Positions 1 to 47,531 of a stretch of DNA of 47,531 nt are shown piece after piece. The notes below the pieces were generated by a model, which searched no databases, was not told the DNA's origin, and saw only the letters and a program-made list of their open reading frames with translations. The translations under genes were made by a program, and so were the position numbers. Source of the DNA: Sulfoacidibacillus thermotolerans (GTDB lineage Bacteria; Bacillota; Bacilli; Alicyclobacillales; SLC66). The first letter of the stretch is position 1; each line of letters opens with the position of its first letter. The stretch spans positions 1-47,531 of the forward strand of contig NZ_MPDK01000020.1 in assembly GCF_003144315.1 (NCBI RefSeq). Direction: 5' to 3'.

Positions 1-2
1 TT

Positions 3-244
3 CGCAACGACGAACGGCATAAACTCACCACCCGCCTAGCAAGTCAATACGGTGTGATCGTCATGGAGGATGTAAACGTAAAGGGCATGATGGCGAATCA
101 TCGTTTGGCAAGAGCGGTGGGAGACATGGGATTTCACGAGTACAAGAAAGCATGCCGCTATCCGTGCGAGAATGGACATGCTTAAAATGCGACACGCATC
201 ATGACCGCTGCGTGGATTTAAGTCAGTTTGGAGGAACGGTTTAA
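3..244 (+). pseudogene. Decayed C-terminal fragment of a TnpB (IS200/IS605 OrfB) nuclease
   Basis: The frame starting at base 3 reads RNDERHKLTTRL, then VIVMEDVNVKGM, then NHRLARAVGDMGFHEYKK. This is the late RuvC region of TnpB, where the Glu of the MEDVNVKGM motif is catalytic. A TAA at 183 interrupts it. A second frame (about 186-244) carries CDTHHDRCVDLS, a decayed version of the C-terminal zinc-finger and RuvC-III segment (usual form C..CG..HDRD.NA). The 5' part lies outside the window. TnpB is an RNA-guided nuclease encoded by IS200/IS605 elements. This copy cannot be functional because of the stop, the lost cysteines and the missing final Asp context. Family assignment is by motif recognition only. 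Confidence 0.75.
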
Positions 245-379
245 AAGGCATCTAGAAAATCAGGTCTAAAAAGCATAAAGGCAAGATTTTATTGTAAATG
301 TTTAACACGTGAGATATGCTATTGTTATTATGGTTATTTAAAATGAAAAAGTTAGATCTTAAAAAGGAGAGATTGTATT

Positions 380-727
380 GTGGAGCGTAAATCTCAAGTA
401 ATTGCTGTTGCTGTGCAAGAGAATGGTGATATTTATCGTTTTTGGGGGAGAGCACCCAAAGTAGCAGTAGCTTCAGTACAAGATGGGGCGATCATCGATT
501 GGAAAGAGTATCCGGTGCAGTGGGACATTGCCCGAGAGGAAACAACTGAAGGTCTACATCATGCTCAAATTGCCAAATGGATTATGGAGCATCATGTGAC
601 GGGAGTCGTAGCGGTAGGGTTAGGCGATGATATGGAACGCATGTTGAGGAAAATTGGATTGGATATCTACTTAGGTTTTAATGGAAAAGCGCGCGATGCA
701 GTGAAACAAATTGCTGTGAAATCGTAA
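380..727 (+). CDS. NifX/NifB-type dinitrogenase iron-molybdenum cofactor domain protein
   Basis: This 115-residue protein matches the small stand-alone domain family PF02579. The visible pattern is an N-terminal IAVAVQENGDIYRFWGRAP, then a WKEYPVQWD segment, EGLHHAQIAKWI, and VVAVGLGDDMERMLRKIGLDIY. The family binds Fe-S or FeMo-cofactor precursors in nitrogenase assembly, but many stand-alone members occur in organisms without nitrogenase and have no known role. No nif genes are nearby. The start is GTG at 380, 8 bases after AAGGAGA (363-369). It appears monocistronic. Function beyond the domain is unknown. Confidence 0.75.
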   Translation: MERKSQVIAVAVQENGDIYRFWGRAPKVAVASVQDGAIIDWKEYPVQWDIAREETTEGLHHAQIAKWIMEHHVTGVVAVGLGDDMERMLRKIGLDIYLGFNGKARDAVKQIAVKS

Positions 728-1866
728 GCTTGAACAGGAAACAATAATAAATTAATTTCGACTTTGAACTAAAATAAAAGTATCTGGTCGATTTCTTGAT
801 TGTGTGTAATTTCGCTTTCTTTTTGTCGATAGGGTGCTTGTCCCATCATTGTCTTTCGACGACTTGAAGCTTCTTTTTACTTATCTCGTGATTCGTGTGG
901 CTCCATCCTTTCATGGATGCGATTTGGTTTGTCTACTAGGTACCTAAGCGCAAGGTAGGAATCTCATGATGCCGCCATCTTGGTTTCTATCTTAATTTTT
1001 CCTGTGCTTCATGCAACGCAAAGCATACGTGTCCAAAAGGCGATGAGCCGATCATGGTGTCTTGTCATACTAAACTTACACAGTCGAATGTGTTAGGTGA
1101 AGAGTCCTAAGGTGTGAGAAGCTAGGGAGTCTGGTATGAGAAATCTGCACGCGTGTTCTTCTATAAGGGGAAACGGCACAAGAAGACCACGCAATGAGTA
1201 AGGTCTACAAGGCTGTGTCCTACCTACCCTATTTCTTTAATGCGGCTGACTTTCTTGGGTTATCACACTTTAAATTCTTATTATTCAGACTAATATTCTT
1301 TGATATGTGAAATCACTTCAGAACTCCATCTGATCTCGTAGTCTTTTTTATTATACTCTCATTTTTGTGAAAGCGAACTTTATTGTTGCCTCAGTTCGGC
1401 AAGTTATTCTTAACTAGTGGTGTAACAGAATAGTTAGCTCCATAGAGAAGATGCTCTTCATGTAAAACAGCCCCCATGAGCTGCCTCTGAATAAATAGCA
1501 TTTTTAAGGTAATAAGCAATTGAAAGTATTCGTTGTATGGTGTGTCTACGTTAATCTGCCAATTAATCGTTTCTTACTCCGCGCCCATTTCGTCTCTCCA
1601 TCTTTACTCTCTCACTTATATCTTTAAGATCCGTTTAAATCCTCCTTATGTTACGGAACTTTAGTATAACTCTCCTCTATTACCAGAACGACGAGTTTCC
1701 TGATTATACACCCATGATACTGCTCCATAATTTCTTTGTAAGTTTTTGTGAAATATTAATCCAATCTTTTCTGTATATTCACTCGATACGAGCATCAACA
1801 TAGTAACCTTCTAAGTGAAGAATCTATTTGTTTTTGTTTTTAAAAAGACGTTGGGGAGGAGATTAC
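728..1866. other. Gene-free decayed intergenic region of about 1.1 kb
   Basis: No credible coding frame spans this region. The first half has mixed composition with stop codons in all frames. The part from about 1240 to 1860 is AT-rich and contains the presumed promoter region of the MFS gene. A stretch around 1087-1240 resembles the 3' end of a group II intron and is listed separately. The rest shows nothing recognisable. Confidence 0.5.
1087..1240 (+). other. Possible decayed 3' end (domain V/VI) of a group II intron
   Basis: The segment starting GAGTCTGGTATGAG (about 1127) continues AAATCTGCACG and TTCTTCTATAAGGGGAAA. It follows the spacing of a bacterial intron domain V, usually GAGCCGTATGAG, GAAA, CTCACGTACGGTTCT, AAGGGGGAAA. 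It is not a clean match, and the expected stem pairs are only partly kept. An RT fragment at 18720-18979 shows that group II introns have been present. Interpretation is weak. Confidence 0.3.
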
Positions 1867-3264
1867 ATGGAGAATCAAAGTCCATTCTTTGCACTTGACA
1901 ATGTTCGGTTTAATTGGTTTCACGGGAAATCAATGATCACAACTGGGATGGGGGTATTCACGGATGGATATGATTTATCATCAATTGGCATTGTATTACC
2001 TATGGTTTTGGCATCCTTAGGAATCAAAAATTTAACGGGAATGCAAAGCTCCTTTTTAGCAGGTAGTGCGTTAATTGGAGCAGCCATAGGGGCTTTGTTG
2101 TTTGGTTTGTTGGCTAATCGCGGTCGTAAAGCCTTTTATGGGTTAGATGTTTTTATTATGGCTATTGCATCACTGGCGCAAGCGTTTGTCACAAATGTGC
2201 CAGAGTTAATTCTGATACGTTTTATCTTGGGAGTTGGTATTGGTGCTGACTATGTGTTATCTCCTTTGATTATGGCGGAAAATGCAAATAAGCAGGATCG
2301 CGGGAAAAGTATGGCGATTGGTTTTGGATTGACTTGGGGACTGGGAGCTACATTTGCTGCGATCCTCTATTTGATCTTGGGTGCTATGCATGAACCACAA
2401 AATATCATTTGGCGCGTTGTTCTAGGATTTGGCGTTGTTCCAGCAGCGTCTGTCATTTATTTGCGCCGAAAATTACCTGAAACTCCGAGATTTCTTGCAC
2501 GTATTAAAGGAGATCGTTCGGCTCTCCAACAAGTGATTCAATATGTGGTAGGTGAAGATGTCAAACAGTATGTCGATGAGGAATTGATCTTACAAGACCA
2601 TCACCAAGCAACAGAATATTGGAAACGAAATGGGAGCAATATTTTAACGGCATGCTTATTATGGTTTTTATTTGATATTGTTGTATATTCGGGGATTTTA
2701 TTTGGTCCATCATTAATTGCTAAAGGGCTAAACTTGACTGCAGGAACATTTCAACTTGTTATGGAGTTTGCATTTACCGTACCAGGAGCCATTATTGCTG
2801 TAATATTTATTGATCGATGGGGTCGCAAACCTTTGCAAGCACTTGGTTTTATAGGAATGGCTATTGCACTCGGTGCGTTTAGTTTTTTTAGAGTAGAATC
2901 GGCTGCGATTCCCATGATCGGTCTCATATTGTACGGCAGTCAAAACTTATTTTCACAAATAGGTCCTGGATCTGTGTCTGCATCGGGCATGCTTGGCGTT
3001 GAATTAGCACCGACAAAGATTCGCAGTTTTGTACAGGGGATTACCGTCGCATCAGGAAGACTTGGTGCCTCGTTTACAGCATTTGTTTTTCCTGCGTTAT
3101 TTCAGACATGGGGCGAATCTTTTGCAATTGGCTTTTTATCTACATTGGCATTATTCGCTGCGATCATTACAATTTTAGTTATTCCGGAGACGAAAAAACA
3201 GTCTCTTGAAGAAACTTCTAGAGAAATTGATAGGAGCACCGAGGTACAAACAACTACGGCTTAA
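1867..3264 (+). CDS. MFS transporter, metabolite:H+ symporter / sugar-porter type
   Basis: The 465-residue protein has about 12 hydrophobic segments and is expected in the cytoplasmic membrane. It has the early GMGVFTDGYDLSSIG motif typical of the phosphate, organic-acid and aromatic-acid MFS branch. The loop 2-3 motif reads GLLANRGRKAFYGLDVFIM, and the matching signature in the second half is FIDRWGRKPLQALG. PETPRFLARIKGD follows helix 6, as in sugar-porter relatives. The start is ATG at 1867, which lies behind GGGGAGGAG (1853-1861). An upstream in-frame TTG at 1828 has no ribosome binding site. Substrate cannot be read from sequence. It stands alone after a long gap, and the next gene starts 68 bases downstream. 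Confidence 0.85.
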   Translation: MENQSPFFALDNVRFNWFHGKSMITTGMGVFTDGYDLSSIGIVLPMVLASLGIKNLTGMQSSFLAGSALIGAAIGALLFGLLANRGRKAFYGLDVFIMAIASLAQAFVTNVPELILIRFILGVGIGADYVLSPLIMAENANKQDRGKSMAIGFGLTWGLGATFAAILYLILGAMHEPQNIIWRVVLGFGVVPAASVIYLRRKLPETPRFLARIKGDRSALQQVIQYVVGEDVKQYVDEELILQDHHQATEYWKRNGSNILTACLLWFLFDIVVYSGILFGPSLIAKGLNLTAGTFQLVMEFAFTVPGAIIAVIFIDRWGRKPLQALGFIGMAIALGAFSFFRVESAAIPMIGLILYGSQNLFSQIGPGSVSASGMLGVELAPTKIRSFVQGITVASGRLGASFTAFVFPALFQTWGESFAIGFLSTLALFAAIITILVIPETKKQSLEETSREIDRSTEVQTTTA

Positions 3265-3332
3265 GGCAAGGTTCTTGAAAACAGAATGAATAGAATAGCA
3301 ACTGACTTTCTGTATATTTTGGAGGTGCTTAT

Positions 3333-4130
3333 ATGAGTCGGCGTATTGCAGTGATAGGTGATTTGCATTACTGTCTTACGAATGATCAAAAATTTGCAGA
3401 AAGAAATCTTTTTTACAAAGGAATGTTGGAAGCGTTTTTTTCAATAGAAGCGGATCTTCATGTGGCACTAGGGGATATCACACATAATGGAACACGTGAA
3501 GAATGGAAAGAGTTCATCACTCTAGCAAAATATTTGGCGGCACAAACCCAGTGTAACTTTCAGTTTGTAATTGGAAACCATGACACGTTACACTGCTTTA
3601 AAAGTGATATTGTAGAACTGACTGCTCAACCCTTATATACAATGATAGAATGGCAAGACTTGCGAGTCGTTTTGCTTGATACAACTAAAGAGACATCTCC
3701 TTTGAATTGGGGAGGTGAAATTCATGATGCGCAATTTGAATGGATACGTTCTCTTCGTGCGCACCCATCTAAAGTGACAGCAATTTTTGCTCATCATCCG
3801 TTCCCAAATACGACAAGTGGCGCGAATCAACCTATGATGTCACTTTCTACACCGCATGAACTTTATTTCGAAATGTCCCAATCGGATTGTCGTGTCATCT
3901 ATGTAAATGGACACAATCACATACAAAGTGTATTCGTTGATGCGGTTTTGTGGCCAAAATGGACCTTTGTACAAGCGGCCTCGATTCTTTCGAGTCCCTC
4001 TTTTTTATTGCTAGAAGTTTCACTTGGACAATTTCGTACGTCGACCATCGTCAGTGATGATCCAGCGATTCATCATACAGCAAAGCGACTGCGTGCTGAT
4101 CTGGAACAGTACTATCATCCCAAAGTATGA
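3333..4130 (+). CDS. Calcineurin-like metallophosphoesterase
   Basis: The 265-residue protein carries the ordered metallophosphatase motifs: GDLHY near residue 9, ALGDITHNG near residue 45, IGNHDT near residue 81, AHHPFP near residue 152 and NGHNH near residue 191. These are the two-metal ligands of the calcineurin-like fold. The family includes cyclic-nucleotide and other phosphodiesterases, and the substrate is unknown here. There is no signal peptide, so it is probably cytoplasmic. The ribosome binding site is GGAGGTG at 3321-3327, before ATG 3333. It may be co-transcribed with the MFS gene. It is not obviously linked to the CRISPR locus downstream. Confidence 0.85.
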   Translation: MSRRIAVIGDLHYCLTNDQKFAERNLFYKGMLEAFFSIEADLHVALGDITHNGTREEWKEFITLAKYLAAQTQCNFQFVIGNHDTLHCFKSDIVELTAQPLYTMIEWQDLRVVLLDTTKETSPLNWGGEIHDAQFEWIRSLRAHPSKVTAIFAHHPFPNTTSGANQPMMSLSTPHELYFEMSQSDCRVIYVNGHNHIQSVFVDAVLWPKWTFVQAASILSSPSFLLLEVSLGQFRTSTIVSDDPAIHHTAKRLRADLEQYYHPKV

Positions 4131-4429
4131 GTATGCAATGTCTAATAAGTTCTAGAATTAGATTTGAGTCTATACCTTTTAGGTCAGCCATCAAGTTGTT
4201 AAGTCATTAAAGAAGCGGAGGTAAAAAGTTATGACTCAACGTTTCAACGTGAATTCAGTGTGATCGGATGGTTAGATTTTTACATAGGATGGCCAGTTGT
4301 TGGTTATTAAATCTACGTACAACCTAGTTACAACATGTTCATCTTGGTATTGTTAACCATCCCAGTATGTCTGGAGATTCCACACCGTGTGGAAGTATCT
4401 AAAACTTCTCTTTCAAGTGTGTTATTCTT
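4131..4429. other. Intergenic region upstream of the pseudo-repeat RNA; broken small ORF and a palindrome
   Basis: A good ribosome binding site, GCGGAGGT (4215-4222), precedes ATG 4231. The frame reads only MTQRFNVNSV before TGA at 4261. A shifted frame continues VIGWLDFYIGWPVVGY to a TAA at 4308. Together they look like a frameshifted remnant of a small hydrophobic protein that I do not recognise. A 17-bp palindrome, TTCCACACCGTGTGGAA, lies at 4378-4394. It could be an operator or the 3' structure of the minus-strand RNA; no T-run follows it. Confidence 0.4.
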
Positions 4430-4527
4430 TTTGGGATCCCTTTAAGGCAGACTATATTTTCAAGTAAACTTCTGTGATTTGTCAATAAAAAAGAGAATTT
4501 CGATTCCTTTTAGGCAGATTAGATATA
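4430..4527 (-). ncRNA. CRISPR-resembling RNA (CreR/CreA-like): two decayed repeats around a 37-nt pseudo-spacer
   Basis: Read on the minus strand, 4526 to 4497 matches the array repeat at 19 of 30 positions. It keeps the CTGCCT core and an 8-nt handle ATCGAAAT against ATCGGAAC. Positions 4459 to 4430 match the repeat at 21 of 30, keeping TATAG, CTGCCTT and AGGGATC. The two copies are 67 nt apart, so the pseudo-spacer (4496 to 4460) is 37 nt; both values equal those of the real array. The pseudo-spacer begins TCTCTTTTTTATT, and those 13 nt recur exactly at 4578-4590 upstream of cas6. The match extends to 20 of 22 nt (mismatches at positions 14 and 21). Known CreR/CreA RNAs are processed by Cas6, load into Cascade and repress a promoter through seed-only pairing. 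The sequence shows the repeats and the match; expression and repression are inferred. Confidence 0.75.
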
Positions 4528-4533
4528 GTAATT

Positions 4534-4542
4534 ATTATACCA
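4534..4542 (-). promoter_or_regulatory. Extended -10 promoter for the CRISPR-resembling RNA
   Basis: On the minus strand this reads TGG TATAAT, a perfect -10 hexamer with the TGn extension. The -35 region at a 17-nt distance is weak (TGTATG), as expected for extended -10 promoters. A start about 7 nt downstream falls at base 4527, one base before the first pseudo-repeat. It lies immediately beside the presumed cas6 promoter, which points the opposite way. Confidence 0.6.
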
Positions 4543-4547
4543 TGTTA

Positions 4548-4600
4548 TTGAATGATCATACACCGCATTTATTCTTATCTCTTTTTTATTTACAAATTAT
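4548..4600 (+). promoter_or_regulatory. Presumed cas operon promoter with the pseudo-spacer target
   Basis: A -35-like TTGAAT (4548-4553) and a -10-like TATTCT (4570-4575), spaced 16 nt, would start transcription near 4582. That is about 88 bases before cas6. TATCTC at 4576 is an alternative -10. The sequence 4578-4599 is the near-identical copy of the pseudo-spacer. It is preceded on the same strand by TTA (4575-4577), which would sit in the 5' PAM position of a type I system. Binding of Cascade here would cover the transcription start. The exact promoter elements are uncertain. Confidence 0.5.
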
Positions 4601-4669
4601 TTAGCGGGTGCTACCATGAAGAAAATTTAACAATTATACAATCTGCGATGGAATGGAGGTGAGATATAC

Positions 4670-5428
4670 ATGCGTTGTCGCATAGAGATGTTGCCGAAGT
4701 CGCCGCTTAAGTTACCGTTGCACTATCCGGAGATAGTACAAGGGTTGATCTATCGTATGCTGAGCGATAAAGCCTCTAGCACGCAACTGCACGATCACGG
4801 TCTACGTCAAGTTGGCGGGAAACCAGTGAAATTATTTGCGTATTCGAAGCTATTGGGTAAGTACAGAATTGATCGTAATAATAAAACCATTTCGATTTTG
4901 GGATCTGTTGATTTAGTTGTGACGAGTGCGCTAGATGAAATGGTTTATGATCTTGCGACCTCTCTACTGAAAGCTGATCGAATTTCCCTTCATGGTACAG
5001 AGATGCAGGTGCGGCAGGTGCAGTTACAGTCGTATTGTGGTAGGAACACACATAACCAAATTCGATTGCTCTCACCCGTCGTGACGTATCGAACGATCAC
5101 GCAACCGAATGGAAAGAAGTTTACACAATATTATAAACCTGGAACAGAGGAATTTGATACACTTTTACGTCAGAATTTGGCGCTGAAGGCGAATGCATTA
5201 GGGTGGCAGGTGACATCGAAGGATGTGGATTTATCATTGATTCCTGTCAATGCAGGGGCAATACGCGAACGAATTATCTTGTTTCATGGGTCGCCCATTC
5301 ACGCTTGGGATGGTGATTTTCGCTTGCAGGGCTCTACGAAATTTATTGAACTAGCTTGGAATGCGGGCTTAGGAGGGAAGGGAAGCTCTGGTTTTGGAGT
5401 ATTTGATGTATTTTCACAAGGGAGGTGA
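4670..5428 (+). CDS. cas6: CRISPR pre-crRNA endoribonuclease Cas6
   Basis: The 252-residue protein has the Cas6 signature at its C-terminus: a glycine-rich loop GLGGKGSSGFGVF (about residues 234-246). Its N-terminus, MRCRIEMLPKSPLKLP, is the first strand of a ferredoxin-like fold, and HYPEIVQGLIYRML follows as the first helix. In type I-B systems Cas6 cuts the repeat RNA and leaves an 8-nt 5' handle, here expected to be ATCGGAAC. The catalytic histidine cannot be assigned with certainty; early His residues such as those around HYPEIV and LHDHG are candidates. The start is ATG 4670 with GGAGGTGA at 4656-4663. It is the first gene of the cas operon, and its stop overlaps the ribosome binding region of cas8. 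It should also process the pseudo-repeat RNA just upstream. Confidence 0.88.
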   Translation: MRCRIEMLPKSPLKLPLHYPEIVQGLIYRMLSDKASSTQLHDHGLRQVGGKPVKLFAYSKLLGKYRIDRNNKTISILGSVDLVVTSALDEMVYDLATSLLKADRISLHGTEMQVRQVQLQSYCGRNTHNQIRLLSPVVTYRTITQPNGKKFTQYYKPGTEEFDTLLRQNLALKANALGWQVTSKDVDLSLIPVNAGAIRERIILFHGSPIHAWDGDFRLQGSTKFIELAWNAGLGGKGSSGFGVFDVFSQGR

Positions 5429-5433
5429 TGAAA

Positions 5434-7497
5434 ATGTTAGAGGCAATGGTTCAATTGGGGCGTTTGCTCGGTAGAAAGAGCGGAGAAAGCGATACGGAAG
5501 CGCTGGTCAAACCTATGCCGAATTTGGTTGGTAAGGGTAAACGTTTTGTGGTGGAAATGAATATTGACACAGTCAGGGGAAAATTGACCTTTACTCCTAT
5601 CGAATGTGAGCCAGCTGATAAGATCAGACTGGCCAAGGAATTATTGTGGATTGGAAATGCCGATGGCGCAGCCAGCCTGCAATGGACTGCCACAACTCAA
5701 AATCTATCCTATTTACTTTCACAAACAATCCCGAATCTTTTCAGGATACTACCAGAAAATTCTGAAGTGCGAGACTGGCTGAATCCAGTTCTCCATTCTT
5801 TGATGGTAGATCTCGGTCCTCAGAAAAAAGGTTCAGAAGAACGGTATCGCCATATCTTGGATCTGAGTCGGCTATCTAATATACCAAGCGCAGAGTGGGA
5901 AAATCTTCTTGATAAAACTCGAGATCAATCCGATCATTCAATTCGCGCAAAGGAACTTGTGCCCGAACTGGAAAAAATGGTGCTTCAGCGCGAAGGGTAT
6001 TCATTAAGCCAGGTTTATCTTTTTACGCTGTTATTGGATGGAAAGCGTGTGGTCGATCATCCGGATTATCGAGCCTTGGTGATGCGCAACAAAGTCGAAG
6101 CTGTATTTGAAGATGCACAGGCGGGTCGCTGTTCTGCATGTGGGAAAAGTGGTACGGTCACCTCCAACCTTACGCGAATGAAGTTTAAATATTATAACAC
6201 AGACAAGATGTCATTTGCGAGCGGTGTGGACAAGAAACGCTTTGATCGCAATCTTTCATTGTGTTCTTCTTGCTATACGGCATGTCTCGCGGCCGAACCT
6301 TTCGTTATGGGTCATATGTCGTCAAGAATTGGACACTTACGATTTTATGTTATTCCTGAGATTTTTGGACCTGTTTCAGACGAGTTGGATCCATATCGAT
6401 GGAATCGGCGTGCGTGGAATCAGGTTCAGTCCGCTCTCAACTTCAAGGAAATTGCCGAATTAGAAGATGAACTGGCATTAGAACAATCTGTATATGAACA
6501 GGGGTACGTGGTAAATCTTTTATTCCATGTATGGAACAATGCTGAACTCCGTCTATTCAACTTGGTTCGCGATGTGCCAAAAACGAGGTTTGAGACAATA
6601 CAAGAAGGATTTCAGCGTGCTGATCGAATCGCTAAATTGATGCTAGGACCCCGTTCAAATAACGAACAGTGGAATTGGAGACCCGATTTTAATACGATTT
6701 ATCATTTGATTCCGGTCAGCCGTTCCAATAAAACTCAAGAATATAGGCGTGTATTGCAGGTTTTTGATGCCATTTTGACAGGACAACCCGTCTCTTACAA
6801 ATTGCTGATGCAATCGTTCGCAAAGCTTATCGAAATTCGGCGTTTTGGACGGTATGATGCAACAAATGTAGAGGAGCCAAAAGCCGGGTATGAATTAGCA
6901 AGGCTAACAGATGATGTACTGATGGCGAACATTGTATTATTCAGTTTGCAGGATCTCGGACAACTTGCTACAGATAGCCCAATGAAAAGGAGGGACGGTC
7001 ATTTGGATACAAATCATGATGTTGTAAATGAAAAGGTGAACCCTGAGATGTTTTTGGAGACCGTCGGTTATAAGGCGAGTCACGAAGCGCTGTTTTGGCT
7101 TGGAGCCGCGATTGCAAGTGTGGCTACCGCACAGCAGAAGAATGGTTTAGACACTATGCCTGTACTTGAAAAGATCAATTACCGGGGGATGAATGCTGGT
7201 GACGTTGTTCGTCTTGTAGGCAAGATAGAGGATGCTTTTCGGCAATACAAGTTGTTTGGCTCAGGCGCCGATACATTGTTTCGCATGCATACAGCTTTTG
7301 CTGCGGCGTTGGACACGGCTGCGTCGCCTCTGCGCTGGAAGAAAGAGTATTCGATGACGGACGAGGAAGCTGTTTTTTACATTCTATCCGGCTTTGCTGT
7401 CAAACGAAAGGAGATTCTTTCGCATCGGCGTAAAGATACAACGAAAGTGGGTCTTGATCAGGATACGCAAAATAATGATTTGCAAAATACACAATAA
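5434..7497 (+). CDS. cas8b: Type I-B Cascade large subunit Cas8b (TM1802-like)
   Basis: The 687-residue protein sits between cas6 and cas7, the usual place of the large subunit. It has a zinc-ribbon-like module around residues 230-290: CSACGKSGT, then LSLCSSCYTAC. This is typical of the TM1802/Cas8b group. Cas8 recognises the PAM and helps recruit Cas3. Overall divergence is high and I cannot point to PAM-contact residues. The start is taken as ATG 5434, 8 bases after GGAGG at 5421-5425. In-frame GTG 5425 and ATG 5428 lie too close to that site. The last 30 or so residues are polar and low in complexity. An internal translation start for a small subunit, as reported for some Cas8 genes, cannot be excluded; candidate methionines are present in the C-terminal third. 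Confidence 0.82.
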   Translation: MLEAMVQLGRLLGRKSGESDTEALVKPMPNLVGKGKRFVVEMNIDTVRGKLTFTPIECEPADKIRLAKELLWIGNADGAASLQWTATTQNLSYLLSQTIPNLFRILPENSEVRDWLNPVLHSLMVDLGPQKKGSEERYRHILDLSRLSNIPSAEWENLLDKTRDQSDHSIRAKELVPELEKMVLQREGYSLSQVYLFTLLLDGKRVVDHPDYRALVMRNKVEAVFEDAQAGRCSACGKSGTVTSNLTRMKFKYYNTDKMSFASGVDKKRFDRNLSLCSSCYTACLAAEPFVMGHMSSRIGHLRFYVIPEIFGPVSDELDPYRWNRRAWNQVQSALNFKEIAELEDELALEQSVYEQGYVVNLLFHVWNNAELRLFNLVRDVPKTRFETIQEGFQRADRIAKLMLGPRSNNEQWNWRPDFNTIYHLIPVSRSNKTQEYRRVLQVFDAILTGQPVSYKLLMQSFAKLIEIRRFGRYDATNVEEPKAGYELARLTDDVLMANIVLFSLQDLGQLATDSPMKRRDGHLDTNHDVVNEKVNPEMFLETVGYKASHEALFWLGAAIASVATAQQKNGLDTMPVLEKINYRGMNAGDVVRLVGKIEDAFRQYKLFGSGADTLFRMHTAFAAALDTAASPLRWKKEYSMTDEEAVFYILSGFAVKRKEILSHRRKDTTKVGLDQDTQNNDLQNTQ

Positions 7498-7533
7498 AAC
7501 GCCTGAGAGCATAATCTTGAGGAGGAAAAAACA

Positions 7534-8478
7534 ATGAATAATTCTGAGATTCTTTTTCTTTACGATGCGCAGTTAACCAATCCCAATGGTGATCCGGACG
7601 ACGAAAACCGCCCCCGCATGGACTATCAATCCAGGCGGAATCTGGTGAGTGATGTCCGGCTCAAACGGTATATTCGCGACTATCTGCAGGATCAAGGTCA
7701 TGAACTGTATGTTGCTCAGCCCAGACAAGGAGAAACGATAACTGCGGATAAGCGACTTCGCACCATAATCGGAGACAAGAAACCAACCGTGGGAGATCTT
7801 CCAACCATTTTGGACAAGCTTATTGACATCCGTTTGTTTGGCGCCACCATGCCGATCAAAGGAGATGGGGATGGGGGCGGAGCGTCCATTCAGGTGACGG
7901 GACCCGTACAGTTCTCCTGGGGGTATTCTCTTAATCACGTTGACTTGGTAAATTCCTACACGATCAGTTCTCGATTCAGTTCTAAAGACGACAAAACTCA
8001 GGGTACGTTTGGCAAAGACTATCGTATTTACTACGCTCTGTTGGCTTTCGCGGGCGTCGTTAGTGGCAAGCGGGCCGAGATCAGCCACCTGAAAGAAACA
8101 GACCTTGCCTTGTTGGATACTGCAATGTTAGAGGCTATTCCGCTGCAAACGACACGAAGTAAAATGGGCCAATATCCGAGGTTGTATCTTCGAATTGAAT
8201 ACCGAGATGATCGTACTGTACTTGGAGATTGGCGTGACCAGCTGGTTTTGAAAGAGAAGGAAAACCTGCGCGTACCTGGTGATGTGCAATTGAATGTCGA
8301 CAAATTAGTGGAGCGGATTGAAGCGGTGCAGGGGCGTATCGCTCGTGTTTATCTCTGGGAGCATCCCGATTTCCCCTTTTTCTTAGGAAACCAGAGGACC
8401 TCAGTCGCAAAAGCAATAGAGCAGAAGGTACCAGATTTGATCACACCCATTCAGCTAATGGAAGCGAGAACCCTATGA
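7534..8478 (+). CDS. cas7: Cascade backbone protein Cas7 (Csh2-like)
   Basis: The 314-residue protein opens with EILFLYDAQLTNPNGDPDDE, followed by NRPRMDYQSRRNLVSDVRLKR. This is the diagnostic N-terminus of type I-B Cas7/Csh2. A glycine-rich insert, GDGDGGGASIQVTGPVQFSW, is the usual central motif. Multiple Cas7 copies coat the crRNA spacer. The ribosome binding site is GAGGAGG (7519-7525). It lies 36 bases after cas8b, and its stop overlaps the cas5 start by 4 bases (ATGA), which indicates translational coupling. Confidence 0.93.
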   Translation: MNNSEILFLYDAQLTNPNGDPDDENRPRMDYQSRRNLVSDVRLKRYIRDYLQDQGHELYVAQPRQGETITADKRLRTIIGDKKPTVGDLPTILDKLIDIRLFGATMPIKGDGDGGGASIQVTGPVQFSWGYSLNHVDLVNSYTISSRFSSKDDKTQGTFGKDYRIYYALLAFAGVVSGKRAEISHLKETDLALLDTAMLEAIPLQTTRSKMGQYPRLYLRIEYRDDRTVLGDWRDQLVLKEKENLRVPGDVQLNVDKLVERIEAVQGRIARVYLWEHPDFPFFLGNQRTSVAKAIEQKVPDLITPIQLMEARTL

Positions 8479-9272
8479 GTACTCCGGATCGAATTGTGGT
8501 CTTTGAATTGCGCGGGCACATGGCACATTTTCGTAAGATTTATACAAATTCTTCCTCTCTGACGTATCTTGTACCGCCGCGAACTACGCTGAGTGGAATC
8601 ATCGCAGCCATCCTGGGATTGAATCGTGATTCGTACTACCAACTGCTGGGCCCTGAGCAATCGTGGATCACTGTTTCATTGCGTACAAAAGTACGTACCA
8701 TTATGCAGACCATGAACAATCTGTTCATAAAATCACCGTCAGAACTCTCTGGCGTCAAAGGGCATACACAGGTACCCACTGAGATTGTTGTCTCTCAGAC
8801 AGCAGGTGATTTGATCTACCGTGTTTTTTTTGCTCACCAAGATGAATCCTTGGTGAGTGAGTTGGCTGATCGCATCGTTCAGCATGCGCCAGCCTATCCT
8901 GTATCTCTCGGAACAGGCCCTATGTTAGCTTCTATACATCCTATAGCGATTGTGGCGGTTGAGGATGTCCGACTTACACCACCTGAAAGAGATGTTTCTG
9001 TGGTAACGCCATGTTTAATGGAAGACGTGGAAAAGTTGGTACCATCAATTAATACCAACCTCCGCACCGAGGTGATTAAAGATCTCATGCCGTACAGTTT
9101 TGATCCAGGACGCAGAAATGGCTGGAATCGGGAATTTTTATACGAACGGCAAGGATTGCCCATGACGGTACGTCTGAGGCGTCCGTCACTGAGAATCTTT
9201 TACCCCGGTGATGCTGGAAACGCGGTAACGGATGAAATTGTTTTCGCAGAGGAAGTGAACCTTCTATCATGA
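8475..9272 (+). CDS. cas5: Cascade subunit Cas5
   Basis: The 265-residue protein begins IVVFELRGHMAHFRKIYTNS and continues TYLVPPRTTLSGIIAAILGL. This is the standard Cas5 N-terminal RAMP fold with its proline-rich thumb region. Cas5 caps the 5' handle of the crRNA in Cascade. The start overlaps the cas7 stop by ATGA, and its own stop overlaps cas3 the same way. Length fits type I-B Cas5 proteins. No catalytic role is expected, since Cas6 is present separately. Confidence 0.92.
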   Translation: MSTPDRIVVFELRGHMAHFRKIYTNSSSLTYLVPPRTTLSGIIAAILGLNRDSYYQLLGPEQSWITVSLRTKVRTIMQTMNNLFIKSPSELSGVKGHTQVPTEIVVSQTAGDLIYRVFFAHQDESLVSELADRIVQHAPAYPVSLGTGPMLASIHPIAIVAVEDVRLTPPERDVSVVTPCLMEDVEKLVPSINTNLRTEVIKDLMPYSFDPGRRNGWNREFLYERQGLPMTVRLRRPSLRIFYPGDAGNAVTDEIVFAEEVNLLS

Positions 9273-11803
9273 CGCGATATTATTCGCACATCCGTCGCGA
9301 CAAAAACGGGAAAGAGACAGGAAGAACGCGTCTAAGTGATCACCTTGCATCTGTGGCCAATGCAACTTTTGCATTGGCCACAACGGGTGGCGCAGAACGT
9401 CCGTCCTTGATTGCTGGATTGTGCCACGATTTTGGGAAAATGACGACGTATTTTCAGTCTTATCTAGAGACAGGTGAACCGCATTCGCACGCCCTTCAAC
9501 AGCATGCCTTCATTTCCGCTCTATACGGAGCATTCGAAGCCTATCGAATACTGGACATATGGAGTTTTGTGGAATCTTGGGATCCATTACTGATCTACTT
9601 GGCTATTAAGCATCACCATGGAGATCTGGCAAATCTCACGGATGATCTTGGATCAAAACTGATTCGGGATGATAATCTGGTGAGTATCACCAATCAGTTG
9701 GCCGATCCATTAAGCAAAGCTATGCACCAGGTGAAGGACTTGCTAGCGCAAAGCAAGGCAGTGACGCGCGAATTGGAGATAGCTGCTAGTCGAGTATCAT
9801 TCGGCTTACCAATAGATTGGCAACCGGATGTAGCAGCTTTCCTTGCTGGGGATTGGATGAAGACATTCAATCGATTGGTCAAAGATAAATTTCTGTATGA
9901 TCGCGATCATGACAGACATTGGCTTTATGTTCGTCTTCTGTTGATCTTTTCATCTCTAATCGATAGCGATAAGCGTGACGCAGCGAAATTGCAAATCTCA
10001 GACAGACCCACTATTCCGGTGGATATCGTAAATGTTCCCGTGGCGAAAGAGGTCGAGGCTTCTCAAGCTTCATCTTCTATGATTAGTGTTCGTCAAAATT
10101 TATATGCCAGGGCAACGAGGCGAGCACAACAAATGGCTGAAAAACGACTATTCACTCTGACTGCGCCGACTGGTAGCGGGAAAACCTTGACGGTTCTATC
10201 AGTGGCTATGCAACTGCGCAAATGGGCTGAATCGATTGGGCTACCATCACCGCGCATTATATATGCTATGCCGTTCACGAGCATCATCGACCAGAATTAT
10301 AAGGTTCTAAAGAACATGCTTAACCAATTGGATGATTTCAAGGTACGCGAGTATAAGTATTTGATTGCGCATCATCACTTGGCTCCTGTAAAAGCGCAGG
10401 AGGGGGGGCGAGAGCTTCCTGTCGATGAAGCACTATTATTGCAAGAGGGTTGGGATAGTGAGTTTGTTATCACAACGTTTGTACAGTTATTCGAGACACT
10501 GATTGGGTATCGCAATCGTGCGCTTAAACGTTTCCATCGTATTCAAAACGCTATCCTCATCCTTGACGAGGTGCAGAGCTTGCCAGCTGAACTATGGCCT
10601 TTGATTGGTAATGTAGTAAATCTGATAGCAGAACAATTAGGGACAAAAATTATCCTGATGACTGCAACTCAGCCGAAACTATTAAGTCAGGCTATGCAGA
10701 GTGTGGAATTGGCTGGTGAATCGGATGAAGTCGCAGAAATGTTCAACCAATTAGATCGAATCGATATGCTCATAGATCTCACGGTAATCTCTGTCGACCA
10801 GTTTGTCATGCAATTTCTTGATCGTTACACGGTCGATCAGTCCTATTTACTTGTGTTTAATACCATTCGAACTTCTCTAGATGTTTACAGAGCGCTTCAA
10901 TCTAGATTAAGTGAAGATGCGGGGCTTACTTATCTGTCTAGTAACGTTGTACCTGTTATGCGCCGCATGCGAGTCGAGGAACTCACCCAGGCGAGCAGAG
11001 CCAGAAAATCTGTCGAGGAACACACCCAAGCGAGCAGAGCCATAAAATCTATGGTAATCGTGTCTACGCAGGTGGTTGAAGCCGGAGTCGATCTTGATGT
11101 CGACGTTGTTTATCGCGAGCTTGCTCCGGTGGATGCAATGGTACAAGCGGCAGGACGGTGTAATCGCGATGATGGTGGGGGTGTCAATAAAGGTTTGGTT
11201 TACGTTTTTCAATTGGAACCGAAATCTGGACAACGTTTATCAATGGAAGTAGTTTACGGAAAAATCAAATCACATGCTACTATGGAAACTTTAAACAAAT
11301 TTTGTGATTCTAAGGGTCGTTATGTTCTGGCGGAGTCTCAATTTTCACGCTTAGTGGACGATTATTTTAGCGCTCTAGTGGAACAAGGATCAAAGGGGGT
11401 TTCAGAACAAATATGGTTTTCTATGGAAGAGCTCTACTTTTCGCCTAATAAAGTAAAAGAAATACCCGTCGTCAGCGATTTTCGCTTAATCGATAAATAT
11501 CCGCAATATGTAGATCTGTTCGTGACTTGCACGAAAGACGCAGAGGATCTGTGGTTATGGTATCAATCATCTGTCATCGGTGAAAGTGATTTACAGCAAC
11601 GTCGAGAGAATTATTTGAAGCGAAAAGCGGAATTTCATGGATACATCATATCCGTGCATAGGCGGCGTGCTATAGGTTTAGGAGCCATAGAACAGGGTAA
11701 TGGTGGGCTCTGGTATCTCCCTGCGGTCATGAATCAACCTGATATATACAATCCAATAACAGGTTTGGTGATGGATCCTAATGACATAGATTCCTTCATT
11801 TGA
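9269..11803 (+). CDS. cas3: CRISPR helicase-nuclease Cas3 (HD nuclease plus SF2 helicase)
   Basis: The 844-residue protein has an N-terminal HD nuclease domain with LSDHLASV (near residue 22), GLCHDFGKM (near 50) and IKHHHGDL (near 113). The SF2 helicase carries Walker A TAPTGSGKT (near 297), motif II ILDEVQSLP (near 432; DEVQ rather than DEVH), motif III LMTATQP, motif V VSTQVVEAGVDLD and motif VI QAAGRCNRD. Cas3 degrades DNA unwound from the Cascade R-loop. Start overlaps cas5 by ATGA. An odd feature is a 39-bp in-frame tandem duplication at 10973-11050, just before motif V, which adds 13 residues. The catalytic motifs are all present, so the protein is probably active. Confidence 0.94.
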   Translation: MTRYYSHIRRDKNGKETGRTRLSDHLASVANATFALATTGGAERPSLIAGLCHDFGKMTTYFQSYLETGEPHSHALQQHAFISALYGAFEAYRILDIWSFVESWDPLLIYLAIKHHHGDLANLTDDLGSKLIRDDNLVSITNQLADPLSKAMHQVKDLLAQSKAVTRELEIAASRVSFGLPIDWQPDVAAFLAGDWMKTFNRLVKDKFLYDRDHDRHWLYVRLLLIFSSLIDSDKRDAAKLQISDRPTIPVDIVNVPVAKEVEASQASSSMISVRQNLYARATRRAQQMAEKRLFTLTAPTGSGKTLTVLSVAMQLRKWAESIGLPSPRIIYAMPFTSIIDQNYKVLKNMLNQLDDFKVREYKYLIAHHHLAPVKAQEGGRELPVDEALLLQEGWDSEFVITTFVQLFETLIGYRNRALKRFHRIQNAILILDEVQSLPAELWPLIGNVVNLIAEQLGTKIILMTATQPKLLSQAMQSVELAGESDEVAEMFNQLDRIDMLIDLTVISVDQFVMQFLDRYTVDQSYLLVFNTIRTSLDVYRALQSRLSEDAGLTYLSSNVVPVMRRMRVEELTQASRARKSVEEHTQASRAIKSMVIVSTQVVEAGVDLDVDVVYRELAPVDAMVQAAGRCNRDDGGGVNKGLVYVFQLEPKSGQRLSMEVVYGKIKSHATMETLNKFCDSKGRYVLAESQFSRLVDDYFSALVEQGSKGVSEQIWFSMEELYFSPNKVKEIPVVSDFRLIDKYPQYVDLFVTCTKDAEDLWLWYQSSVIGESDLQQRRENYLKRKAEFHGYIISVHRRRAIGLGAIEQGNGGLWYLPAVMNQPDIYNPITGLVMDPNDIDSFI
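10973..11050 (+). repeat. 39-bp in-frame tandem duplication inside cas3
   Basis: Two adjacent 39-bp copies (10973-11011 and 11012-11050) encode VEELTQASRARKS and VEEHTQASRAIKS. They differ at three bases. The insertion lies in the linker just before helicase motif V, where related Cas3 proteins have only one such helix segment. Few differences between the copies suggest a fairly recent event. Confidence 0.9.
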
Positions 11804-11816
11804 TGGGGGTGTACAA

Positions 11817-12329
11817 ATGGTAAAATCCATAGAAGATGTGAGAGTAACAGGGACGCTTGTCTGGTATTTTTGCGTTTGTCCTCGTGAAGCGTGGCTGATG
11901 TCACATCAACTGACGCCTGATGAAGACGACGAAAATATTCGAATCGGCAGGATGATTCACGAAGATTCGTTTGGCCGCGCTGAGCGGGAGGCAGCCATAT
12001 CAGGCAGTAAGATAGACAGGGTGGTTCAGCGCGATGGAAAGTTAGTTGTCTATGAGGTAAAGAAAAGCTCGCGACACGAACGCTCCGCTCGTATGCAATT
12101 ACTATTCTATCTTTTGCAATTGCGGGAAGCAGGGGTGCTGGCAATCGGTGAACTGCATTATCCGGAAGAAAAGAGGGTTGTCAAAATTCAATTGGGCGAC
12201 GAAGAACTTCGAGAGATCATGGGAATCATTACACAGATTCGCGATCTGATTGCTCGCGATCTGCCACCGTCACCCACGCGCATACCGGTATGCAAAAAGT
12301 ATGCTTATGCAGAATTCTGTTGGGCGTGA
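11817..12329 (+). CDS. cas4: CRISPR adaptation exonuclease Cas4
   Basis: The 170-residue protein belongs to the PD-(D/E)XK Cas4 group. YFCVCPREAWL supplies the N-terminal cysteine(s), and CKKYAYAEFCWA supplies the C-terminal pair for a 4Fe-4S cluster. The nuclease core shows GRMIHED, KIDRV and YEVKKSSR (Glu-Val-Lys), followed by ARMQLLFYLLQL. Cas4 trims prespacers and selects the PAM end during spacer acquisition with Cas1-Cas2. ATG 11817 follows GGGGGTG. It is 13 bases after cas3 and 12 before cas1. Confidence 0.93.
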   Translation: MVKSIEDVRVTGTLVWYFCVCPREAWLMSHQLTPDEDDENIRIGRMIHEDSFGRAEREAAISGSKIDRVVQRDGKLVVYEVKKSSRHERSARMQLLFYLLQLREAGVLAIGELHYPEEKRVVKIQLGDEELREIMGIITQIRDLIARDLPPSPTRIPVCKKYAYAEFCWA

Positions 12330-12341
12330 GGAGGGATTCGT

Positions 12342-13337
12342 GTGATAGAAAAAAGTCTGTACGTGTTTTCAAACGGCGAATTAAAACGAAAGGATAACAC
12401 ACTTTTTTTTGAAACGGCGGAGGGAAAGAAGTTTATCCCAATCACGACCGTCAGAGATATATTGTTGTTCGGTGAAGTGACGTTCAATTCGAGGGTTCTT
12501 AATTTCCTATCCGAGCAAGAGGTGCTTATCCATTATTTTAATCATTATGGATACTATTCTGGGACTATTTATCCTCGTGAGCACATTGTTTCTGGAAGCC
12601 TGATCCTACGCCAGGTGGAGCATTATCTTAGCGATCCATTAAGGGTGGACATTGCACGCAGATTTGTCGGCGGTGCGGCACAAAACTTGAGACGTGTGCT
12701 CAAGTATTACATGAGTCGCGGGCGTAATTTGGAGTCTAATTTAGAGAGAATCGAAAGTCTAATTGTTACTCTTGACACATTTAATGATATTCCCCAACTA
12801 ATGGCCGTTGAAGGGAATATCCGAGAGACGTACTATGATGCGTTCGATGAGATTATTCAGGATAAAGCTTTTGCCATGAATGGTCGGACGAAACGGCCTC
12901 CACGTAATCCGTTGAATGCACTTATCAGTTTTGGAAACTCCTTGCTTTATACGACCGTGCTTAGTGAAATCTATAAGACACATCTTGACCCCCGAATTGG
13001 CTATTTGCATGCAACCAATTTTCGACGCTTTACGTTGAACCTGGATATAGCTGAGATTTTCAAACCCATTCTTGTTGATCGCATGATTTTTACTATTATT
13101 AGTAAAAACATGTTAAAATCGACTGATTTTGTTCGAGAGTCTGGAGGAGTTTTACTTAACGATGCAGGTCGTTCAGTATTTTTGAAACAGTGGGATGATC
13201 GTTTACAGCAGACTATTCAATTGCGAGATCTTGGGCGCTCAGTTTCATATCGACGGCTTATTCGCATGGAGTTGTATAAGCTGGAAAAGCATTTAATCGG
13301 AGAGAAGCCGTATGAACCATTTGCAGCTAGGTGGTAA
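12342..13337 (+). CDS. cas1: CRISPR integrase Cas1
   Basis: The 331-residue protein is a type I-B Cas1. The N-terminal beta domain includes ITTVRDILLFGEVTFNS. The catalytic metal ligands are visible as Glu in AVEGNIRETYY, His in GYLHATN and Asp in LNLDIAEIFKP. RPPRNPLNALISFGNSLLY is the conserved helix between them. Cas1 with Cas2 inserts prespacers at the leader-repeat junction. The start is GTG 12342 after GAGGAGG (12328-12334). Cas2 follows 17 bases after its stop. Confidence 0.96.
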   Translation: MIEKSLYVFSNGELKRKDNTLFFETAEGKKFIPITTVRDILLFGEVTFNSRVLNFLSEQEVLIHYFNHYGYYSGTIYPREHIVSGSLILRQVEHYLSDPLRVDIARRFVGGAAQNLRRVLKYYMSRGRNLESNLERIESLIVTLDTFNDIPQLMAVEGNIRETYYDAFDEIIQDKAFAMNGRTKRPPRNPLNALISFGNSLLYTTVLSEIYKTHLDPRIGYLHATNFRRFTLNLDIAEIFKPILVDRMIFTIISKNMLKSTDFVRESGGVLLNDAGRSVFLKQWDDRLQQTIQLRDLGRSVSYRRLIRMELYKLEKHLIGEKPYEPFAARW

Positions 13338-13354
13338 GAAGGTGCGTGGTTTTC

Positions 13355-13618
13355 ATGTTTGTTATTGTTGTTTATGACGTACAAGTTAAACGAGTCGCAA
13401 AAGTGCTAAAAGTATGTCGTAAGTATCTGTACTGGGTTCAGAATTCCGTGCTCGAAGGTGAGATCACATTGGCGGATTTTGAAGAATTGAAACGAGATTT
13501 GAAGCGAATTATATCGCCAGAAACAGACTCAGTGCTTTTTTACACATTTCGAACTACTCGATATACTGAGCGAATAAGTATAGGGCTTCAAAAGGGTGGA
13601 GAAGATCGATTTCTTTGA
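13355..13618 (+). CDS. cas2: CRISPR adaptation protein Cas2
   Basis: The 87-residue protein starts MFVIVVYDVQVKRVAKVLKV, the ferredoxin-like strand and Asp of Cas2. NSVLEGEIT and SVLFYTFRT follow. Cas2 dimerises and bridges Cas1 dimers in the integrase. The start is ATG 13355. An in-frame upstream start at 13331, overlapping cas1, would add MVRRCVVF and is less likely, because AAGAAGG (13337-13343) fits ATG 13355 better. It is the last cas gene. The leader and array follow directly. Confidence 0.94.
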   Translation: MFVIVVYDVQVKRVAKVLKVCRKYLYWVQNSVLEGEITLADFEELKRDLKRIISPETDSVLFYTFRTTRYTERISIGLQKGGEDRFL

Positions 13619-13885
13619 AGCCATGGGTACGCGCTCTTGCTATAGCGCGTAGTATGAATTTGTAGATTGCTTGTGTTGTTGTTTTCTAAATATGAAATAT
13701 AGTGCTAGAAGCAGAAAGTCGTCGATATCGAGTCGTGCTAAAAACCAGGGGGATCGACGACATACTGGCACGATTAGATTTGCTTGTAATCAGCGGTATA
13801 GATCGAGTTTTGCAGGTGGGTGATGATCATCACAAAATTTTTGTGATGATTGTATTGTCTTGTTATTATGATGCGGGTAGAATGG
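13619..13885 (+). promoter_or_regulatory. CRISPR leader with several inverted repeats
   Basis: This 267-bp gap between cas2 and the first repeat is the leader, because the array decays at its other end. It holds an 8-bp inverted repeat TACGCGCT/AGCGCGTA (13628-13651) and an interleaved pair: GTCGTCGAT (13718-13726) with ATCGACGAC (13753-13761), and TCGTGC (13733-13738) with GCACGA (13768-13773). It also holds an 11-bp perfect inverted repeat ATCATCACAAA (13826-13836) with TTTGTGATGAT (13840-13850), 36 bp before the first repeat. A 63-codon open frame crosses the region but runs into the repeat, has no ribosome binding site and is not called. The leader should contain the pre-crRNA promoter and the site guiding spacer integration. 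Confidence 0.75.
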
Positions 13886-15765
13886 GTTTATAGACTGCCT
13901 TTGAGGGATCGGAACAGTGTTTCTGGCGCTCCCGCTTCTTCGAGCGTCGCGGTTTATAGACTGCCTTTGAGGGATCGGAACATACCAGAGCACCCAATAA
14001 TAATCTGCGTATTCCTTCGTTTATAGACTGCCTTTGAGGGATCGGAACATACTACCTCGACGGTGGTCGACAATACGCAGACAGCGTTTATAGACTGCCT
14101 TTGAGGGATCGGAACTAGTATCTGATAGTCCTGGTGCATGCCATAGCAAGGTTTATAGACTGCCTTTGAGGGATCGGAACCACCCCTCGACGCTGAGACT
14201 GCTGGTCTAGCCGCTGGTTTATAGACTGCCTTTGAGGGATCGGAACATAGAAAAAGAAGGATGCTAAACCCCACTCCGATAAGTTTATAGACTGCCTTTG
14301 AGGGATCGGAACGAAAAGTCGAAAATGGAGCGGGAGACTGTATATATGGTTTATAGACTGCCTTTGAGGGATCGGAACGATGATTTTCAGGGCGCTTTTA
14401 ACAGCACATCTCAAGTTTATAGACTGCCTTTGAGGGATCGGAACTACAGTCTGATTGGCTACGCAGTAGATATGATACGGTTTATAGACTGCCTTTGAGG
14501 GATCGGAACCTAATAATCAACAAAATAGCGTTCCAGTGCAATCACGTTTATAGACTGCCTTTGAGGGATCGGAACACCAAAACACATCCAGTGCTCAAAC
14601 CAATCAAAGCTAGTTTATAGACTGCCTTTGAGGGATCGGAACCGCCACCGTCACTATATTCATCGGAATCTCCAACTCCGTTTATAGACTGCCTTTGAGG
14701 GATCGGAACTTGCGTGGGATAAGCTCGCAGAACCTTGTGCTACCTACGTTTATAGACTGCCTTTGAGGGATCGGAACTGGTTTACCCAGCGCGGTGTAAT
14801 TCGCCCGTAGAAATCGTTTATAGACTGCCTTTGAGGGATCGGAACGCACCATAAAGATTACGGCAACTCCACTTGATTATAGGTTTATAGACTGCCTTTG
14901 AGGGATCGGAACCACAGTTTCCACTTTCTACTATCGTCAATGCAGAGTCGTTTATAGACTGCCTTTGAGGGATCGGAACGTATATTACGTCGGATTTTCT
15001 AATAATGTGAGTTCTGTTTATAGACTGCCTTTGAGGGATCGGAACCACCCCCGCATATCCCGGATGTCCGCTATGATTTGCAGTTTATAGACTGCCTTTG
15101 AGGGATCGGAACAGAGCATCTACAGGTAAGTCGTATAAATCAGGCTTCAGTTTATAGACTGCCTTTGAGGGATCGGAACCATACAAAACTTAAAAACCCA
15201 AAGCAAAAGGTGTAGTTTATAGACTGCCTTTGAGGGATCGGAACCTGATTAGCACGGGATTCCCACTCAACTTTACACGAGGTTTATAGACTGCCTTTGA
15301 GGGATCGGAACATGATCGATGAAGCCCACTTGGTGCAAATTCCGGTACGTTTATAGACTGCCTTTGAGGGATCGGAACTTGATCGCGAGCGTGGCATGAT
15401 GCACTATCGTGCGTCAGTTTATAGACTGCCTTTGAGGGATCGGAACTTGGGATGACGAAGACGAATCGTGGGTCATGGCGCCGTTTATAGACTGCCTTTG
15501 AGGGACGAAAGCGTAACGGCTAGTCCAATTAGCACCTATGTCATGGCGCCGTTTATAGACTGCCTTTGAGGGATCGGAACCCCGTTGAACTCACTCCAGC
15601 GCAACAACGCGACCTGAGTTTATAGACTGCCTTTGAGGGATCGGAACATAATCGTGGTGTGCTTTTCAAAATGAAAAATTATAAGTTTATAGACTGCCTT
15701 TGAGGGATCGGAACTATTACTCAAAAAGAATGGATATCGCTTTGGCGTGGTTTATAGACTGCCTT
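13886..15765 (+). CRISPR. CRISPR array, 28 repeats plus the first half of a 29th
   Basis: The repeat is 30 nt, beginning GTTTATAGACTGCC and ending GGATCGGAAC. Repeat starts run from 13886 with a period of 65-68, so spacers are 35-38 nt. All repeats are identical except number 25 (15483), which matches for 23 nt and then diverges. The 29th repeat (15750) is split after 16 nt by the IS3-family element. The handle ATCGGAAC at the repeat 3' end and the position of the decayed repeats give a transcription direction away from cas2. Spacers nearest cas2 are the newest. I see no spacer that matches another part of the window, though only by eye. Confidence 0.98.
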
Positions 15766-15933
15766 TATGGTGGCCCCATCTGTCAAGACAAAGTTTTTAA
15801 AGTTTTAAGCTATAGTCTCTTTCACCCTATCCCTACGCCGTTTGTAGGAGAAGCGGGAGGGGTGAATGGCCGTTAGACCAGAGGAGAGGAGTGGAAGCGG
15901 CTTCCCCTGCTCGTTGTCTCTCATCCTTGGTCG

Positions 15934-16806
15934 TTAAGCAATCTCCTTTCCTATGAATGTATTTTCATGAGATGAGGTAGGAATTGGATCCTCAGGCGTC
16001 ATCCCTTTCAGGTAGATCTCAGCAGGTGTATGATCCTTGAGAGATTGATGGGGTCTCTCATGATTATACTTGTGTATGAATTTTCTGATAGACTCTCTCG
16101 CCTCCCTTGGTGTGGCGTACTCTTTTGTGTACACCTCTTGGTACTTTAGCGTTCGCCAGAATCGTTCGATAAAGATGTTATCCACAGCCCGGTTCTTTCC
16201 GTCCATGCTTATGCGCACACCAGCCTTCTTGAGAATGTCTGTGTATTGCGGACTCATAAAATGGCTGCCCTGGTCACTGTTCCAAATCTCTGGTTTGGCG
16301 TGCTGCAGTCCTGTTTGCGTCGCCTTAAGAACAAAATCGATTTCCAGTGTCTGATCGAGCTCCCAGCTGACAATGTAGCGAGAATACCAGTCGATGACGG
16401 CTACCAGATACATCCATCCGCGTTTGAGCCGGATATAGGTGATGTCGATAGACCAAATGTGATTGGCGTGACGGGCCTTTACCCCTCGCAACAGGTACGG
16501 GTAAATCTTGTGTGCCAGGTTGCGCTTACTCAGATTGGGGCCTGGGCTCACGCCAGCGATACCCATTTCCCTCATGCAGCGCACAACACGCTTTCGGTTG
16601 ATATCCCACCCTTCACGCCTTAGAATGGCCACGATGTAGCGACTGCCTGACACAGGCCTTTCTGTGTATAGCTCGTCAATGCGATGCTTGAGACGTATCT
16701 CCTCGTCCGGGATGCCCACGGGGTTGTAGTAAAGACTCGTCCGATTCAGGCTGAGCAACTCAGCTTGTCTGGAGACAGAAAGCTTCTCGTTGTCGTGATC
16801 CACCAT
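15934..16806 (-). CDS. IS3-family transposase OrfB (DDE integrase domain)
   Basis: The 290-residue protein has the HTH_21-type start SRQAELLSLNRTSLYYNP and the rve catalytic core. The DDE residues are Asp in WSIDITYI, Asp in NSDQGSHF and Glu in NIFIERFWRTLKYQE. NHERPHQSLKDHTPAEIY is the usual C-terminal motif. In IS3 elements OrfB is usually made as an OrfAB fusion by -1 frameshifting. Here a TGA lies in the OrfB frame just upstream of the ATG, so the separate start at 16806 would be needed unless slippage occurs elsewhere. Confidence 0.93.
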   Translation of the reverse strand: MVDHDNEKLSVSRQAELLSLNRTSLYYNPVGIPDEEIRLKHRIDELYTERPVSGSRYIVAILRREGWDINRKRVVRCMREMGIAGVSPGPNLSKRNLAHKIYPYLLRGVKARHANHIWSIDITYIRLKRGWMYLVAVIDWYSRYIVSWELDQTLEIDFVLKATQTGLQHAKPEIWNSDQGSHFMSPQYTDILKKAGVRISMDGKNRAVDNIFIERFWRTLKYQEVYTKEYATPREARESIRKFIHKYNHERPHQSLKDHTPAEIYLKGMTPEDPIPTSSHENTFIGKEIA

Positions 16807-17126
16807 GGAAATTCGCTCATTTCTAGTTCAATTTGATTCCAGATTTTTTTTTTGAGCCACTCAACCTCAGTGGTTAAGCGGCCGATTTTTGAATAGAGCT
16901 CCGAGGTTTCCTTTTCATGTTCTTTCGTTAGGGCGGCAGCGCTCTTTTTACTCTCATCCTCAAAGATGCCAGGCAGGTTGTCCACAACCGTGTTTTTCCA
17001 TTTGTGGAGCATTGTCACATGAACACCGTACTCTGAGGAAATTTGAGCGATGGTCTTTTCTTCTTTGAGTAGCTCTAGGACGACTTCTGCTTTGAATGAT
17101 CCCGTGTAATGTTTTCGCATAGTCAT
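16746..17126 (-). CDS. IS3-family OrfA (helix-turn-helix), probably frameshifted at a poly-A run
   Basis: The N-terminal 90 or so residues are standard OrfA: YTGSFKAEVVLELLKEEKTI, then AQISSEYGVHVTMLHKWKN, and a leucine-zipper-like segment ending TTEVEWLKKK. On the minus strand this is followed by a run of ten A (16853 to 16844). With nine A the frame would read SGIKLN and stop, which I recall as a common OrfA ending in this group. With ten A it continues for about 30 residues into DNA also used by orfB. A 1-base expansion, or natural slippage at this run, is likely. Confidence 0.8.
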   Translation of the reverse strand: MTMRKHYTGSFKAEVVLELLKEEKTIAQISSEYGVHVTMLHKWKNTVVDNLPGIFEDESKKSAAALTKEHEKETSELYSKIGRLTTEVEWLKKKIWNQIELEMSEFPWWITTTRSFLSPDKLSCSA

Positions 17127-17179
17127 ATTGTAGCTTATTCGGTCCCTTCTCAGTTGTCTTGTTTCCTGGGACCACTATA

Positions 17180-17314
17180 CTTTGAGGGATCGGAACCTTT
17201 TTGGATCGCCCACTGCTGCGCCGAAAACATTTGGTTTATAGACTGCCTTTGAGGGATCGGAACTCCAAAACAAATACCGCCATTTGCAAACTTCCTTTGT
17301 TTATAGACTGCCTT
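17180..17314 (+). CRISPR. Leader-distal end of the CRISPR array, cut off inside the last repeat
   Basis: This contains the second part of the split 29th repeat (17183-17196, preceded by the duplicated CTT), a 37-nt spacer (17197-17233), an intact repeat (17234-17263) and a 35-nt spacer (17264-17298). A final repeat keeps only its first 16 nt (17299-17314, ending GACTGCCTT). Beyond 17314 the sequence is the interior of an IS110-family transposase gene. The break is at the same base within the repeat as the IS3 insertion in repeat 29. Confidence 0.95.
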
Positions 17315-17889
17315 GCACTTTTGGCTTGCAAAACACAACGCCCAGACTTCCCCAAGGTGTTACTCGCTACGGAAGACAGCTTGATGTTGGCCTCTTTTAG
17401 CACCTTCTGTATCCGATTTACTTCTCTTGCTCGTTCGTCTATCAGGCTCCGACGGTAACGAATGAGTTCTCGCAGTTCACGTTGGGTTCGGTCCGGGATA
17501 TAACTGGCTTGCAATAACCCATGACGAAGCAAACCAGCTATCCACTCAGCATCCTTCACGTCCGTCTTGCGCCCCGGGACGTTTTTCATGTGATTTGCGT
17601 TAACTACAATCACTTGAAAGTCCTCTGATTCCAAGAGGTTATAGATGGGCTTCCAAAACGAAGCAGTGCTTTCCATCGCTCCATGCGTACATCCGTGTTG
17701 TTTCAACCAATCGACCATTTCTAACAGGTCTAACGTCATGGTGGAGAAGGTGCGAATTTCCTTGGCTTCCGACGTCAGAACGCATGCAACTACCATCTTC
17801 TTATGCACGTCGAGACCACAACAACGTTCGTAGACGACATCTATATAGATCCTTTCTGGCGAACTGTATAAATTGAAGGGCTGGTGCAA
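17315..17889 (-). pseudogene. IS110-family transposase (bridge recombinase), N-terminal part only
   Basis: The frame from 17889 reads CCGLDVHKKMVVACVL, GAMESTASFWKPIYNLL and GRKTDVKDAEWIAGLLRHGLL. These are the RuvC-like DEDD residues (Asp, Glu, Asp, Asp) of IS110 recombinases. RELRELIRYRRSLIDERARE is the following coiled-coil linker. After about 190 residues (LGKSGRCVLQAKSA) the gene ends abruptly in a CRISPR repeat fragment. The whole C-terminal Tnp domain with the catalytic serine is gone. It is therefore a truncated, inactive copy. Confidence 0.9.
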
Positions 17890-18096
17890 CGACCATAAAG
17901 ATCATTCTATCCTGCGTGCTTCCCTAAAGGGAGCAACATACTATGGTGCACTGGGTCGTCGTAGTTAGTCTATTGAGCGGGCTCATGGCACCAGAGTGGA
18001 ACGACCTACCTTCGCCAGCCGCTAAGGTGTCATTCGACACAAGCCCATTTTCATCCTTCTACTGGTGCTGTTCAGGCGGCATGGTGGTCTATTGAC
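17890..18096 (-). ncRNA. Probable IS110 left-end noncoding region, possible bridge RNA remnant
   Basis: In IS110-group elements the left-end noncoding region upstream of the transposase encodes a structured bridge RNA of roughly 150-200 nt that pairs with target and donor DNA. This 207-bp non-coding stretch is upstream of the truncated IS110 gene and contains a clear hairpin, GCTTCCC TAAA GGGAGC (17920-17936), and GC-rich short inverted repeats. I cannot fold it or find the pairing loops by eye. The left boundary of the element, near where the plus-strand fragment begins, is not defined. Confidence 0.35.
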
Positions 18097-18574
18097 TTAA
18101 TACCAGCGGTCACCTTAGTCGCCGAAATAGGCAAATTTTCGAGATTTCGTAATCCGAAACAGCTCATGGCGTACGCGAGATTAGTACCGAAGGAGTATTC
18201 AAGCAGGGCTAGTCGATGGCAGGGTGGAAGTATAAAGACTGGTAAATGCACATGTTCGTTGGATATTATCAGAATCGGCTTGGAGCTATCGATACAAACC
18301 TGCGGTTATAGGCGATATTCGACGTAAGCAAAAAGGAAAGAGTCCACAAGTACAGGATATAGCTTTGAAGGCACAGAATCGCTTGCATCACAAATATTTT
18401 CGCATGGTGTCTCGAGGTAAAATACCGAGTGTACAGCTACAGCTGTCGCTCGAGAACTACTCGGCTATGTATGGTATGGGCGATTGCTATATAAATCGAA
18501 AAACAGCAAATAAGCAAGCGGTCCGAATGATCAGCGTAAGCCAGAAATATTTGCATCAATGCTTATTGTTGTGA
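18097..18574 (+). pseudogene. IS110-family transposase, C-terminal part, frameshifted
   Basis: The first frame reads IPAVTLVAEIGKFSRFRNPK, then LMAYARLVPKEYSS and GGSIKTG. After one extra A (within 18244-18246) the frame resumes NAHVRWILSESAWSYRYKP, IGDIRRKQKGKSP and ALKAQNRLHHKYFRMVSRGK. This is the C-terminal Tnp_IS110 domain, including its HhH-like AEIG segment and the KTGNAH motif. The N-terminal nuclease part is missing and orientation is opposite to the neighbouring N-terminal fragment, so it is a separate copy. It is not functional. Confidence 0.85.
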
Positions 18575-18719
18575 AGATCGGGCCCGGAGGCAAAGACCCA
18601 ATACAGGGATTCCTTGGCACCTCTATGTGCTAGATTTGATTAAACGCACGCGCTTAGTCCGAGGCAGTCCTTGATAGAGGTAAGACTTGTGCTATCCAAT
18701 CTACGAATATCAGATTGCC

Positions 18720-18979
18720 AATCGTCGAAGATGCTTTGCCCTCGGGCTGGGCCTTTAACAAAAATCGAATGGGGTTTGACGGCCTCGTTCATATCAGAGG
18801 GAGGGTTGAAACGGGGAGTCCCAAAGGCGCTTTGCGGAGAAGCAATACTGATTCGTTTTGCAGACGATTTTGTAGCGCTGTTCGAGAATCAGCGAGTCGC
18901 AGAACGGTTCACAGAGGCACTCAAAAGAAGATTGGTTAAATTCGGAGTGACGGTAGCATCAAAGAAAGCGCGCCTATAA
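18720..18979 (+). pseudogene. Group II intron reverse transcriptase fragment
   Basis: One frame shows RVETGSPKGALRR, a decayed RT motif 4 (usually GTPQGGVISP). A second frame shows ILIRFADDFVALFENQRVAE, then RFTEALKRRLVKFGVTVASK. This is the RT active-site motif (usually RYADDFVVL) with its following helix. The rest of the RT, maturase and intron RNA are absent. It is a decayed relic joined to IS110 debris. Confidence 0.7.
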
Positions 18980-19182
18980 GGCCGTGCCCTATCTATCACT
19001 TAACTTGTTAAACTGATCATAGATTATACAAAATATAGTTAATTAGTACTATGATATCTAATCTTTTTTAATCTATTTCTTTCATCCAACTAGAATTAAG
19101 CTAAAAATAAGTGGTAATATTTCTGTTTTTTAGTAATTTTTGCTCATGTACAGGAACTGAGCAAAAGAATGGGGGGATGATC

Positions 19183-20406
19183 ATGTTTAACGTCAATGCA
19201 CCTCTTTGGATAGGGATCATTATTGGGGGTGTAATTGGCGGGTTTGCTGAATTATGGGGTATTTCTAATCCGGAAACGCTCATTCGGCTAGCTCGTTGGA
19301 AAGACCGTTTATTCATTGGATGTATCGCAATTGGTTCGGCGGTAGGCGCAGTCGTACTTTACGGTCTATATGCAAGTGGGTTCGCTATGCACTTTGGTCC
19401 GAAACCCGTGTATGTGTTTGGAATCATGATTGGAGGATTATTATTTGGATCAGGGATGGCTGTATCTGGATATGTCCCGGGATCAGAATGGATGGCATTG
19501 GGTGAGGGAAGGCGAGATGTATTATATGCGATTCCAGGAAGTCTGCTTGGCGCCGCTGCATGGACGCTGTTATACCCAACGAGCGTAGGTCAATGGCTTG
19601 TGAATGCCGGAAATTTTGGGAATCTCATTTTTACTGGCCCGATTGAACATATTCATCCATGGATGACATTTGGTGTGTCTATCCTTTACGCGGTTGCTCT
19701 ACTGCTTCTTGCTTTCTTTTTACCGCGATATGCGGGTGGGCGTCATAGTTGTTTTCGTGAAAGAGTAAAACGGAAAGTGGATGAGCTCGATCGTGAATAT
19801 CATGTGGATACCCTGTCCTATCTAGCGGAGGGAGGTATGCCTTTAGATTCACATTCGTGGAATGGTGAGATCGTCAATAAAGATATACCTGAACATAATT
19901 TCTTTTCGCCACCGATGTTGCTTGTGGGAGTGATCATTGGAGTAATCGTAGTGCTCAGCATTTTTTTACATCAAATTTTTGGCGAGTCAACCACATTCTC
20001 ATGGCTAGCAGGTTGCCTGTTTTTACCCCATGCCATCTATAGTAAGCAAGTATTTGCAACGATTGGATGGGAACCGTTATCAGATATCGGAACTTTTTTA
20101 GGAGCGTTTATTTCTTCGATTTTTTTTAGTCGCCGTTTTAATGCTTTTCGTTCGGTTATTCCTCCATCATGGCGCAATCGTTTTGGAAATCGAAAATCCT
20201 ATCGAGCGATCTGGACATTTAGTGGGGCTTTCATTATGTTATTTGGTGCCCGTATGGCAGGTGGATGTGCTAGCGGACACATTTTAAGTGGTGGCATTCA
20301 AATGGCGGTTAGTGCGTGGGTATTTACTGCTGCAGTGTTGCTTGCCATGCTTTTGACTGCACGTTTTGTCTATGGATCCTCGTCTGAAAAGGTAATGGCG
20401 AAATAA
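19183..20406 (+). CDS. YeeE/YedE-family sulfur-compound transport protein
   Basis: The 407-residue membrane protein has about 10 hydrophobic segments. It shows the YeeE/YedE (PF04143) pattern twice: FGIMIGGLLFGSGMAVSGYV (about residues 86-105) and, near the C-terminus, FGARMAGGCASGHILSGG. The conserved cysteine of the GGCASGH motif is present. Members import thiosulfate or act with sulfur-transfer proteins. The substrate here is inferred from family only. The start is set at ATG 19183, since GGGGGG (19171-19176) abuts ATG 19177. It is followed after 35 bases by a small membrane protein gene and may be co-transcribed with it. Confidence 0.85.
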   Translation: MFNVNAPLWIGIIIGGVIGGFAELWGISNPETLIRLARWKDRLFIGCIAIGSAVGAVVLYGLYASGFAMHFGPKPVYVFGIMIGGLLFGSGMAVSGYVPGSEWMALGEGRRDVLYAIPGSLLGAAAWTLLYPTSVGQWLVNAGNFGNLIFTGPIEHIHPWMTFGVSILYAVALLLLAFFLPRYAGGRHSCFRERVKRKVDELDREYHVDTLSYLAEGGMPLDSHSWNGEIVNKDIPEHNFFSPPMLLVGVIIGVIVVLSIFLHQIFGESTTFSWLAGCLFLPHAIYSKQVFATIGWEPLSDIGTFLGAFISSIFFSRRFNAFRSVIPPSWRNRFGNRKSYRAIWTFSGAFIMLFGARMAGGCASGHILSGGIQMAVSAWVFTAAVLLAMLLTARFVYGSSSEKVMAK

Positions 20407-20441
20407 GGTTACGTAAAGATTGAACTTGGGGAGGGGTTTTT

Positions 20442-20624
20442 GTGGCAAGACATCGCCGTATCTTAGCACCATTTGTAAGTATAGGTGTTTTACTTACCCT
20501 TCTGATCGCCGCCATGGTGACACACAACAGTGCGAATGAAACGTTAACTTTGGCGCAAGTACTTACAGTTGCAATCATCCCATTTTTGTTATTAGGTTTA
20601 GCTGCAGTAGTATTAGGAGATTAA
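20442..20624 (+). CDS. Small two-helix membrane protein, unknown function
   Basis: The 60-residue protein starts at GTG 20442, after GGGGAGGGG (20429-20437). It has two hydrophobic helices: roughly residues 10-25 (FVSIGVLLTLLIAAMV) and 39-58 (QVLTVAIIPFLLLGLAAVVL). I do not recognise a family. It follows the YeeE/YedE gene closely and could be an accessory subunit. The stop is only 3 bases before a decayed IS3 fragment, so the natural C-terminus may have been lost. Confidence 0.6.
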   Translation: MARHRRILAPFVSIGVLLTLLIAAMVTHNSANETLTLAQVLTVAIIPFLLLGLAAVVLGD

Positions 20625-20627
20625 ATA

Positions 20628-20885
20628 GAATTCAAAGAAGAACCCGTCAAATTATCCTATGAAGCTGGACCAGTCGTTGCCTCAGCACAACTGGGGATTC
20701 CGCCCACAACGCTGTACACATGGAGAAGCTAAAGCAAGCAACATGGATCCTTGCATTTATAGGCAGTGGTCACCCGCGTATTGATCCGAAAATCGCCGAG
20801 TCAAAGGGGAAGGTTTTGCGGGTCAGCGAAGCTGGCTATTATCGCTGATTACCGAATGCGCCGCAAACGAAATGCGCTGAATCAC
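20628..20885 (+). pseudogene. Decayed IS3-family orfA/orfB remnant
   Basis: The first part reads EFKEEPVKLSYEAGPVVASA, then QLGIPPTTLYTWRS, a decayed OrfA helix-turn-helix. A second part reads KVLRVSEAGYYR, a stop, then LPNAPQTKCAE. This is the OrfB start (usually VLEVSRSGYYRWL). The middle of the element is deleted and stops interrupt both parts. It belongs to a different IS3 subgroup from the intact copy at 15766. Confidence 0.75.
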
Positions 20886-20890
20886 AAAAA

Positions 20891-20920
20891 ACTGGCGGCC
20901 GGATCGGGTCGGCCGCCAGT
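20891..20920 (-). terminator. Rho-independent terminator of the small minus-strand gene
   Basis: An 11-bp perfect stem, ACTGGCGGCCG (20891-20901) with CGGCCGCCAGT (20910-20920), has an 8-nt loop. On the minus strand six T follow directly (A-run at 20885-20890). Confidence 0.9.
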
Positions 20921-20924
20921 GAAT

Positions 20925-21059
20925 TTAGTATACGACTGCGCTTGAAGCTGCTACACCAGTGCCAGTGCCATATCCATAACTCGGCACAAATAGGAAGAAC
21001 AAAACAAAGATAATTAAAAAGACGACTGCCCAACGTGTATATGCACCAAAGACACCCAT
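20925..21059 (-). CDS. Small single-helix membrane protein (YjcZ-like)
   Basis: This 44-residue protein runs on the minus strand from ATG 21059 to TAA at 20925. It has a classical AAGGAGG ribosome binding site upstream. Residues 10-25 (WAVVFLIIFVLFFLFV) form one transmembrane helix. It is followed by a glycine-tyrosine-rich tail starting PSYGYGTGTG. Size, helix and G/Y-rich segment resemble YjcZ/sporulation-type small proteins of Bacilli, although the order of parts differs. Function is unknown. It has its own terminator directly downstream. Confidence 0.75.
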   Translation of the reverse strand: MGVFGAYTRWAVVFLIIFVLFFLFVPSYGYGTGTGVAASSAVVY

Positions 21060-21298
21060 ACGAAATCCTCCTTTTTTGTATAGCTATCCGCTCATTTAAT
21101 TTAGGAGCCATCAGACTGTATACCTTATTCTTACAAGATAGCTCTTTGTATGAGACGGATAATGTAACGTACGCGAAAAAGGAACGGGCTGTATAGGCGA
21201 AACTACTGTTGCATATGCCTAAAAGTCATCTTTCGTTGTAAATGTAAAAATTTCGATTATTGCGTGTAAAATACAGTTTGCAAGAACAATACTTCCTC

Positions 21299-21328
21299 TA
21301 GACGTATTTCACGTGTATTTGGTATACT
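21299..21328 (+). promoter_or_regulatory. Promoter of the formate dehydrogenase operon
   Basis: TAGACG (21299-21304) and TATACT (21323-21328) are 18 bases apart. TGG before the -10 hexamer adds an extended -10. The transcript would start about 220 bases before fdhA, giving a long leader that includes a terminator-like hairpin. Confidence 0.5.
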
Positions 21329-21435
21329 TCAACTAGGTGATTAAATAAGTTGCGATAAGGTTCATACTTACGTAATGACAGGATGAAGTTGTCATAAAGT
21401 TTAAGTCAGCAGACAAGGAATGAAATATCTTTTTG

Positions 21436-21538
21436 AGTACAAGGATTGGCAAAAAGTACTAATGTGCTTGGAGCTACTCCACAGAGACGTCGTCACGATA
21501 AATATGTGACAACGCTTTACTGTGGAGTTTTTGTTTTT
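21436..21538 (+). terminator. Terminator hairpin in the fdhA leader (candidate attenuator)
   Basis: ACTCCACAG (21476-21484) pairs with CTGTGGAGT (21520-21528), with an inner stem GTCAC/GTGAC (21492-21496 and 21506-21510). TTTTTGTTTTT follows, immediately before the fdhA ribosome binding site. An upstream stem AGTAC (21436-21440) with GTACT (21456-21460) and a GGAG at 21470 that can pair with CTCC (21477-21480) could compete with it. The gene upstream is on the other strand, so this terminator can only act on the fdhA transcript itself. I do not recognise a known riboswitch class. Confidence 0.6.
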
Positions 21539-21553
21539 ATAGGAGGAGTGTAC

Positions 21554-24500
21554 ATGGAAACGAAACGTCAAGAAAGAGGAATTTCCGTCACGATTCATGG
21601 AACCACATACGAAGTCTCTGCGGGGCAAACGATTCTTCAAGCACTCATAAACCAGGGGATCGAGCACCCTCATGTATGCTATCATCCGAGTTTAGGGCCA
21701 ATTCAAACCTGCGATACCTGTATGGTTATTGCAAATGGAGAGTTAGTGCGAGCTTGTAGCACGCCACTAGAAGACGGCATGCAAATTGAACCTGAGCATC
21801 CGTTTGCGCTTGCCGCGCAAAAAGAAGCAATGGATCGAATTCTTGAAAATCACATGCTGTATTGCACGGTCTGTGATAACAACAATGGGAACTGCACTTT
21901 ACACAACACGGCTCATTCCATGGGCATCAAAAGCCAGCAATATCCATATCGAACAAAAGGGTATGAGAAAGATTTTTCAAATCCTTTTTATCGTTACGAT
22001 CCCGATCAATGTATCCTTTGCGGTCGCTGCGTAGAAGCATGTCAAGACTTACAAGTCAACGAAACACTGTCCATAGATTGGGAACGTGAACAACCGCGCG
22101 TTATTTGGGATGACGATGTGCCAATCGATGAATCATCTTGTGTATCTTGTGGGCATTGTGTCACACTTTGTCCGACCAATGCGCTGATGGAAAAATCAAT
22201 GCTGGGTCAAGCAGGTTTCATGACAGGTATTGGGCCTGATCTACTAAATCCGATGATCGATCTTGTAAAACAAGTAGAACCTAGTTACGATGGGATTTTT
22301 GCGATCTCAGAAATTGAATCTGCGATGAGATCAAACGTCATTCAAAAAACAAAGACGGTTTGCACTTTTTGCGGTGTCGGATGTTCGTTCGACGTTTGGA
22401 CCAAGGGAAGGCATATTCTTAAGGTAGAACCGCATGAAGATGCACCAGCAAATGGCGTATCGACTTGCGTAAAAGGGAAATTCGGCTGGGATTTTGTAAA
22501 CAGTGAGCAGCGATTAACAAAACCGCTCATCCGGCGCAATGGTATTTTTGAAGAAGCATCTTGGGATGAGGCACTTGATCTAGTTGCGGAGAAATTGAAT
22601 GAAACGAGAGCGGCCTATGGCCCAGATGCGATCGGATTAATTTCTTCATCCAAAATCACAAATGAAGAAAACTACTTGATGCAAAAACTTGCACGCGCCG
22701 TGATTGGAACCAATAACATCGATAATTGTTCTCGCTATTGTCAATCTCCAGCAACGGATGGATTGTTGCGTACAGTTGGACTTGCAGGAGACTCAGGAAC
22801 GATTGTTGACATTGCAAATGCAGGTCTCGTACTTGTTGTTGGAGCGAACCCGGCAGAAGCACATCCTGTGATTGCCACTCGAGTTAAGCGTGCACAAAAA
22901 CTGCGTGGACAAAAACTCATTGTTGCCGATTTGCGAAAACATGAACTTGCAGAGCGTGCAAATTTGTTTATTCGTCCTAAGCTTGGAACAGATCATGTGT
23001 GGATTTCTGCTTTGACTAAATATGTAATTGATCAAGGGTGGCATGATAAAGCGTTTATCGAAAAACATGTCAATGGATTTGCGGAGTTTGTGACAGCGCT
23101 CGCTCCATTTACTCTTGAGTATGCGGAGCAAGTAAGTGGCATAACGCAAGATGAGCTTGAGACGATGGCGAAGATGATCCACGAAGCAGATGGAGTTGCT
23201 ATTCTTTTTGCTATGGGAGTAACTCAACATTGTGGTGGGAGTGAGACGAGCAGTGCAATTAGCGACCTCTTACTGATCACAGGAAATTATGGTCGTTCAG
23301 GAGCCGGGGCATTTCCTTTACGTGGTCATAATAACGTACAAGGAGCATGCGACTTTGGTACGTTGCCGTCGTGGTTTCCAGGTTATCAAGCAGTAAGCGA
23401 TCCTCGCGTGAGACAGCAATTTGAGCAAGCTTGGGGAGTGCCTTTATCTGCAGTTCCAGGAATGGATAACCAACAAATGGTCGCTGCAATTGAAGAAGGG
23501 CGTCTAAAAGCGATGTATCTCGTCGGTGAAGAAATGGCCTTTGTAGATACAAATACCAACCACGTACAAAATGCGCTAAGCAAATTAGATTTCCTCGTGG
23601 TCCAAGATATTTTCTTCACGAAAACAGCACAATTTGCCGATGTGATTTTACCAGCCAGCCCTAGCCTAGAAAAGGAAGGGACTTTTACAAACACCGAACG
23701 GAGAATCCAACGGTTATATCAAGTACTTCCTACACTTGGTGAATCGCTACCAGATTGGAAAATTATCATGGCTGTAGCCAATCGCTTAGGTGCAAATTTC
23801 ACTTATGCGCATCCTGAAGAAATTATGGCAGAAGCTGCACAATTGGCCCCGTTATTTGCAGGAGTTACCTATGAACGTTTGACGGGTTATCAAAGTTTAG
23901 TATGGCCTGTTGCGCCGGATGGATCGGATACGCCTCTTTTATATACTGATGGATTTGCATTCCCTGATCAAAAAGCACGGCTTGCTGAACCCAACTGGAT
24001 TCCTCCCATTCCGATGAGTGATGAATTCGATTTGATTGTTAACAACGGGAGATTATTAGAGCATTTTCACGAAGGCAATATGACAAATAAAGTCCAAGGA
24101 CTCAACCATAAAGTGCCAGGCACTTTTGTTGAAGTTTCTCCGCAACTTGCTGCTGCTAGAGGAATTTCTGATGGTTCTTGGGTACGGTTAGAGTCTGCTT
24201 ATGGTGCGGTTAAAGTACAAGTTGTCGTCACAGATCGTGTACAAGGAAATGAACTGTATCTTCCTATGAACTCGATCAGCCAAGAATCAGCCATCAACTT
24301 GTTAACGAGCAGTTACACAGATCAACGCACACATACTCCAGCCTATAAAGAAACGTATGTACGCATGATCGTGTTAAAAGATGCTGGCAAGAGTCCCTTG
24401 CCACGATTTAACCCGCGCTTTGGGAAGCGCAATCCACAGCAAGGAGTCGAAGTACAGCGCAAGTGGGCGCGCGCAAACTATGTGTCTGTCAAGCAGAAAA

Positions 24501-24577
24501 TTGAAAGGAGCATGCAACGTGGCAGAAGCGATTACGCAAATCAAGCTCAACCCAGTGAATTCTCAACAAGTAAATAA
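21554..24577 (+). CDS. fdhA: Formate dehydrogenase, molybdopterin catalytic subunit with fused ferredoxin domains
   Basis: The 1007-residue protein starts at ATG 21554, after AGGAGG (21542-21547). Domains in order are: a 2Fe-2S ferredoxin domain (CYHPSLGPIQTCDTC, near residues 38-52); a His-Cys cluster (YCTVCDNNNGNC); two 4Fe-4S motifs (CILCGRCVEAC and CVSCGHCVTLC); a 4Fe-4S of the Mo-bisMGD core (CTFCGVGC); and the catalytic region NCSRYCQSP, where Cys replaces selenocysteine. Molybdopterin-binding domains end with the dinucleotide-binding domain (LPMNSISQESAINLL). This is the cytoplasmic YrhE/YjgC type, oxidising formate to CO2; the electron acceptor is unknown. DUF1641 overlaps its 3' end. 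Confidence 0.93.
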   Translation: METKRQERGISVTIHGTTYEVSAGQTILQALINQGIEHPHVCYHPSLGPIQTCDTCMVIANGELVRACSTPLEDGMQIEPEHPFALAAQKEAMDRILENHMLYCTVCDNNNGNCTLHNTAHSMGIKSQQYPYRTKGYEKDFSNPFYRYDPDQCILCGRCVEACQDLQVNETLSIDWEREQPRVIWDDDVPIDESSCVSCGHCVTLCPTNALMEKSMLGQAGFMTGIGPDLLNPMIDLVKQVEPSYDGIFAISEIESAMRSNVIQKTKTVCTFCGVGCSFDVWTKGRHILKVEPHEDAPANGVSTCVKGKFGWDFVNSEQRLTKPLIRRNGIFEEASWDEALDLVAEKLNETRAAYGPDAIGLISSSKITNEENYLMQKLARAVIGTNNIDNCSRYCQSPATDGLLRTVGLAGDSGTIVDIANAGLVLVVGANPAEAHPVIATRVKRAQKLRGQKLIVADLRKHELAERANLFIRPKLGTDHVWISALTKYVIDQGWHDKAFIEKHVNGFAEFVTALAPFTLEYAEQVSGITQDELETMAKMIHEADGVAILFAMGVTQHCGGSETSSAISDLLLITGNYGRSGAGAFPLRGHNNVQGACDFGTLPSWFPGYQAVSDPRVRQQFEQAWGVPLSAVPGMDNQQMVAAIEEGRLKAMYLVGEEMAFVDTNTNHVQNALSKLDFLVVQDIFFTKTAQFADVILPASPSLEKEGTFTNTERRIQRLYQVLPTLGESLPDWKIIMAVANRLGANFTYAHPEEIMAEAAQLAPLFAGVTYERLTGYQSLVWPVAPDGSDTPLLYTDGFAFPDQKARLAEPNWIPPIPMSDEFDLIVNNGRLLEHFHEGNMTNKVQGLNHKVPGTFVEVSPQLAAARGISDGSWVRLESAYGAVKVQVVVTDRVQGNELYLPMNSISQESAINLLTSSYTDQRTHTPAYKETYVRMIVLKDAGKSPLPRFNPRFGKRNPQQGVEVQRKWARANYVSVKQKIERSMQRGRSDYANQAQPSEFSTSK

Positions 24578-25016
24578 CCAGCGCATAGATGACTTACTGC
24601 AATTCCTGCTTGCCCATGAAGATGCATTTCGTCAAATTGTGGAGATAATTGGGGAATTAAGTAATTCAGGGATCCTGACAATGTTGTGGAGTGGGATGAA
24701 AGCAAAAGATAAAATTTTCGAGATTGCTTTAACACAAATGAAAGCCCCTGAGATGACCACGGCCATCCAAAATTCCATGCGCGTAGCAAGCTTACTCAGC
24801 CATTTGGAGGAGAGCGACGTGCAGATTCTCGTTTCTGCTTTACGATCGGGAATAGAAGAAGGAGTAAAGGAAACTGCTAAAGAAAAAAGTCAAAGTGTCT
24901 TTGACTTTTTTGCCCTCGCGCGAGATCCTGACATCCGACGTGCTGTAGCATTTTTTTCAGGAATGTTAAAAGGCGTAGGGAAAGAATTGACATTAAGCAA
25001 TTCTGAGACTTCCTAA
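24519..25016 (+). CDS. DUF1641 protein, partner of formate dehydrogenase
   Basis: The 165-residue protein starts at GTG 24519, 8 bases after GAAAGGAG (24503-24510). It overlaps the fdhA end by 59 bases, indicating coupled translation. Motifs such as LLQFLLAHEDAFRQIVEIIG and ALARDPDIRRAVAFFSGMLK match DUF1641 (YjgD-like), found next to this fdh type in Bacillus. It is helical, without predicted membrane segments. Its role may be in coupling electrons from the enzyme to a membrane acceptor; this is inference from context. Confidence 0.8.
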   Translation: MAEAITQIKLNPVNSQQVNNQRIDDLLQFLLAHEDAFRQIVEIIGELSNSGILTMLWSGMKAKDKIFEIALTQMKAPEMTTAIQNSMRVASLLSHLEESDVQILVSALRSGIEEGVKETAKEKSQSVFDFFALARDPDIRRAVAFFSGMLKGVGKELTLSNSETS

Positions 25017-25062
25017 TGAGTAGGGAGTATACAGCTTTTAGATTCATTTTATTTTAGAAATG

Positions 25063-25107
25063 TAGGCATGGGGTTCCAAATCAAGCGAATTTGAAACCTC
25101 ATGCCTA
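25063..25107. terminator. Bidirectional terminator between DUF1641 and the EamA gene
   Basis: TAGGCATG (25063-25070) pairs with CATGCCTA (25100-25107), with further inner pairs GGTT/AACC and CAAAT/ATTTG. It lies between converging genes. T-runs are modest. Confidence 0.65.
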
Positions 25108-25110
25108 TCC

Positions 25111-25986
25111 TCAAGCTCTTGTTACTAACGTCACTCCACTAAGAATAAGAGCAAAACCAATCCAAAATGAAAAACTCACTTTTTCACCCATTATGACCCA
25201 ACCTAAAAAAGTGCCAACAACAGGTTGAAAAAAGAAATATAGACTTCCGCTCGCGGTGTCTACGAGCTGTAATCCCTTATTCCATAAAAAGAAAGCCACA
25301 GCAGTTGACAGAATGCCTAGGTAAAGAAGTCCTCCTAAAATCCATGGATGACTCCAAAGTGCAATAGTTTGCTGCAATTGTGGAGATACAAAAGGAGTTA
25401 ACGCGATGACTGCAATGAAAATTGCATAGGCGGTGACAACTATTTGTGAATAGTCACTAGGAACACGCTTTATAAGTACTGACATCAAAGCCCATGTGAG
25501 TGCTGCAATTCCAAGGACAAGACCGCCTAGTTGATAAGATCGGCTTAGGTCTCCAAAGCCTACGATCAAGAGGACACCACATGTGGCAAGAGCTACAGAG
25601 AGTGCTTTTCGCCAAGTGATCCGCTCACCAATCAGCAAACGCGCAAATAAGACCATAAATGCGGGGGTTGCGGACGTAATGACTGCCCCCATCTGTGCGG
25701 ATGACAATTTCGTGCCAAGAAACTGGGCATAAATCGAAACCACGTAGCCAATGATCCCGATCGAAGCAATTAATAAAAAATCACTTTTGCGTATTTTCCA
25801 TGATTGTCGACTTAGCACTCCTAGAATAACAAGAGAAGCAAATGCAATCACATATCGTAACCAAACGAGTTCAAGCGGTCGAATTACTTCTAATTCCATT
25901 TTGCTAACGACATACATGCCACCCCAGATACTGGCGGCCATTGCTAAATAAAGTGCACCCAAATGCCGCTTATTTACAAAATTCAT
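25111..25986 (-). CDS. EamA-family (DMT superfamily) transporter
   Basis: The 291-residue protein has about 10 hydrophobic helices in two EamA repeats. The first starts ALYLAMAASIWGGMYVVSK, and the second begins LGGLVLGIAALTWALMSVLI. LYFFFQPVVGTFLGWVIMGE is the typical penultimate motif. Members export amino acids, metabolites or drugs; the substrate is unknown. The start is ATG 25986, after GGAGGAGA. An apparent leader peptide ORF and alternative hairpins lie between about 26020 and 26112. Confidence 0.87.
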   Translation of the reverse strand: MNFVNKRHLGALYLAMAASIWGGMYVVSKMELEVIRPLELVWLRYVIAFASLVILGVLSRQSWKIRKSDFLLIASIGIIGYVVSIYAQFLGTKLSSAQMGAVITSATPAFMVLFARLLIGERITWRKALSVALATCGVLLIVGFGDLSRSYQLGGLVLGIAALTWALMSVLIKRVPSDYSQIVVTAYAIFIAVIALTPFVSPQLQQTIALWSHPWILGGLLYLGILSTAVAFFLWNKGLQLVDTASGSLYFFFQPVVGTFLGWVIMGEKVSFSFWIGFALILSGVTLVTRA

Positions 25987-26021
25987 CCGTGTCTCCTCCG
26001 TCTCGTTGTTTCTTTAAGAAT

Positions 26022-26075
26022 GCCTCTGACGGAAGAGGCTAACCTACACCTACTTCACTCAGAGGTATGAAGTAG
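26022..26075 (-). promoter_or_regulatory. Alternative hairpins in the EamA leader
   Basis: In plus coordinates, CTACTTCA (26050-26057) pairs with TGAAGTAG (26068-26075), forming one hairpin over the end of the leader ORF. GCCTCT (26022-26027) pairs with AGAGGC (26034-26039) in a second. TCAGAGG (26059-26065), in the loop of the first, is also complementary to CCTCTGA (26023-26029) in the second. The structures are mutually exclusive, as in translational or transcriptional attenuators. No T-run follows, so a translational mechanism is more likely. Confidence 0.45.
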
Positions 26076-26112
26076 TCGGAACATCATTTTCAAAAAGCTT
26101 TCTTTTAAGCAA
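26059..26112 (-). CDS. Possible 17-residue leader peptide upstream of the EamA transporter
   Basis: On the minus strand a full-strength AGGAGGTGATC ribosome binding site (plus strand 26117-26127) is followed by TTG at 26112 and the peptide LKRKLFENDVPTTSYL, ending at 26059. Such a good site in front of a tiny ORF, about 70 bases upstream of the transporter gene and overlapping alternative hairpins, suggests a regulatory leader peptide. There are no homologues I can name. Confidence 0.45.
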   Translation of the reverse strand: MLKRKLFENDVPTTSYL

Positions 26113-26201
26113 TCTGATCACCTCCTGTTCCTGCATTCGACAGACGAAGAATCATACCAAAAAACAAAAGATATTGTATGATAAAAATAGGGGGAATGAA
26201 T

Positions 26202-27566
26202 ATGAAACTCATCTCTGACTTGCGTGAATTATTGACGCCAGAACAAGTCTCTGTAAATGAAACCGTCTTGGAACATCACAGTCGTGATGAATCCTATCAT
26301 ACACCACAGAAGCCTGATGTGGTTGTATTTCCACACAGTACAGAAGATGTCGTAAAGGTGATAACCTATGCAAACCAACATGAAATTCCAGTCGTCCCTT
26401 ATGCGATAGGGAGCAGCCTGGAAGGGCAGGTCATCCCGATTCATGGGGGAATTAGCTTGGATATGTCGCAGATGGACAAGATTCTTGAAATTCGTCCAGA
26501 TGATTTCCTTGTCCATGTACAACCTGGTGTCACAAAAGACCAACTGAATGCTGAGCTCGCTCGCTATGGGCTCTTTTTTTCAGTTGATCCTGGAGCGAAC
26601 GCTTCTGTTGGGGGCATGGCAGCTACAAACGCAAGTGGGACAACAACTGTACGCTACGGAGTCATGCGAGACCAAGTGCGAGCGCTGAAAGTTGTATTGC
26701 CGGATGCTTCAGTCATCACAACAGGTTCACTTGCTGCAAAATCTGCCTCTGGACTCAATCTGAATGGGCTGTTTGTTGGATCTGAAGGTACACTAGGCGT
26801 ATTTACTGAACTATGGCTCAAAGTTTACGGATTGCCAGAAGCCGCAGTGGCTGTACGCGCAACATTTTCCACGATTGAGCAATGTGTCAAGGCTTCAACA
26901 GCCATCATGGGAGCGGGCATTCCAGTCACGCGAATTGAGCTTGCTGACGCATTGATCGTTGCAGCCATCAATCGCTATAAAGGCGTTGATTATCCTGTAG
27001 CTCCTACTCTCTTTCTAGAATTTCAGGGGGCGAAAAAGTCCATTAACTATGATGTAGAACTCGCAGTTTCAATTATGCAAGATGAGGGAATGTCACACGT
27101 CGAAATCGTCAAAGACGAGGCCAGTCGGCGTCGCCTCTGGGATAGCAGGCACGTCGCTGCACTTGCCTTTCGAGCAAGTGTACCTGGCAAAGAACAGATG
27201 GCAACTGATATCTGCGTGCCTCTTTCCAAGTTGCCCGAAGCTGTTTTGGATGCCACAAAGACGATTGAAGAATATCACGTACATGGAGCAGTCGTAGGTC
27301 ATGTAGGGGATGGAAATTACCACACCGTTTTACTCGTAGATCCAAATGATGAAGACGAGATGCAACGTGTTGCCGCAGTGAATGCGCACTTAGTACAGTT
27401 TTCTTTACAGTGTGGGGGCACTTGTACAGGAGAGCATGGTGTGGGTCTTGGCAAGAAAAAATATCAAGCATTGGAACACGGAGAGTCCTTGCGATTGATG
27501 AAAGCGATTAAGCATCTGCTTGATCCCAAAGACCTCATGAATCCAGGAAAACTTGTGGATGATTGA
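26202..27566 (+). CDS. FAD-linked oxidase, GlcD / D-lactate dehydrogenase type
   Basis: The 454-residue protein has an N-terminal FAD-binding PCMH domain: PDVVVFPHSTEDVVKVITYA, AIGSSLEGQVIPIHGGISLD and GANASVGGMAATNASGTTTV. The C-terminal FAD-oxidase C domain shows VVGHVGDGNYH (His metal ligand) and GTCTGEHGVGLGKK. Family members oxidise glycolate, D-lactate or other 2-hydroxy acids, and I cannot tell which. ATG 26202 is preferred, since AGGGGG (26189-26194) is 7 bases upstream. ATG 26178 and 26196 are in frame. A terminator follows at 27571. A glycerate kinase lies further on in the window. Confidence 0.88.
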   Translation: MKLISDLRELLTPEQVSVNETVLEHHSRDESYHTPQKPDVVVFPHSTEDVVKVITYANQHEIPVVPYAIGSSLEGQVIPIHGGISLDMSQMDKILEIRPDDFLVHVQPGVTKDQLNAELARYGLFFSVDPGANASVGGMAATNASGTTTVRYGVMRDQVRALKVVLPDASVITTGSLAAKSASGLNLNGLFVGSEGTLGVFTELWLKVYGLPEAAVAVRATFSTIEQCVKASTAIMGAGIPVTRIELADALIVAAINRYKGVDYPVAPTLFLEFQGAKKSINYDVELAVSIMQDEGMSHVEIVKDEASRRRLWDSRHVAALAFRASVPGKEQMATDICVPLSKLPEAVLDATKTIEEYHVHGAVVGHVGDGNYHTVLLVDPNDEDEMQRVAAVNAHLVQFSLQCGGTCTGEHGVGLGKKKYQALEHGESLRLMKAIKHLLDPKDLMNPGKLVDD

Positions 27567-27570
27567 GGAG

Positions 27571-27602
27571 CTCACGCCTTCTCACCAAGGCGTGAGTTCT
27601 TC
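27571..27602 (+). terminator. Terminator after the GlcD-type gene
   Basis: CTCACGCCTT (27571-27580) pairs perfectly with AAGGCGTGAG (27587-27596), 6-nt loop, followed by TTCTTCTT. Confidence 0.85.
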
Positions 27603-27626
27603 TTACTCACTATACGATAGAAATCC

Positions 27627-28295
27627 TTAAAAAGTTTTAACGACCCGAATCGTTTTTAACATTGGAATTGTAGTAGCTAGAGATGCAATGAGATCATCTG
27701 TCAATTCTTCATCCACTTCACAGACGGTGATCGCAGCGCCTTTGCGGCGTGAACGCTCTAGAGCTAACCGAGCAATATTATAGCCATTTGCATCAAGTAA
27801 TCTTGAGATCATCGAGATAAATCCTCTTTGATCTATATGATATAAAATCAACGTGGGTTTTTCACCGCTAAATTTCACAGGAAGTCCATCTAATTCCTGT
27901 ACCTCTACTTTTCCACCTCCGAGGGAACTAGCGATGAGTTGGATACTGTGTTGCTTGCTTTTTAGCAAAACCTCCACTGTATTGGGATGGAACCACCCAA
28001 GATTGGCCTGTGAAAATCCATACGTTAAGCCACTAGCTGCTGCGATTCGATCAGCATCAGGAACCTGTTCACTCTCTGTTGTAAGGCCAAGGACACCCGC
28101 AAGCAGAGCAAGATCTGTACCATGTCCGCGATACGTTTCTGCAAACGAACCCATGAGGTGAAACGTGACATGAACAGGTTCCTCACCAAGGACTTGCCGC
28201 GCAATGTTGCCTATACGTACGGCACCAGCGGTGTGCGAGCTTGAAGGCCCAACCATAATCGGTCCGATAATATCAAAAGCACTGTGATACTTCAT
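27627..28295 (-). CDS. sdaAB: L-serine dehydratase, iron-sulfur-dependent, beta subunit
   Basis: The 222-residue protein starts MKYHSAFDIIGPIMVGPSSS and then HTAGAVRIGNIA, the SDH beta signature. Its C-terminal ACT domain is visible as PTLILYHIDQRGFISMISRL and NIARLALERSRRKGAA. With the alpha subunit it deaminates L-serine to pyruvate and ammonia in the cytoplasm. It lies 16 bases downstream of sdaAA in the same transcript. Confidence 0.94.
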   Translation of the reverse strand: MKYHSAFDIIGPIMVGPSSSHTAGAVRIGNIARQVLGEEPVHVTFHLMGSFAETYRGHGTDLALLAGVLGLTTESEQVPDADRIAAASGLTYGFSQANLGWFHPNTVEVLLKSKQHSIQLIASSLGGGKVEVQELDGLPVKFSGEKPTLILYHIDQRGFISMISRLLDANGYNIARLALERSRRKGAAITVCEVDEELTDDLIASLATTIPMLKTIRVVKTF

Positions 28296-28311
28296 TGCTA
28301 CTCACTCCAGA

Positions 28312-29193
28312 TTAGTCAGATTTACCAAAAACAGATTCCCGTAATCGCTTTCCCGTAGGGGTTGAAGCCAGCCCCCCAATCCCAGTTTCGCGAAGTGAAA
28401 GAGGCATCTCCTGTCCAATTGCCTGCATGACTTGGATGACCTCATCAGGTGGAATCACACTCTTTACACCAGCAAGTGCCATGTCAGCCGCAGCTAAAGC
28501 AGTGATTGCGTGAAGTCCATTGCGAATGATACAAGGAATCTCAACAAGTCCTCCAACCGGATCACATACAAGCCCAAGCGAATTCTTTAGTGCTAATCCG
28601 ACGGCATGGCCGACCTGCTGCGGAGTTCCCTTGCCAATTTCAACAAGAGCAGCTGCCGCCATCGCTGTTGCCGATCCAACCTCTGCTTGGCAGCCACCAG
28701 CGGCACCAGAAATTGAAGCAGAATTCGCAATGACAAGTCCGACAGCTGCTGCGGTCAACATGGACATCACGATCGCTTCACGTCGATACTTGCCTGAATC
28801 GAGAATAGAAATCAACACTCCAGGTAAAATCCCTGCGGCTCCTGCAGTGGGTGTCGCTACAATACATCCCATTCCAGCGTTTACTTCAGAAACAGAGAGT
28901 GCATAAGACATCGCGCGCAGTGTGGAAGGTGCGACAAACGTATCTCCTTTTTCAATATATTCCTTTACTAAGTAAGCATCGCCACCAGTTAGTCCACTGC
29001 GCGAACGAATAGGTTGTTCGACTCCTTTTCGCGCTGAAGCTTCCATTACTGTAAATTGTTTCTCCATTTGCTGTAGAATTTGTTCGCTCGTACGACCCGT
29101 TTGTTCTTCCTCCACAGCAAGCATAACTTGTGCAATGGATACCTTGCGCGATTCAGCTAATGCAATTAACTCATGCAAATATTGAAATGACAT
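28312..29193 (-). CDS. sdaAA: L-serine dehydratase, iron-sulfur-dependent, alpha subunit
   Basis: The 293-residue protein shows GMGCIVATPTAGAAGILPGV, GGCQAEVGSATAMAA and GLVCDPVGGLVEIPCIIRNG. These give the cluster-binding cysteines of the alpha subunit. The C-terminus ends IGGLASTPTGKRLRE. Start ATG 29193 follows GGAGGCGAGCG. It is the first gene of the sda operon and is controlled by the tandem glycine riboswitch upstream. Confidence 0.95.
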   Translation of the reverse strand: MSFQYLHELIALAESRKVSIAQVMLAVEEEQTGRTSEQILQQMEKQFTVMEASARKGVEQPIRSRSGLTGGDAYLVKEYIEKGDTFVAPSTLRAMSYALSVSEVNAGMGCIVATPTAGAAGILPGVLISILDSGKYRREAIVMSMLTAAAVGLVIANSASISGAAGGCQAEVGSATAMAAAALVEIGKGTPQQVGHAVGLALKNSLGLVCDPVGGLVEIPCIIRNGLHAITALAAADMALAGVKSVIPPDEVIQVMQAIGQEMPLSLRETGIGGLASTPTGKRLRESVFGKSD

Positions 29194-29243
29194 TCGCTCG
29201 CCTCCATTTTAAGTTTTTCGCAACACCCGGAAATTCTTACAAT

Positions 29244-29458
29244 AAAAAGAGACATGCGAATAAAAGCCCTCGCATGTCTCTGCCTTGATACCTGAGAGTT
29301 CCCCCTAGTTTTCCTTACTCTAGAGTTACCCCGTTGGTAGTCGCAACGCGACTTTTCCAGAGTAGCATCATCTAGCGCTATGGAACCTGAGAGATTCTGT
29401 ATGTGGTGAGGTTCCGCATACATTGCCCCATCGGTGGTAAACGATACACTCTCACGCT
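29244..29458 (-). promoter_or_regulatory. Tandem glycine riboswitch with terminator, upstream of sdaAA-sdaAB
   Basis: On the minus strand the first aptamer runs from GCGTGAGAGTG (29458) through ACCACCGATGGGGCAA to AATCTCTCAGGTTCC. The second runs from CTACTCTGGAAAAGT through CTACCAACGGGGTAAC to GGGAACTCTCAGGTATC and AAGGCAGAG. Both have the glycine-aptamer core elements. A terminator follows: GAGACATGCGA with TCGCATGTCTC (plus strand 29249-29259 and 29270-29280), then five T. Glycine binding normally prevents termination in this class, which would switch serine deamination on when glycine is high. Confidence 0.93.
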
Positions 29459-29490
29459 AGAGTCATCTGCTGATCGATTCGATTGCGAAT

Positions 29491-29522
29491 ATCGTATCCT
29501 ATAGATAAGAACTTGCGCAAGT
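29491..29522 (-). promoter_or_regulatory. Likely promoter of the riboswitch-sda transcript
   Basis: Minus-strand TTGCGC (29520-29515) and TACGAT (29496-29491) are 18 bases apart. The -35 lies inside a perfect 12-bp palindrome ACTTGCGCAAGT (29511-29522), which could be an operator. Confidence 0.4.
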
Positions 29523-29641
29523 CCGCATCATATATTGATCAAACCTTCACAAATCAGCTACAATACGTATGAATTGAAAGTTTCCCGTCATCAGCCCACT
29601 CTATCATTTATGTCAACTAAATCGAAGGGGAGTAATGCCAC

Positions 29642-31615
29642 ATGAGTCCTCAGAATGAAGTCGAATTTATTCAAAAGAGTGAAAAGATCGAACCGCCTGT
29701 CGCTTATAAAAGGAACAGTTATGTGCGATCTATGGCCGAATACCAAGAAAAATATAAACATTCGATTGAAGATCCAGCCTCATTCTGGCGTGAAATTGCT
29801 GATGAACTGACGTGGATACAGCGTGAGAATTCTGTAATCGAAGGAAGTATGCCAGACTTTTCGTTTTTTCCAGGAAGCAAGATCAATGTTTGCCAAAACT
29901 GCGTAGATCGACATGCACTAGACCCGAAACGCCGCAATAAAGTTGCGATCTTTTTTGAAGGGGAAAATGGAGAACGTCGATCATGGACATATCTGCAACT
30001 ACATCGAGAAGTGCAAAAGTTTGCAAATGTTTTATTATCTCTAGGGCTTTCTAAAGGCGATGTAGTAAGCGTATACATGCAAAATCTACCAGAAACATAT
30101 GTTGTCTTACTCGCTTGCTTTCGTTTAGGCATTCTCTATAACACTGTTTTTGCAGGATTTTCTCCAGAAGCCTTACGTGAGCGAATCCTTAGTTCCAACG
30201 CCAAAGCTGTGATTTGTGCAAATGGTAGCTATCGCCGCGGAAAAGTGCTCAATCTAAAAGACACTGTAGACGCTGCGTTGCGAGATGAGCATCCCGTACA
30301 ACATGTCATTGTTTTTCGCCGCATCGAAAACCTCGAAGTTACGATGGATCCGACACGTGATCATGACTACGAAGAACTCATGCAAAAAGCATCCGCTTCC
30401 TGTGAAGTCGTTCCCCTTGATTGCAATGATCCTGGACTCTTAATTTTCACAAGTGGGACAAGCGGGAAACCAAAAGGAATCGTACACGCTGGCGGAGGTT
30501 TTTTACTTGGGACCTATGCTTATTCGAAATATCAATTAGATTTGCGCGACGAGGATGTCTACTGGAATACCGCAGACATCGGCTGGTTGACAGCTCATAT
30601 CTTTGTACTCGTGGGGGGGCTCGCACTTGGCGTTACGACAATTCTGTACGAAGGTGCCATTGATTATCCCCATCAGGGACGAGTGTATGAAATGATTGAG
30701 CGGTACCAAGTCAACAAGCTATTTTCAGCTCCAACAGCTTTTCGCATGTTGATGAAATATGGGGAGGAGCTTGCGAAAAAATATGACTTGTCCTCTATTC
30801 AGCTTTTGGCGTCAGTTGGCGAACCTCTCAATCCAGAAGCCTGGCACTGGCTCTATCGCGTCATTGGTCAAAATCAAGTAGTGATTAATAACACTTGGGG
30901 ACAAACGGAGACGGGAGGAACTCCTCTTGCTTCACTTCCCGGGGCAACACCGATGAAGCCCGGATCATGCGGAGTCCCATTTTTTGGGCACCAATTGGAC
31001 GTTGTCAATCAAGATGGACAATCTGTTCCTGATGGAACTCCCGGATTTTTAGTCATACGCACTGTTTTTCCTACCCTGGCAAGAGATGTATTCGGTGATC
31101 GCAAGCGATATGTCAATAACTACTTTGCTCCTATGCCAGGAGTCTATTTTACAGGCGACAGTGCAGTACGCGATTCAGATGGTCAATATTGGGTTTTGGG
31201 TCGCGTCGATGATGTGATCAATGTATCTGGGCACCGAATTAGCACGATGGAAATGGAAAGCTCGCTCATTGCACACGAGGCAGTCGTTGAGGCCGCGGTC
31301 GTTGGTCAACCAGATGAAATTAAGGGAGCCGTTCCTGTCGCATTTGTGACAATTGACAAGCAATATACACCTGATGAAGAATTAGCCAATGCACTGCAAC
31401 GCAAAGTAATTGAAGACATTGGTTCATTTGCCAAGCCTGAACGAATCCACTTTGTAAATGTGATGCCAAAAACTCGCTCCGGGAAAATTATCAGAAGGAT
31501 GCTTCGTGAGATTATTGAAGAGGGAACTGTGCGTGGAGATGCAACAGGGCTTGAAGATAGCGATATTTTAGACAAGTTGATCGCTGAAGTGAAGGAAGAC
31601 TCTGCGAATCGATAA
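29642..31615 (+). CDS. Acetyl-CoA synthetase-like acyl-CoA synthetase
   Basis: The 657-residue protein belongs to the ANL superfamily. The P-loop motif is TSGTSGKPKGIVH (about residue 269). NNTWGQTETGG and YFTGDSAVRDSDGQYWVLGR are the A5 and A7-A8 hinge motifs. The C-terminal lysine motif is KTRSGKIIRR. An N-terminal ACAS_N segment (EYQEKYKHSIEDPASFWREI) places it with acetyl/propionyl-CoA synthetases. It activates a short-chain carboxylate with ATP and CoA; acetate is most likely but not proven. ATG 29642 follows AAGGGGAG. A small gene follows 67 bases on. Confidence 0.88.
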   Translation: MSPQNEVEFIQKSEKIEPPVAYKRNSYVRSMAEYQEKYKHSIEDPASFWREIADELTWIQRENSVIEGSMPDFSFFPGSKINVCQNCVDRHALDPKRRNKVAIFFEGENGERRSWTYLQLHREVQKFANVLLSLGLSKGDVVSVYMQNLPETYVVLLACFRLGILYNTVFAGFSPEALRERILSSNAKAVICANGSYRRGKVLNLKDTVDAALRDEHPVQHVIVFRRIENLEVTMDPTRDHDYEELMQKASASCEVVPLDCNDPGLLIFTSGTSGKPKGIVHAGGGFLLGTYAYSKYQLDLRDEDVYWNTADIGWLTAHIFVLVGGLALGVTTILYEGAIDYPHQGRVYEMIERYQVNKLFSAPTAFRMLMKYGEELAKKYDLSSIQLLASVGEPLNPEAWHWLYRVIGQNQVVINNTWGQTETGGTPLASLPGATPMKPGSCGVPFFGHQLDVVNQDGQSVPDGTPGFLVIRTVFPTLARDVFGDRKRYVNNYFAPMPGVYFTGDSAVRDSDGQYWVLGRVDDVINVSGHRISTMEMESSLIAHEAVVEAAVVGQPDEIKGAVPVAFVTIDKQYTPDEELANALQRKVIEDIGSFAKPERIHFVNVMPKTRSGKIIRRMLREIIEEGTVRGDATGLEDSDILDKLIAEVKEDSANR

Positions 31616-31682
31616 GACAAAGAATACCAAGTGACAAAACACACATGCTAAAGGAGGTACAAGTGAAGAAGGGGGAGTCGAC

Positions 31683-31886
31683 ATGTCAGGAAATCGAGGG
31701 AATGACATCGATCAAATTCAAACTGCGATCGCTCAAACGGCTGCACATCAAGCGGTAGATCAAGCGGTTTTGCTCGACATGAAGATGTCAAAAAAACAAC
31801 GTGATCACGTTGCTGTACGCAATCGCCGCCGCGATCAAAGTCTTGAGGGATATCGTCGCTCACTACATCGTGAACTTCACTTGTAA
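31683..31886 (+). CDS. Small basic protein of unknown function
   Basis: The 67-residue, highly charged protein has no cysteine and no membrane segment. Its C-terminal half is rich in Arg and Lys (MSKKQRDHVAVRNRRRDQSL). The ribosome binding site is GGGGGAG (31671-31677), ATG 31683. It follows the acyl-CoA synthetase gene and ends before a terminator, so co-transcription is likely. I do not recognise a family. Confidence 0.5.
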   Translation: MSGNRGNDIDQIQTAIAQTAAHQAVDQAVLLDMKMSKKQRDHVAVRNRRRDQSLEGYRRSLHRELHL

Positions 31887-31890
31887 GCAA

Positions 31891-31930
31891 AGAGGCTGAT
31901 CCTAAAAGGGGATCAGCTCTTATCTTTTCT
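31891..31930. terminator. Bidirectional terminator
   Basis: GCTGATCC (31895-31902) pairs with GGATCAGC (31910-31917). AGAG before and CTCT after extend the stem. TTATCTTTTC follows on the plus strand. It separates the small plus-strand gene from convergent nadC. Confidence 0.7.
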
Positions 31931-31947
31931 TCATCATAAATAAACAA

Positions 31948-32781
31948 CTATGCAAAAAGATCTAAACTAATGTCTAAAGCTTGAACCGAATGCGTTAAAA
32001 AGCCAGCAGAAATTAGGTCCACCCCTGCTTTAGCATAGAACAATACGGATTGTAGAGTCATTCCACCTGATGCCTCAGTAAGCGCGCGGCGATCGACCAA
32101 ACGAACTGCTGCTTCCACTTGTTCGGGAGTCATGTTATCAAGTAAAATCACATCGACGGATAAACTTGCAGCCTCTGCGACTTGCTCTAATGTTTCTGCT
32201 TCAACTTCAATCTTCACAAAGGGACTCACGCGTTCTTTCACGCGTTGGACTGCTGCTGTGATCGAACCCAGTGCTGCGATGTGATTATCTTTGATGAGAA
32301 CCGCATCATACAAACCAAAGCGATGATTTCGTCCACCGCCGACTGTTACTGCATATTTGTCAAACATCCGCAGACCAGGCAATGTCTTTCTTGTATCGAC
32401 AATCTGTGTAGGGTATTCCTTAATTCGTTCGCACCATCTGTGCGTTTGCGTTGCAATCCCAGACATACGCTGCAATAAATTAAGCGTGACGCGCTCTGCA
32501 GATAGAAGTGCGCGCGTCTTACCGAACACTTTTGCCAATACAGTGCCAGCATTGACATCTTCACCTTCTGAGACACAAAGTTGCACTTGAACCAGTGGAT
32601 CGAGCAATTGAAAAGCTTCTTTTATAATAGGCAGCCCTGCAATTCTGCCAGCTTCTTTTGCCCGTAAAACCCCGTGGGTTTGCGCATCTTCAGCAAAAAT
32701 TAACTCCGTAGTGAGATCATGCATTCCAATATCTTCGATCAATGCTTGGCGAAGAAATTGCTGTACTAGCAGTTGATTCAT
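31948..32781 (-). CDS. nadC: Nicotinate-nucleotide pyrophosphorylase (carboxylating)
   Basis: The 277-residue protein is quinolinate phosphoribosyltransferase: quinolinate plus PRPP gives nicotinate mononucleotide, CO2 and PPi. Diagnostic motifs are ALIEDIGMHDLTTELI, LNLLQRMSGIAT, IVDTRKTLPGLR, NHRFGLYDAVLIKDNHI and VEVEAETLEQV (here IEVEAETLEQV). ALTEASGGMTLQSV is the C-terminal phosphate-binding segment. It lies 55 bases downstream of nadB. Confidence 0.96.
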   Translation of the reverse strand: MNQLLVQQFLRQALIEDIGMHDLTTELIFAEDAQTHGVLRAKEAGRIAGLPIIKEAFQLLDPLVQVQLCVSEGEDVNAGTVLAKVFGKTRALLSAERVTLNLLQRMSGIATQTHRWCERIKEYPTQIVDTRKTLPGLRMFDKYAVTVGGGRNHRFGLYDAVLIKDNHIAALGSITAAVQRVKERVSPFVKIEVEAETLEQVAEAASLSVDVILLDNMTPEQVEAAVRLVDRRALTEASGGMTLQSVLFYAKAGVDLISAGFLTHSVQALDISLDLFA

Positions 32782-32836
32782 CTAATAACAATCCCCTTTA
32801 ATGGTGTTCACATCAAATAAAAACTGCAGTGAAAAA

Positions 32837-34393
32837 CTAAAGAAGTGCAGAAGAAAGCCGATGTTCACTCGTTTGCACAGAGTGTCTTTGAAACTCAGAA
32901 GATACATTTGGAAAGTCAGAGCGAAAATGCGCCCCTCGACTCTCCTGTCTCCAGAGTGCGGCACGCGTGACAAGCAATGCAATTTCGAGCAAAGAGCGAT
33001 TGACATTGAGGGAATCTCCAAATTTTTTCATTTGCTGCTGTAGAATTTGTATAGCCTCATACAGGCGACTTGCTTCTCTGACAATCCCGACATTTTTCCA
33101 CATCAATTGACGGATTAATTTAAACAATTCAGGATTGATTTCGAGATCACTTGCACATAAGGAAGGCCGGGATAGCTCAATCGAGCGCTCTGATGAGAGC
33201 GGGGGGAGTTTTGCCATTCGCTCGACTGCTCGTCTCGCCATAACCAATCCCTCAAGCAAAGAATTGCTCGCAAGTCGATTCGCACCATGGAATCCAGAAG
33301 AAGCAACTTCACCAATCGCAAATAAACGCTGTAGCGAAGTTTGACCATACGCATCTGTTGCAATTCCTCCCATAGAGTAGTGCGCTACAGGTACAATCGG
33401 AATGAGATCTTGCGCTGGTGAAATTCCTATTTTTTCACACTGCTTTGAAATACTTGGGAAGCGAGAAGAAAAATTTTTTATTTTCCGTGCATCCAGGAAA
33501 ATCTCGTGTCCGTTTTCCATCTCCGTAAATATCGCTCTTGAGACTATATCCCTAGATGCCAAGTCCTTCCATTCGTGATAGCGATGCATAAATGGTGTTT
33601 TATGTTCATTGACAAGTGTAGCTCCTTCACCGCGAACCGCCTCAGAGATAAGAGGAACAGTCAAACTTGATGAATCGGAATCAACACGTAATCCGGTGGG
33701 ATGAAACTGCACGAACTCCATATCACGTAAAGTTGCTCCCGCGTGATAAGCGAGTACATACCCATCACCTGTTGCAATCGGATGATTTGTAGTATATTGA
33801 TAAATTTGTCCAAGTCCTCCTGTTGCTAACACCACTGCTTTAGCGCGATAGTAGAGTAGTTCATTTTGCTCATCAACTACCCATACCCCCACACATTGTC
33901 CATCTTCGACTGCGAGTTCATGGACGGATGTTTTTGCATAGACAGTGATTTGTGAATGGGACAGCACTTGCTCGAGGAGCACCTCAGTAATGCCCTTTCC
34001 CGTTTGGTCACCCCCGATGTGCAAAATACGAGCTCTCTGATGTGCCCCCTCCATTCCTAAAGCCAGTCCAGATTCTGCGTTTTGATCAAATGAAACCCCT
34101 AGCTGCTGGAGAAACTGAATCATTTGTGGACCTTCTCTAATCAATGAACGAACGACTTCGCGATCACAAAGTCCTTGTCCAGTGCGCAAAGTGTCTTCTT
34201 CATGCATCAACGGATCATCGTTTGTCCCAATTGCTGCGGCGATTCCCCCTTGTGCTAACATGCTGTTACTTGCTTGTACCTCACTTTTTGAAAAAAGTGC
34301 AACACGACCATAATCCGCAGCGAAAAGACTGCACAATAAACCCGCGACTCCTGAACCTACGACGATAAAATCTACTTCTTGGTTTAACTCCAT
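32837..34393 (-). CDS. nadB: L-aspartate oxidase
   Basis: The 518-residue flavoprotein makes iminoaspartate for NAD synthesis. FAD-binding VDFIVVGSGVAGLLCSLFAA opens the protein. Further motifs are SNSMLAQGGIAAAIGTNDDP, MHEEDTLRTGQGL, the active-site region QFHPTGL and SEAVRGEGATLVNE, and HYSMGGIATDAYGQTSLQRL. RLASNSLLEGLVMARRA follows. The C-terminal helical domain is present. Start ATG 34393. It is the first gene of a nadB-nadC operon; nadA is not in this window. Confidence 0.95.
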   Translation of the reverse strand: MELNQEVDFIVVGSGVAGLLCSLFAADYGRVALFSKSEVQASNSMLAQGGIAAAIGTNDDPLMHEEDTLRTGQGLCDREVVRSLIREGPQMIQFLQQLGVSFDQNAESGLALGMEGAHQRARILHIGGDQTGKGITEVLLEQVLSHSQITVYAKTSVHELAVEDGQCVGVWVVDEQNELLYYRAKAVVLATGGLGQIYQYTTNHPIATGDGYVLAYHAGATLRDMEFVQFHPTGLRVDSDSSSLTVPLISEAVRGEGATLVNEHKTPFMHRYHEWKDLASRDIVSRAIFTEMENGHEIFLDARKIKNFSSRFPSISKQCEKIGISPAQDLIPIVPVAHYSMGGIATDAYGQTSLQRLFAIGEVASSGFHGANRLASNSLLEGLVMARRAVERMAKLPPLSSERSIELSRPSLCASDLEINPELFKLIRQLMWKNVGIVREASRLYEAIQILQQQMKKFGDSLNVNRSLLEIALLVTRAALWRQESRGAHFRSDFPNVSSEFQRHSVQTSEHRLSSALL

Positions 34394-34434
34394 CGAAATG
34401 AGCCTTCTTTCTGCTTACTAGACTCTATAGTTTG

Positions 34435-34464
34435 ATTATGTCTTGAATGATCGACCATTGTCAA
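34435..34464 (-). promoter_or_regulatory. Promoter of nadB-nadC
   Basis: On the minus strand a perfect TTGACA (34464-34459) is followed 18 bases later by CATAAT (34440-34435). The start would lie about 35 bases before the nadB ATG. The remaining 34465-34750 gap, up to the sqr-like gene, is AT-rich with no gene seen. Confidence 0.65.
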
Positions 34465-34750
34465 TTCATATGTATATACACAGGATTAGCAACGACACAA
34501 AACTCTCACAATCGGAGAGACGGCTAGATATAAAATGTTGTATTTACGTCATTATTTTGAGTAATCTCGTCGAAATGATGGCGATATGATAAACCTGTGA
34601 TCATTTTCGTGTACAGTCATATCTTTTAATATTATAATTCGTCTATCGTTATGCTATAGGGTAGGGTTGCTTTAGAAATCGCTTCCAAAATTATAGGTAG
34701 ATTTGATCGAGAAGTATATCGTGCTTAAAATCAGAAGGGAGACGCTCGTT

Positions 34751-35956
34751 ATGGCGAAAATCATCGTTGTTGGCGCTTCATTTGCTGGCCTTACAGCAGC
34801 ATTTGACTTGCGCAGAGAGCTTGGTAAAGAACATGAAGTAGTCGTCATTTCTAAGGGTTCACATTTCGTTTTTATCCCTTCGATGCCATGGGTCGTTTTA
34901 GGGACTAGAACAGCAGAACAAGTTTCTTTCCCACTTGCTCCCGCTCTTGCAAAACAGGGGATTGAGTTTATACAAGATGCTGTTACAAAGATCGATCCGA
35001 CACAAAACCTTGTTTATACGCAATCGACCCAATTCCACTATGATTACTTATTTCTTGGTACAGGACCAGCTCTTGATTTTTCTGCTGTTGAAGGATTGGG
35101 TCCGCATGGAGGTTTCACACATTCTGTCTGCAATCTCGAACATTCTTTGTCTGCTCAGTCTGCCTTCAAGGAGTTTCTTAAGAATCCTGGCCCTCTCGTG
35201 ATTGGCGCTACACAAGGGGCCAGTTGCTTTGGGGCAGGTTATGAGTTCCTATTAAATATAGAAAGTTTTCTACGCAAAAATGGGCTGCGTGACAAAGTGA
35301 AAATAAGCTGGGTCACTCCTGAACCTTTTCTCGGGCATTTCGGCTTAGGTGGTGTAGGTGACTCTGAGAACATGGTTAAAAAAATGTTCAAAGAATTAAA
35401 GATCGATGGCTATGCAAACCATGCTGTAAAGAAAATTGAAAAAGACAAAGTGATCCTCGATGATGGTACCGAATTACCTTTTGCATATAGCATGATGATT
35501 CCTCCTTTTAAAGGAATCGATGCGGTCTTCAATACACCTGGATTGGGCAACGCAAATGGCTTTATTCCTGTTACCTCGCAATATCGCCATCCTAATTTCG
35601 CAAACATATTTGCTGGTGGTGTCAATGTTGCTCTCGCTCCCAAAGATCCAACCCCTATTCCAACAGGCGTTCCAAAAACGGGATACATGGCTGAACATAT
35701 GGCCAAAACAGCTGTTAAAAATATTATTGCTGACATTGAAGGAACCCTCACACACGATTTTGACCCTTATGATATGAAGGCGTTGTGTATCTTAGATTCT
35801 GGAGACGCAGGAATTTATATGATCGCTGACCCTGTATTTCCGCCGCAAAAAAATTACACGTTACAGTACGGTTCTTGGGTGCATGGCGCAAAAATTGCGT
35901 TTGAAAAGTATTTCATCTGGAAAATGAAAAATGGATTAACCAATTTGCCGATTTAA
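34751..35956 (+). CDS. sqr: Sulfide:quinone oxidoreductase-like FAD protein
   Basis: The 401-residue protein starts MAKIIVVGASFAGLTAAFDL, an FAD-binding Rossmann motif. It contains the SQR-type catalytic cysteine region GATQGASCFGAGYEF (about residue 161), another Cys at SVCNLEHSL, and a C-terminal Cys in KALCILDSGDAGIYMI. GVPKTGYMAEHMAKTAVKNI is the usual quinone-side segment. SQR oxidises sulfide to polysulfide at the membrane and passes electrons to quinone. Start ATG 34751 with AAGGGAG upstream. A DUF1641 gene follows 50 bases on. Related flavocytochrome- or NDH-2-like roles are less likely. Confidence 0.85.
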   Translation: MAKIIVVGASFAGLTAAFDLRRELGKEHEVVVISKGSHFVFIPSMPWVVLGTRTAEQVSFPLAPALAKQGIEFIQDAVTKIDPTQNLVYTQSTQFHYDYLFLGTGPALDFSAVEGLGPHGGFTHSVCNLEHSLSAQSAFKEFLKNPGPLVIGATQGASCFGAGYEFLLNIESFLRKNGLRDKVKISWVTPEPFLGHFGLGGVGDSENMVKKMFKELKIDGYANHAVKKIEKDKVILDDGTELPFAYSMMIPPFKGIDAVFNTPGLGNANGFIPVTSQYRHPNFANIFAGGVNVALAPKDPTPIPTGVPKTGYMAEHMAKTAVKNIIADIEGTLTHDFDPYDMKALCILDSGDAGIYMIADPVFPPQKNYTLQYGSWVHGAKIAFEKYFIWKMKNGLTNLPI

Positions 35957-36006
35957 TTTTCTGCCAATCATTTTGATATCAATCCAATGATGAGAGAAGG
36001 GGACTT

Positions 36007-36666
36007 ATGGCTTCGGATACAGTAACTGTTGACAATGTTGATGAACTCCTTCACATGTTAAGCAATCCGGACATTCAGGCAGCTACGGTCACTGTACTGA
36101 GCAAACTGCCGACGATTGCAAAACTAGTTACAGTGCTAGAATTGGCCACAGATCTAGTGGAACCGATGATAAAAGATCCCGAACTGCTTACGAATGTTGT
36201 AACTAGTGTCAGCAGTTTGGCGAAACCTGGCATGATGGAATCAGTAAATACGCTACTTGACAAGTTGCCATTATTGGTAAAAACGATTTCCTATTTGGAA
36301 CTTGGGATGGATCTCATTGAACCTATGATGAAAGATCCTGAGTTATTAGAGAATGTGATGCAAAGTGTCTCGCAATTAGCGAAACCACTAACTGGAGAAA
36401 CGCTACAGTCCGCATTGCAGTTAGTCGATAAACTGCCTTCGCTCGCAAAACTTTCCTCCCTCGTTGATGTGGGGGCAGACCTGCTCGAACCACTGGTCAA
36501 TCATCCAGAATTAATTCTTGAAGCAAAAGCGAAATCAGCGGCGGAACAATCCACCATCTCTGCATTTCGGATTTTAAAACTGAGAAAAGACCCGACTGTA
36601 CAGCGCTCACTCCACCTTGCGATCTATTTATTACAGGCGCTCAACGAACAAAAAAAGAATCGCTAA
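36007..36666 (+). CDS. DUF1641 protein with three tandem repeats, partner of sqr
   Basis: The 219-residue, leucine-rich helical protein has three internal repeats, starting near residues 32, 85 and 141. Each has KLP.LAK, then a DL.EPM..(K)DPELL core. The first two also share SVS.LAKP. The end (AFRILKLRKDPTVQRSLHLA) matches the DUF1641 tail of the protein next to fdhA. It follows the sqr-like gene and ends at a terminator, so the two form one unit. It may help attach the flavoprotein to the membrane or quinone site; this is inference. Confidence 0.75.
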   Translation: MASDTVTVDNVDELLHMLSNPDIQAATVTVLSKLPTIAKLVTVLELATDLVEPMIKDPELLTNVVTSVSSLAKPGMMESVNTLLDKLPLLVKTISYLELGMDLIEPMMKDPELLENVMQSVSQLAKPLTGETLQSALQLVDKLPSLAKLSSLVDVGADLLEPLVNHPELILEAKAKSAAEQSTISAFRILKLRKDPTVQRSLHLAIYLLQALNEQKKNR

Positions 36667-36688
36667 GATCGGTTAAAGTCTAAGTGTA

Positions 36689-36735
36689 AGCGTCAAGACT
36701 TAGGAGTTACAACTCTAGAGTCTCGACGCTTTTTC
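36689..36735 (+). terminator. Terminator of the sqr-DUF1641 unit
   Basis: AGCGTC (36689-36694) with AAGACT pairs with AGAGTCTC...GACGCT (36725-36730); five T follow. Confidence 0.75.
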
Positions 36736-36792
36736 TTGTATCCGTTATAATCGCCATAACTTGCTTCCCATCGAGTTCGTAGGAGGTTTTCT

Positions 36793-37944
36793 ATGCGCAT
36801 TTTGATCGCTCCCGATTCGTTTAAAGGTTCTCTGCCTGCACGAGCGGTTGCTCAGCATATGGAAAATGGAATAAAAAAAGTCGCTCCTCACTCAACGATT
36901 AAATTGCTACCACTCGCTGACGGTGGCGAAGGCACGTTAGATTGTCTATTACAGGCTAAAGGGGGATATAAGGTATCTGTACCCGTTCATGACCCATTAG
37001 GTCGAAACATTCTTGCACAGTACGGCGTTTTGCCCGATGGCACGGCTGTGATTGAAGCTGCGGCTGCCATTGGATACCACTTAATGGTAAACACCCAACA
37101 GGATGTGCGAAAAGCAAATTCTGTTGGAGTAGGCGAACTCATAAAACATGCGTTAGAAGCAGGACACACATCTTTGATGATTGGACTTGGTGGCAGTGGA
37201 ACCAATGACGGGGGAGTTGGCATGCTACATGCTCTTGGCATACGCTTACTCAACGCAGCAGGGGAAGAATTACCGCTCGTGCCGCTCGCTTGTCAACAGC
37301 TCGAACGGATTGATGACACAGAATTACACCCGCAAATACGTTTGGCAAACATACGTGTTGTTGCAGATGTAACCAACCCACTCTGCGGACCAAGTGGAGC
37401 CACTGCAATCTATGGTCCACAAAAAGGCATTGCACATCAGTGGATTAATCTTTTCGATCAAGCACTTGCAAAATTTGCTGAAGTAGTAGAAAAGCAATTC
37501 GGCGTTCACGTCGCCTCCTTACCTGGAGCTGGTGCGGCTGGGGGTCTTGGCGCAGCTTTAGTCGGCGTACTAGGTGCTAAAATATATCGCGGAATTGAAC
37601 AGATGCTTGATTGGCTGGACTTTGATATGCACGCTACAAGGGCAGATCTCATTTTTACGGGAGAAGGGAAAACGGACAGCCAAACGCTGCATGGAAAAGC
37701 CGTATTTGGCGTAGCTCAACGTGCACGACGAGTTGATACTCCTGTAATTTGTATTTCTGGATCTATTGACATGACAGCCAGTCAAATCGATCAACTAGGC
37801 GTAACTGGACTCTTGTCAATTGTTCCAGGCCCTATGAGTTTAGAACAAGCTTTTCATGACGCTGCTTTTCACGTAGAGCGCACGAGTCAAACTGCAATGC
37901 AGATTTTTTTAGCAAATAGCTTATCTAAAGGAGAAAAAGACTAA
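36793..37944 (+). CDS. Glycerate kinase (GarK/GlxK family)
   Basis: The 383-residue protein begins MRILIAPDSFKGSLPARAVA, then LLPLADGGEGTLDCLL, the family signature. LIGLGGSGTNDGGVGMLHAL (here MIGLGGSGTNDGG), VVADVTNPLCGP and LPGAGAAGGLGAAL follow. LIFTGEGKTDSQTLHGKAV is the C-terminal nucleotide-binding motif. It phosphorylates D-glycerate to 2-phosphoglycerate in most members. ATG 36793 follows AGGAGG. The class II aldolase gene starts 2 bases after its stop, so the two are co-translated. Confidence 0.94.
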   Translation: MRILIAPDSFKGSLPARAVAQHMENGIKKVAPHSTIKLLPLADGGEGTLDCLLQAKGGYKVSVPVHDPLGRNILAQYGVLPDGTAVIEAAAAIGYHLMVNTQQDVRKANSVGVGELIKHALEAGHTSLMIGLGGSGTNDGGVGMLHALGIRLLNAAGEELPLVPLACQQLERIDDTELHPQIRLANIRVVADVTNPLCGPSGATAIYGPQKGIAHQWINLFDQALAKFAEVVEKQFGVHVASLPGAGAAGGLGAALVGVLGAKIYRGIEQMLDWLDFDMHATRADLIFTGEGKTDSQTLHGKAVFGVAQRARRVDTPVICISGSIDMTASQIDQLGVTGLLSIVPGPMSLEQAFHDAAFHVERTSQTAMQIFLANSLSKGEKD

Positions 37945-37945
37945 A

Positions 37946-38626
37946 ATGTACACATTACAAGCACTTGATAGACATCAGATCAATAGGATAGTGGAGCATG
38001 CTAAAAAATTGCCAGAAGACCGATTGGTGACAGGGACTTCTGGGAATATCAGTTGTAGATTGCAGAGAAGTGACCTTGTTGCTATCACTCCTACAGGAGT
38101 TCCCTATGAGGAGCTCACTGTTGATCATATCTCCATCATCGACTTGACAGGAAACCGCTATTCAGGACTTCTTCCTTCTTCAGAAACACCGATGCATTTA
38201 GGCATCTATCGCGCGCGCAAAGAGGTGAAAGCCATCGTGCACACGCATTCGATTTATGCGACGACACTTGCTGTGCAAGGTTTGTCGATTCCCTCACTAC
38301 ACTATCTAGTAGCCGCTTTAGGAGGAACGGAGATTCCAATTACATCGCACTATGCCCCATTTGGAAGTGAAGAATTAGCGCATACAGTGGTCTTAGCTAT
38401 GGCGGAGAAGTACAACGGCGTCCTTTTGCGCAACCATGGCGCTCTTACAGTGGGTCATTCTGTAGAAGAGGCCTATAAAAATTCAATCCTGCTCGAAGAA
38501 ATGGCAGAGTTATATTATCGCTCTCTCTGCATAGGGAAACCGACGTTGCTGACAATCAATCAAATGGAAAACGCACTTGAAGCATTTAAAACGTATGGAA
38601 AACAGATATCACCGCAAGACCATTGA
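37946..38626 (+). CDS. Class II aldolase / fuculose-phosphate aldolase family
   Basis: The 226-residue protein has GTSGNISCRL near residue 30, PSSETPMHLGIYRARKEVKA with catalytic Glu, IVHTHSIYAT (two metal His) and LLRNHGALTVGHSVEEAY (third metal His). Members cleave sugar phosphates such as L-fuculose-1-phosphate or act on related hydroxy-acids. Substrate is unknown. Operon with glycerate kinase suggests a pathway that yields a C2/C3 hydroxyaldehyde or glycerate. Confidence 0.88.
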   Translation: MYTLQALDRHQINRIVEHAKKLPEDRLVTGTSGNISCRLQRSDLVAITPTGVPYEELTVDHISIIDLTGNRYSGLLPSSETPMHLGIYRARKEVKAIVHTHSIYATTLAVQGLSIPSLHYLVAALGGTEIPITSHYAPFGSEELAHTVVLAMAEKYNGVLLRNHGALTVGHSVEEAYKNSILLEEMAELYYRSLCIGKPTLLTINQMENALEAFKTYGKQISPQDH

Positions 38627-38737
38627 ATCCCCCAAAAAAGACCTGCACTTATTCTAATTTTCAAAACTATTCTATCTCAGATCGGTGGCCATATGTTATT
38701 GTAATCTTGATCATCATCTTCCAGAAGGAGGTTGCCC

Positions 38738-39508
38738 ATGAGACTCACAGAAAGTGTTTTGCATCACGAATCAAAAATTGCCACAATTACACTCAATAAT
38801 CCATCGAAGCGCAACGCGTTATCGAAGTCTGTTTTAGAATCGCTTGCCCTCGATTTGCATGAAATTGCACGAGATCAAAACATTCATGTGGTCATCCTCA
38901 AGGCACACGGTCCGGTGTTCAGTTCCGGTCATGATTTGCGCGAAATCATCTCTAGTCCATCTGAAGAAGTGCTTAGTCTCTTTCAAACCTGTGGCAGTGT
39001 CATGACGGTCATGCGGGAGATCCCTCAAATTGTCATTGCTGAGGTGCAAGGAATTGCAACCGCAGCAGGATGCCAACTCGTTGCGGCAAGCGATTTAGCA
39101 GTCGCATCAACTGACGCAAGATTCGCTACACCTGGTGTCAAGATTGGACTTTTTTGCAGCACGCCAGCAGTTCATCTTACACGCAATGTCGGTCGAAAAA
39201 AAGCAGCAGAAATGTTATTTACAGGAGAATTTATTTCCGCTACTGAAGCACTTGAGCATGGATTGGTCAATCGTCTCGCGGATCCAGACACTCTTCATTC
39301 CTCCACATACGAACTCGCTCAGACGATCGCACAGTACAGTTTATCTACACTTTCAGCAGGAAAACGTTTTCTGTATCAGCAGTACAACATGACAGATGAA
39401 CAGGCCCTGTCCTTTGCAACTCAAGTGATCTCACTACAAAGTACAACTCCTGATGCAAAAGAGGGAATTTCTGCATTTTTAGAAAAACGACCGCCACAAT
39501 GGCGGTAA
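38738..39508 (+). CDS. Enoyl-CoA hydratase/isomerase family protein
   Basis: The 256-residue crotonase-fold protein shows ITLNNPSKRNALSKSVLESL, then GPVFSSGHDLREI (oxyanion-hole loop), and EVQGIATAAGCQLVAASDLA. It resembles the ECHDC3 subgroup, with FATPGVKIGLFCSTPAVHLT and MLFTGEFISATEALEHGLVN. In this subgroup the two catalytic glutamates of enoyl-CoA hydratase are not both kept, so hydratase activity is uncertain. ATG 38738 follows AGGAGG; the in-frame TTG at 38732 is too close to it. The gene is monocistronic, ending at a strong terminator. Confidence 0.82.
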   Translation: MRLTESVLHHESKIATITLNNPSKRNALSKSVLESLALDLHEIARDQNIHVVILKAHGPVFSSGHDLREIISSPSEEVLSLFQTCGSVMTVMREIPQIVIAEVQGIATAAGCQLVAASDLAVASTDARFATPGVKIGLFCSTPAVHLTRNVGRKKAAEMLFTGEFISATEALEHGLVNRLADPDTLHSSTYELAQTIAQYSLSTLSAGKRFLYQQYNMTDEQALSFATQVISLQSTTPDAKEGISAFLEKRPPQWR

Positions 39509-39528
39509 ATACGTCTTGTGAAGACAGG

Positions 39529-39563
39529 ATGTGCTGGGTTTGCTTACGAGCAACCCAGCACAT
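39529..39563. terminator. Bidirectional terminator
   Basis: A perfect 12-bp stem, ATGTGCTGGGTT (39529-39540) with AACCCAGCACAT (39552-39563), sits between converging genes. Confidence 0.8.
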
Positions 39564-39581
39564 GAAAATTTGTAGAGTTCA

Positions 39582-41183
39582 TCACAATTCGCTTGCTTCA
39601 CGAGTTTGAGAGATATTTTCCAATGCCTCTACTACATCGGCTGTCCGATATCCGCTGGCAACTCCCCAGTAATAAAAGAGCAATGACACAATGGCGACAA
39701 CAACCATATCCCAAGGATAGGGGATCCAGTTTTTAAGTTCTCCGAGTTTCGCAGAACCGATGTACGTTAGTCCGAGCATTGCAAGTAAGAAAAGAATCAG
39801 CCAAATTCCACTCTTGATCGATTGTGCATCTGGTCGACGAATTTCATTAGGCATAATGAGGGCAAAGAAAGCATAAATGACGACTCCGATCAATAATGCA
39901 ATCAATAGTTTTGAATCTGTTGCCCAACCTGTCCAATAAATGATGAGCGAACCAATCACAAATGCAATGGGTGCAATGAGTGATGCACCAGACAAATGGT
40001 AGGGCCGGTGAGCCTCGGAGGCCGTTTTTCGCAGGACCGCAAGCGATACAGGGCCGATGATATAAGTGAAAACCGTCGCAGAAGAAACAAGCCCTACAAG
40101 TGATTGCCAAGACGGAAAGGGGAGTAGAAAAATCAATCCCAGTACAAAAGCTGTTACTAAAGAAAAAACTGGAATTCCTGTACGAGAATCAACTTTAGCA
40201 AGCGCTTTCGGGAAATACCCATTGTTTGCAAGCGCATACAACACACGTGTTGTCGAAGCAATATAGACGTTGCCAGTACCTGCGGGTGACAGTACGGCAT
40301 CCGCATATAATAGAGTTGCTAGCCAACCGAGATTTAAACTCGCTGCAAGTTGTGCAAAAGGCGCATTAAACGAAACACTTGGCCAACCATGTTGAAGAGC
40401 TTTAGGATCAATTCCAACCACAAATACCAACTCTAAGAGAACATAGAGTACAATTCCAATCACAATCGATGTAAGAAGTGCAAGTGGAATATCACGTTGA
40501 GGATTTTTTGCCTCACCGGATAGGTCAAGTGCTTGACGAAATCCTAAGTAGGCAAACACCACTCCAGATGTAGCGACCGCAACGAGGATACCCGATGTCC
40601 CCTCAGGTGAAAATCCACCTGCTTGTGTTAAATTTCCCCAATGTAACCCGGCGAAGAGAAAAATGATGATGGTTAACACGGGCATTATAAATTTCAAAAA
40701 CGTAACGGTCGTATTCACTTTTGCAAAATACCGCACGCCAAAATAATTGACTAAAAAGAAGGCAAACATCAAAAGAGCCGCAAAAAAGAGACCGAGTCCA
40801 GTAAGGAGATTCGTCTGTGTATCCCAAAGTCCTGGAAACCAGTGTGCGGCATACTGCATAACCCCTTCTGCTTCGACAGCCGGGACTGAAGCATATGCGA
40901 TCCAAGCGGCCCAACCCATGATGAAACTTGTCACGTGTCCATGACTATAGTGTGGATATCGTGCGATCGATCCCGATTCAGGAAGCATTCCGCCTAATTC
41001 AGCATAAACCAATCCAATTAATAAAACTGCTGCTCCACCAATAATCCAAGAAAGAATTGCTGCTGGTCCTGCATCTTGGGCAGCATACAAAGCTCCAAAT
41101 AACCAACCCGATCCGATAATGCCTCCAACTGAAGCCATGATCAAATCGAGGAGAGATAAATCCCGCTTAAATCCTGCGTTCAT
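39582..41183 (-). CDS. APC-family amino acid permease
   Basis: The 533-residue membrane protein has about 12 helices. The first is LLDLIMASVGGIIGSGWLFG, with the GSGW glycine-rich break of helix 1 as in APC transporters. AGPAAILSWIIGGAAVLLIG, YAELGGMLPESGSIARY and FAYLGFRQALDLSGEAKNPQ are the typical helix 2, loop and helix 6 motifs. It imports amino acids or amines; the substrate is unknown. Start ATG 41183 with GGGAG upstream. Confidence 0.9.
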   Translation of the reverse strand: MNAGFKRDLSLLDLIMASVGGIIGSGWLFGALYAAQDAGPAAILSWIIGGAAVLLIGLVYAELGGMLPESGSIARYPHYSHGHVTSFIMGWAAWIAYASVPAVEAEGVMQYAAHWFPGLWDTQTNLLTGLGLFFAALLMFAFFLVNYFGVRYFAKVNTTVTFLKFIMPVLTIIIFLFAGLHWGNLTQAGGFSPEGTSGILVAVATSGVVFAYLGFRQALDLSGEAKNPQRDIPLALLTSIVIGIVLYVLLELVFVVGIDPKALQHGWPSVSFNAPFAQLAASLNLGWLATLLYADAVLSPAGTGNVYIASTTRVLYALANNGYFPKALAKVDSRTGIPVFSLVTAFVLGLIFLLPFPSWQSLVGLVSSATVFTYIIGPVSLAVLRKTASEAHRPYHLSGASLIAPIAFVIGSLIIYWTGWATDSKLLIALLIGVVIYAFFALIMPNEIRRPDAQSIKSGIWLILFLLAMLGLTYIGSAKLGELKNWIPYPWDMVVVAIVSLLFYYWGVASGYRTADVVEALENISQTREASEL

Positions 41184-41461
41184 TTCCCTTACTCCCTTCA
41201 AGGCAAAATATCAAGTTGAGTATTTAATGAAATAATAATGAATAAAACCTACAAATCTGACTATTCTATGTTTATCTATGATCCCCCATTTCTAAGAAAC
41301 TGAGTTTTATGGGGAATAAGTATACTCTCTTCATTCTTTTAATTCAAATCATATTTACGGATTTTGCTGTACTGCACTTTTTTCACTCTAGGGTAGCGTG
41401 TGCATGCTATCATGGAGAAGGTAAGTTCACTGTATTTGATGTTTGTAATGGAGGCGATGGA

Positions 41462-42448
41462 GTGTTTCCCGTCAAATTTACGCCAATTCCTGTTCCGAGA
41501 ATTTGGGGTGGACACCAGTTGAAGTCAATGTTTCACACACAACTCTCGGAACCGATTGGAGAGTACTGGGTATTGTCGGCGTATCCTACACGCCAGAGCG
41601 TTGTTGCAGAAGGGCCCTTGGCCGGGCAATCACTCAATGACCTTGTTCGCGTGTATCCGGAAGATTTTCTAGGCGAATCTCCACAGCCGCGTTTTCCGCT
41701 TCTAATTAAATATTTGGAAGCAGACCAAAATCTTTCTGTACAAGTCCATCCTAATGATGTCTATGCGCAAACTTACGAAAGCGACTTTGGAAAAACAGAA
41801 GCTTGGTACATTCTATCTGCACAAGGTGAGCGTCGCATCTGTCTTGGACACGATTTCAATTCACGTGCTGATTTTGAGAGCGCTATTGCTACTGGAGAAA
41901 TCAAATCTCACTTACAGTATCGGGAGATCACTGCAGGTGAGATGGTTTATATTCCGGCGGGGACGGTTCATGCGTTACTAGCCGGGACAAGTGTGATAGA
42001 AATTCAGCAAACCTCTGATCTTACATATCGCATTTATGATTGGGATCGCGTAAGTAATGGTGGAGAAAAACGTGCTTTGCATATAAAAGAAGCTGCAGAA
42101 GTAATTAATTTTCCAACAGAAGAAACGAAAAAAAACGAAAACAAAATAGGCGTAATTGAAGAGCCAAAAAAGATCGTATCTCCTTATTTCATCATCGAGG
42201 AAATTGTGCTTGAAACCGATTTTCCTAATGGACAAAGCCGTATACTTACTTTTCATCTTGGACGTGAACGCAGTCCCGACATGATCATCTGCGTAAAAGG
42301 TAATGTTCAAATTCGCGTGGACAATGAAAAGTCTCCCGATTTCTCCTTGCACTTATCCCCTGGAGAAGTCGGATTGATTCCTGCGACCGTGCATTCCTAT
42401 GAGATGATCTGGCACAAGGAATGCATACTTCTTCGCGTTCATTATTAA
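41462..42448 (+). CDS. manA: Class I mannose-6-phosphate isomerase (cupin)
   Basis: Counted from GTG 41462 the protein has 328 residues, close to the Bacillus-type ManA length. RIWGGHQLKSMF, then FPLLIKYLEADQNLSVQVHP, give the Gln-His metal ligands. GKTEAWYILSAQ (Glu ligand) and YIPAGTVHALLAG (His ligand) complete the zinc site. GGAGG (41450-41454) supports GTG 41462. The open frame extends about 50 residues upstream, through sequence that looks non-coding. It interconverts mannose-6-P and fructose-6-P. Confidence 0.88.
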   Translation: MFPVKFTPIPVPRIWGGHQLKSMFHTQLSEPIGEYWVLSAYPTRQSVVAEGPLAGQSLNDLVRVYPEDFLGESPQPRFPLLIKYLEADQNLSVQVHPNDVYAQTYESDFGKTEAWYILSAQGERRICLGHDFNSRADFESAIATGEIKSHLQYREITAGEMVYIPAGTVHALLAGTSVIEIQQTSDLTYRIYDWDRVSNGGEKRALHIKEAAEVINFPTEETKKNENKIGVIEEPKKIVSPYFIIEEIVLETDFPNGQSRILTFHLGRERSPDMIICVKGNVQIRVDNEKSPDFSLHLSPGEVGLIPATVHSYEMIWHKECILLRVHY

Positions 42449-42546
42449 ATTACGGTATACTTAAATTTGAATGAAGCGCGTATAGAGATGACAATGGAAA
42501 AGGTAGATAGAAAAAAGAACGATCCGCATAGAGAGGAATCATACAA

Positions 42547-43344
42547 ATGGACTTGGGATTACAAGACAAACGGGCAATTGTGACGGCTGCATCACGTGGT
42601 CTTGGACGAGCGATCGCAACAGAACTGATCCAAGAAGGATGCCGAGTAGTCATTTCTAGCAGGAATGTAAAAGTTTTAGAGGAAACAAAAAAAGATCTAA
42701 TGACAAAAACGGGGATTGATCCATCGCGCCTTTATGCAATTCCTGCAGATGTGACAAAAGAGAATGACATTGCTCAATTGATCGCAAAAAGCGCGCAAAT
42801 ATTGGGGGGAATTGATCTGCTTATCACAAATGCAGGCGGTCCTCCTGCAGGGACATTTGAACAATTATCTGATGAACAGTGGCTATTTGCAGTAAACCAA
42901 AATTTATTAAGTGTCGTGCGCCTCATCCGCGAATCTCTCCCATATCTAAAAAAGCAGAGAGGCGGGAAAATCTTAAATGTTTCTTCAGTCTCAGTGAAAG
43001 AGCCTATACCTAATCTCATTTTGTCAAATACGGTACGCACAGCGACCATGGCTATGCTTAAAACCTTAGCTCGAGAAGTCGCCAAAGATAACATCCAAAT
43101 TTTAAATTTAGCACCAGGTCGCATACACACCGATCGAGTTCAGTGGCTTGATGAACAACGGGCAGTGCGAGAACAGAGAACGATTGAAGAAGTACGTCTT
43201 GATGAACAAAGTCATATCCCACTGAATCGTTACGGTCAACCTGAGGAATTTGGAAAATTAGCCGCATTTTTGCTCTCTCCTGTAAATTCCTACATGACTG
43301 GTCAAACCATCTTTATTGACGGTGGAGCAATCCGCAGCATGTAG
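42547..43344 (+). CDS. Short-chain dehydrogenase/reductase, atypical active site
   Basis: The 265-residue protein has AIVTAASRGLGRAIATELIQ (TGxxxGxG-type cofactor motif with SRGLG), LLITNAGGPPAGTFEQL and NVSSVSVKEPIPNLILSNTV. The catalytic serine stretch is present, but where the Tyr-x-x-x-Lys motif should lie the sequence reads LILSNTVR. This is a known SDR subgroup that lacks the canonical Tyr and Lys. Its C-terminus ends MTGQTIFIDGGAIRSM. Substrate is unknown. The gene is followed closely by tag. Confidence 0.87.
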   Translation: MDLGLQDKRAIVTAASRGLGRAIATELIQEGCRVVISSRNVKVLEETKKDLMTKTGIDPSRLYAIPADVTKENDIAQLIAKSAQILGGIDLLITNAGGPPAGTFEQLSDEQWLFAVNQNLLSVVRLIRESLPYLKKQRGGKILNVSSVSVKEPIPNLILSNTVRTATMAMLKTLAREVAKDNIQILNLAPGRIHTDRVQWLDEQRAVREQRTIEEVRLDEQSHIPLNRYGQPEEFGKLAAFLLSPVNSYMTGQTIFIDGGAIRSM

Positions 43345-43373
43345 ATCCTATGTTCACATAAAGGAGTTACCTT

Positions 43374-43994
43374 GTGCTGACACGCTGTGACTGGGTTTCG
43401 CAAGACCCACTCTCGATACATTACCACGATGAAGAGTGGGGAGTTCCTGTTTATGACGATCTTAAGCTGTTTGAATTTCTCCTCTTAGAAGGATTTCAAG
43501 CTGGGTTAAGCTGGATTACTATTTTAAAAAAAAGGGAGAGCTTTCGTTGTGCATTCGATGATTTTATTCCAGAAAAAATAGCTGCATACGATGAACAAAA
43601 AATCGCACAGTTACTTCAAGACAGGGGCATCATTCGCAATCGCTTAAAGCTGCAAGCAGCCGTAGAGAACGCGCGCGCATATCTTAACATTCGAGAAATA
43701 TATGGGACATTTTCACGGTACATGTGGTCTTTCGTGGATGGGAACCCCCAAATACATCACTGGCATCGCAGCGAAGAGGTTCCAACTTCTTCGCCGCTTT
43801 CTGACCATATGAGTACAGAACTTAAAAAGCAAGGATTCCGTTTTGTGGGAACGACGATTTGTTATAGTTTCATGCAAGCTACAGGTATGGTGATGGATCA
43901 TACAGTAGATTGTTTTCGCTATCCCATACTTTCTTTGGCTCCCAATGTCCAGGCAAGTGACAGAGGTGATAGAAAACATGGTGGAACATTCTGA
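43374..43994 (+). CDS. tag: DNA-3-methyladenine glycosylase I
   Basis: The 206-residue protein begins LTRCDWVSQDPLSIHYHDEE, with Cys and His zinc ligands, and WGVPVYDDLKLFEFLLLEGF. GLSWITILKKRESFR and FVGTTICYSFMQATGMVMDH follow, with the His-Cys pair in DHTVDC completing the zinc site. It removes 3-methyladenine from alkylated DNA. GTG 43374 follows AAAGGAG. Its end overlaps the next gene's start by 17 bases. Confidence 0.95.
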   Translation: MLTRCDWVSQDPLSIHYHDEEWGVPVYDDLKLFEFLLLEGFQAGLSWITILKKRESFRCAFDDFIPEKIAAYDEQKIAQLLQDRGIIRNRLKLQAAVENARAYLNIREIYGTFSRYMWSFVDGNPQIHHWHRSEEVPTSSPLSDHMSTELKKQGFRFVGTTICYSFMQATGMVMDHTVDCFRYPILSLAPNVQASDRGDRKHGGTF

Positions 43995-44733
43995 GTCGGC
44001 TGCGCTTGCATTTCGCGATGTAGTTAAGTCATTTTACGTCAAGGATACATTTATTCCGATTTTAAAAGGCGTCACAGCGGCTGTGGCACCGGGTGATATT
44101 GTTGCCTTGATTGGTCCCTCGGGAAGCGGGAAAAGCACGTTGTTATCGCTTTGTAATTTATTGATCACTGCAGATGCTGGGAAAGTATTTGTGGACGGGA
44201 TAAATGTGCTAGATTGGAATATCACTGAATTGCGCCGTAAAGTTGGTCTTGTATTTCAAACACCGACCATTTTTCCTGGTACGGTACGAACCAATATTGA
44301 ATTGGCGCGCGTATTACAAGGAGATACATTCAATCAACCTGAACGCTATCTACAAAACGTTGGCTTATCTGCGGATTTGTTGGATCATGAAGCAAGTGAA
44401 CTTTCAGGGGGACAAAAACAACGAGTTGCTTTAGCGCGAGTACTTGCTACAGAGCCGAAAGTTTTGCTGCTTGACGAAGTGACCTCTGCACTCGATCCTT
44501 CTGCAGCTCGTGATGTTGAGGAATGGATCCTACATATCCATGAAAAAAACAAAACGACCATGCTATGGGTTACGCATAATCTCGAACAAGCATTGCGCGT
44601 CAGTCACTGGGTCTGGTTGATGATCGGAGGACAACTTATTGAAGTGACTGAAACAAGGCAATTTTTTACATCTCCACAAACCGAACTGGGGCGACTTTTT
44701 TTACAAGGCGAACTAAATGGGCAACGCATATAA
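43978..44733 (+). CDS. ABC transporter ATP-binding protein, FetA-like
   Basis: The 251-residue ATPase has Walker A LIGPSGSGKSTLL, Q-loop VFQTPTIFPG, signature ELSGGQKQRVALARVL, Walker B VLLLDEVTSALD and H-loop WVTHNLEQAL. The partner permease downstream belongs to the FetB/UPF0014 family, so the pair is FetAB-like; in E. coli that pair is reported as a putative iron exporter. ATG 43978 follows AGAGGTGAT and overlaps the tag end. Confidence 0.9.
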   Translation: MVEHSESAALAFRDVVKSFYVKDTFIPILKGVTAAVAPGDIVALIGPSGSGKSTLLSLCNLLITADAGKVFVDGINVLDWNITELRRKVGLVFQTPTIFPGTVRTNIELARVLQGDTFNQPERYLQNVGLSADLLDHEASELSGGQKQRVALARVLATEPKVLLLDEVTSALDPSAARDVEEWILHIHEKNKTTMLWVTHNLEQALRVSHWVWLMIGGQLIEVTETRQFFTSPQTELGRLFLQGELNGQRI

Positions 44734-44760
44734 ATCGAGTAGGAAAGGAGCACTATTTCG

Positions 44761-45522
44761 TTGAGCTTGCTCACACTTTCTTTTACCTTAGCGTTTGTCG
44801 GGATCGCAATTTTACTTTCGATGTGGCTAAAATTAGGTGTGGAACGTGATATTGTCATTGCGACGATTCGCTCTTCGATCCAATTGTTGGCTGTCGGATA
44901 TGTGTTAAAAATTGTATTTGGATTGAATAATCCGTTATTTATGATCCTCATGATCGCACTCATGATCGGGGTAGCCACTCAAAATGCTGCTAAACGGGGA
45001 AAGGGGATTCCCCGAGTCTCTTTCAAGATCTTATTTGCAATTGCGATCACTGAAATCATTGCCCAAAGTTTTCTAATTGGCCTGAATATCATCCCAGCAA
45101 AAGCGCAATATTTGATTCCGATTAGTGGCATGATTATTGGTAACGCAATGATTGTGAGTGGGTTATTGCTGAATCGTTTGCAAGCAGAAGCTCATTCCCA
45201 TCGCCAAGAAATCATCACCGTTCTCGCTCTGGGAGGTACTCCCAAACAATCAATTGTACCTTTTGTCAAACAGGCCATTCGGGCAAGCCTTATCCCTACG
45301 ATTGACAGCGCCAAAACCACTGGACTTGTACAACTGCCTGGGATGATGACAGGACAAATTATTGCAGGGGCAGATCCTATCCTTGCTGTGCGCTATCAAC
45401 TCGTTGTACTATTTACATTTATGGCTTCTGCAATGATTGCCAGTATAACACTTGGTTTTCTCACTTATCCGAGTTTGTTTAATCGCTATCACCAACTCGT
45501 CCTTCCAAACTCCCATAACTAA
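44761..45522 (+). CDS. FetB / UPF0014 family permease
   Basis: The 253-residue membrane protein has about seven helices. It shows SIQLLAVGYVLKIVFGLNNP, the NAMIVSGLLLNRL stretch and TIDSAKTTGLVQLPGMMTGQ, then IIAGADPILAVRYQLVVLF. These are the FetB signature motifs. TTG 44761 follows AAAGGAG. It forms the membrane partner of the ATPase 27 bases upstream. Substrate (metal or other) is inferred from family. Confidence 0.9.
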   Translation: MSLLTLSFTLAFVGIAILLSMWLKLGVERDIVIATIRSSIQLLAVGYVLKIVFGLNNPLFMILMIALMIGVATQNAAKRGKGIPRVSFKILFAIAITEIIAQSFLIGLNIIPAKAQYLIPISGMIIGNAMIVSGLLLNRLQAEAHSHRQEIITVLALGGTPKQSIVPFVKQAIRASLIPTIDSAKTTGLVQLPGMMTGQIIAGADPILAVRYQLVVLFTFMASAMIASITLGFLTYPSLFNRYHQLVLPNSHN

Positions 45523-45671
45523 TTTTACCTTCGACTACAATTGCGCAATGTCTTGATTGAGCAAAGAAAGTCTTGTATGTAAAACGGTGTATTCGTTTTC
45601 ACTTCTAAACGATGTACAATCATCTTATCTATACAAATAAGACGGTATCATTGGGATCGGGGGGCTTGTTT

Positions 45672-47372
45672 ATGTTTTCTAATTCTTCTGATGACTCATG
45701 GGATCAATTGTCGAGAGTAGTAAAGAGTAAAAATGATCAGATTACTTACGAGGAGGTATACTCTCAGTTCAAATGGAACCTTCCTATGCATTATAATCTT
45801 GGCGTTGACGTTTGTGATCGACATGCAGACAGCCATCCAAGTGCGATTGCCCTCATTGAAGAAGATGAGAGAGGCAAAGAGATTATTTGGACTTTTCAAG
45901 AATTAAAAGTTTCCTCAAATCGTCTTGCAAATGCCTTGCGCGGACTTGGTTGTGAACGTAAAGATCGGATTGCTGTACTTCTCTCACAAAGTAGCGAGTT
46001 GCCGATTGCGCATATTGCTATTTACAAATTAGGCGCCATTGCTGTTCCTTTGTTTGCATTATTTGGGCCGGATGCGTTGTTACATCGCTTAAATGACAGT
46101 GGTGCAAAAGTTGTCATTACAGATGCAGCACATGCACACATAATCCTTGACCTGCGTTCGCAATTCACCACGTTACAATCCATTATTGTCACCGACCAGC
46201 AAATAAGAGATACGCTTTTCTTTACTGATCTGCAAAATGGAGCTTCTCCACAGTTTGATCCTGTACGCACGCGGCCAGCTGATCCGGCAGTGATTATTTA
46301 TACATCTGGAACTACGGGTCCTGCAAAAGGAGCTTTACATGGCCATCAAATTTTATTAGGACATTTACCTGGCGTAAGCTTACCTCATGATTTTGCTCCC
46401 CATTTGGGAGATCGTTTCTGGACTCCCGCTGACTGGGCATGGATTGGAGGACTCTTTGATGTACTTTTCCCTGCTTTACATTGGGGGGTCCCTGTCGTGG
46501 CCCATCGCATGGCGAAATTTGATCCAGAACAAGCATTTACTCTGATGGAACGCAAGCAGATTAGAAATGTGTTTCTGCCTCCAACATCGCTCAAAATGAT
46601 GCGCCAAATTCAGCGTCCGAGGGAGCGTTGGCATCTGCAACTGCGGACGATCACAAGTGGGGGAGAACCGTTAGGACAAGAAACACTGGATTATGCGAAA
46701 GAACAACTAGGCGTGACGATTCACGAATTTTATGGTCAGACAGAATGTAATGTAGTACTAGGGAACTGCAGTTCGCTTTTTCCAGTCAAAGCGAATTCCA
46801 TGGGTCGTCCCATTCCTGGCCACCGTGTTGAAATCATTGATGCCAATGGACAACTGGTAAAATGCGGGGAAATTGGCGAGATTGCAATTCTCACCCCCGA
46901 TCCCGTGATGTTTCTCGAATACTGGAAGCAACCTCATGCTACAAAACAAAAATTTATTGGTGATTGGCTTTGTACGGGAGATTTAGGATATAAAGATGAA
47001 GATGGATACTTCCACTTTGTTGGTCGTAAAGATGATGTTATTTCATCTGCGGGATATCGCATAGGTCCTTCTGAAATTGAAGAAACATTGACCCAGCATC
47101 CAGCTGTGCTAATGGCGGCTGCCGTCGGAAGCCCTGATCCTGTGCGCGGCGAGATCGTAAAAGCATTTGTAAAATTGCGAGCAGAGTTCACGCAAACGCA
47201 TGAACTTGCAGTCGAATTGCAACAATGGGTAAAAACTCGTCTCGGAGCGCATGAATATCCTCGTGAAATCGAATTCGTCACAGAATTCCCGATGACTCCA
47301 TCCGGGAAAATTCAACGTCATATTCTGAAAAAACGTGAACAAGAGCGTAAAAGTACAAGACCATCGACTTAG
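45672..47372 (+). CDS. AMP-dependent (medium-chain type) acyl-CoA ligase
   Basis: The 566-residue ANL enzyme has P-loop IIYTSGTTGPAKGALHGHQI, then FWTPADWAWIGGLFDVLFPA, HEFYGQTECNVVLGNCSSLF and WLCTGDLGYKDEDGYFHFVG, with C-terminal PMTPSGKIQRHIL. The layout resembles medium-chain acyl-CoA synthetases (ACSM). Carboxylate substrate is unknown. ATG 45672 is chosen for GGGGGG (45659-45664) upstream; the frame opens at 45612. No partner gene nearby. Confidence 0.85.
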   Translation: MFSNSSDDSWDQLSRVVKSKNDQITYEEVYSQFKWNLPMHYNLGVDVCDRHADSHPSAIALIEEDERGKEIIWTFQELKVSSNRLANALRGLGCERKDRIAVLLSQSSELPIAHIAIYKLGAIAVPLFALFGPDALLHRLNDSGAKVVITDAAHAHIILDLRSQFTTLQSIIVTDQQIRDTLFFTDLQNGASPQFDPVRTRPADPAVIIYTSGTTGPAKGALHGHQILLGHLPGVSLPHDFAPHLGDRFWTPADWAWIGGLFDVLFPALHWGVPVVAHRMAKFDPEQAFTLMERKQIRNVFLPPTSLKMMRQIQRPRERWHLQLRTITSGGEPLGQETLDYAKEQLGVTIHEFYGQTECNVVLGNCSSLFPVKANSMGRPIPGHRVEIIDANGQLVKCGEIGEIAILTPDPVMFLEYWKQPHATKQKFIGDWLCTGDLGYKDEDGYFHFVGRKDDVISSAGYRIGPSEIEETLTQHPAVLMAAAVGSPDPVRGEIVKAFVKLRAEFTQTHELAVELQQWVKTRLGAHEYPREIEFVTEFPMTPSGKIQRHILKKREQERKSTRPST

Positions 47373-47460
47373 CAGATGGTCTCGTTCAAGCTTATTCTTC
47401 GTGCATTTCACCGATAAATTCCAAGGAATAAATTACAACGTATTTTTTTCGAAATAGGCT

Positions 47461-47490
47461 TTGACAGAGCAAAACAGGGTATGCTATATT
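47461..47490 (+). promoter_or_regulatory. Strong promoter at the window edge, possibly for a stable-RNA operon
   Basis: Perfect TTGACA (47461-47466) and TATATT (47485-47490) are 18 bases apart. An A/T-rich stretch with a T7 run lies upstream. Downstream, GCCGC (47501-47505) and GCGGC (47510-47514) form a GC-rich hairpin. Such strength is typical of rRNA or tRNA operons in Bacilli, but the gene lies beyond the window. Confidence 0.6.
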
Positions 47491-47531
47491 ACTCGATGTC
47501 GCCGCGAGCGGCGGCGCAAGAAGGTAGCGAG

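Follow-up and report, generated by a model that had tools for sequence, protein, structure and literature searches.

What purpose could a pair of decayed CRISPR repeats serve on the opposite strand immediately in front of a type I-B cas operon? The locus that raises this question lies in Sulfoacidibacillus thermotolerans, and an earlier note had read it as a self-targeting, crRNA-like RNA of the CreR/CreA kind that autoregulates the operon. The window, meaning the whole stretch of 47,531 nucleotides analysed here, is one contig (C49) of a 2.87-Mb genome. Profile matches bear out the operon type given in that note, with a full cas6-cas8b-cas7-cas5-cas3-cas4-cas1-cas2 set at 4670-13618 on the plus strand and a CRISPR array beyond it:

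4670..5428, plus strand: cas6 (TIGR01877, above cut-off)
5425..7497, plus strand: cas8b (TIGR02591, above cut-off)
7534..8478, plus strand: cas7 (TIGR02590, above cut-off)
8475..9272, plus strand: cas5 (TIGR02593 above cut-off; TIGR02592, type I-B, below cut-off)
9269..11803, plus strand: cas3 (TIGR01587 and TIGR01596, both above cut-off)
11817..12329, plus strand: cas4 (TIGR00372, above cut-off)
12342..13337, plus strand: cas1 (TIGR03641, type I-B, above cut-off)
13331..13618, plus strand: cas2 (TIGR01573, above cut-off)
13886..15779, plus strand: CRISPR array with repeat GTTTATAGACTGCCTTTGAGGGATCGGAAC; the last intact repeat ends at 15714 and a decayed one (21/30) lies at 15750-15779

At up to two mismatches, the array repeat has 27 copies at 13886-15714 and otherwise only one, at 17234. 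Within the array, the repeat at 15483-15512 has a changed 3' end (25/30), and the next is the intact repeat at 15551. Downstream, window positions 15934-17889 are occupied by insertion-sequence ORFs, named by eye from their translations: an IS3-like pair (15934-17126) and an IS110-like ORF (17236-17889), the latter overlapped by the lone intact repeat at 17234-17263. A second CRISPR locus of the same genome (L005, G000:C13 near 74339) has an unrelated repeat and lies upstream of another Cas6-like gene.

A two-repeat mini-array facing the cas6 promoter region

An ungapped scan re-found the two minus-strand repeat copies that had been described upstream of cas6, 67 nt apart. The next best ungapped match to the array repeat in window positions 1-13800 reaches 17/30 at most. 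The features of this region are as follows:

4430..4459, minus strand: pseudo-repeat 2 (relic 2), 21/30 to the array repeat and 16 of its first 22; would supply a 22-nt 3' handle
4460..4496, minus strand: pseudo-spacer (37-nt guide) between the pseudo-repeats; its first 22 nt match 4578-4599 at 20/22
4497..4526, minus strand: pseudo-repeat 1 (relic 1), 19/30 to the array repeat and 6 of its last 8; would supply the 5' handle ATCGAAAT
4534..4542, minus strand: extended -10 (TGG TATAAT) of the presumed guide RNA promoter; predicted start near 4527, abutting relic 1
4575..4577, plus strand: TTA in the 5' PAM position; the same trinucleotide in 5/5 loci with the element, the MAG TL1-4.bin73 included
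4578..4599, plus strand: guide target, 20/22 identical to the pseudo-spacer; its core is unique in the genome
4589..4617, plus strand: cas6 promoter predicted by scan, TTTACA-17-TACCAT with TG before the -10; its -35 lies within the target, start near 4624

The recurrence of the pseudo-spacer beside TTA was confirmed in every particular, with the first 13 nt identical to the target, 20 of the first 22, and 22 of 37 over the whole guide. The coincidence of these parts had been judged very improbable by chance, and shuffling upholds this for the repeat pair and the match. Dinucleotide shuffling of 4131-4669 (3000 shuffles) gave one match of at least 19/30 in 25 cases and one of at least 21/30 in a single case, and never two matches of 18/30 or better on one strand 55-75 nt apart; the 20/22 match was reached in none of 4000 shuffles of the region from the relics to cas6 and in none of 4000 shuffles of the guide. 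The core pattern, TTATCTCTNTTTTA, occurs once in the genome, at 4575-4588. A longer pattern with three mismatches allowed found six genome sites, one of them the pseudo-spacer itself, compared with four for the reversed control. No second target is therefore indicated, and the better genomic targets that the earlier note had considered worth a search did not emerge.

Guide and target in related genomes

Cas6 relatives (E ≤ 0.001) were present in 10 of the 59 genomes of the order, and the upstream regions of all ten were read. Four carry the element on the minus strand upstream of cas6: the genome of the window, Alicyclobacillus contaminans (G033), G048 and A. suci (G031). Its relics lie at about -175 and -240 from cas6, 61-67 nt apart, and match their own array repeats at 18 and 21 of 30 positions in A. 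contaminans, and at 20 and 20 in both G048 and A. suci. No element was detected in the upstream regions of the other six (A. kakegawensis, G039; A. shizuokensis, G040; the MAG G009; G038, G041 and G007). At the element's expected place, A. kakegawensis (L009) has an 11-bp inverted repeat, CAGGAATTGTC/GACAATTCCTG, at -247 and -155 from cas6, of which A. shizuokensis (L010) keeps the first arm, CAGGAATTGTC, and has the second altered to GACAATTTCCG; this is possibly a different regulator or a lost element.

A contig scan with a Cas6 alignment yielded six contigs, from four Alicyclobacillus species and two Bacillota MAGs, five of them being genomes of the order set; the same kind of scan with a single Cas6 protein found nothing. 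The named-contig scan contributed one extra element-bearing genome, the MAG TL1-4.bin73 (L022). Seven genomes, including that of the window, encode a Cas6 at least 53% identical to the window's, and the element is found in five of them, TL1-4.bin73 counted. By repeat similarity, the relics of this MAG cannot be told from chance: relic 1 needs a gap, and its gapped score was reached by 276 of 500 mononucleotide shuffles, while relic 2 matches at 15/30, below unrelated matches of 17 and 16. TL1-4.bin73 is included because the repeat-free search described below found its match, with the window's own handle, ATCGAAAT, before the guide. Its cas6 (L022:9960-10030) lacks ATG, GTG and TTG at the aligned start: the first codon aligned there is TTT, preceded by a good ribosome site.

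The two relics have kept different parts of the repeat. Relic 1 retains 6, 7 and 7 of the last 8 repeat letters in the window, A. contaminans and G048/A. suci, respectively, and 13, 14 and 13 of the first 22, whereas relic 2 retains 16, 15 and 17 of the first 22 and 5, 3 and 3 of the last 8. This is the pattern expected if Cas6 cuts both relics and the mature RNA retains one 5' and one 3' handle. In one processed CreA, the last 8 nt are likewise better kept in relic 1, according to excerpts of PMC8501985. Repeat hairpins were rejected as a line of evidence: the real repeat and four relics fold no clearly better than shuffles (z 0.92, 0.44, 1.15, -0.26 and 0.93), so no structural claim is made for the repeats.

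In the repeat-free search, 17-mers from the last 450 nt before cas6 were sought for recurrence in the last 170 nt, in both senses and with positions 6 and 12 ignored. For A. contaminans, G048, A. suci and TL1-4.bin73, the best match in one of the two senses is a guide that starts exactly after the 5' handle (TTCGAAAC, CTCGAAAC, CTCGAAAC and ATCGAAAT, respectively) and has a plus-strand target beside TTA; an unrelated pair scored equally (12/15) in A. contaminans. The top matches in the window were shifted by two within a T-rich stretch, and the register anchored on the handle scores 14/15. Nothing above 12/15 came from this search in the six relic-free genomes or at the second Cas6 locus of the window's genome.

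Over positions 1-17 without 6 and 12, the guides match their own promoters at 14 (window), 12 (A. contaminans), 14 (G048), 14 (A. suci) and 14 (TL1-4.bin73) of 15 positions, scores that were reached by 0, 10, 0, 0 and 0 of 4000 shuffles, respectively. In the ten A. contaminans shuffles the best site never lay beside TTA on the plus strand, and the count for TL1-4.bin73 is partly circular, its register having been fixed after the target search. Guides score 8-12 against promoters of other genomes, except for G048 and A. suci, which share guide and target (14). The A. contaminans guide scores 12/15 at home versus 11 against the G048 and A. suci promoters, and the G048 guide scores 12 against the promoter of TL1-4.bin73.

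The seed was compared in four distinct guide/target pairs, with A. suci left out as near-identical to G048. Independent drift of guide and target in relatives had been set beforehand as the observation that would speak against the proposal, and they do not drift apart: 40 of 40 cells at guide positions 1-5 and 7-11 agree with the target, or 30 of 30 once TL1-4.bin73 is left out, despite guide letters that differ among the pairs at six of these ten positions. Positions 6 and 12 each match in one of the four pairs, that of the window. A whole-element alignment of A. contaminans with G048 shows that the guide and the target have both changed at positions 1 (T, A) and 8 (C, G); at positions 6 (A, G) and 12 (A, C) only the target differs, opposite a constant guide T. 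Type I Cascade pairing leaves every sixth base unpaired, and a co-varying seed with free positions 6 and 12 is what such pairing would be expected to produce. The match rule reported for CreA is the same, positions 1-5 and 7-11 (excerpts of PMC8501985). Seed pairs that swap letters jointly from one species to the next, with drift at the two positions left unread by Cascade, are clear sequence evidence of a self-regulating CRISPR guide kept under selection. They also make CreR detection by a simple rule testable (ten paired positions, free 6 and 12, and a PAM), also where the repeats are no longer recognisable.

A wider survey of the class found Cas6 matches at E ≤ 1e-20 in 46 of 398 genomes, and 15 of the 20 loci of other Bacilli taken from it have an array. 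Four Bacilli loci with relics near cas6 gave no promoter match above 11/15, which is within the 8-12 cross-genome range. The best guide scores elsewhere were 10 in L063, 11 in L070 (upstream of repeats), 10 in L062 and 11 in L057 (minus strand, TCG); a score of 13 in L063 that overlaps its own repeat was set aside. Single relics are seen in L055, L060, L066 and L067. L063 and L070 carry same-strand decayed repeat pairs upstream of cas6 without a recognisable promoter match, perhaps other mini-CRISPRs. A plasmid search returned three distant Thermus Cas6 proteins (about 30-34% identity), and a search of viral contigs returned no match.

Promoters and the case for autorepression

The earlier note had placed the cas6 start at about 4582, for which TTGAAT-16-TATTCT can be picked out by eye. 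This candidate was rejected, as the promoter scan reports 4589-4617 instead, which implies a start at ~4624, and as it is out of line with A. contaminans, where the scan finds the geometry of the new candidate (TTGATC-17-TATTAT; two scan candidates versus 0.3 expected). TTTACA-17-TACCAT is the sole plus-strand scan candidate inside 4560-4669; the window region gave five candidates in total versus 2.6 (sd 1.7) in shuffles, so one candidate alone is weak evidence. In G048, TTGCAT-17-TATAAT was recognised by eye and is not reported by the scan, which also gave no match in TL1-4.bin73. The target covers the predicted -35 box in the window and A. contaminans (scan) and in G048 (by eye). With the predicted cas6 promoter at 4589-4617, the target more probably lies over the -35 box, not over the start site.

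On the minus strand, the extended -10 that had been proposed for the guide RNA is present as a motif at 4542-4534, at a distance that suits a start near 4527. It has no recognisable -35, and the scan is therefore silent on it. In the same place the relatives have TTGGAA/TTGGAC-17-TAAGAT by eye, and the minus-strand scan of A. contaminans reports TGGACA-16-TAAGAT. The best minus-strand candidate that the scan reports for the window is TTGACA-18-GAAAAT at 4485-4456, within the guide itself, so that its start would come too late to include the guide. No terminator for the guide RNA was found in the window region.

Collectively, these data suggest that the element is a CreR-type RNA that guides Cascade to repress its own cas operon, a reading to which we give a probability of about 0.88 from the comparison of sequences. 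We infer the RNA, its processing and binding, the repression and the absence of cleavage in the following form. Transcription from the minus-strand promoter (-10 at 4534-4542) would run through a two-repeat mini-CRISPR, and Cas6 would cut both decayed repeats to leave an RNA in which the 37-nt guide stands between the handle AUCGAAAU and a 3' handle; the mature RNA from the window would begin ATCGAAAT-TCTCTTTTTTATTGACAAAT. The Cascade-bound guide would pair with 4578-4599 next to TTA, and the resulting R-loop would cover the -35 box in front of cas6 and block transcription of the operon. Pairing would end at about 20 nt, so Cas3 should stay away and not be called in. Free Cascade would in this manner limit its own synthesis, and repression would lift once crRNAs or inhibitors occupy Cascade. 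The window guide pairs over 13 nt unbroken, with positions 6 and 12 matched, unlike in the relatives, so avoidance of cleavage would there rest on the unpaired 3' half of the guide. The elements offer a natural set of cases in which to ask how Cascade can bind self DNA and leave it intact.

SpyCas9 reportedly represses its own expression through tracrRNA-L (Workman et al.). The likeness is that an effector represses its own expression with a natural short guide, whereas that system is type II and its guide lies within tracrRNA, with no repeat-spacer-repeat unit. This autorepression is also named in the excerpted text of PMC13131331. Closer in kind is CreR, described in excerpts of PMC13131331, PMC12737573 and PMC12948488 as an RNA by which Cascade or Cas12a is directed to the promoter of its own cas genes and represses it, in types I-B, I-E and V-A (primary report: Liu et al. 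2023, Cell Host Microbe, doi 10.1016/j.chom.2023.08.005). CreR is thus an already described kind of regulator, and the element is very probably a further example. As far as these excerpts go, it shares with CreR a crRNA-like RNA, here putative, with partial complementarity to its own cas promoter, the type I-B setting and, it appears, the lack of a toxin; it differs in being known from sequence alone, in its occurrence in Alicyclobacillus relatives, in being divergent from cas6 and in having TTA beside every target. Literature on Alicyclobacillus, CRISPR and type I-B contained no report of this element, judged by titles and the first lines of abstracts.

The earlier note had left CreR and CreA side by side. 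Autoregulation of this general kind is supported by guide/target co-variation, and of the two names CreR fits better. The element does resemble the CreA of CreTA in its two decayed repeats, in the last 8 nt of repeat 1 being best kept, in matching at 1-5 and 7-11 and in having its target beside a PAM (excerpts of PMC8501985 and PMC9458426), yet here the promoter under the target apparently drives cas6 itself, and a toxin gene is not recognisable. In a CreTA addiction module, the guide would repress a small toxin RNA encoded between target and cas6, and repression of cas6 would be incidental. Such a module directly upstream of a cas operon is known in H. hubeiense, according to excerpts of PMC8501985, and the distance from target to cas6 exceeds 100 nt in TL1-4.bin73. 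In the window, the search between target and cas6 for a toxin gene (ORFs under 20 codons by eye only) found a single 4-codon ORF, ATG AAG AAA ATT TAA, at 4616-4630. However, its ATG precedes the start predicted from 4589-4617, and it has neither AGA nor AUA, the rare codons of published CreT (PMC12737573 and PMC8501985, in part). Furthermore, in G048, A. suci and A. contaminans cas6 begins only 41, 38 and 41 nt after the predicted -10 ends, which leaves no room for a toxin gene there, and we consider an addiction module improbable.

Less probable still is that the element is the functionless remnant of a mini-array that had acquired a self-targeting spacer long ago and is now falling into decay. 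Both repeats are indeed strongly decayed, and no such element was detected in six of the ten Cas6-bearing genomes of the order. Nevertheless, agreement at ten paired seed positions in differing sequences, with drift at 6 and 12 in relatives, needs continuing selection on pairing, and conservation is better in the 5' handle of relic 1 and, in relic 2, over the first 22 nt. Equally remote is a role in which the RNA binds the site through Cascade for another main end, such as control of priming, recruitment of adaptation proteins or activation of cas genes. Loading of Cascade would suit the site and its 5' flank, and sequence does not tell what would follow from it, but the site falls on the predicted -35 in the window, A. 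contaminans and, by eye, G048, where an R-loop would be expected to block RNA polymerase, and published CreRs repress (PMC13131331, in part).

PAM use by array spacers and by the self-guide

The 59 genomes of the order were searched for protospacers matching five related arrays, and 38 stretches outside arrays and insertion sequences were picked by eye. Seed matches of at least 11/12 were found for 18 of them, representing 14 spacers, among the matches listed; none came from the window's own array. Counting each spacer once, the base adjoining the protospacer was G for 9 of the 14, A for 4 and C for 1, again among the matches listed. The 20 dropped stretches, with a weaker seed or no spacer match, have flanks including TTG, CTG, TGA, CCG, TCG, GTC and GCG; CTG flanks five of them, one being the only match of the window's array among the matches listed. 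Spacer 51 of G048 has a TTG site in addition to its counted TTA site. When protospacers were sought in a phage collection, the G048 array gave transposase matches only and the window's array weak matches only (E 0.6).

TTA is within the observed PAM set of the related arrays, as distinct from the window's own, though not the commonest. Its uniform presence at self-guide targets is notable and not established as special: for 5/5 loci p is 0.011, and for 3/3 lineages 0.051, where the lineages counted (window, Alicyclobacillus group and TL1-4.bin73) may share ancestry and the count of three is generous, since the repeats of TL1-4.bin73 are no better than chance. The stronger statement that TTA is clearly off-consensus was abandoned, as p values of 0.018 (lineage) and 0.0014 (locus) with nine spacers weakened to 0.051 and 0.011 on adding the A. 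suci spacers. It is a tentative, rather doubtful idea that the self-guide is held on TTA, with array spacers mostly on TTG-type sites, and that TTA lets Cascade bind without efficiently calling in Cas3. If true, the TTA PAM would be a second safety lock beside partial pairing.

In keeping with this idea, the flank was TTA or TTC for four of six spacers that match their own host's genome versus one of eight that match other genomes (p about 0.09). In A. suci (L100-L103, L106 and L107), five array spacers match its own genome, at 38/38 (TTA), 35/35 (TTC), 36/37 (TTA), 37/39 (TTG) and, at two places, 34/39 (TTA). This self-targeting is perhaps tolerated, by PAM or by an inhibitor.
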